From positions 1-31,473 of IMG/VR virus record IMGVR_UViG_3300031598_000014: 31,473 nt of DNA, one strand, 5' to 3'. Positions 1-31,473 of this stretch are shown here, piece by piece. The first letter of the stretch is position 1. Each line of letters starts with the position of its first letter. Made by a program: the position numbers and the translations under genes. Below the pieces are notes generated by a model. The model worked only from the letters and a program-made list of their open reading frames with translations. It searched no databases and was not told where the DNA came from. This DNA comes from a virus.

Positions 1-1
1 C

Positions 2-1657
2 GAGCAGAATGGGGCTGACTCTTTATTAGTAAATTATGAAGCTGGTGTTATGAAATTTCTCACCAGCGGCGGAGAAAAGATGCGTATCGACGCCAGCGGC
101 AAAGTCGGTATTGGCACAGCGGCTCCAGCACGTCCCTTAGTCGTCGCAATGGGCGCAGCCATGAAGTTATCAACTGCATATGGTGCCCTTTTTAATGATA
201 CGGCGAACGACGGGGGCGTCATAATAGGCAGTGATTTTGCGATTGGAAGTATACAAGCAACCAATGCCGCAGGGACATCAGCGAAGAATTTGATGCTTCA
301 GAAAGAGGGAGGCTATGTTGGTATTGGTACAGCGGCTCCGGGTCAGCCCTTAGAAGTCAATACCGCCAATGGTGCTCTGGGTATACGAATTAATAGATAT
401 AGTAGCGGCGTCTATTACAGTGATATTGCCCACGCTGGATCGCCAGAACGCTTGGCATTTAAGGTGGGCACTGGGAGTGCAATTGCTGAGAGAGCGGCTA
501 TTCTTGGCAGCGGCTACGTCGGTATAGGGACGACGGCTCCTGCGCAGATGCTTCATGTAGCGGGGGCTATACAGGTAGGCGGCGTCGGCGGCGCCACAAC
601 ACATTCTGATATATACATGACAGACACAGACGAAACTACCAGAAGAATACACTGTAATTCCAATAATGTAGGGTTCTTAAATTCATCTAGCGGTTGGTCG
701 GCATATAGTACTAATGCTGGTTTGTGGGCCTGTGCTGCTGGTTTATCCGTTACTGGAGACACTACAATGTCTGGATCTATAATTGTAGGTAGCGGTGTTT
801 CTTCTGATATATTTATGGTAGACGCCGATCATGGGAACAGGAGAATCCACTGTAACGATAATATTGGATTTTTAGCTGCATCTAACGCTTGGGGTGCATA
901 TTGTACTGATGCTGGTTTGTGGCATTGCGCTCTTGGTTTATCCGTTGCTGGCTCCACTAACTTATCGACGACGGCCTTTTCCGGAAGAGGAACTTTTTCT
1001 TCATCCCAAAGTGTAGGTACACTACGAACTACAACTGGAAGTCTTGGTGGTATAGAGCTTTTTGGTGGCGGCGGCGGAAATGCTGCATTTATGACTTTTC
1101 ATAGACCTGGAGCTTATGCTTCTTATTTTGGTATTGACACAGACAATTACTTCGCGGTAGGTGGTTGGAGTGCTGGTGCCGGTTTAGCTAATTTTAAATG
1201 TAACGTTATGTCTAAGGCTTCTGGCTCTTTTCGTATTGATCACCCATTGCCTGCATTAAATGAAACTCACGACCTTTTTCATTCTTTTATAGAAGGTCCA
1301 CAAGCTGATAATTTATATCGTGGTAAAGCAACTCTTGTAGATGGAACATTAGCTGTAAATATTGATGAAAGTGCTGGAATGACAGAAGGTACTTTTGTAT
1401 TGCTTAATAGAGAAGTACAATGTTTTACAAGCAACGAGTCTGATTGGGATGCGGTGCGTGGTTCTGTTAATGGAAATATTCTTACTATTGAATGCCAAAA
1501 CCAAAATTCAACAGCAATTATTTCTTGGTTAGTTATTGGGGAACGTAAAGATAAGCATATGTACGATACAGATTGGACAGATGAAAACGGTAAAGTAATT
1601 GTTGAGTCTTTGAAAACAGCAATGGCAGTAGAAAATGACCCCAGCCTGGCCGATTAA
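2..1657 (+). CDS. Tail fibre-like protein, 5'-truncated by window edge
   Basis: The reading frame is open from base 2 to a TAA at 1655-1657; the first ATG in the window (50) is internal to the frame, so the true start lies upstream. The protein carries three VGIGT(A/T)AP modules (DNA near 104, 318 and 518), usually preceded by an MRI..sGk/n stretch. This repeat style is common in distal tail fibres of aquatic T4-like phages. Two tandem repeats follow (605-770 and 803-962) sharing SDI(Y/F)M, RRIHCN and AGLW. The C-terminus, from about the motif HSFIEGPQADNLYRGK to SWLVIGERKD, is a block I recognise from marine phage fibre proteins, where it ends the chain without an S74 peptidase. Likely role: host-surface recognition at the tail. 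The first ~600 bp are clearly GC-richer than the 3' half, which suggests mosaic assembly. The exact fibre or adsorption role is inferred. Confidence 0.8.
   Translation, partial: EQNGADSLLVNYEAGVMKFLTSGGEKMRIDASGKVGIGTAAPARPLVVAMGAAMKLSTAYGALFNDTANDGGVIIGSDFAIGSIQATNAAGTSAKNLMLQKEGGYVGIGTAAPGQPLEVNTANGALGIRINRYSSGVYYSDIAHAGSPERLAFKVGTGSAIAERAAILGSGYVGIGTTAPAQMLHVAGAIQVGGVGGATTHSDIYMTDTDETTRRIHCNSNNVGFLNSSSGWSAYSTNAGLWACAAGLSVTGDTTMSGSIIVGSGVSSDIFMVDADHGNRRIHCNDNIGFLAASNAWGAYCTDAGLWHCALGLSVAGSTNLSTTAFSGRGTFSSSQSVGTLRTTTGSLGGIELFGGGGGNAAFMTFHRPGAYASYFGIDTDNYFAVGGWSAGAGLANFKCNVMSKASGSFRIDHPLPALNETHDLFHSFIEGPQADNLYRGKATLVDGTLAVNIDESAGMTEGTFVLLNREVQCFTSNESDWDAVRGSVNGNILTIECQNQNSTAIISWLVIGERKDKHMYDTDWTDENGKVIVESLKTAMAVENDPSLAD
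605..962 (+). repeat. Tandem protein-coding repeat in fibre 1 (two copies, 198-bp period)
   Basis: Copy one starts at 605 and copy two at 803. In translation both read SDI(Y/F)M, then RRIHCN, (V/I)GFL, W.AY, (T)(N/D)AGLW.CA and GLSV. The Cys in RRIHCN and the Cys after AGLW are kept in both copies. The period is 66 codons. The DNA has diverged more than the protein motif, so selection appears to hold the fold. Similar RRIHCN-type units occur in other marine phage fibres, probably as receptor-binding or shaft subdomains. Confidence 0.7.
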
Positions 1658-1687
1658 TCAACAATAGAATAGCAACATTAGAAGCGT

Positions 1688-1695
1688 AATAAATA
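1688..1695 (+). promoter_or_regulatory. Possible late promoter variant (AATAAATA)
   Basis: The octamer AATAAATA lies 45 bp before the second fibre gene, in the only gap between the two fibres. It differs from the T4 late element TATAAATA at its first base. The surrounding gap is very AT-rich, so a chance match is possible. Confidence 0.3.
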
Positions 1696-1739
1696 ATATT
1701 AACTAACAATAATAGTTTAGATAAGGTTAATAAAATAAA

Positions 1740-4631
1740 ATGAGTAGAACGAAGCTAACACAGAACTCAATTGCTACTGGAGCACTCAACGCTAATACGA
1801 TGTTAGCTGCTGACGTAGTTGGTCCTCATGCTATTGCGAATACTTCTACTTACTCAGTTGGTGAGTTGCTTGTTGGTGGAACAATTCTACTTGATAACAC
1901 TGGTAATATTCAAATTAATAATGGAGGTACAATAGGTAGTACTGGTGACGCAGATGCAATTACTATTGCTACTGGTGGTGTTGTCACTATGAATCAGATA
2001 CCAGTTTTAAGTGCTGGACTAAATGTGTCTGGTGGAACGATTGCTGGTACGTTAGCTACTGCGGCGCAACCAGCGATTACTTCTTTAGGAACTCTAACGG
2101 CTCTTACTGTTGATAACTTAAATATTAACACAAATACTATTAGTGCTACATCAGGCGCACTGAATATTACACCAGCAGGTGGAAGTGCGATTGTATTAGA
2201 TGGAACAGTCAATGTAGATGCTGGTGTAATCACTGGTGCAACATCTGTTACATCAACAGCATTTGTTGGTGCATTGACTGGCAACGTCACTGGTAACGCT
2301 AGTGGTACTGCTGCTACAGTAACAACTGCTGCACAACCTAATATTACTTCACTGGGTACTATTGCAGCATTTCGTTCTACTGGCATTGATGATAATGCTG
2401 ATGCTCTAGCTATGACCATCGACAGCAGCGAGAACGTCGGCGTCGGAACTACTACAATGAATGGTAAGTTTAATTCCGTTCCAAAATCAACTTTTAATGC
2501 ACATGGCACAACTTGGGCAGAAGCAGCTTTAAGCACAGCAGGTTCTTTTGGCGGTGGGCTATCTATGATAGATGGTTCTGCTGGATATATATTAAGTGTT
2601 CAAGATTCTGGTGCTACATTTACAATCAGACAAGGTACTGTTGGGTCTAATCCAGCAGAACGTATTCGCATTAATAGTGCGGGCAACGTCGGCATCGGAA
2701 CTTCTTCGCCATTAGCAAGGCTTCACGTTAATAATACCGCAAGTGCTTTATATATTGGGTATGGAGGAAATCAAGACAATTACTTCCAAACTAACGGATC
2801 AAACATATTTACGACTTACAATAACGCCTCTGAATGGATGAGAATTACTAGTGCTGGCAAAGTCGGTATTGGAACGACGGCCCCGTCAGCTCCTTTATCG
2901 GTGAAGGGTGGGGCAACCGCCGCAACGACTCTTGCCGAGGCGTATTCGCTGGCGGCTATTAACATCCAACCCAAAAGCAGTTCCGGGTATTCACTCTCTA
3001 TCGGCTCTGGGCCGTCTGATTTTCCATATATACAGATGAGCGCCGGCGGTTCCTCTGCACACGCTATGTCAATTCAACCCTATGGTGGCAACGTCGGTAT
3101 TGGCACGACGGCTCCCGCAGTTTTGCTCCAAGTAGGCCCTATTAATTCTACTGAAACTATCAAAGTAGTGTCCGCTAGTGGTGGAGCTAGTACCATTATG
3201 CGATCAACTTCGGGAACTCTCTCAACATTTGGTTCAACAAATAATGTTCCTGTAAATTTCTTAGCTGCTAACCAAGAATACATGCGAATTTTGACCGACG
3301 GCAAAGTCGGTATTGGTACATCGGCTCCTAATTATCTATTCAATGCTGGCCCGACAAGCTCAGTTGCTTCGCTTGCTGGTGTTGGTATAACGCTATTTGC
3401 TGCTGGCTCACTTACATCAAGTATTGGTGGCGTTATAAATTTCAGACCTGCTCTTGGACTGACTGCTAGTGAAATTCATAACTTGTCAATATATGCATAT
3501 GACCATTCTGGCGACACCAATGCTGATGGTTTAAGCATCAACGGCTATGATGGGGTTTCGTTTTGCACTGGGGCTAATTCTCGGCAAGAACGTATGCGTA
3601 TCACGGCGGCGGGTCTCGTAGGTATTGGTATTGCTGCGCCGATAGGAATACTGAATGTTAAAGGTACTGGTGGCGATGCAATGCCAGCTACCTCTGGGTC
3701 TACTCAATCAGCAGGGCTTATCACACGCTTGCAACAGGGCGGTGGAATTGGTTCTGTTATGGATATTGGAGGTAATGGCGGAAGTGGTTCGTGGATACAA
3801 GTAACTGAATCTGGAAACTTGGCTACGAATTATAAACTCCTCTTAAATCCAAACGGCGGCTACGTCGGTATTGGAACTACTGCGCCAGCGAACATATTGC
3901 ATATTTCCAACCCGGTAAACCAAAATGATACCTACGGTAATATGCAGATTCATTATACAGGAACGAACGGGGTTTTTAATTCTGGACTTACCGTTAAAAA
4001 TCACCACGGCACCAGTCAATTTATGCAATGGGCAAGCTATGGTTTACGAATTGGCAGTCGAATTGTAACGAACAGCGGTGCGGGCGATATTGTTTTTACC
4101 TCTGGCAATGATAGCGAAAAGATGCGGATCACTAGCGTAGGTAAACTATTAATCGGAACAACAAGTGTGTATTCTGCACCAAAAGTAGGAATAGGATATG
4201 CTGGCGGTACTGATAATGGCATAGTGCTATTCTCCTCAACTAGCTCCTCAGCATCGTGTATAAGTTTCTTTGTCAGCAATACAACCCATGTTGGTAACAT
4301 TACAACTAATGGTTCTTCATCTACTTCCTATAATACAAGCTCGGATTATAGATTAAAAGAAAATGTAGAATATGATTGGGATGCAACAACCCGATTAAAA
4401 CAGCTTAAACCCGCTCGTTTCAATTTCTTAGCTGATCCTGACAATACAGTTGATGGTTTCATGGCGCATGAGGCGCAAGAAGTAGTGCCTGAATCTGTTA
4501 CAGGTTTTAAGGATGAAGTAGATGATGAAGGTAAACCTGTAATGCAGGGAATAGATCAGGCCAAACTCGTCCCACTTTTGGTTAAAACAATCTTAGAATT
4601 AGAAGCAAGAATCACAGCACTAGAAGGATAA
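1740..4631 (+). CDS. Tail fibre with C-terminal peptidase S74 chaperone domain
   Basis: A 963-residue fibre. The N-terminal part (about 1-240) has repeated (A)AQP.ITSLGT units. The middle carries about eight VGIGT..(A/S)P modules (DNA near 2436, 2688, 2862, 3093, 3306, 3618, 3864 and a decayed one near 4141), most preceded by an (E)RMRI(T)..G stretch. The last 97 residues begin with SSDYRLKEN, the hallmark of the peptidase S74 intramolecular chaperone: it helps the fibre trimerise and then cuts itself off. By analogy with endosialidase S911/K916, the catalytic dyad would be S868 and K873, with cleavage just before S868. The extreme C-terminus is a helix (LELEARITALEG) suited to coiled-coil trimerisation. 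The ribosome site is weak (AAGG about 13 bp upstream), so the start is less certain. GC-rich repeat modules alternate with AT-rich segments. Likely role: receptor binding at the tail tip. Confidence 0.88.
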   Translation: MSRTKLTQNSIATGALNANTMLAADVVGPHAIANTSTYSVGELLVGGTILLDNTGNIQINNGGTIGSTGDADAITIATGGVVTMNQIPVLSAGLNVSGGTIAGTLATAAQPAITSLGTLTALTVDNLNINTNTISATSGALNITPAGGSAIVLDGTVNVDAGVITGATSVTSTAFVGALTGNVTGNASGTAATVTTAAQPNITSLGTIAAFRSTGIDDNADALAMTIDSSENVGVGTTTMNGKFNSVPKSTFNAHGTTWAEAALSTAGSFGGGLSMIDGSAGYILSVQDSGATFTIRQGTVGSNPAERIRINSAGNVGIGTSSPLARLHVNNTASALYIGYGGNQDNYFQTNGSNIFTTYNNASEWMRITSAGKVGIGTTAPSAPLSVKGGATAATTLAEAYSLAAINIQPKSSSGYSLSIGSGPSDFPYIQMSAGGSSAHAMSIQPYGGNVGIGTTAPAVLLQVGPINSTETIKVVSASGGASTIMRSTSGTLSTFGSTNNVPVNFLAANQEYMRILTDGKVGIGTSAPNYLFNAGPTSSVASLAGVGITLFAAGSLTSSIGGVINFRPALGLTASEIHNLSIYAYDHSGDTNADGLSINGYDGVSFCTGANSRQERMRITAAGLVGIGIAAPIGILNVKGTGGDAMPATSGSTQSAGLITRLQQGGGIGSVMDIGGNGGSGSWIQVTESGNLATNYKLLLNPNGGYVGIGTTAPANILHISNPVNQNDTYGNMQIHYTGTNGVFNSGLTVKNHHGTSQFMQWASYGLRIGSRIVTNSGAGDIVFTSGNDSEKMRITSVGKLLIGTTSVYSAPKVGIGYAGGTDNGIVLFSSTSSSASCISFFVSNTTHVGNITTNGSSSTSYNTSSDYRLKENVEYDWDATTRLKQLKPARFNFLADPDNTVDGFMAHEAQEVVPESVTGFKDEVDDEGKPVMQGIDQAKLVPLLVKTILELEARITALEG

Positions 4632-4692
4632 ATAAAACGGCATAATATGACTGTTTTAGGAAAGATGGGTAATTAGTTTTAATCTCTCTTAT

Positions 4693-4700
4693 TATAAATA
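4693..4700 (+). promoter_or_regulatory. T4-type late promoter (TATAAATA) before gp13
   Basis: Exact match to the T4 late promoter element read by gp55, 24 bp before the gp13 ATG and upstream of its ribosome site (AAGGAGAG). It would start the gp13-gp17 transcript. Confidence 0.8.
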
Positions 4701-4724
4701 GATACAAATACGAAGGAGAGGTTA

Positions 4725-5465
4725 ATGGCTAATCCCACAACTCGCACAGAATTAAAGAATTATTGTCTTAGACGTTTGGGATATCCTGTGTTGGATATCA
4801 ATGTCGATGAAGATCAATTGCAAGATCGTATAGATGATGCTCTAGAGTATTATAGGGACTATCATTATGATGGTACTGAAAAAGTGTATTTAAAGCATAT
4901 AATTACAGCAGCTAATATAACAAACGAATACATAGCGATCCCTGCAACGGTAACGGGTATTATAGGTGTGTTTGATATAGGTGATGCTGTTAATTCAGGT
5001 AATATGTTTAACGCACGATACCAAATGCATCTTTCTGATTTGTTTGATTTTCAAAGCACTACACTAGCACCATATGTATCTGCTATGACGCATATTGCAG
5101 CCGCAGAAGAATTGTTAGTAGGAAAACAGCCTATACGTTTCAATAGACATACCGATAAATTATATATTGATATGGACTGGGCAGGTGTAACTGCTGGAAA
5201 TTATATTATTGTAGAATGTTATAAATATCTTGATCCATCAACATACGCTTCTGTATGGGGTGATCAATGGTTAAGGAAATACACAACTGCACTAATCAAA
5301 CGTCAGTGGGGAGAAAACTTAAAGAAATTTGAAGGTATGCAATTACCAGGTGGCGTAACCTTTAATGGACAGACAATATGGCAAGAAGCTGTTGATGAAA
5401 TCCGAGAAATGGAAGAACAAGCTATGTCTGGATTTGGTGTTCCTCCAATGGATATGGTAGGCTAA
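4725..5465 (+). CDS. 13: Neck protein gp13 (head completion)
   Basis: A 246-residue protein that fits the gp13 family of T4-like phages (T4 gp13 is 309 residues). With gp14 it forms the neck that closes the filled head and joins it to the tail. Family-like features are the N-terminal TRTELKNYCLRRLGYPV stretch, the following DQLQDRIDDALEYYRDYH helix and a conserved W-rich region near 165-195. Start ATG has a strong AAGGAGAG site and a late promoter just upstream. It opens a compact run gp13-gp14-gp15-gp16-gp17 in the same order as T4, which strongly supports the call. Confidence 0.9.
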   Translation: MANPTTRTELKNYCLRRLGYPVLDINVDEDQLQDRIDDALEYYRDYHYDGTEKVYLKHIITAANITNEYIAIPATVTGIIGVFDIGDAVNSGNMFNARYQMHLSDLFDFQSTTLAPYVSAMTHIAAAEELLVGKQPIRFNRHTDKLYIDMDWAGVTAGNYIIVECYKYLDPSTYASVWGDQWLRKYTTALIKRQWGENLKKFEGMQLPGGVTFNGQTIWQEAVDEIREMEEQAMSGFGVPPMDMVG

Positions 5466-5466
5466 A

Positions 5467-6219
5467 ATGCCAACAACTAATGTATTTTTTAATAATTTTA
5501 ATGCTACCGGTGAACAGAATCTAGTACACGATCTTATCATCGAAAGCATTAAAATATATGGACATGAAGTCTATTATATGCCTCGGTCTATAGTAGCGCA
5601 AAGCAATGTCTTCGGCGAAGATTTATTGTCTAAATTTGAAGATGCACATCCAATTGAAATGTACATTAAGAATGTGGAAGGATTTGAAGGAGAGGGCGAT
5701 TTCCTTAGTAAATTCAATTTAGAAATCCGAGATTCGATTACATTTACTGTATCACAAAGACGTTGGCAAGAAGAAATTGATGCTGAAGATACACATTTAG
5801 ACTCAGATGGTAATCGTATATCTAGACCAGCAGAAGGTGATCTATTGTATTTCCCTCTCAATGGTAAAATGTTTGAAGTTAAATTTGTAGAGCATGAAGC
5901 AGTGTTCTATCAGATGGGTTCTCTTCAGACGTATGATTTACGTTGTGAACTATTTGATTACAGCCATGAATCTATTGATACTGGTATAGGTGTAATTGAT
6001 GCTATCGAAGATGATTTATCAAGTAACGCCCTTAACTTCCAGATATTAGATGAAGCTGGTAATATATTCATTCTAGAAGATGGTAGTTCACTTGTGCAAG
6101 AAGGATATCGTTTGGAAAATACAGATAATACAGCAAACAATGAATTCTTTGGTGCGTCTACGAACATTGATTTTATGGATTTCAGTGAAGGCAATCCTTT
6201 CTCAGAAGGGAATAACTAA
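5467..6219 (+). CDS. 14: Neck protein gp14
   Basis: A 250-residue protein close to the length of T4 gp14 (256). The N-terminal TTNVFFNNF...GEQNLVHDLIIESIKIYG.EVYYMPR is typical of gp14 in marine T4-like phages. It works with gp13 in neck assembly and head closure. The C-terminal third is acidic and Asn/Ser-rich (from about 190), with repeated ILDE/ILED strings and an FSEG...FSEG end. It starts one base after the gp13 stop codon and is probably translated from the same mRNA. Confidence 0.9.
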   Translation: MPTTNVFFNNFNATGEQNLVHDLIIESIKIYGHEVYYMPRSIVAQSNVFGEDLLSKFEDAHPIEMYIKNVEGFEGEGDFLSKFNLEIRDSITFTVSQRRWQEEIDAEDTHLDSDGNRISRPAEGDLLYFPLNGKMFEVKFVEHEAVFYQMGSLQTYDLRCELFDYSHESIDTGIGVIDAIEDDLSSNALNFQILDEAGNIFILEDGSSLVQEGYRLENTDNTANNEFFGASTNIDFMDFSEGNPFSEGNN

Positions 6220-6221
6220 TA

Positions 6222-7091
6222 ATGTTTGGACATCAATTCTACCATCAAGCACTTAGAAAATATATTATCATGTTCGGTAATATGTTCAATGATATCTATA
6301 TTAGTCGAAAGAATAATGCAGGCACAACTATACAAACACTAAGGGTTCCTATTGCTTATGGACCTAGAGAAAAATGGCTCGCAAGATTAAATGCTGATCC
6401 AAATCTTAATCGTACTACATCTACACAATTACCAAGACTTTCTTTTGAAATAACTAATATGACATATGCCGCTGATAGGTCTGTTAATAAGCTTCAAAGA
6501 AACGTAGCGATAAGTAATGGTTCTGATACATTGCGGTCGCAGTTTACTCCTGTACCATATGATTTGACAGTATCTTTATATGGTATGTTTGCAGGCAACG
6601 AAGATGCTATCCAAGTAGTAGAACAGATATTACCTTTCTTTCGACCAGAATGGACAAACTCAGTAAAGCTTGTTCCAGAGATGGGTGAATATTATGATAT
6701 ACCTACAGTATTAAATGATATGAATATAGAAGACTCATATGAAGCTGATTTTCAAACGCGCAGAGCTATTATATACACTTGGAACTTTACTGTCAAGGCA
6801 TTATTGTTTGGTCCTGTAACTAAAAAGGGTGTTATTCGCCGCACTCTTATCGATTTTACTATACCATCAGCAAACAATTCTACAGGAGATCAAATCAAAT
6901 TTGCATCTCAATTAGAGGGGCCACAGTCTCGCGTTACTATTACACCTGGCTTATTTGCTAATGGTTCACCCACTGCTAATTCGTCTGCCAGTGTAGCTAT
7001 AACGAGCATCAGTGCGAATGACACTTATGGTGTAGCAATAGACCACGAAACATTTTTTGACGGATTAAACAGGCACCACCACGATAAGTGA
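6222..7091 (+). CDS. 15: Tail completion and sheath stabiliser gp15
   Basis: A 289-residue protein (T4 gp15 is 272). It forms the hexameric ring at the head-proximal end of the contractile tail and locks the last sheath ring to the neck. The N-terminus (MFGHQFYHQALRKYIIMFGN followed by ..NDIYISR) and the PIAYGPREKWLARL motif near residues 43-56 are characteristic of gp15 in this phage group. It begins 2 bp after gp14, and its stop (TGA 7089-7091) sits beside the gp16 start region. Position and length agree with the T4 gene order. Confidence 0.9.
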   Translation: MFGHQFYHQALRKYIIMFGNMFNDIYISRKNNAGTTIQTLRVPIAYGPREKWLARLNADPNLNRTTSTQLPRLSFEITNMTYAADRSVNKLQRNVAISNGSDTLRSQFTPVPYDLTVSLYGMFAGNEDAIQVVEQILPFFRPEWTNSVKLVPEMGEYYDIPTVLNDMNIEDSYEADFQTRRAIIYTWNFTVKALLFGPVTKKGVIRRTLIDFTIPSANNSTGDQIKFASQLEGPQSRVTITPGLFANGSPTANSSASVAITSISANDTYGVAIDHETFFDGLNRHHHDK

Positions 7092-7096
7092 GTATT

Positions 7097-7489
7097 ATGA
7101 AAAATAATATAACTGATGGACTTAATGACATTTTAAATATAGATCAAGAATTAGTAGAAGTAATTGAACCAAAAATAGAGTCACAAATTCCTAGTGACAT
7201 AGGTGAAGATTATGATTTTGCTAGAAAAAATCTATACGATGTTATTGGTAAGGGTAATGAAGCTTTAGATTATCTATTGGAACTTGCGAAAGCGAGTGAA
7301 CATCCTAGAGCATTTGAGGTTGTTGGTCAGCTAACAAAGACACTTATTGATGCTAACACTAATTTACTAGATATACAGAAGAAGGTGAAAGAACTAACAA
7401 AAACAGACTCACCACAAAATGTTACTAATGCATTATTTGTGGGATCAACATCCGATCTACAAAAGTTAATAAAGGCTAAAGATGAGTGA
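7097..7489 (+). CDS. 16: Terminase small subunit gp16
   Basis: A 130-residue, helix-rich acidic protein directly before gp17, where T4 has its small terminase (164 residues). The small terminase recognises DNA ends or concatemers and controls the gp17 motor; it does not cut DNA itself. Residues about 45-110 (YDFARKNLYDVIGKGNEALDYLLELAK...FEVVGQLTKTLIDANTNLLDIQKKVKEL) look like the central coiled-coil region of the family. I chose ATG 7097 because AAGTGAG lies just upstream. A GTG at 7088 in the same frame would add three residues and overlap the gp15 stop. The 3' end overlaps the gp17 start by 8 bp. Confidence 0.85.
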   Translation: MKNNITDGLNDILNIDQELVEVIEPKIESQIPSDIGEDYDFARKNLYDVIGKGNEALDYLLELAKASEHPRAFEVVGQLTKTLIDANTNLLDIQKKVKELTKTDSPQNVTNALFVGSTSDLQKLIKAKDE

Positions 7490-9125
7490 AACATATTTAG
7501 GTAATCCAAATTTAAAACGGTCGAATGTACCAATTCAATTTACAGACGAAAATATCAAAGAATATATTAAATGTTCTAAAGATGCCATATATTTCATAAA
7601 AAAATATGTACAAATTGTTAATATAGATAAAGGTCTTGTACCTTTTGATTTGTATGATTTTCAAAGTGATATGGTAGAAACATTTGATACTAATCGTTTT
7701 GTGATATGTAAACTTCCTAGACAATCTGGTAAGTCTACTACGGTAACGGCTTATATGTTGTGGTTAATATTATTTCAAGATAATCAGAATATAGCAATAC
7801 TTGCGAATAAGGGCGCATTAGCTCGCGATCTATTAAGTAAAATACAACTTGCATATGAGCATTTACCCAACTGGCTTCAACAGGGTATTATGGTATGGAA
7901 TAAGGGTAATATAGAATTAGAAAATGGATCGAAAATTGTTGCCGCTGCTACATCATCCAGTGCTATTCGTGGTGGATCATATAATCTAATCTTCCTAGAT
8001 GAGTTTGCGTTTGTTGGTAATAATATGGCAGATGAATTCTTCAGTTCAGTCTATCCTACAATATCTTCTGGTTTAACTTCAAAGATATTCATCGTATCTA
8101 CTCCAAATGGTATGAATCACTTTTATAAGCTGTGGGCAGACGCAGAAGAAGGTAATAATAAATATGCGACGATAGAAGTGCATTGGGATCAAGTACCAAA
8201 TCGTGATGAGAAATGGAAAGAAGAAACTATTGCCAATACAAGTGATGCACAATTTCGACAAGAATTTGAATGTGAGTTTTTAGGATCATCTAATACTCTT
8301 ATTCATCCTACAAAACTAAAGACTTTTGCTTTTAGAAAACCAACAGAAATATGGAATGAAATTGAAATATTTCAAGCCCCTATAGTAAATCATGAATATG
8401 TAATCAGTGTTGATACTGCTAGAGGTTTAGGATTAGATTATTCAGCATTTCTTGTGTTTGATATAACAGAGATGCCGTATAAATTAGTAGCGAAATATAG
8501 AAATCAATCTATATCACCGCTATTATATCCTAGTGTTGTATATGCCGCTGGTATGAAATATAACTGTGCGTTTCTTATGGTAGAGATTAATGATATCGGT
8601 GGCCAAGTTGCTGATATTTTACATAATGATCTTGAATACGAAAATTTACTTATTACGACAGTAAGAGGTAGAGGTGGTCAACAGATAGGAGGAGGATTTA
8701 CTAAATCAATACAATTAGGCGTAAGAACGACTAAGACTGTTAAAAGTATTGGTTGTTCCAATTTAAAAGATTTGCTTGAGAACGATAAACTTATAGTTGA
8801 AGATTTTGATTTGATAGCTGAATTGTCTTCATTTATAAGTAGAAAAAGTTCATATGCGGCCGAAGAAGGATCACATGACGATCTTGTTATGTGTGCGGTT
8901 TTATTTGGATGGCTTACAAGACAGGAATATTTCAAAGACTTAACAGACATAGATATAAGAACAAAAATCTATGATGATAAAATAAAATTGTTAGAAGATG
9001 AAGCTTTAAATTTTGTACTAGTAGATGATGGTCAACCAGATCCCAATGTGATTGATTATGAAAATTTTGATGATGGTAATACTTACCCATATGATGCTAA
9101 TAGATTGAATAGAACAACGTTCTAA
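7482..9125 (+). CDS. 17: Terminase large subunit gp17 (packaging ATPase/nuclease)
   Basis: A 547-residue packaging motor protein. The N-terminal ATPase has the non-standard Walker A of T4-type terminases (PRQSGKST, 79-86) and a Walker B/catalytic Glu (LIFLDE, 169-174), with a coupling motif near STPNG (206-210). The C-terminal RNase H-like nuclease shows the metal-binding acids D311 (SVDTARG), E368-D371 (VEINDIGG) and D466/D467 (SHDDLVM). It docks on the portal, pumps DNA into the prohead and makes the headful cut. T4 gp17 is 610 residues, so this version is somewhat shorter. No intein or intron is seen in the catalytic motifs, a common insertion site in phage terminases. Confidence 0.96.
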   Translation: MSETYLGNPNLKRSNVPIQFTDENIKEYIKCSKDAIYFIKKYVQIVNIDKGLVPFDLYDFQSDMVETFDTNRFVICKLPRQSGKSTTVTAYMLWLILFQDNQNIAILANKGALARDLLSKIQLAYEHLPNWLQQGIMVWNKGNIELENGSKIVAAATSSSAIRGGSYNLIFLDEFAFVGNNMADEFFSSVYPTISSGLTSKIFIVSTPNGMNHFYKLWADAEEGNNKYATIEVHWDQVPNRDEKWKEETIANTSDAQFRQEFECEFLGSSNTLIHPTKLKTFAFRKPTEIWNEIEIFQAPIVNHEYVISVDTARGLGLDYSAFLVFDITEMPYKLVAKYRNQSISPLLYPSVVYAAGMKYNCAFLMVEINDIGGQVADILHNDLEYENLLITTVRGRGGQQIGGGFTKSIQLGVRTTKTVKSIGCSNLKDLLENDKLIVEDFDLIAELSSFISRKSSYAAEEGSHDDLVMCAVLFGWLTRQEYFKDLTDIDIRTKIYDDKIKLLEDEALNFVLVDDGQPDPNVIDYENFDDGNTYPYDANRLNRTTF

Positions 9126-9137
9126 AATGCGTTATTT

Positions 9138-9145
9138 TATAAATA
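9138..9145 (+). promoter_or_regulatory. T4-type late promoter (TATAAATA) before gp18
   Basis: Exact late promoter octamer, 61 bp before the tail sheath ATG, in the 81-bp gap after gp17. It gives the abundant sheath protein its own late start. Confidence 0.8.
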
Positions 9146-9206
9146 TTGACATGAATAAAAAAGAATAACAACATAGAAAACTTGTCTATATAAAAGGAGA
9201 ACTCTC

Positions 9207-11252
9207 ATGGCATTTCAAGTATCGCCTGGTGTTAATGTAAGTGAAATTGATCTTACTACAGTAGTTCCTGCCGTATCTAGTACGGAAGGTGCTATTGCCG
9301 CGCATCTTAAATGGGGGCCCGTAGAAGAATTAGTTTTGGTTGATAGCGAGGATCGACTCGTTAATGTATTTAACAAACCAAATGCGAATACCGCAGTTGA
9401 CTTTTTCACGGCCGCTAATTTTCTAACTTACGCCTCTGCGCTCTGGGTATCAAGGGCAGTAGATTCTACTGCTAAAAATGCTGCTTCGGGTGCTGCCGGT
9501 GGAACATTAATTAAAAACAAAACGAAGTATGATGAAGAATTTAGTACTTCAGCTACTAAATCAGACTGGTATGCAAAGTATGCTGGCGATTTAGGCAACT
9601 CCCTTAAAATTTCAACTTGCTCTAATGCAAATGCATGGTTAGAAACGTTTAGTACTAATAGCACAAGCACGGCAGATCGTTTAGTAGCTGCTAATGTTGC
9701 ATTCACGTTTACTGCTGGATCTAAGACTATAGCCATTGGTTATGGTGGTAATACTGCACATGTTGGTGCAACTGTTACAAATAACTTTGTTGCAGGAGAT
9801 ATTCTTCTTAGTTCTAACAATATCGTTCTTGGTAAAGTTGAGTCGATTACATCTAATACAGCCATTGAAATGGTAGGAACATATTCTGCATTCGCTGATG
9901 GCGGGGCTTCTAATCTGAAGATTGGTGGACTCACTTCTACTGTTGCTCAATCGGCTGCGAAGATTAAACGTCGTTGGGAATATTACAATGAGTTCGACAC
10001 TGTTCCTTCAACAACCACTTATGCTAATACTGTTAATTCGCAAAATGACGCAATTCATGTCGTTGTTGCTGATGAAGATGGTACGGTTTCAGGAACTAAG
10101 GGCACAGTCCTAGAACGTTATAATAATTTATCTCTTGCTTCTGATGCTAAAACTGAACAGGGCGCTGGTAACTATTATAAAGATGTTATCAATCAGCAGT
10201 CGCAATGGGTATATTGGGGCAAGCATCAGGTTAATCACACTAACGCAGGTACTCGTGCAGATGCTACGAATACTGGTGCTGCTGGCTCTGGTACAAACTT
10301 CATTTCAAAAAATACGCCTACTGCTAACAGCATGGTAAACGGCACTGATGGCCCATCTGCTGGCAATGACGATTATATCCGCGCTGCGAATAAATTTAAA
10401 TCCGCTGAAGAAGTTGATATCTCTTTCATCTTAGGATCAGATCATGCTACAGCCTGTATTCAGCATTATGTAAATAATATTGCTGAAGATCGTAAAGATT
10501 GTATTGTAATGATTTCACCCACACGAGCTAACGTTGTTAACAACAATGCTTATGAGGGTAAAGAAACTACTGATGTTGTTGCTCAACGAAGCACGTATAA
10601 CATCGATTCGTCTTATGCTGTTATGGACAGTGGCTGGAAGTATATGTACGATAAGTATAATGATCTTTATCGCTACGTACCTCTTAACGGTGATATGGCA
10701 GGGCTTTGTGTTCAGACTGATGTCAGTCGCGACCCTTGGTGGTCACCGGGCGGCTTCAATCGTGGTCAAGTCAAGAATGTTATCAAACTTGCTTATAACC
10801 CAGCTAAGGCTGATCGTGATTTGCTTTATAAAGATAATATTAATCCTGTTGTTACGTTCCCCGGACAAGGTACTATTCTGTTCGGTGATAAAACGATGCA
10901 ATCTAAGCCAAGTGCATTTGATCGAATTAATGTCCGTCGATTGTTCATTGTTCTTGAGAAGGCAATCTCTACCGCTGCTAAGTATACTCTCTTTGAATTC
11001 AATGATGAGTTTACTCGCTCTCAGTTTAAGAACTTAGTCGAGCCGTTCTTGAGGGATGTCCAAGGTCGTAGGGGTATCACAGACTTTAGGGTCGTATGTG
11101 ATAATACCAACAATACAGGCGAAGTGATTGATAGGAACGAATTTGTAGGCGACATTTATATCAAGCCTGCACGTTCTATTAACTTCATCCAGCTTAATTT
11201 TGTCGCTGTACGAACTGGTGTAGAATTCTCCGAGGTTGTTGGAAAATTCTAA
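9207..11252 (+). CDS. 18: Tail sheath protein gp18
   Basis: A 681-residue contractile sheath subunit (T4 gp18 is 659). The N-terminus FQVSPGVNVSEIDLTT...STEGAIAAHLKWGPVEE is the standard opening of the family. The C-terminal core (about 560-680: FPGQGTILFGDKTM.....FDRINVRRLFIVLEKAISTAAKYTLFEFND ... RFVG/IYIKPARSINFI) is the conserved sheath domain that mediates contraction. The middle (about 110-420) is the variable, surface-exposed insert. Strong AAAAGGAGA ribosome site and late promoter upstream. Codons are richer in GC than in the neck genes, consistent with high expression. Confidence 0.96.
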   Translation: MAFQVSPGVNVSEIDLTTVVPAVSSTEGAIAAHLKWGPVEELVLVDSEDRLVNVFNKPNANTAVDFFTAANFLTYASALWVSRAVDSTAKNAASGAAGGTLIKNKTKYDEEFSTSATKSDWYAKYAGDLGNSLKISTCSNANAWLETFSTNSTSTADRLVAANVAFTFTAGSKTIAIGYGGNTAHVGATVTNNFVAGDILLSSNNIVLGKVESITSNTAIEMVGTYSAFADGGASNLKIGGLTSTVAQSAAKIKRRWEYYNEFDTVPSTTTYANTVNSQNDAIHVVVADEDGTVSGTKGTVLERYNNLSLASDAKTEQGAGNYYKDVINQQSQWVYWGKHQVNHTNAGTRADATNTGAAGSGTNFISKNTPTANSMVNGTDGPSAGNDDYIRAANKFKSAEEVDISFILGSDHATACIQHYVNNIAEDRKDCIVMISPTRANVVNNNAYEGKETTDVVAQRSTYNIDSSYAVMDSGWKYMYDKYNDLYRYVPLNGDMAGLCVQTDVSRDPWWSPGGFNRGQVKNVIKLAYNPAKADRDLLYKDNINPVVTFPGQGTILFGDKTMQSKPSAFDRINVRRLFIVLEKAISTAAKYTLFEFNDEFTRSQFKNLVEPFLRDVQGRRGITDFRVVCDNTNNTGEVIDRNEFVGDIYIKPARSINFIQLNFVAVRTGVEFSEVVGKF

Positions 11253-11258
11253 TAAATA
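11251..11258 (+). promoter_or_regulatory. Possible late promoter variant (AATAAATA) before gp19
   Basis: AATAAATA overlaps the gp18 stop region and lies 25 bp before the tail tube ATG. One base differs from the consensus. The position matches where a gp19 late promoter would be expected. Confidence 0.45.
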
Positions 11259-11282
11259 GTTTAAAAGAACAGGAGAAAAACG

Positions 11283-11828
11283 ATGGCTTTTAATGTAAAT
11301 CAGTTCGCAGGGGCATTGAAGGGTGGGGGCGCAAGAAACTCCCTCTTTCAAGTGTTGATTACTAACCCTGTGAATTCAGTCGGTGATATTAATATCCCAT
11401 TCATGTGTAAGGCAGCGCAAATTCCCGCTGCTACTGTAAGTGCAATTGAACTCGACTACTTTGGTCGTAAGATTAAAATTGCAGGCAACAGGACTTATGC
11501 AGAATGGGCGCCTACTATCATCAATGACGAATCTTTTGATATAAGGAATGCGCTAGAAGAATGGAACGCTTCGATTAATACGTTTGAAGGTAATCTTCGA
11601 GGTAATGGTTCATCTTCACCGAGTGCATATAAATCATCTGCACAAATTCAACAGTTCAATCAATTGGGCGATGTTATTCGTGAATATACTTTTGTAGGTC
11701 TCTTTCCTTCAGAAGTTGGTACAATTGATTTGGCTTGGGATGCAGATACAATTGAAGAATTTCCAGTTACTTTCCAGTATGACTATTGGACAATCTCTGG
11801 TGGTTCTACAGGTAATGCTGGTGGGTAA
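11283..11828 (+). CDS. 19: Tail tube protein gp19
   Basis: A 181-residue subunit of the inner tail tube (T4 gp19 is 163). Family features: an N-terminal FAGALKGGGARNSLFQVLITNPV segment, the IPFMCKAAQIPAATV strand region and the closing VTFQYDYWTISGG strand. Subunits stack in hexameric rings through which DNA leaves the head. AGGAGA ribosome site 8-13 bp upstream. It follows the sheath gene as in T4. A second, more distant member of the same structural family lies at 17684-18217. Confidence 0.94.
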   Translation: MAFNVNQFAGALKGGGARNSLFQVLITNPVNSVGDINIPFMCKAAQIPAATVSAIELDYFGRKIKIAGNRTYAEWAPTIINDESFDIRNALEEWNASINTFEGNLRGNGSSSPSAYKSSAQIQQFNQLGDVIREYTFVGLFPSEVGTIDLAWDADTIEEFPVTFQYDYWTISGGSTGNAGG

Positions 11829-11840
11829 GTGATGTTGTAG

Positions 11841-11869
11841 GAGCGTCATAAATAACTATAACGCTCTTT
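11841..11869 (+). terminator. Hairpin between gp19 and gp20 enclosing a late-promoter-like octamer
   Basis: GAGCGT (11841-11846) can pair with ACGCTC (11861-11866), followed by only three Ts. The 14-base loop contains CATAAATA (11847-11854), one base off the late promoter consensus and 31 bp before the portal ATG. The hairpin may be a weak terminator for the gp19 mRNA, with the promoter element for gp20 within the loop sequence. The terminator function is weakly supported because the T-run is short. Confidence 0.4.
11847..11854 (+). promoter_or_regulatory. Late promoter variant (CATAAATA) before gp20
   Basis: CATAAATA differs only at the first base from TATAAATA and lies 31 bp upstream of the portal start codon, in the loop of the gp19-gp20 hairpin. 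Confidence 0.5.
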
Positions 11870-11885
11870 GCATAAAGGATATAAC

Positions 11886-13394
11886 ATGGCATTGGAACTT
11901 TTCGGATTTCGTATAGGCAAGGCGGAGGAACATAAAGATAGCGTAATATCTTTTGCTCCGCCTGAGGCTGATGATGGATCAGTAACTGTTGCAGAAGGTG
12001 GTGTCTTTGGCACTACTGTTGATTTAGAAGGTACTGCTAAGAGTGAAGCAGGCCTTGTCACAAAATATCGCGAAATGGTATTGCAACCAGAATGTGAAAA
12101 AGCTATTGATGACATTGTTAATGAAGCAATTGTCGGAGATACTCGCGAACAATCAGTACAAATTGTATTAGATGACACTGAATTACCTGATAATATTAAA
12201 GATATGGTCAATGAAGAGTTTGATTCTGTACTCTCTTTATTGAAATTTAATACAAAATCATATAACATATTTAAAGATTGGTATGTAGATGGTCGTTTAT
12301 ATTACCATATAATGATCGATATAAAGAATCCAAGGGCTGGTATAAAAGAATTAAGATATATTGATCCAAGAAAAATTAAAAAGGTACGTTCAGAAAAACA
12401 AGATTCTAGCAACCCAAACAGAATTAATCAATCTACTTTAAATAAAAAGTATGATGAATATTTCATATACCAGCCTACAGGTATAGGTTCAAATACTGAA
12501 GGTATTAAAATATCACCAGATTCTATTGCTTATTGTCATTCTGGGGTCTTAGATCAACGAAATTATATGGTTCTATCGTATATACATAAAGCGATTAAAC
12601 CTCTTAACCAGTTGCGTATGTTAGAAGATGCGACGGTTATTTATAGGTTAGCAAGGGCTCCAGAGCGTCGAATTTTCTATATTGACGTAGGTAATTTACC
12701 AAAAGCCAAAGCAGAACAATATCTGCGTGATATGATGGCTAAGCATAAGAATAAACTTGTGTATGACGCCGAAACAGGCGCAGTGCGTGATGACCGTAAA
12801 TTTTTAACAATGCTTGAAGATTATTGGTTACCTCGACGCGAAGGTGGTCGTGGCACTGAAATTACTACACTGCCTGGTGGTCAAAATCTTGGTGAACTTG
12901 ATGATGTCATATACTTCCAAAAGAAGTTATACGAATCACTCAACGTCCCAGTGTCGCGTTTAGATCAAGAAAATCAGTTTAGTTTAGGTCGAGCATCTGA
13001 GATAACAAGAGATGAACTTAAATTTGCTAAATTCATCTCTAGATTGCGTATGAAATTTTCTGAATTATTCTTCATTATTCTTGAAAAGCAATTGTTGCTA
13101 AAAGGTATAATGACGAAACAAGAATGGAATGATGTTAAAGATAAAATCTATTTTGATTATATACAAGATAATCATTTCGCAGAACTTAAAGATGCGGAAA
13201 TTATGCAAAATAGATTGACTGTTTTAGCTGATGTTGATCAATTTGCTGGTAAGTATTTCTCTGATGATTGGATCAAAAAGAATATCCTTAGAATGACAGA
13301 AGATGAAATTGAGGATATCGAGAAACAAATTGAAGATGAAGGTGGCGGTGAAGAAGATGATGATGAAGATGAATTTGAAAGTAATCAGCTATAA
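11886..13394 (+). CDS. 20: Portal vertex protein gp20
   Basis: A 502-residue portal (T4 gp20 is 524). Twelve copies form the channel at the unique capsid vertex, the docking site for gp17 and the nucleus for prohead assembly. Family motifs include LVTKYREMVLQPECEKAIDDIVNEAIV near 48-74, ELRYIDPRKIKKVR near 150-163, and the stem/crown region with PERRIFYIDVGNLPK.KAEQYL and a LPGGQNLGELDDV..F.KKLY.SLNVP stretch. I start at ATG 11886 because AAAGGAT lies just upstream; an in-frame TTG at 11868 would lie inside the ribosome site region. The last ~30 residues are a run of acidic residues. Confidence 0.95.
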   Translation: MALELFGFRIGKAEEHKDSVISFAPPEADDGSVTVAEGGVFGTTVDLEGTAKSEAGLVTKYREMVLQPECEKAIDDIVNEAIVGDTREQSVQIVLDDTELPDNIKDMVNEEFDSVLSLLKFNTKSYNIFKDWYVDGRLYYHIMIDIKNPRAGIKELRYIDPRKIKKVRSEKQDSSNPNRINQSTLNKKYDEYFIYQPTGIGSNTEGIKISPDSIAYCHSGVLDQRNYMVLSYIHKAIKPLNQLRMLEDATVIYRLARAPERRIFYIDVGNLPKAKAEQYLRDMMAKHKNKLVYDAETGAVRDDRKFLTMLEDYWLPRREGGRGTEITTLPGGQNLGELDDVIYFQKKLYESLNVPVSRLDQENQFSLGRASEITRDELKFAKFISRLRMKFSELFFIILEKQLLLKGIMTKQEWNDVKDKIYFDYIQDNHFAELKDAEIMQNRLTVLADVDQFAGKYFSDDWIKKNILRMTEDEIEDIEKQIEDEGGGEEDDDEDEFESNQL

Positions 13395-13407
13395 AGCAAT
13401 AATTTAT

Positions 13408-13415
13408 TATAAATA
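13408..13415 (+). promoter_or_regulatory. T4-type late promoter (TATAAATA) before gp67
   Basis: Exact octamer 31 bp before the gp67-like ATG, in the 44-bp gap after the portal gene. It would drive the prohead core and protease genes. Confidence 0.8.
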
Positions 13416-13438
13416 ATGATGAATAAGGAGCAGTAATA

Positions 13439-13621
13439 ATGGCAGAATATACTACTAAAGATGCAGTGGACTTTGTTATGCAGAAAGATACAGCCGGCTT
13501 TAAAAACGCTGTTAATAGTATATTAAAGGATAAGATGTCTGATGCTATGGAAATAAAAAAAGTGGAAGTTTCCAATAATTTTATGGATACCGAAGAGGGG
13601 AAACCTGATGAAAACGTTTAG
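13439..13621 (+). CDS. 67: Prohead core protein gp67-like
   Basis: A 60-residue protein right after the portal, where T4 has gp67 (80 residues). The pattern TKDAVDFVMQKDTAGFKNAVNSILKDKMSDAMEIKKVEVSNNFM resembles the gp67/head-core family of marine T4-like phages, which helps form the scaffold core and is cleaved by gp21 on maturation. The ribosome site AAGGAG lies 8 bp upstream. It overlaps the next gene by 14 bp. The call rests on position plus pattern; the protein is too short for certainty. Confidence 0.75.
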   Translation: MAEYTTKDAVDFVMQKDTAGFKNAVNSILKDKMSDAMEIKKVEVSNNFMDTEEGKPDENV

Positions 13622-13889
13622 AGATTTTTTCAAATCTAATATAATTGTTGAAGAACTTTCTGAAGATGTGTTTGCTGATTTAGAAAAGATTGTCAAAACT
13701 AAATCTATGAGTAAAGTAAAGTTTGCTAATGGAAAAAGTTTAGAAGTTGATCTATTTACAGCGAGCGCATTCGTCAATATGTTTAAGAAAGTTAATAAGC
13801 AGAATGCAGTAAGAGGTAAGGCCCATATTGATAAATCTCCAGAGAATTTCATGAAAATGATGGACTTAGCTTTTGGAGGTAAGAAATAA
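13608..13889 (+). CDS. Small protein in the gp68 position, probable prohead core
   Basis: A 93-residue basic protein with a strong GAGGGGA ribosome site inside the end of the gp67 gene. It has an amphipathic N-terminus (TFRDFFKSNIIVEELSEDVFADLEKIV) and a compact C-terminal half (NGKSLEVDLFTASAFVNMFKKVNKQN). It sits where T4 places gp68, another prohead core protein, so a role in the core is likely. I cannot confirm gp68 homology by sequence. Its stop overlaps the start of the next gene (TAATG). Confidence 0.7.
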   Translation: MKTFRDFFKSNIIVEELSEDVFADLEKIVKTKSMSKVKFANGKSLEVDLFTASAFVNMFKKVNKQNAVRGKAHIDKSPENFMKMMDLAFGGKK

Positions 13890-14158
13890 TGGCATTAAAA
13901 CTCAAAGGCGCACAAGTAGCAGCACCAACGTCAGTCGCCACTGCTAATAACATTTCATCTTCTACAGTAGTTCTAGTACAGAATGTAGGTACTACTTCTA
14001 GATTAGTCACAGTAGTAGACAATGCAGTTAGTGCAGCAACAGTTGGTTCATTCAATATTCCCCCAAACGGAAATGTTCGATTAGAAAAGACTTCTACGGA
14101 TGAAATCTTTGCGGCGAATGCTGAAGTTAAGTTAACGCCTATTGCTCATTCAACCTAA
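13889..14158 (+). CDS. Small conserved protein, possible virion component
   Basis: An 89-residue protein rich in Ala, Val, Thr and Ser, with an alternating polar/nonpolar pattern that predicts beta strands (SSTVVLVQNVGTTSRLVTVV, then a GSFNIPPNGNVRLEK turn). Similar short beta proteins occur near gp21 in marine T4-like phages as hypothetical or structural proteins. Placement between head-core genes under a late promoter suggests a capsid-associated or decoration-like part. No catalytic motif is seen. Start ATG overlaps the upstream stop by one base. Function unknown. Confidence 0.7.
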   Translation: MALKLKGAQVAAPTSVATANNISSSTVVLVQNVGTTSRLVTVVDNAVSAATVGSFNIPPNGNVRLEKTSTDEIFAANAEVKLTPIAHST

Positions 14159-14168
14159 GGAAAAGTAA

Positions 14169-14819
14169 ATGAAGCTTATATGCGAAGTCACAGAAGACGT
14201 TCAATATCTCTTTGAAGAAAAGAAAGATGGAGCAAAGAATTACTTCATCGAAGGCATCTTCATGCAAGGGGATATTAAAAACAGGAATGGTCGTGTATAT
14301 CCTTCAGAAGTTCTAGCACGAGAATCTAAACGATATACAAAAGAGTATATCAACAAAAAACGAGCATACGGAGAACTTGGTCATCCTCAAGGCCCTACTA
14401 TCAATTTAGAAAGAGTTTCACATCTAATCACAGAATTGAAACAGGATGGTTCTAATTTTATTGGTAAAGCCAAGATCATGTGCGAAACTCCATATGGTAA
14501 AATCGTAAAGAGTTTGATGGACGAAGGCGCTCAATTGGGTGTTAGTTCTAGAGGTATGGGTTCTCTTAAAGAGAAGGGTGGAAAGTCTGAAGTCCAAAAC
14601 GATTTCTATCTTGCCACTGCTGCCGATATTGTGGCTGATCCTTCTGCACCAGGCGCATTTGTTTCTGGTATCATGGAAGGTAAAGAGTGGATATGGGATA
14701 ATGGTATTATTAAAGAGTCTGATATTGCTGCTTATGCACAGACTGTTTCAAAAGCCTCTAAGAAAAATTTAGAGACTGCGAAGTTAAAAGTATTTGAGAA
14801 CTTCCTCTCAAAATTGTAA
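14169..14819 (+). CDS. 21: Prohead core maturation protease gp21
   Basis: A 216-residue serine protease (T4 gp21 is 212). It is part of the prohead core and, once activated, cuts the scaffold and capsid proteins after Glu at sites like (L/I)xE. Visible family motifs: GDIKNRNGRVYP (34-45), the catalytic His in GELGHP (H72), and the catalytic Ser in GVSSRGMG (S126 or S127). An Asp in the ATAADIVADPSAPGAF region (150-164) may serve the active site. AAGGAAAAG precedes the start. The gene lies between core proteins and scaffold as in T4. Confidence 0.94.
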   Translation: MKLICEVTEDVQYLFEEKKDGAKNYFIEGIFMQGDIKNRNGRVYPSEVLARESKRYTKEYINKKRAYGELGHPQGPTINLERVSHLITELKQDGSNFIGKAKIMCETPYGKIVKSLMDEGAQLGVSSRGMGSLKEKGGKSEVQNDFYLATAADIVADPSAPGAFVSGIMEGKEWIWDNGIIKESDIAAYAQTVSKASKKNLETAKLKVFENFLSKL

Positions 14820-14822
14820 AAT

Positions 14823-14830
14823 TATAAATA
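14823..14830 (+). promoter_or_regulatory. T4-type late promoter (TATAAATA) before gp22
   Basis: Exact octamer just after the gp21 stop and 43 bp before the chosen gp22 start. Its position argues against the upstream ATG at 14837, which would lie only 7 bp after the octamer, near the expected transcript start. Confidence 0.8.
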
Positions 14831-14872
14831 TGTTATATGAATAAAGATATAAATTTATCAAGGAGTGTTCTA

Positions 14873-16033
14873 ATGTCAGACCAAGAACTAGAAATGCAAG
14901 CCGAGGCTGACGAAATCCTCGATGGGGAAGTAATCACCACGGACGAAAGTGACAGTGGTCTCCAAGAGAAAGCCGCCGTCAAAAAAGAAAATAAATCTAA
15001 AGTTAAAGCAGAAAACGGTGATCACGAAGAAGATGACGATTCTGATGATGTTGAAGACGATTCTGATGACGAAGAAGAAGCAGAAGAGTCTAAGAAAAAT
15101 GTCAAAGAAGCAGTCGCTTTGCCTAAGACTAAAACTGCAATGATTAATGCTATGCTTGGTGCCATGAAGGGCATGAAGAAAGATGACATTGCTTCTAATT
15201 GGGGCAAAATCAACGCCGCTTTCGGTGCTGATGATGAAGAAGATGACGATGCTGAAGACGAAAAAGAAGAGTCTAAAAAGCATGTTAAAGAAGTTAAGAA
15301 AGTTACCAAAGAAGACATCGACGTTAGTGATGACGTTAAAGCCCTCTTCGGTGATGAAGACCTTACTGAGGAATTCAAAACTTCTGCGACGACTATCTTT
15401 GAAGCCGCTGTTGTATCTAAGATCAACGAAGTACTTGAGACCGTATGTATTGATCTTGATGTAGAAGTAGAAGCAGAAAAAGAAGTTATGGCTGAAGAAA
15501 TTTCTACGCGCCTAGATGATTATCTAGAGTATGTTGTGGAAGAGTGGACCAAAGATAACGAACTTGCCGTTCAGCAAGGAATTCGTAGTGAAATTACAGA
15601 GAATTTCATGCAGGGTCTGCGCCAGCTATTTACTGAAAACTATATCGATATTCCAGAAGAAAAAACTGATCTAGTTGACGAACTTGCCAGTAAAGTGCAA
15701 GAGCTAGAAACTTCAGTTAATGAAGAAATGGAAAAGAACATTTCGTTAAGTAAAGGCCTTAATGAAATGAAGAAGCATAAGATTCTCAAAAACGTAAGCG
15801 AGGGTCTTTCTGAAACTCAGACAGAAAAATTGCGTTCGTTGTCTGATGGTATTGAATTTATAGACGATGAAGACTATAAAGAAAAGCTTGATACAGTTAA
15901 AGAAAACTACTTCCCTTCGGAAGAAGTTATAGAGACTGGCGATGAAGAGCCTCTAGTAATTGAAGATGATAAACCCGCAGATGGCTCTATGTCGGCATAT
16001 ACTAATGCCATTTCAAGAAGCATCAAAAAGTAA
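14873..16033 (+). CDS. 22: Prohead scaffold (core) protein gp22
   Basis: A 386-residue, strongly charged and helical protein between the protease and the capsid gene, as in T4 (gp22, 269 residues). The N-terminal third has long Asp/Glu tracts broken by Lys-rich stretches, with two similar EE(S)KK.VKE segments; the rest is coiled-coil-like (e.g. VDELASKVQELETSVNEEME). It fills the prohead as a scaffold and is destroyed by gp21; several L/I-x-E candidate cut sites are present. I chose ATG 14873 because AGGAGTG lies 5 bp before it. An in-frame ATG at 14837 lacks a good ribosome site. It is longer than the T4 protein, mostly from the acidic insert. Confidence 0.9.
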   Translation: MSDQELEMQAEADEILDGEVITTDESDSGLQEKAAVKKENKSKVKAENGDHEEDDDSDDVEDDSDDEEEAEESKKNVKEAVALPKTKTAMINAMLGAMKGMKKDDIASNWGKINAAFGADDEEDDDAEDEKEESKKHVKEVKKVTKEDIDVSDDVKALFGDEDLTEEFKTSATTIFEAAVVSKINEVLETVCIDLDVEVEAEKEVMAEEISTRLDDYLEYVVEEWTKDNELAVQQGIRSEITENFMQGLRQLFTENYIDIPEEKTDLVDELASKVQELETSVNEEMEKNISLSKGLNEMKKHKILKNVSEGLSETQTEKLRSLSDGIEFIDDEDYKEKLDTVKENYFPSEEVIETGDEEPLVIEDDKPADGSMSAYTNAISRSIKK

Positions 16034-16038
16034 AAAAG

Positions 16039-16046
16039 TATAAATA
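16039..16046 (+). promoter_or_regulatory. T4-type late promoter (TATAAATA) before gp23
   Basis: Exact octamer 49 bp before the major capsid ATG, upstream of a very strong AAGGAGAG ribosome site (16080-16087). Confidence 0.82.
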
Positions 16047-16094
16047 ATAAACATAATGAATAATGAAAAAAATTTCTAAAAGGAGAGAAATCTA

Positions 16095-17450
16095 ATGTAT
16101 AATCTCGATGAACTTCAACAGAAGTGGCAGCCCGTACTTGAGCATCCCGATCTCCCCGAAATCAAAGATGCCCATAAACGAGCCAGTGTCGCCACGCTCT
16201 TAGAAAACCAAGAAATTGCAGCCCGCGAACAAGCTGGGCAGCAAGTTGTTAATCCCACGCTGTTAGGCGAAGCCGCGCCCGTTAATGCGACGGGTTCTGG
16301 TGTTGATACGTTTGATCCAGTTCTTATTAGTCTGGTTCGCCGTTCGATGCCTAATCTTATCGCGTATGATGTTGCTGGTGTTCAGCCCATGACGGGCCCC
16401 ACCGGTCTTATCTTTGCGATGCGCTCTCGCTATACCGGTCAAGCTGGAACGGAAGCTTTGTTTAACGAAGCTAATACTTCGTTCTCGTCTAGTGCGGCTG
16501 GTAATACGGCATCTCGCGCGACTGCGAACGGTGCTTCTGGTACGGTTCAAGCTGGTACGGATCCTGCTGATCGTGCGATCAACGGAACTGGTTATTCGGT
16601 TGCGCCTGGTATGTCTACTGCTGCGGGCGAAGCCCTCGGTGACGCGACTACGAATGCTTGGCAAGAAATGGCTTTCTCGATTGAGAAAATTGCTGTTACG
16701 GCCGTCTCTCGCGCTCTTAAAGCAGAGTACACGATGGAACTTGCTCAGGATCTTAAAGCGATCCACGGACTCGACGCAGAGACCGAACTCAGCAACATTC
16801 TTTCGGCTGAAATTCTTGCTGAAATTAACCGCGAAGTAATTCGTACAATCAACTATTCGGCTTCTGCCGGTGCTCAGAACAACACGACCGCAGCCGGTAC
16901 GTTTGATCTTGACACTGACTCGAACGGTCGTTGGAGTGTTGAAAAGTTCAAGGGACTTCTGTTCCAGATTGAACGCGATGCGAATGAAATCGCTAAAGCA
17001 ACGCGCCGTGGTAAAGGCAATGTTATGCTGTGTTCTTCTGATGTAGCTTCCGCTCTTCAGATGGCTGGCGTACTTGACTATACTCCTGCGCTTTCTAACA
17101 ACCTCAATGTCGATGATTCTGGCAGCACGTTTGCTGGTATGCTTGGTGGACGAATCAAAGTTTACATCGATCCGTACTTCAGTGATGCAACAAATCAATA
17201 CTACACTCTGGGTTATAAGGGTGCTAGTTCTTTTGATGCTGGACTATTCTACTGCCCATACGTTCCTCTTCAGATGGTTCGTGCGGTAGGCGAGAATACG
17301 TTCCAACCTAAAATCGGCTTCAAGACACGTTACGGTATGGTATCTAATCCATTCGCGACGGGAGCCGCAGCCGGTACTGTCGGCGGTGGTCTTAATACCC
17401 AATCCGCTAACATCTACTACAGGATTGCTAAAGTCACGAACTTGATGTAA
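16095..17450 (+). CDS. 23: Major capsid protein gp23
   Basis: A 451-residue precursor of the HK97-fold capsid protein (T4 gp23 is 521). The signature FDPVLISLVRRSMPNLIAYDVAGVQPMTGPTGLIFAMRSRY (about 73-113) is the core motif used to type T4-like phages. The delta region (1-59) is removed by gp21: the LLGE/AAPV context puts the likely cut after E59, giving a ~392-residue mature protein. The C-terminal half has the conserved GNVMLCSSDVASAL and KVYIDPYF...YYTLGYKG motifs. Codons are the GC-richest of the virion block, fitting very high expression. Late promoter and strong ribosome site precede it, and a rho-independent terminator follows. Confidence 0.97.
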   Translation: MYNLDELQQKWQPVLEHPDLPEIKDAHKRASVATLLENQEIAAREQAGQQVVNPTLLGEAAPVNATGSGVDTFDPVLISLVRRSMPNLIAYDVAGVQPMTGPTGLIFAMRSRYTGQAGTEALFNEANTSFSSSAAGNTASRATANGASGTVQAGTDPADRAINGTGYSVAPGMSTAAGEALGDATTNAWQEMAFSIEKIAVTAVSRALKAEYTMELAQDLKAIHGLDAETELSNILSAEILAEINREVIRTINYSASAGAQNNTTAAGTFDLDTDSNGRWSVEKFKGLLFQIERDANEIAKATRRGKGNVMLCSSDVASALQMAGVLDYTPALSNNLNVDDSGSTFAGMLGGRIKVYIDPYFSDATNQYYTLGYKGASSFDAGLFYCPYVPLQMVRAVGENTFQPKIGFKTRYGMVSNPFATGAAAGTVGGGLNTQSANIYYRIAKVTNLM

Positions 17451-17476
17451 AAGCAATAAACTCGACTACAAAACTA

Positions 17477-17506
17477 GGGGGAGAGCGAAAGCTCTTCCCT
17501 TTTTTT
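17477..17506 (+). terminator. Rho-independent terminator after the capsid gene
   Basis: A 10-bp stem (17477-17486 with 17491-17500, including two G-T pairs) is closed by a GAAA tetraloop and followed by seven Ts ending at 17506. It lies 27 bp after the gp23 stop and is the clearest terminator in the window. A new late promoter starts 4 bp further on. Confidence 0.92.
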
Positions 17507-17509
17507 GCT

Positions 17510-17517
17510 TATAAATA
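17510..17517 (+). promoter_or_regulatory. T4-type late promoter (TATAAATA) after the capsid terminator
   Basis: Exact octamer directly behind the T-run of the terminator and 9 bp before the ATG of a 52-residue membrane protein. It restarts late transcription for that gene and the tail-tube-like gene. With so little space, the leader of this mRNA would be nearly absent if ATG 17526 is used. Confidence 0.78.
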
Positions 17518-17525
17518 GAGATACT

Positions 17526-17684
17526 ATGAAAAAGAATTATTTTACACCTAAAACCGGTCATGAAGCAAGTGATGAGTTTTTTAGTAATTTAGCAATATGG
17601 CACGATATCGATATGATTAAATCTTTCGTATGGGGATTTGCTATTGGTATACTAGTATTTACAGTAATGATTGGGATAAGTTAA
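17526..17684 (+). CDS. Small single-span membrane protein (52 residues)
   Basis: The ATG at 17526 opens a 52-codon frame ending in TAA 17682-17684. The N-terminal ~30 residues are soluble and mixed-charge (KKNYFTPKTGHEASDEFF). Residues about 34-51 (FVWGFAIGILVFTVMIGI) form one hydrophobic helix, so the protein should sit in a membrane with a short or absent C-terminal tail. A late promoter precedes it directly. Its stop overlaps the next ATG (TAATG), supporting coupled translation. No clear ribosome site is seen, so it may be leaderless. Function unknown: a late small membrane protein could assist lysis or be virion-associated, but neither is shown. Confidence 0.65.
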   Translation: MKKNYFTPKTGHEASDEFFSNLAIWHDIDMIKSFVWGFAIGILVFTVMIGIS

Positions 17685-18217
17685 TGGCTTTACAAGATTC
17701 GCAGCCTGAAAATAAAAACTTTCTATCACCTGTAGGATTCCAATTCTCTATACAGAAGCTTCCTCATGTAAACTATTTCTGTCAAAGTGCTAACATACCT
17801 GAGATATCGCTATCACAAACAGAGCTAGTTAATCCATTCATCAATCTACCATCTCCAGGTAGTCAATTGACGTTTGGTGGACTTGATGTAACATTTCGTG
17901 TAGATGAAGACCTTAAAAATTATAAAGAAATTCACAACTGGCTTATAGGCCTAGGCTTTCCTGATAACTTCGATCAGAGAGCGGCTATTGCAAGGGGTAG
18001 AAATCCAGGAAAAGTATCTGTAGGAGAAATCTTTTCGGATGCATCTCTTCTTGTTTCTACGTCATCTTATAAAACAAACGTTGAAGTGCATTTTGTAGAT
18101 GCTTTCCCAGTATCATTATCTACTGTTAATTTTGATATTCGCGCAGCAGATATTGAGTATCTAGAAGCTACGGCGTCATTTGTTTACCGTAGATATAATA
18201 TTGTTGACATTATATAA
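17684..18217 (+). CDS. Tail tube-family protein (gp19/gp54-like), tail or baseplate
   Basis: A 177-residue protein. The opening NKNFLSPVGFQFSIQKLPHVNYFCQSANIPEISL and the central DVTFRVDEDLKNYKEIHNWLIGLGFP are typical of a T4-like structural protein related to the tail tube fold; the last strand (TASFVYRRYNIV) also fits. Likely roles are tube initiator/cap at the baseplate (gp54/gp48-like) or a tail tip protein. Some marine T4-like phages carry gp3, a tail completion protein, at this map position, so gp3 is an alternative. The frame extends upstream to 17630, but ATG 17684 overlaps the stop of the small membrane protein and is the natural start. Confidence 0.7.
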   Translation: MALQDSQPENKNFLSPVGFQFSIQKLPHVNYFCQSANIPEISLSQTELVNPFINLPSPGSQLTFGGLDVTFRVDEDLKNYKEIHNWLIGLGFPDNFDQRAAIARGRNPGKVSVGEIFSDASLLVSTSSYKTNVEVHFVDAFPVSLSTVNFDIRAADIEYLEATASFVYRRYNIVDII

Positions 18218-18232
18218 TAAATCTGTTATAAT
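18204..18232 (+). promoter_or_regulatory. Perfect sigma-70 promoter (TTGACA-17-TATAAT)
   Basis: TTGACA at 18204-18209 and TATAAT at 18227-18232 are separated by exactly 17 bp, a full match to the host housekeeping promoter. It overlaps the 3' end of the tail-tube-like gene and the start of the lipoprotein frame. Transcription would begin near 18239 and serve the uvsY-uvsW-gp55-47-46 block, fitting early or middle expression. Confidence 0.72.
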
Positions 18233-18458
18233 AGCATTATGCTTTATGTTGAGTGGATGTGCATCTGGAGCTATAGGTACAATCTTATGGATCAAGACTG
18301 CCGTAGATGGTATACTTATGATAGAAGACCAGCCAACTACTACAGAGTATGTGCTGAATAAAGCTACGGGTAAAGACTGTAGATTTATAAATGTTGTTAA
18401 GGGTGAGGAAATATGCAAGAATGAACATGGAAAAGATAATGGAGAGTTGGTCGATTGA
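18204..18458 (+). CDS. Small lipoprotein
   Basis: A reading frame of about 84 residues with a textbook lipoprotein signal: a short basic N-region (LYNK), a hydrophobic core (VIIALCFM) and lipobox LSGC, with Cys19 as the lipidated residue if TTG 18204 is the start. The mature part is about 66 residues; its end (TGKDCRFINVVKGEEICK) has two Cys that could pair. I recall similar TGKDC...KGE.(I/V)C tails in small proteins of alphaproteobacterial phages, without known function. TTG 18180, TTG 18201 and TTG 18204 are all possible starts and none has a good ribosome site. The host promoter overlaps the start, so the lipoprotein may rely on late read-through. Possible roles such as exclusion or lysis are guesses. 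Confidence 0.6.
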   Translation: MTLYNKSVIIALCFMLSGCASGAIGTILWIKTAVDGILMIEDQPTTTEYVLNKATGKDCRFINVVKGEEICKNEHGKDNGELVD

Positions 18459-18858
18459 TTGTAAATATGATGGAACAGAACTTGCAGTAGAATCACTAAG
18501 CACACCAGTACTTCATAACAAATACATAAAAATTCTAATAGGCGAACGGTCAGTTTTATTTAGGTTGAAATCTAAAGCAAAGCAGACTAAACGTATGCTT
18601 ATAGAATACTATTCTGGTGATCTAAATGATCCCGAAACTCTCAATGACATTAATAGAGAAGTTTGGGCGAAGAAAGTGTTGAAATCAGAACTAGACACTT
18701 ATATCGATAGTGACACTGAAATGATTCAAGAACTCCTTCAATTGGCCATGCAAGATGAAAAAGTAAACTATCTTGCATCTATAATCAAAAGAATTGAAAA
18801 TCGCAACTGGGAAATACGTAATGCAATTGAGTGGAACAAATTTCAAGCTGGCGGATAA
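18421..18858 (+). CDS. uvsY: Recombination mediator UvsY
   Basis: A 145-residue protein close in length to T4 UvsY (137). UvsY loads the UvsX recombinase on gp32-coated single-stranded DNA. The pattern of an N-terminal helix, the TKRMLIEYYSGDLNDPE segment (Y-x-G after a basic helix) and the closing IKRIENRNWEIRNAIEWNKFQAGG match the family end (..IK.IQ..r.F.AG). UvsX itself is not in the window. Starts at ATG 18421, 11 bp after GAGGA, inside the lipoprotein 3' end. The frame extends upstream to 18391, but without a better site. It overlaps the methyltransferase gene by 38 bp. Confidence 0.87.
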   Translation: MNMEKIMESWSIDCKYDGTELAVESLSTPVLHNKYIKILIGERSVLFRLKSKAKQTKRMLIEYYSGDLNDPETLNDINREVWAKKVLKSELDTYIDSDTEMIQELLQLAMQDEKVNYLASIIKRIENRNWEIRNAIEWNKFQAGG

Positions 18859-19390
18859 AAAATATGGAGTGATTTATGCAGATCCCCCATGGTACTTTAA
18901 AAACTACAGTAAAATGGGTCGCGGTCGCAATCCTAATCAGCATTATAAATGTATGTCTATTAGTGATATACAGCAATTACCAATTGCCGACATTGCATTG
19001 GATAATTCTGTTCTTCTTATATGGGTCACTGATCCTTTACTTCATCGTGCTTTTCAAGTTATTGATGCTTGGGGTTTTACTTATAAGACTGTTGGTTTCA
19101 CTTGGGCAAAAACTAATAAAACGAATTTAGGATTCTTCACTGGTCTAGGATACTGGACAAGAAGTAATCCAGAAATGTGTTTGTTAGCAACAAAGGGTAA
19201 GCCTAAAAGAATATCTAAAGCAGTCAGACAATTAGTCGTAAGTGAACGTAGAGAACATAGCAGAAAACCAGATGAAATGTATACTAGAATTGAAGAGTTA
19301 TTGAGTGGCCCATACATAGAATTGTTTGCTAGAAATACAAAAGATGGATGGGACAGTTGGGGTAATGAGGTAAATAAACATGATGGATGA
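18821..19390 (+). CDS. MT-A70-family adenine methyltransferase
   Basis: A 189-residue protein of the MT-A70 family, which methylates N6 of adenine in DNA or RNA. The catalytic DPPW motif is at 21-24 (IYADPPWYF). Downstream elements fit the family: LIWVTDPLLHRAF, a GFTYKTVGFTWAKTNK strand-loop, the GLGYWTRSNPEMCLLATKG block, and the C-terminal YIELFARNTKDGWDSWGNE. Phage members are usually thought to modify phage DNA against host nucleases, but the target here is unknown. It lies between uvsY and uvsW, overlapping both genes (38 and 11 bp), so it is co-translated with recombination enzymes. Start ATG 18821 has GGGAAA about 8 bp upstream; a TTG at 18794 is the alternative. Confidence 0.9.
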   Translation: MQLSGTNFKLADKKYGVIYADPPWYFKNYSKMGRGRNPNQHYKCMSISDIQQLPIADIALDNSVLLIWVTDPLLHRAFQVIDAWGFTYKTVGFTWAKTNKTNLGFFTGLGYWTRSNPEMCLLATKGKPKRISKAVRQLVVSERREHSRKPDEMYTRIEELLSGPYIELFARNTKDGWDSWGNEVNKHDG

Positions 19391-20846
19391 AGAGATCCAT
19401 ATCCATTATAAAGACCATGTTCATGTAAAGATAGAATGTGAAGATGGATTAGCTAGAGAAATGTCAGAGTACTTCACATTTTTTGTCCCAGGCTATAAAT
19501 TTATGCCCACATATAAGAATAAAATATGGGATGGAAAGATACGTCTTTTCAATGTGCAGGCCAGATTAATCTATCGTGGTCTTATATTCAGAATAAAAAG
19601 ATTTGGTCAAAATCGTGGATACAAAATTGTAGTTCATGATGGTCTAGATGATACAAATGATATCTCTCTTCCAGAGATAGAGAACTATTTCTCCGATTTA
19701 AAAATTACTCCTAGAGATTATCAGTATCGAGCATTTGCTCATGCAATAAGAAGTACTCGCGCTGTTATTCTATCACCTACAGCATCAGGTAAATCTCTTA
19801 TTATTCATATGCTTTGTAGATGGTTGAAGGGTAGAAAGCTTCTTATTGTACCAACAACATCACTTGTTCATCAGATGGATAGTGATTTTGTTTCTTACGG
19901 ACAAGCCTATTATACACACAAAATCATGGCAGGTCAAGACAAAAATTCAGATGCAGAAGTTTTTATTTCAACATGGCAATCTATTTACAAGCAACCAAAG
20001 AAATGGTTCGATCAATTCGATGTAGTAATAGGTGATGAAGCGCATCTATTCAAGGCGCAATCACTCACAAAGATATTGACAAAGTTAGAAGGCTGTAAGT
20101 ATCGCTATGGCTTTACTGGTACATTAGATGAAACAAAGACACACAGACTTGTGTTAGAAGGTTTGTTTGGCCCTGTAATGCGAGCCGTACAGACTAAAGA
20201 GTTGATAGAGAATAAAACTTTAGCTGATTTTAGAATTAAGTGTTTAGTGTTAAAGTACCCAGATAATGTGCGTAAAGATTTAGCCAAATCAACATATCAA
20301 AATGAAATTCAATTTCTTATAGCATCAACCCAGAGAAACAATTTCATAAAGAACTTAGCATTAGGTCGAACAGGTAACACTCTACTTCTATTCCAGATGG
20401 TCGAAAAACATGGTCGCATACTTTATGATATCATAAATAGTGAAGCAAAAGATAGAAAAGTATTTTTTGTGCATGGTGGAGTAGATGCAGAGACAAGGGA
20501 AGATATACGCGCTATCACTGAAAAAGAAAATGATGCGATTATCGTAGCGTCATATGGAACATTCAGTACAGGTATTAATATTAAAGCGTTGCATAATATA
20601 ATATTTGCTAGTCCTACTAAGTCTCGCATACGCAATCTCCAGTCTATAGGTAGAGGTCTAAGGCGAAGTGAAACTAAAACTACAGCTACCCTATATGATA
20701 TATCAGACGATCTATGCTGGAAAACGTATAACAATCACACACTGAAGCATTTTGCATACAGATTAAAAATATACAAAGAAGAAGAATTTCCTTTTACCAT
20801 TTACAACATAAGGCTGAATTATGATCCACATACTCAAATTATCTAA
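19380..20846 (+). CDS. uvsW: UvsW-type recombination/repair helicase
   Basis: A 488-residue superfamily 2 helicase (T4 UvsW is about 500). It branch-migrates and unwinds recombination intermediates and R-loops, moving replication from origin-dependent to recombination-dependent mode. The N-terminal ~100 residues match the small UvsW DNA-binding domain (FTFFVPGYKFMP.YKNKIWDGKIRLFN). Motifs: Q-like region TPRDYQYRA, Walker A SPTASGKS (132-139), DEAH (219-222), motif III GFTGTL (244-249), and in domain 2 the TFSTGINIK and QSIGRGLRR motifs. Overlaps genes on both sides. Placement between uvsY and gp55 matches other marine T4-like phages. Confidence 0.94.
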   Translation: MMDEEIHIHYKDHVHVKIECEDGLAREMSEYFTFFVPGYKFMPTYKNKIWDGKIRLFNVQARLIYRGLIFRIKRFGQNRGYKIVVHDGLDDTNDISLPEIENYFSDLKITPRDYQYRAFAHAIRSTRAVILSPTASGKSLIIHMLCRWLKGRKLLIVPTTSLVHQMDSDFVSYGQAYYTHKIMAGQDKNSDAEVFISTWQSIYKQPKKWFDQFDVVIGDEAHLFKAQSLTKILTKLEGCKYRYGFTGTLDETKTHRLVLEGLFGPVMRAVQTKELIENKTLADFRIKCLVLKYPDNVRKDLAKSTYQNEIQFLIASTQRNNFIKNLALGRTGNTLLLFQMVEKHGRILYDIINSEAKDRKVFFVHGGVDAETREDIRAITEKENDAIIVASYGTFSTGINIKALHNIIFASPTKSRIRNLQSIGRGLRRSETKTTATLYDISDDLCWKTYNNHTLKHFAYRLKIYKEEEFPFTIYNIRLNYDPHTQII

Positions 20847-21249
20847 CGGAGACACCATTGTTGGTGATCTAGTTTCAAAAGATGAGGAGTGTATAACTTT
20901 AAATAATCCTCTAGAACTTCAGTTGATCAATAATCCTATGTCGTCTGGATCAGGATTAATGTCTATGTATTGGCTTCCTATAGAAACTGAGGTTTTCCAT
21001 GTTGACATACGACAGCAACATGTGATAGTATTATCTGAAGCACCAAAAGAGATACAGAAATTTTATAATAATTCAGTGTCAAATTTTTTGAAGAAACAGA
21101 AGATATTTGCCAATACGATTGAATCAAATACGATTGAAGAGAGAGTATTTGGTAAAGCAATGGAAGCGATGGAAGAACAAGTGAAACACAATGAAAATAA
21201 AATGATGGCTAGAATGTTAGTTGAAGCAAATACAAGTATAATGCATTAA
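20821..21249 (+). CDS. Conserved Sm-like protein of unknown function
   Basis: A 142-residue protein. Residues 2-35 (IHILKLSNGDTIVGDLVSKDEECITLNNPLELQL) read like the Sm1 motif of the LSm/Hfq fold (LxxGxxxxGxL, then a bent strand), and DIRQQHVIVLSEA near 62-74 could be the second strand pair. The C-terminal ~60 residues are helical and charged, with repeated IE(S/E) and MM..M segments. I recall similar uncharacterised proteins between uvsW and gp55 in marine T4-like phages. RNA binding is an inference from the fold-like pattern only. It overlaps the uvsW end by 26 bp. Confidence 0.7.
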   Translation: MIHILKLSNGDTIVGDLVSKDEECITLNNPLELQLINNPMSSGSGLMSMYWLPIETEVFHVDIRQQHVIVLSEAPKEIQKFYNNSVSNFLKKQKIFANTIESNTIEERVFGKAMEAMEEQVKHNENKMMARMLVEANTSIMH

Positions 21250-21261
21250 AGGATTTAAATT

Positions 21262-21834
21262 ATGGCTAAGAAACGGATTAAACATGATTACGTAGACAAT
21301 AAACAATTTTTTGCTGCAATGGTTGAGTATAAGAAATCTGTACGTGGTGCAGAAGCCGATGATTCTGAAAGGCCTGTCGTACCCAACTATGTTGCAGAAT
21401 GTATTATGAAAATTGCAACTCATCTATCATATAAGCCAAATTTTGTGAATTATACTTTTCGAGAAGATATGATATGTGATGGTATAGAAAATTGTCTTCA
21501 GTATATTGATAATTTTGATCCTGAAAAATCAAACAATCCTTTTGCATATTTCACGCAAATTATATATTTTGCTTTCATTCGTAGAATTCAAAAAGAAAAG
21601 AAACAGCTATATGTCAAATATAAGGCAACTGAAAATGCCAACATATTTAATCAGACGGCTGAAACTCAAGAACATGATAAAGGTCGAACATATGATACAT
21701 CAGTTAAATCTGGTGAATGGTCTAAAGATTATATGTCAACGTTTGTTGAAAATTTTGAACAGACTAAACGAAAGAAAAGAACCAAAAAAAATGTGGGATT
21801 AGATAGGTTATTAAATGATGATGAACATGCATAA
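21262..21834 (+). CDS. 55: Late transcription sigma factor gp55
   Basis: A 190-residue protein (T4 gp55 is 185), the minimal sigma-like factor that directs host RNA polymerase to late promoters of the TATAAATA type together with the sliding clamp and gp33. The core VPNYVAECIMKIATHLSYKPNF..YTFREDMICDGIENCLQYIDNFDP...NPFAYFTQIIYFAFIRRIQKEKKQ (about 43-114) is sigma region 2-like with the conserved N-P-FAYFTQI motif. The C-terminal tail is basic (KRKKRTKKN). AAAGGAT lies upstream. Its presence agrees with the TATAAATA octamers found in front of the virion genes in this window. Confidence 0.93.
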   Translation: MAKKRIKHDYVDNKQFFAAMVEYKKSVRGAEADDSERPVVPNYVAECIMKIATHLSYKPNFVNYTFREDMICDGIENCLQYIDNFDPEKSNNPFAYFTQIIYFAFIRRIQKEKKQLYVKYKATENANIFNQTAETQEHDKGRTYDTSVKSGEWSKDYMSTFVENFEQTKRKKRTKKNVGLDRLLNDDEHA

Positions 21835-22165
21835 TATGAAGTCACATATCGATAATATAGATGGTGAAATAGCGAAAGCTAATGATAGATATGAAGTTAT
21901 AGATAATACTAAACTTAACAATCTAGTACTAAGCAAAACAAGGCTTAGAGCTAAACAAAGCACCAACGGACATAGACATGCTGGCCAAGAAGAAATTTAT
22001 TTCTTTATTGGTGGTGCTGGTCGTATGGAACTAGATCACAAAGAATTTAAAGTTCAATCTGGTGATATTGTGTCAGTCGAAGATAATGTATTCCATCGAG
22101 TGCATAACGATGGAGATATCTTTTTAGATTTTATTTGCGTGTTTGATGGGAGTAGAAGTCATTGA
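21815..22165 (+). CDS. Small cupin-fold protein
   Basis: A ~116-residue single-domain cupin. Motif 1 is seen as NGHRHAGQEEIYFFIGGAG (H53, H55, E59/E60 as possible metal ligands) and motif 2 as SGDIVSVEDNVFHRVHN (H94). The metal and substrate cannot be read from this; stand-alone cupins range from sugar isomerases to dioxygenases and sensors. It starts inside the gp55 end (three ATGs in a row at 21815, 21818 and 21821; ATG 21836 is also possible) and overlaps gp47 by 4 bp, so it is part of the same operon. Function in the phage unknown. Confidence 0.78.
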   Translation: MMMNMHNMKSHIDNIDGEIAKANDRYEVIDNTKLNNLVLSKTRLRAKQSTNGHRHAGQEEIYFFIGGAGRMELDHKEFKVQSGDIVSVEDNVFHRVHNDGDIFLDFICVFDGSRSH

Positions 22166-23220
22166 AAATAGCATTGATAACAGATACCCATTGGGGTGTG
22201 AGGAACGACAATCAAGCTTTCCTCGATATGATCAATCGCTTTCACGGTGAAGTATTTTTTCCATATATTAAAGACCATGGTATAGACACTGTAATTCACC
22301 TTGGAGATATAGTTGATAGGAGAAAATATATCAGCTATACAACTCTAAGAGATATGAATAACAACTTCATAGATAAATGTCAAAGAGAGAATTTGGATCT
22401 TCACATTCTTATTGGCAATCATGACGTTACTTATAAAAATACCAATGACGTAAATTCTATGAATGAACTCTATAACGAAGACGTTCAAGGATATTCTGAA
22501 GCACAAGAAGTAGAGTTTGACGGCTGTAAGATTCTATTTCTGCCCTGGATCAATACACAGAATTACGATAAGTCTATGCGCATGATCAATGGCTCAACAT
22601 CACAAGTTGTTATGGGTCATCTTGAAGTGGCAGGCTGTCTTATGCAGCGAGGTATTACTAATGATCATGGATTAACGATAGATACGTTTAGAAACTTTGA
22701 TATCGTAATGTCTGGCCATTTTCACACACGCTCTATCACAAATAACATTCATTATCTTGGATGCCCTTATGAACTTACGTGGTCAGATTATCAAGACCCA
22801 AAAGGGTTTCATGTGTTTGATACAGACACAAGAGAACTTGAATTCATAGAAAATCCAATACGTATGTTCCATAAAGTGTTCTATGATGATTCAGATATGT
22901 CTGTTGAGGATATCAACAAAGTTAACTTTGACGATTATAGTGGTACACTTGTGAAAGTTATCAAGCAGACAACAGACAACCCATATTGGTTTGATTTGTA
23001 TATGGACAGACTATATAAGTCTAATCCAGTTAATGTACAGGTCGTAGATGATCATATGAATTTAGATTTGTCTGATGATAGCGATATTGTAAATGAAGCG
23101 GAAGATACTCTTACTATTTTAAGCAAATATATAGACAGTATGAAAACTTCCGTAGACAAAAAAAAGCTTGACTCTTTGATGAGAAGTCTGTATACTGAAG
23201 CATTGTACATCGAATCTTAA
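22162..23220 (+). CDS. 47: Recombination endonuclease subunit gp47 (Mre11/SbcD-like)
   Basis: A 352-residue calcineurin-like phosphoesterase (T4 gp47 is 339), the nuclease subunit partnering gp46 to resect DNA ends, degrade host DNA and prime recombination-dependent replication. Metal-binding motifs are in order: DTHWG (D8, H10), GDIVDRR (48-54), GNHD (85-88), MGHLE (151-155) and SGHFH (184-188). The start is a TTG at 22162 that overlaps the cupin TGA (TTGA); GGGAG lies about 9 bp upstream. Translation KIALITDTHWG directly after the TTG is the expected family N-terminus, so the non-ATG start is well supported. Confidence 0.94.
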   Translation: MKIALITDTHWGVRNDNQAFLDMINRFHGEVFFPYIKDHGIDTVIHLGDIVDRRKYISYTTLRDMNNNFIDKCQRENLDLHILIGNHDVTYKNTNDVNSMNELYNEDVQGYSEAQEVEFDGCKILFLPWINTQNYDKSMRMINGSTSQVVMGHLEVAGCLMQRGITNDHGLTIDTFRNFDIVMSGHFHTRSITNNIHYLGCPYELTWSDYQDPKGFHVFDTDTRELEFIENPIRMFHKVFYDDSDMSVEDINKVNFDDYSGTLVKVIKQTTDNPYWFDLYMDRLYKSNPVNVQVVDDHMNLDLSDDSDIVNEAEDTLTILSKYIDSMKTSVDKKKLDSLMRSLYTEALYIES

Positions 23221-23232
23221 CTAAGGTTATAT

Positions 23233-24948
23233 ATGATTTTATTTAAAACTGTGAGGTGGAAGAACTTCTTATCTACGGGCAATGCTTGGTCAGAAGTTCT
23301 TCTAGATAAATCTCCTAATACACTTATCGTCGGAGAGAATGGTTCTGGTAAAAGTACCGTTCTTGATGCGTTATGCTTTGTGTTATTCAATAGACCCTTC
23401 CGCAAAATCAATAGGCCACAATTAGTCAATACAATCAATGAAAAAGATTTATTGGTTGAAATTGAATTTAAGATTGGTAGTAGAGATTATTTAATCAGGC
23501 GCGGAGCGAAGCCTAACGTATTTGAAATATATGTAAATGATGTTCTACAAAATCAACCAGGCTCTACACGCGACTATCAAGACTTATTAGAACGTACCAT
23601 TCTCAAATTAAATTTCAGGTCATTCACGCAGATAGTAATACTTGGTTCAACATCGTTTGTTCCATTTATGCAACTTACGGCTGCTACACGCCGAGAAGTA
23701 ATTGAAGACCTGTTGGACATTCAGATATTCAGCAATATGAATCTATTACTTAAAGATAGGGTGTCAGTAAATAAATCAGAAATTAACGACTCTGAATATG
23801 TTGTAAAATTGCTTAATGAGAAAATAAGCATTCAAAGAGAATATCTAGGTAAAATGAAGGCTAAGAATGACAATTATGTAGCAGAATTTCAAAAGGATAT
23901 ATCAGATTTAAAAAATGATATCAGCGTACAATTAGAAAATAAACAAGCACAGGTGACGCTTATAGACGCTTTAAAAAGTGATCTAAAGGGTGAATCAAGT
24001 ATTCTAGCTAAGACAAGCAAGGTCGCAATTCTAATAGATAAATTAAAAATCAAGCATAAGAAAGCTCATAAACGTATTAGATTTTATGAAGATAATGACA
24101 ATTGTCCTACATGCGAACAGATAATTGATGTAGAAATTAAGACTAACAAGATACTCAAAACACATAAAATTATAGAAGATACAGAACATGCTGTTGATAC
24201 TCTAAAAAAAGAGCGTGACGACCTGACTATAAGAATAAACAAATTTGATGAAATGAATTCAAAAATAACTGCAATTCAAAAATCAATGATGACTATAGAT
24301 GCCAACATTGATTCTAATCAACATTCTATTACTAAGATACAGAATAACATAACCAAAATTTTAGAAACAAGTGATGATGATATCGAGGCCAAAGCAAAAC
24401 TTAAAGAGTTAAGGAATTCTTTATCTGAACAAGAAGAAGAACTAGAAGGTTTGGTGTTTGATAAAGAGTTGTTTAACACTGCTGGTTCTATGCTTAAAGA
24501 TGGTGGTATAAAGACTAAGATCATACGTCAGTACATACCAATCATGAATAAGCTAATCAATAAGTATCTGGCTGCTTTAGACTTCTTTATTAATTTTGAA
24601 CTTGATGAGGAGTTTAAAGAAGTTATTAAGTCTAGGTATAGAGATGTATTCTCGTATGCTTCATTCTCCGAAGGTGAAAAAATGCGTATAGATTTGGCCT
24701 TATTGTTTACATGGAGAGCGGTAGCAAAGCTTCGCAATTCAACTAATACTAATCTACTTATTCTAGATGAAGTTTTTGATGCTTCATTAGATACTAATGG
24801 CTGCGATGAATTTTTGAAATTGCTTCAGCAGACTGCAACAGATACTAATATATTTGTCATATCACATAAGGGTGATATTCTATATGATAAGTTCCACAGC
24901 CAAATTCGATTTGAGAAAACGAAAAACTTTAGCAGGATAGCAAAATAA
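23233..24948 (+). CDS. 46: Recombination endonuclease subunit gp46 (Rad50/SbcC-like)
   Basis: A 571-residue SMC/Rad50-type ATPase (T4 gp46 is 560) forming the gp46-gp47 end-processing complex. Walker A GENGSGKS is at 34-41, the zinc-hook CPTC at 291-294 (short coiled coils on both sides, about 180-290 and 300-415), the ABC signature FSEGEKMRIDLA at 478-489 and Walker B LLILDEVFD at 508-516. The final NIFVISHKGD holds the switch His. It starts 12 bp after gp47, and its stop overlaps the peptide deformylase ATG. Confidence 0.95.
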   Translation: MILFKTVRWKNFLSTGNAWSEVLLDKSPNTLIVGENGSGKSTVLDALCFVLFNRPFRKINRPQLVNTINEKDLLVEIEFKIGSRDYLIRRGAKPNVFEIYVNDVLQNQPGSTRDYQDLLERTILKLNFRSFTQIVILGSTSFVPFMQLTAATRREVIEDLLDIQIFSNMNLLLKDRVSVNKSEINDSEYVVKLLNEKISIQREYLGKMKAKNDNYVAEFQKDISDLKNDISVQLENKQAQVTLIDALKSDLKGESSILAKTSKVAILIDKLKIKHKKAHKRIRFYEDNDNCPTCEQIIDVEIKTNKILKTHKIIEDTEHAVDTLKKERDDLTIRINKFDEMNSKITAIQKSMMTIDANIDSNQHSITKIQNNITKILETSDDDIEAKAKLKELRNSLSEQEEELEGLVFDKELFNTAGSMLKDGGIKTKIIRQYIPIMNKLINKYLAALDFFINFELDEEFKEVIKSRYRDVFSYASFSEGEKMRIDLALLFTWRAVAKLRNSTNTNLLILDEVFDASLDTNGCDEFLKLLQQTATDTNIFVISHKGDILYDKFHSQIRFEKTKNFSRIAK

Positions 24949-25481
24949 TGAATCTAACACTTGAACTACTACCAATTCATCATCCGTTGTTGAAAGAACC
25001 AACAATGAAATTTGACTTTGATAATCCTCCTATTCCACCTGATCAATTATTCTCATTGATGGCAGAATTTATGATCAAAAATAAAGGTATGGGTTTGGCT
25101 GCTAATCAAGTTGGTATTCCATACAATGTATTTGTCATTGGGGATCCCACAAATGAAGATAGCGTCATTCCTGTGTTTAACCCTAACATTCTTTCTAGGT
25201 CTGGAGAAAAATATTATTCTGAAGAAGGTTGCTTGACATACCCCGGACTTTATGTTAAAATCAAAAGATATAATGTTATTAGAACTAGATATACTACTCA
25301 TGAGAATATAACAGATACGATTAAATTGTCTGGAATATCATCTAGAATATTTCAGCATGAGTATGACCATCTTAATGGAATATCATTTACTAAACAAGCG
25401 AATTCATATCACTTATCTAAAGCGCGTAAAGATTTGAAACAAGTAGAAAGAATGAGAAAACGAAATGCAAAAAAGGCTTAA
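24948..25481 (+). CDS. def: Peptide deformylase
   Basis: A 177-residue metallo-deformylase that removes the N-formyl group from new proteins. All three motifs are intact: GMGLAANQ (47-54), EGCLTYPG (93-100, metal ligand C95) and HEYDH (137-141). Like other viral deformylases it lacks much of the C-terminal helix of long bacterial forms, but keeps about 36 basic residues after the active site. Viral deformylases are well known from cyanophages and other marine phages and may help the host process phage or photosynthetic proteins; no photosystem gene is visible here. ATG overlaps the gp46 stop (TAATG). Confidence 0.93.
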   Translation: MNLTLELLPIHHPLLKEPTMKFDFDNPPIPPDQLFSLMAEFMIKNKGMGLAANQVGIPYNVFVIGDPTNEDSVIPVFNPNILSRSGEKYYSEEGCLTYPGLYVKIKRYNVIRTRYTTHENITDTIKLSGISSRIFQHEYDHLNGISFTKQANSYHLSKARKDLKQVERMRKRNAKKA

Positions 25482-25485
25482 ATGA

Positions 25486-27063
25486 ATGAATCAATATTAT
25501 GAACGCAACACTAAACTGATAGAGCATTCAATTAACAAATATTTTGAAGAAATATTATGGATGACAGATGAGGAGTTCGTTAATTGGTTTACCGAATTGC
25601 GCGAAACTGTTGTTGATATTTGGGATAATGATGGCATCCCGCCGAGAGTGGGATATAATAAAGAAGGCATAGAGAAACAGTTTAGGAGAATGTCTTCATT
25701 CAAGGTGCATGAATTTGAAACTGTCGATGTTCTTACAGGTGAAAAGGATGTTATACGCAATACGAGTGCAGTAGGTAACGCAGCGAACCAGTGGTTCCCT
25801 ACAATGATGAAAACTCGTATCAATTATAAAATGAATGATGATGGGTTGTCTATCTATGATCATTTTGCAGATCCAAAATTATTAGAAAAGACGTTGAAGT
25901 ATGCTCGCCGTCATTTTAAGAAAGATAGTTTCTATGCGTATTCAGAACCAATATTTAAAGGACAGACAGTTAAAGTAGGAACTATTGATTATAAGATTGA
26001 GAGTGGCGTAGATTTTATAAACTGGTTTGAGAAGACGGCTAGACAATATGATCAATATGACTATTGGTTGAAGCCTATCAAAGAAGACAAAAAAGGTTAC
26101 ACCGGCTATAACGACAAACTCAGGGATCGTTCTTGGTTAAGTATATCCCAGTTTAAATGTTCTTCAGTATTTACAGACTTAGAACAGATCCCAGAAGGAT
26201 GTAAAACTAATGTAGGAGATTATAATAATTTTGAAATTATGTTATTTGAGAAACGTCAAAGATTATTCCCTGTAGGGCTGAAAGCTTTTCGCGTATCGTG
26301 GTGTCAGTATGCGGTAAACTTCCCTCCACTTACTGCCAAATATCTGTATGAAAAATATACAGAACATTTTAAAACACAAGACATGATTAATATCTATGAC
26401 CCGTCAAGTGGTTGGGGTGGTAGAATATTAGGTGCTATGTCTATTAAAGATGATCGCAATATAAATTATGTTGGTACAGACCCTAACACTGACCATACGA
26501 TAGAGGATGGTCGTACAAAATATGAAGACTTAGCAGATACGTATAATGATGTAAGGAATTCTGGTGTTCTATTCACGCATAAAAATACATATGATATGTA
26601 TCAACTAGGTAGTGAAGTTATTCGTGAGAATGAAGATTTTCAGAAATACAAAGGTAAGTTAGACTTAGTATTCACCTCACCTCCTTACTTCGCTAAGGAA
26701 GCGTATTGTGAAGATGATACACAGTCTTATAAGAAATTTAACACATACGATGTATGGCGTGATGGTTTTCTCAGGCCTACATTAGAAACTTGTGTTGAGT
26801 ACCTACGTTCTGATAGATATCTTTTGTGGAATATAGCAGATGCAAAATTTGGTAAAGATATGCTACCCCTCGAAAAGGATAGCATTGATATTCTAGAATC
26901 GTTAGGTATGAAATTTGTAACTAAATTGAAAATGTCTCTGGCTCAAATGCCAGGAGGAAATAGAATAGACACAGATACAGGTCTACCAAAAGCAAAGAAC
27001 TTTTGCAAGGTCAATGATATTTGGCTGAAGTATGAACCCGTATATGTGTTCTATAAGGAGTGA
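25486..27063 (+). CDS. DNA methyltransferase-like protein with long N-terminal extension
   Basis: A 525-residue protein whose C-terminal half resembles an N4-cytosine/N6-adenine DNA methyltransferase. In order: a motif X-like FPPLTAKYLYEKY (279-291), SAM-binding motif I YDPSSGWGGR (304-313), an acidic GTDPNTDHTIEDG loop (330-342), catalytic motif IV TSPPYF (397-402), and a YLLWNIADAKF strand (about 439-449). The first ~270 residues match nothing I recognise; they are aromatic-rich and could recognise target DNA. It starts 5 bp after the deformylase and ends exactly next to the stop codon of the oppositely oriented VWA gene. The target base is not known. No restriction partner is nearby, so self-modification is more likely than restriction. 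Confidence 0.82.
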   Translation: MNQYYERNTKLIEHSINKYFEEILWMTDEEFVNWFTELRETVVDIWDNDGIPPRVGYNKEGIEKQFRRMSSFKVHEFETVDVLTGEKDVIRNTSAVGNAANQWFPTMMKTRINYKMNDDGLSIYDHFADPKLLEKTLKYARRHFKKDSFYAYSEPIFKGQTVKVGTIDYKIESGVDFINWFEKTARQYDQYDYWLKPIKEDKKGYTGYNDKLRDRSWLSISQFKCSSVFTDLEQIPEGCKTNVGDYNNFEIMLFEKRQRLFPVGLKAFRVSWCQYAVNFPPLTAKYLYEKYTEHFKTQDMINIYDPSSGWGGRILGAMSIKDDRNINYVGTDPNTDHTIEDGRTKYEDLADTYNDVRNSGVLFTHKNTYDMYQLGSEVIRENEDFQKYKGKLDLVFTSPPYFAKEAYCEDDTQSYKKFNTYDVWRDGFLRPTLETCVEYLRSDRYLLWNIADAKFGKDMLPLEKDSIDILESLGMKFVTKLKMSLAQMPGGNRIDTDTGLPKAKNFCKVNDIWLKYEPVYVFYKE

Positions 27064-29280
27064 TTAAGCAACCAAGTCAATGAACTTGGACAGCATCACT
27101 CGACTAGCTTTGCGATTTGAATTTGCTTTCTTGAAAGCGTTTCGTATCGCACCCTTCTTAGCGTCATCAGCGACTTGAATCGAAGTGTTCGCGGTATTGA
27201 GAGCCTTACCGCCGCGAACACCGAACCATTCGCTATAGCCAGAATTTGGGATAGATGAAAATTTATTCTTATTCATATATTTCCAGAAATCTTCAAATTC
27301 TTCCCAACCAGGTAGATAGTTGGCTGTTTCGCGACGGACTCCAATCTTATTGTTAGACAAGATACGAAAGCCAATCAAGTTTGACTGTGTGTTATCGCGA
27401 TACATTGTAAGCAAAGCGTTTGTATCGCCATAACCAGTGGTTCCTATATCATATGTTTTCTTGGTTTCACGGTCAATTAGAAACGATTTGGCACGAGCGG
27501 AACCAGGGCGGGCCGACATCGTACAATGTTCAGCGTGATAGTAGCCGATATTATTACTAGAGCCATCTGTTAAGAATACTGTATTAACAATATCAAGCTT
27601 ATTTTCTGCTTTGAATTTTTTGAACACTTTCATAGCGAACATAATCGTTTCGTTTAGAGGCGTTCCACCTAACTGGAAATCTCTATGGATCTGTTCGACT
27701 TTACACGCAACATAACGAGCATGATGGTTATATCGTTCATTCCAATATTGGCCAACAACCAAGAGTGCTTCCGACATTTTAATGAAATCCATACGAGTCA
27801 TTTTCTCATTGAACAATTCCATTATATGTAGGTTAGATGAATACGCTAAACAATCTTCAGTATTCATCTTGACGCTATTAAGACCGTCATCAACAGAAGC
27901 AATATTATAATACCCATTGGAACTACGATTTATAGTAGTGAATGAATAAACCCGAAATGGGATATTAATCTGACGACAGAACATCACCAGATTTAAGGTC
28001 TGATCTATTGTCGCTGCCATATTTTCTGCCATTGAACCAGAAAAGTCCAAATACATTAACAAGCCGTGGTTCTTACCTTCAGGAACGACAGATATCTTTT
28101 TGAAAATATCATCGCTATAACGATAGCTGTTCATTTTGATAGGATCAATAACACCAGTCTTGGAAGTAGTAGTGCGGGCATATTCAGAAGCCTGCTTTTT
28201 CATTTCAAATTCTTTGACTAGATAGTTGATAGTCGGTTTGTTATTTACCCGAAACTTTTTCAACAATTCAGATCCTATATCGCTAGAATTGTCTGCGAAT
28301 GAAAATTCTTTGGTATACTCTAAGACCTCTTTATAAGACCTGATAAATTTTTCAATTGGTCGAATATCGGTCTTATAATAATTACGAATTTTATCATCAT
28401 CATCTGCATATTTTTCTGAGATAGACTCTTTTAAAGCATCATCAGTTTTTGCTTTAGGATCAGAAGACCAATCATCTCCGCCTTCTTCACCCCATTCATT
28501 ACCATGGAGCAATTCTTCTAGTTCATCTTTCGCATCCATTTCGGCTTCTTCATCACCATCAGCGCGAGCTTCATTAATTTCATCTTTTAATTTGTTGATG
28601 GCATCTTCTAAATCCTCGGCAGACTCACCGTATTCATCATCCTCGCTTGAACCGTCAATCTGGTTATCATCTTCCGATTCATCATCAATGCAACTTTCAT
28701 CATCATCATCGGCAGCATCTTCTTCCTCCTTCGCTTTATTATAAAGCAAGGTAGCAAGCTTTTCAGCAGCATCAAATGTTTCTATTTCCGCAAGCTCATC
28801 AACCCAAAACTTTTCTTCTTCAGAGAAGGAGACTTCGGTTGAAGCGCCACATTTGAAATAAACGTTGAGCCGATCAATTAGATCATAGGCATTAATCGAC
28901 TGGCGACTTTTACCGAAGAAACCTTCATCAAGCATGTTATTATAAGACCGAATGAACGGGGCCCGTAAACCGGGGTAGCGCCTCTGGATTAATTTCTCAA
29001 TCCGAGCGTCTTCAACGATATTCAAATAAGAACGGTATCCTTCGGTCTTATTCTCGACTGCTTTTTTCCATTCTAATTCAGGAGTATATAAAGCGTGACC
29101 AACTTCATGACCAGTCAAATGGTCAATCGTATCGCTATCCATGGTCTTCCACGTAGGAAGGGTCAGAGTACGGCTTTCTAGATTGAAGGAAGCAGTCTCG
29201 ACATTTTTCTGAATGACCGTAATATCTTCCGTAGCTAGAAGCTTCGCGAGAATCTCTTTTTTGGTCGCGTTGGTATTCAT
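27064..29280 (-). CDS. HExxH peptidase-VWA fusion (CobT-like), MoxR partner
   Basis: A 738-residue protein on the opposite strand. The N-terminal domain has an HEVGH zinc-peptidase motif (58-62) followed by NIVEDARIEK (87-96), where E90 could be the third ligand. An acidic, low-complexity stretch spans about 182-300. The C-terminal half is a von Willebrand A domain with a full MIDAS: DFSGS (D412, S414, S416), GGTPL (T540) and TDGSS (D572). This architecture resembles CobT (cobaltochelatase) and a peptidase found in cyanophages. It pairs with the MoxR/CobS-type ATPase at 29719. ATG 29280 follows AAAGAGAA; the open frame upstream runs through the promoter, so the longer start at 29355 is unlikely. 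Cobalt chelation is not supported by other genes here; a protein-remodelling or protease role is inferred. Confidence 0.85.
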   Translation of the reverse strand: MNTNATKKEILAKLLATEDITVIQKNVETASFNLESRTLTLPTWKTMDSDTIDHLTGHEVGHALYTPELEWKKAVENKTEGYRSYLNIVEDARIEKLIQRRYPGLRAPFIRSYNNMLDEGFFGKSRQSINAYDLIDRLNVYFKCGASTEVSFSEEEKFWVDELAEIETFDAAEKLATLLYNKAKEEEDAADDDDESCIDDESEDDNQIDGSSEDDEYGESAEDLEDAINKLKDEINEARADGDEEAEMDAKDELEELLHGNEWGEEGGDDWSSDPKAKTDDALKESISEKYADDDDKIRNYYKTDIRPIEKFIRSYKEVLEYTKEFSFADNSSDIGSELLKKFRVNNKPTINYLVKEFEMKKQASEYARTTTSKTGVIDPIKMNSYRYSDDIFKKISVVPEGKNHGLLMYLDFSGSMAENMAATIDQTLNLVMFCRQINIPFRVYSFTTINRSSNGYYNIASVDDGLNSVKMNTEDCLAYSSNLHIMELFNEKMTRMDFIKMSEALLVVGQYWNERYNHHARYVACKVEQIHRDFQLGGTPLNETIMFAMKVFKKFKAENKLDIVNTVFLTDGSSNNIGYYHAEHCTMSARPGSARAKSFLIDRETKKTYDIGTTGYGDTNALLTMYRDNTQSNLIGFRILSNNKIGVRRETANYLPGWEEFEDFWKYMNKNKFSSIPNSGYSEWFGVRGGKALNTANTSIQVADDAKKGAIRNAFKKANSNRKASRVMLSKFIDLVA

Positions 29281-29297
29281 CGGTTCTCTTTCGTTAT

Positions 29298-29342
29298 TTC
29301 TCATCATATAAAGAGTATGGGCTATATCCTGGTCAAAGTCAA
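29298..29342 (-). promoter_or_regulatory. Promoter cassette copy B (drives the peptidase-VWA gene)
   Basis: Read on the minus strand: TTGACT (29342-29337), 17-bp spacer, CATACT (29319-29314), then a TTTATATGATGAGAA leader. The -35 matches the sigma-70 consensus at 5 of 6 and the -10 at 4 of 6. The block matches copy A on the plus strand at 42 of 45 positions, with the three mismatches together in the spacer. Confidence 0.72.
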
Positions 29343-29430
29343 GTAAATAATGCACAAAATATGAAAAAAAATAAAATAAATTAATTTCGGGTATCGTTAT
29401 ATATCAATGACTTAGCAGGTACGATTTTTC

Positions 29431-29475
29431 TTGACTTTGAGACGGATATAGCCCATACTCTTTATATGATGAGAA
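29431..29475 (+). promoter_or_regulatory. Promoter cassette copy A (drives the 51-residue gene)
   Basis: TTGACT (29431-29436), 17-bp spacer, CATACT (29454-29459), then TTTATATGATGAGAA. It is the outward-facing partner of copy B. Conservation continues about 16 bp past the -10, so the start site and leader are kept along with the core promoter. Confidence 0.72.
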
Positions 29476-29501
29476 CTAAAGAGAACGAAAAGGAAATGAA
29501 T

Positions 29502-29657
29502 ATGAAAATTAAAGCAGGCGACATGATTACCGAAAGCGGTATTTCTTATGTCGTAGAAAAAGATGAAGAGGGCACCCTGTGGGGCGTCAGCAATAACGCA
29601 GAATACGAAATCGAATTAAGTGAAGATTTTGTCCCTGATGCGCTATTTTCTTCTTGA
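29502..29657 (+). CDS. 51-residue protein of unknown function
   Basis: A 51-residue acidic protein (MKIKAGDMITESGISYVVEKDEEG...). It looks like a small beta barrel: strands around GDMITESGISYVVEK and EGTLWGVSNNAEYEIEL. ATG 29502 is chosen because AAGGAA lies 6 bp upstream; in-frame ATGs at 29466, 29469 and 29496 are in the leader. It has its own strong promoter (copy A) and sits between the divergent peptidase-VWA gene and the ATPase gene, so it may regulate or adapt that pair. The -35 of the next promoter overlaps its stop codon. Not recognised as a known family. Confidence 0.6.
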   Translation: MKIKAGDMITESGISYVVEKDEEGTLWGVSNNAEYEIELSEDFVPDALFSS

Positions 29658-29702
29658 CTTTGAGTCGAATCTATGCTAGGATACTTATATTGATGATGAG
29701 AG
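29654..29702 (+). promoter_or_regulatory. Promoter cassette copy C (drives the MoxR/CobS-like gene)
   Basis: TTGACTTTGAG (29654-29664) and ATACTTATAT...GATGATGAGAG match cassettes A and B at both ends, with a diverged centre. The -10 is either TAGGAT (29677-29682, 17-bp spacer) or GATACT (29680-29685, 20-bp spacer); the latter aligns with CATACT of A and B. TTGACT overlaps the stop codon of the 51-residue gene. Confidence 0.62.
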
Positions 29703-29718
29703 AAAGAGAGAGTTTAAT

Positions 29719-30852
29719 ATGAATGAGAAACACCTTCGCTTTATTGACATTGCCCGCGAGCGTTATGGTAATATCGTGACTCGAAAAGACATCAAGGAAA
29801 TATGCTCCAGTGAGGGGCTTCCCTTTCCTTGGTGGATTACTCGTACTGGTAGTCCATTTCGCGCAGCACACGGAAAGTTTCAGCTTTCGGAAATTCCTTC
29901 TGTTGATGTCAAATCTACTGTCAATCTTGAGCCTACAAAGCTGGTTAAGGATTTGAATATCGATACAATCGGGTTCACCGAAAATCTAGTCCCTAAGATC
30001 GATAATCTGTTTGTTCCCTTCGGTAATTTCAATATGGTTAAGAACGTTCTCAAATCTAATATGTTCTACCCAATTTTTGTCACTGGGCTGTCTGGAAATG
30101 GTAAAACGTTTTCTGTCGAACAGGCTTGTGCTTCACTTAGCCGAGATACGATCCGTGTCAATTTCACTGTTGAAACTGATGAGGATGACTTGATCGGTGG
30201 CTTTCGACTCGTTAACGGTGAGACCAAATTCTTTAAAGGTCCTGTTATTAAAGCCATGGAACTTGGAGCGGTTCTTCTGCTTGATGAGATTGATTTGGGC
30301 AACCCTGCCAAGATTATGTGCTTGCAGTCGATTTTAGAAGGTAGTGGTTATTTCATCAAGAAGACTGGTGAATATATCGAACCTGCTGAAGGCTTCACCG
30401 TCGTCGCTACTGCGAATACGAAGGGTAAAGGCTCTGAAGATGGTCGCTTCATTGGTACCAATGTTCTGAACGAAGCCTTTCTTGAACGGTTCCCGGTGAC
30501 GTGCGAACAGGAATACCCGCCTGTCGCAATCGAGAAAAAGATCCTCAACAAAGTGTTTGATAGCCTCGGCATCATCGATAAAGAGTTTATCAATAAATTA
30601 GTTGACTGGGCTGATATCATTCGGAAGACGTTCTATGACGGTGGTGTTGATGAAGTTATCTCCACGCGCCGGTTAGTTCATATTGCGAAGGCCTTCAGCA
30701 TCTTCAACGATCGGATGACATCCATCGATCTTTGCATCAACCGCTTTGATGAAGATACCAAGATGTCCTTTAAGGACTTATACACTAAAATTGATGCTGA
30801 TGTAGTTGTCTATGATGAAGAACATGGAGAAGAAAATGCTATTACTTTCTAA
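29719..30852 (+). CDS. MoxR/CobS-type AAA+ ATPase
   Basis: A 377-residue AAA+ ATPase of the MoxR/CobS type. Walker A GLSGNGKT (123-130), Walker B VLLLDE (185-190), sensor 1 VVATANTKGKG (228-238), the arginine-finger region LNEAFLERF (250-258, R257) and a sensor 2-like STRRLVHI near 314-321. The N-terminal ~100 residues (helical, with a short GLPFPWWITR motif) are a separate domain. CobS-like ATPases are known from cyanophages, and MoxR ATPases commonly act with VWA proteins to remodel or load metals into target complexes. The VWA partner is divergent, 440 bp away, under a matching promoter. A purine-rich GAGAGAG site precedes the ATG. The two genes look GC-richer than neighbouring early genes. 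Confidence 0.9.
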   Translation: MNEKHLRFIDIARERYGNIVTRKDIKEICSSEGLPFPWWITRTGSPFRAAHGKFQLSEIPSVDVKSTVNLEPTKLVKDLNIDTIGFTENLVPKIDNLFVPFGNFNMVKNVLKSNMFYPIFVTGLSGNGKTFSVEQACASLSRDTIRVNFTVETDEDDLIGGFRLVNGETKFFKGPVIKAMELGAVLLLDEIDLGNPAKIMCLQSILEGSGYFIKKTGEYIEPAEGFTVVATANTKGKGSEDGRFIGTNVLNEAFLERFPVTCEQEYPPVAIEKKILNKVFDSLGIIDKEFINKLVDWADIIRKTFYDGGVDEVISTRRLVHIAKAFSIFNDRMTSIDLCINRFDEDTKMSFKDLYTKIDADVVVYDEEHGEENAITF

Positions 30853-31138
30853 AAAAAATGTTGATGATCTGATGGTGATGATCAAGAAAATTGAATTGAT
30901 TTTGAATCCGAAGGTGATGGACACGCCGACGTTACCCAAAATCAAGGCCCCGATTACAAGTAGACCAACATGCAATCACATGACTAAAGATGGGGTGTGC
31001 GGTAAACCTGCACATAATACGGGACGTACGGTAAATCGTAAATGGAGAAAGGTAAAGGGTGTTGGTTATGTGTGCGGTAAGCATTATCGTTTTTTTAAGC
31101 CTAATACAAAAAAAGGTTCACAACTACCGTCCAATTGA
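30836..31138 (+). CDS. Small Cys/His protein, possible zinc binder
   Basis: A 100-residue basic protein. C46 and C55 (CNHMTKDGVC) with C80 and H83 (VCGKHY) could form one zinc site of the treble-clef/zinc-ribbon kind; H48 and H60 are other candidates. The N-terminal ~25 residues are an amphipathic helix. ATG 30836 is chosen for the GGAGAAG just upstream; in-frame ATGs at 30812, 30815 and 30824 are less likely. It overlaps the ATPase end by 17 bp, so the two are probably co-translated. Not recognised as a named family; nucleic-acid binding is a guess from the basic charge. Confidence 0.65.
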   Translation: MLLLSKKNVDDLMVMIKKIELILNPKVMDTPTLPKIKAPITSRPTCNHMTKDGVCGKPAHNTGRTVNRKWRKVKGVGYVCGKHYRFFKPNTKKGSQLPSN

Positions 31139-31186
31139 TATATATACATAGAGTATTGAAATGCATTTATTATAGGAGACAGTGGT

Positions 31187-31473
31187 TTGGAAGTAACAGT
31201 AGATATCGAAACGCTACGAAAACGAAAACTTTTTGTAGCAACGCCCATGTACGGCGGCATGTGTAATGGCATGTATACTAAGTCCAGTGTTGATCTTGGT
31301 AAACTTTGCCAAGCATATGAGATAGAAGTTAAATTCTTTTATCTATTCAATGAGAGCCTCATCACCCGCGCTAGGAATTACTGTGTAGATGAATTCCTAC
31401 GGAGTGATTATTCGCATCTAATGTTTATTGATAGCGACATTGCGTTTGATCCAAATGATGTTCTATCGCTGTT
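31187..31473 (+). CDS. Glycosyltransferase-like protein, 3'-truncated by window edge
   Basis: A frame open to the right edge (95 complete codons). It starts at TTG 31187, with GGAG at 31175-31178; in-frame ATGs at 31247, 31259 and 31271 would remove the first strand, so the TTG is preferred. RKLFVATPMYGGMCNG (14-28) followed by ESLITRARNYCVDEFLRSDYSHLMFIDSDIAFDPNDVL is the GT-A-type pattern of small glycosyltransferases of T4-like phages; FIDSD (80-84) is the DxD-like metal/nucleotide-sugar site. It could modify phage DNA or host surface sugars. Catalytic and C-terminal parts are missing from the window. Confidence 0.72.
   Translation, partial: MEVTVDIETLRKRKLFVATPMYGGMCNGMYTKSSVDLGKLCQAYEIEVKFFYLFNESLITRARNYCVDEFLRSDYSHLMFIDSDIAFDPNDVLSL

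Follow-up and report, generated by a model that had tools for sequence, protein, structure and literature searches.

The window analysed here (31,473 nt; positions 1 to 31,473 of IMG/VR record IMGVR_UViG_3300031598_000014) is a fragment of a Kyanoviridae-like T4 phage. All four reading frames of a module at 27064-31138, proposed earlier from the sequence alone (the initial annotation), are present (Table 1). As described there, the minus strand encodes an N-terminal HEVGH peptidase-like domain, an acidic linker and a VWA domain with an intact MIDAS (D412, S414, S416, T540, D572), and the plus strand encodes a MoxR/CobS-type ATPase (Walker A, GLSGNGKT; Walker B, LLLDEID; AAA_5, E 2e-17; CbbQ_C, E 5e-6). 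Both proteins match their PHROGs over the full length (E 3e-118 for the ATPase). On the minus strand, ORF 27064-29355 is genuine, although its start was misplaced: GTG 29355 sits upstream of a promoter-like repeat and the match to PHROG 459 (E 1e-181) sets in near ORF residue 29, so that ATG 29280 is the likely start.

Table 1 Features of the peptidase-VWA/ATPase module and its surroundings in the window.
Feature	Position	Strand	Details
Context genes: gp47, gp46, peptide deformylase, DNA methyltransferase	22162..27063	+	
Metallopeptidase-like/acidic linker/VWA protein, PHROG 459, 738 aa	27064..29280	-	AlphaFold model, mean pLDDT 82
VWA domain, residues about 330-738	27067..28293	-	MIDAS DFSGS at 28033-28047, T540, D572
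Acidic linker, residues 186-300, 44% D+E	28381..28725	-	Composition
N-terminal zincin-like domain, residues 1-198	28687..29280	-	Model pLDDT 90.8; Foldseek/VIA top matches zincin metallopeptidases, scores weak
NIVEDARIE, residues 87-95	28996..29022	-	N87, E90, D91, R93 invariant in 76 sequences
HEVGH motif, residues 58-62	29095..29109	-	HExxH in 56/56 unique relatives (motif-independent scans)
Promoter arm for peptidase-VWA gene	29284..29347	-	Arm of 64-nt inverted repeat; TTGACT-17-CATACT
Second arm of 64-nt inverted repeat, promoter before 51/53-aa ORF	29426..29489	+	
Small ORF, 51-53 aa	29496..29657	+	91% identical in L120 only
Third copy, same promoter type, before ATPase	29654..29682	+	TCTTGACTTTGAG in common
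MoxR/CobS-type AAA+ ATPase, PHROG 249, 377 aa	29719..30852	+	Walker A 30085-30108, Walker B 30274-30294
Cys/His ORF, 100 aa from ATG 30836	30836..31138	+	Overlaps ATPase stop
Glycosyltransferase-like gene, truncated by window end	31187..31471	+	Downstream of ATPase in many relatives

The TTGACT-type promoter is present as three copies in the module region; a sigma-70 promoter scan performed overall no better than on shuffled sequence, and weight is placed only on these repeated long copies. They are of early type, and the module is probably expressed early or in the middle of infection. Inversion of the peptidase-VWA gene behind the 64-nt duplicated divergent promoter is confined to the window and the related locus L120, with tandem order elsewhere. 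An assembly artefact was ruled out as the source of the inverted gene, L120 coming from a different sample with identical layout. The two small ORFs, previously included in the module, do not appear to be components of the machine. The 51/53-aa ORF is probably a real gene, given its identity in L120, but it has no counterpart in the other collected loci and, judged by this distribution, is a lineage-local neighbour outside the conserved module. The Cys/His ORF, which has no relative among about 190 loci collected, likewise appears to lie outside it; in L124 (ATPase 93% identical) a glycosyltransferase-like gene directly follows the ATPase.

Pairing of the peptidase-VWA and ATPase genes is near-obligate. 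The former was found in 463 phage records and the latter or a relative in 776, and 163 of the 164 loci with both genes within reach are tandem. Cyanophage record counts for the two are 365/365, 61/61 and 24/24 (equal counts, not matched record by record), and nearly all of the ocean T4-like phages examined carry both. A small subgroup (L079, L106, L112, L116) has no ATPase within 2-6 kb downstream of the peptidase-VWA gene. The genes, whose independent occurrence in related phages had been named as one of two refuting conditions, are thus strongly linked. In Pseudoalteromonas phage XG4 the module is naturally split into separate VWA and HEVSH-peptidase genes adjoining the ATPase, followed by genes reading as gp45, gp44, gp62 and regA. 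Neighbours in unrelated phages are replication and recombination genes: gp46/gp45; UvsX plus primase-helicase; DNA ligase, primase and DnaE; primase/helicase; and RecT/YqaJ. Clustering of early and replication genes is common in phages, and these neighbourhoods carry moderate weight only for the class of client.

HExxH, the downstream N..ED.R and the MIDAS DxSxS are invariant in all 56 unique relatives, taken from two scans that did not select on those motifs (an HExxH-selecting scan was excluded from motif counts), despite overall identities of only 30-56%. Walker, sensor and arginine positions are conserved across 140 unique ATPases. Together with the linkage, these motifs support the proposal that the ATPase and the VWA protein form a dedicated pair, the latter with a peptidase-like domain. 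HExxH with a conserved downstream acidic position is the combination expected of a zincin (gluzincin), and E90 (or D91) is presumed to be the third zinc ligand. A PDB sequence search with the peptidase profiles gave nothing meaningful, and a fold search was therefore made with the domain folded alone, since comparisons with the whole model filled with VWA matches. The top matches were all zincins (selecase, jannalysin, abylysin, ArdC, IrrE/PprI, BlaR1) with weak scores (best Z 6.0, best Foldseek E 0.12); the zincin fold is thus predicted chiefly from the motif, together with this uniformity of the top matches. Pfam gave only sub-threshold scatter on the N-domain, zincin MPTase-PolyVal being most frequent, and PADLOC defence-system profiles gave no match. 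HExxH is lost in related siphovirus lineages (SEISK in Pseudomonas phage nickie, REVST in Stenotrophomonas BUCTxx99), suggesting that the scaffold can work without catalysis there.

The pair is already known in outline. Full-length homologues with the same motifs and the same gp46-gp45 neighbourhood are found in cyanophages and pelagiphages (PHROG 459/249; S-SM1, HTVC008M, P-SSM2), usually labelled ‘peptidase’ and ‘CobS’, with about 30-36% (peptidase-VWA) and 52-60% (ATPase) identity to the window proteins and, unlike the window and L120, in tandem order. Group 2.2 jumbo phages carry the same layout, an N-terminal metallopeptidase-vWA fusion plus a MoxR ATPase (Iyer et al. 2021; PMC7824862). 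Viral ‘CobT/CobS’ pairs (SSU5-like phage-plasmids; Rhizobium, Pseudomonas and Vibrio ICP2 phages) share the N-domain, linker, VWA and adjoining ATPase as well as the replication-gene neighbourhood of the T4-like pair, and several keep HExxH, although their VWA part is nearer CobT and, as noted, HExxH is missing from nickie and BUCTxx99.

With intact Walker A and B motifs and an intact-MIDAS VWA partner encoded nearby, the ATPase belongs with the MoxR AAA+/VWA systems. Its best PDB sequence match is Midasin (Rea1/MDN1; E 9e-40), and the best structural match of the VWA model is MDN1-MIDAS (Z 16.8, 224 residues, 3.4 A). Midasin differs in being a single giant eukaryotic chain that acts on pre-ribosomes, and we know of no peptidase domain in it. 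The VWA model also matches the VWA of NorD (Z 15.6, 258 residues, 4.4 A). NorQ/NorD and CbbQ/CbbO likewise combine a MoxR ATPase with an N-domain/linker/VWA partner, but serve in iron insertion or Rubisco reactivation. NorD has the same order, an N-domain, a flexible linker and a VWA whose finger enters the NorQ pore, and the published accounts consulted, PMC13036017 among them, do not mention a peptidase motif.

Domain order is also the same in the aerobic cobaltochelatase motor CobS/CobT (9uka and others), and both phage proteins are distantly homologous to CobS and CobT. In the older annotation and a published proposal (Liu et al. 2021; PMC8651126), the phage CobS/CobT pair acts with the CobN of the host to increase cobalamin, a reading that we consider very improbable. 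CobT belongs to a three-subunit enzyme with CobN, and no CobN was found in the window (a fragment) or in 19 other phage or plasmid records. Phages and phage-plasmids of E. coli, one listed with a K-12 host, carry a pair of this family, with HEVAH as the motif of an E. coli phage relative, yet CobN is absent from the E. coli control genome. The ATPase scores 84 bits against the CobS equivalog TIGR01650 (cut-off 558.55), and no match to the CobT equivalog TIGR01651 (cut-off 759 bits) was reported for the window protein. At the place homologous to HExxH, alphaproteobacterial CobT has a stretch of type RGxADAxALR; HExxH is absent there in 45 of 45 cellular sequences, about 15 of which misfit the downstream-motif pattern and so establish no more than that HExxH is missing. 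One cellular CobT (L248) has an HExxH in the linker, not at the equivalent position. A Pseudovibrio genome contains both forms, with and without HExxH. The NIVEDARIE site is the counterpart of the E-Q-A-R motif in cellular CobT. When the profiles of the T4-like N-domain and cellular CobT are compared directly, the match alone falls short of significance (E 0.003, probability 9%); the proposed homology runs solely through the intermediate viral group, which the T4-like profile matches at E 2.6e-16, with a last step to CobT at E 2e-7, and is to that extent putative. The earlier view that this is not a cobalamin pathway is supported: no CobN was found in the 20 phage records, HExxH separates the T4-like members from cellular CobT, and a pair of this kind occurs in phages of E. 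coli.

A metal-insertion or maturation chaperone that activates a metalloenzyme without proteolysis, using the HExxH site to handle metal or only to bind clients, would fit the well-studied relatives NorQD and CobST, and the absence of HExxH from cellular CobT and its loss in some phage lineages point to non-catalytic uses of the scaffold. We nevertheless think it unlikely. The H, E, H and N..ED.R positions are strictly invariant in the T4-like branch, as a catalytic site predicts. In zincins the HExxH glutamate serves as general base and does not bind the metal. No metalloenzyme gene is regularly adjacent in the phages examined. A role in virion assembly or maturation, with the ATPase-VWA pair as a tail or head chaperone and the peptidase domain processing structural proteins, was published for the group 2.2 jumbo phage pair, on the model of a MoxR-vWA system that Acidianus two-tailed virus requires for its tails (Iyer et al. 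2021; PMC7824862). For the present pair it appears quite unlikely, promoters and synteny pointing elsewhere. Both genes lie outside the structural block; all seven plus-strand copies of the TATAAATA late-promoter motif in the window are at 4693-17510, none in the module region, and among relatives the motif precedes 0 of 127 peptidase and 2 of 112 ATPase genes, about background. Promoters of early type, the lack of late-promoter enrichment and a position among recombination and replication genes together argue against virion maturation. A gp21-type prohead protease is already encoded by the phage (Peptidase_S77, E 3e-32), and neither product is named in the portions of published cyanophage virion protein lists available to us, a weak point.

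We favour, with a probability of roughly 0.6, a two-component MoxR AAA+/VWA remodelling machine with an intact gluzincin-type peptidase domain on its VWA partner, probably expressed early or in the middle of infection; the results favour such remodelling or proteolysis over a role in B12 synthesis. By analogy with NorQD, the VWA domain would sit in the pore of an ATPase ring, where the energy of ATP hydrolysis would go into twisting the VWA-MIDAS head against a bound client. The N-terminal domain, predicted to bind zinc and tethered by the flexible acidic linker, would then cut the loosened client. The client would most likely act in DNA replication, in recombination or in the change-over to late transcription, and could come from either phage or host. 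The host target previously suggested is one candidate, and synteny points as easily to a phage protein of these classes. More tentatively, and with rather less conviction, the pair may be an AAA+ protease of unrecognised layout, with its site on the tethered N-domain of a VWA cofactor rather than in the ring, and the CobT N-domain may be a degenerate descendant or sister of that peptidase; the motor of a B12 enzyme and a phage protease would in that case go back to a common ancestor.

Most T4-like cyanophages have cobS and its partner among their core genes, and cobS, taken for an auxiliary metabolic gene of vitamin B12, is in use as an ecological marker. Should the pair prove to be an ATP-driven metalloprotease or remodeller, this metabolic reading would be wrong for very many phage genomes, and the two conflicting published proposals, virion assembly and CobN hijack, would become separable. 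The same interpretation also suggests an evolutionary source for the N-domain of CobT.

The right part of the 31.5-kb viral record carries UvsY, a UvsW-type helicase, gp55, gp47, gp46, peptide deformylase and DNA methyltransferase, then the peptidase-VWA/ATPase module; genes on the left form a T4-like structural block that covers tail fibres, head closure, tail sheath and scaffold as well as a gp21-type prohead protease and the major head protein. Among named phages, only Synechococcus phage S-SRM01 and a pelagiphage show DNA-level similarity to the record, and that to a small extent. Gene order around the module is much alike in phages classed under Kyanoviridae, namely Ochrobactrum phage vB_OspM_OC, HTVC008M, S-SM1 and P-SSM2. 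Full-length relatives of the large methyltransferase ORF lie near the module in four collected loci (L120, L014, L047 and L072); Staphylococcus, Bacteroides and Vibrio phages match it over the MTase part only.

Searches of the phage collection with either gene returned equal record numbers in three groups (Synechococcus phage, 365; 'Cyanophage', 61; Prochlorococcus phage, 24). Among 164 loci with both genes within reach, 163 have a peptidase-then-ATPase tandem and one (L120) is inverted like the window, upholding the association of the two genes proposed in the initial annotation. Most loci with one gene reach a contig edge; four (L079, L106, L112 and L116) have no ATPase within 2–6 kb despite room on the contig. 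In this subgroup a MazG-like gene lies closely downstream of the peptidase-VWA gene. Four marine cluster C cyanophages reportedly have, out of the common set, phoH, mazG and hsp20 alone and hence no cobS (PMC10665884); the module is not indispensable.

The peptidase-VWA protein, best read as 738 aa, matches PHROG 459 'peptidase' (E 1e-181), with no match in a Pfam search. In an alignment of 76 sequences (30–56% identity to the window protein), N-domain residues H58, E59, H62, N87, E90, D91 and R93 and MIDAS residues D412, S414, S416, T540 and D572 are invariant. Because one locus scan had HExxH as a selection criterion, the motif was recounted in loci picked by other patterns or by the ATPase alone, where all N-domain motif residues are kept in 19/19 and 37/37 unique sequences, respectively. 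The AlphaFold model (input, 76-sequence alignment; pLDDT 82 overall, 90.8 for residues 1–198) places the VWA part nearest to MDN1/Rea1-MIDAS (Z 16.8) and NorD VWA (Z 15.6); matches to the modelled N-domain are weak, the best all being zincin metallopeptidases (selecase, jannalysin, abylysin, ArdC, IrrE/PprI and BlaR1). In the model, three strands are followed by a helix with HExxH and then by a long helix with N..ED, which is the order expected of a gluzincin. In Pseudoalteromonas phage XG4 the VWA and HEVSH peptidase domains are in separate genes; the adjacent ATPase is itself in two frames and the record is marked unverified. A DUF7192 protein is among weak BFVD matches to the whole model, and the AAA_5 and DUF7192 genes of a Staphylococcus Kayvirus may be another ATPase-VWA-like pair.

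A Pseudovibrio genome encodes canonical CobT and CobN; a separate contig, which carries RecT and YqaJ genes, encodes a further CobT-like protein whose motifs read HEAGH and NVVEDARIE. The Pfam CobT model gives the canonical CobT 334 bits and the second protein 32.5 bits, in each case more than its cut-off. In profile comparisons the N-domain of the T4-like branch is connected with that of other viral CobT-like proteins (E 2.6e-16), and the latter with cellular CobT (E 2e-7); direct comparison of the T4-like N-domain with cellular CobT is not significant. HExxH is present at the equivalent place in 0/45 alphaproteobacterial CobT proteins, whose downstream motif is, where readable, of E-x-A/V-R type, and has been lost in some viral CobT-like lineages too. 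Judged from these sequence comparisons, viral and cellular CobT-type proteins are homologous in layout and the T4-like branch retains the complete peptidase motif, so that the peptidase label is half right, and so is the published statement (PMC8651126) that cobT was 'mistakenly annotated as a peptidase'. Two viral proteins without HExxH, from Pseudomonas phage nickie (SEISK) and Stenotrophomonas BUCTxx99 (REVST), are candidate natural pseudo-peptidases.

The inverted-repeat promoters face the peptidase-VWA gene and the 51/53-aa ORF, and a third copy precedes the ATPase gene. Since a sigma-70-like scan of the AT-rich window (61 found, 59 expected) is alone not above chance, the promoter evidence is the repeated long match. 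Orientation of the peptidase-VWA gene is reversed compared with nearly all relatives, and this inversion could have arisen by recombination between promoter copies. The two small ORFs, initially counted as machine parts, are neighbours outside the module: the 51/53-aa ORF has a relative in L120 only, several genes away from the ATPase, and the Cys/His ORF has none in any other locus collected.

Coordinates of features in the window and in collected loci
Record	Feature	Position	Remark
Window	Late motif TATAAATA	4693-17510	All 7 plus-strand copies within this range
Window	Methyltransferase ORF	25486-27063	N6/N4 MTase domain C-terminal
Window	Peptidase-VWA start	29280	ATG, minus strand
Window	Inverted repeat arms	29284-29347; 29426-29489	64 nt, 86%; sigma-70-like divergent promoters
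Window	TCAATGACTTAGCAGGTACGATTTT	29404-29428	Directly upstream of promoter
Window	ATPase gene	29719-30852	Plus strand
L120	Divergent-promoter counterpart	4252-4843	
L120	TCAATGACTTAGCAGGTACGATTTT, two copies	about 4660-4690; 4765-4792	Opposite orientation
L036 (XG4)	VWA; HEVSH peptidase	3685-4884; 4896-5927	Separate genes
L039 (Kayvirus)	AAA_5 ATPase, then DUF7192 protein	4704-6679	
L221 (Pseudovibrio)	RecT and YqaJ recombinase genes	3530-9653	Interleaved with CobS-like and HEAGH CobT-like genes
L230	CobT-like, SEISK	4983-7067	
L231	CobT-like, REVST	4980-6965	

The pair, including its peptidase-MoxR reading, is already published (PMC7824862); new here are tests that tell readings apart, namely motif invariance in unbiased sets, the lack of HExxH from cellular CobT, the class of promoter and of neighbouring genes, and the absence of CobN. 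A role as B12 helper is very improbable: CobN was found in none of 20 phage or phage-plasmid records searched, the window among them, and a CobT-like/ATPase pair is present in E. coli phages and plasmids, although a search of the E. coli control genome gave no CobN. The ATPase falls far short of the CobS equivalog (84 bits; cut-off 558). In the records searched the module has no B12 context, and the earlier rejection of a cobalamin pathway is supported.

ATPase-VWA remodelling with the client cut by the zinc domain is, as a whole, the explanation we prefer (probability roughly 0.6). By analogy with the NorQD model, in which ATPase ring and VWA head twist the client (PMC13036017), the phage ring and VWA head would twist theirs, and the tethered zinc domain, as motif invariance suggests, would cut it; a chaperone acting without proteolysis is unlikely. 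A part in virion maturation is less probable still: TATAAATA, which resembles the known late promoter of these phages, NATAAATA (PMC2984593), is not enriched upstream of relatives' module genes (0/127 peptidase, 2/112 ATPase), and the pair's neighbours in unrelated phages are of replication/recombination type (DNA polymerase III alpha, ligase, primase, helicase or UvsX). Promoter class and neighbours thus indirectly make a client from replication, recombination or the transcription switch more likely than a capsid protein.
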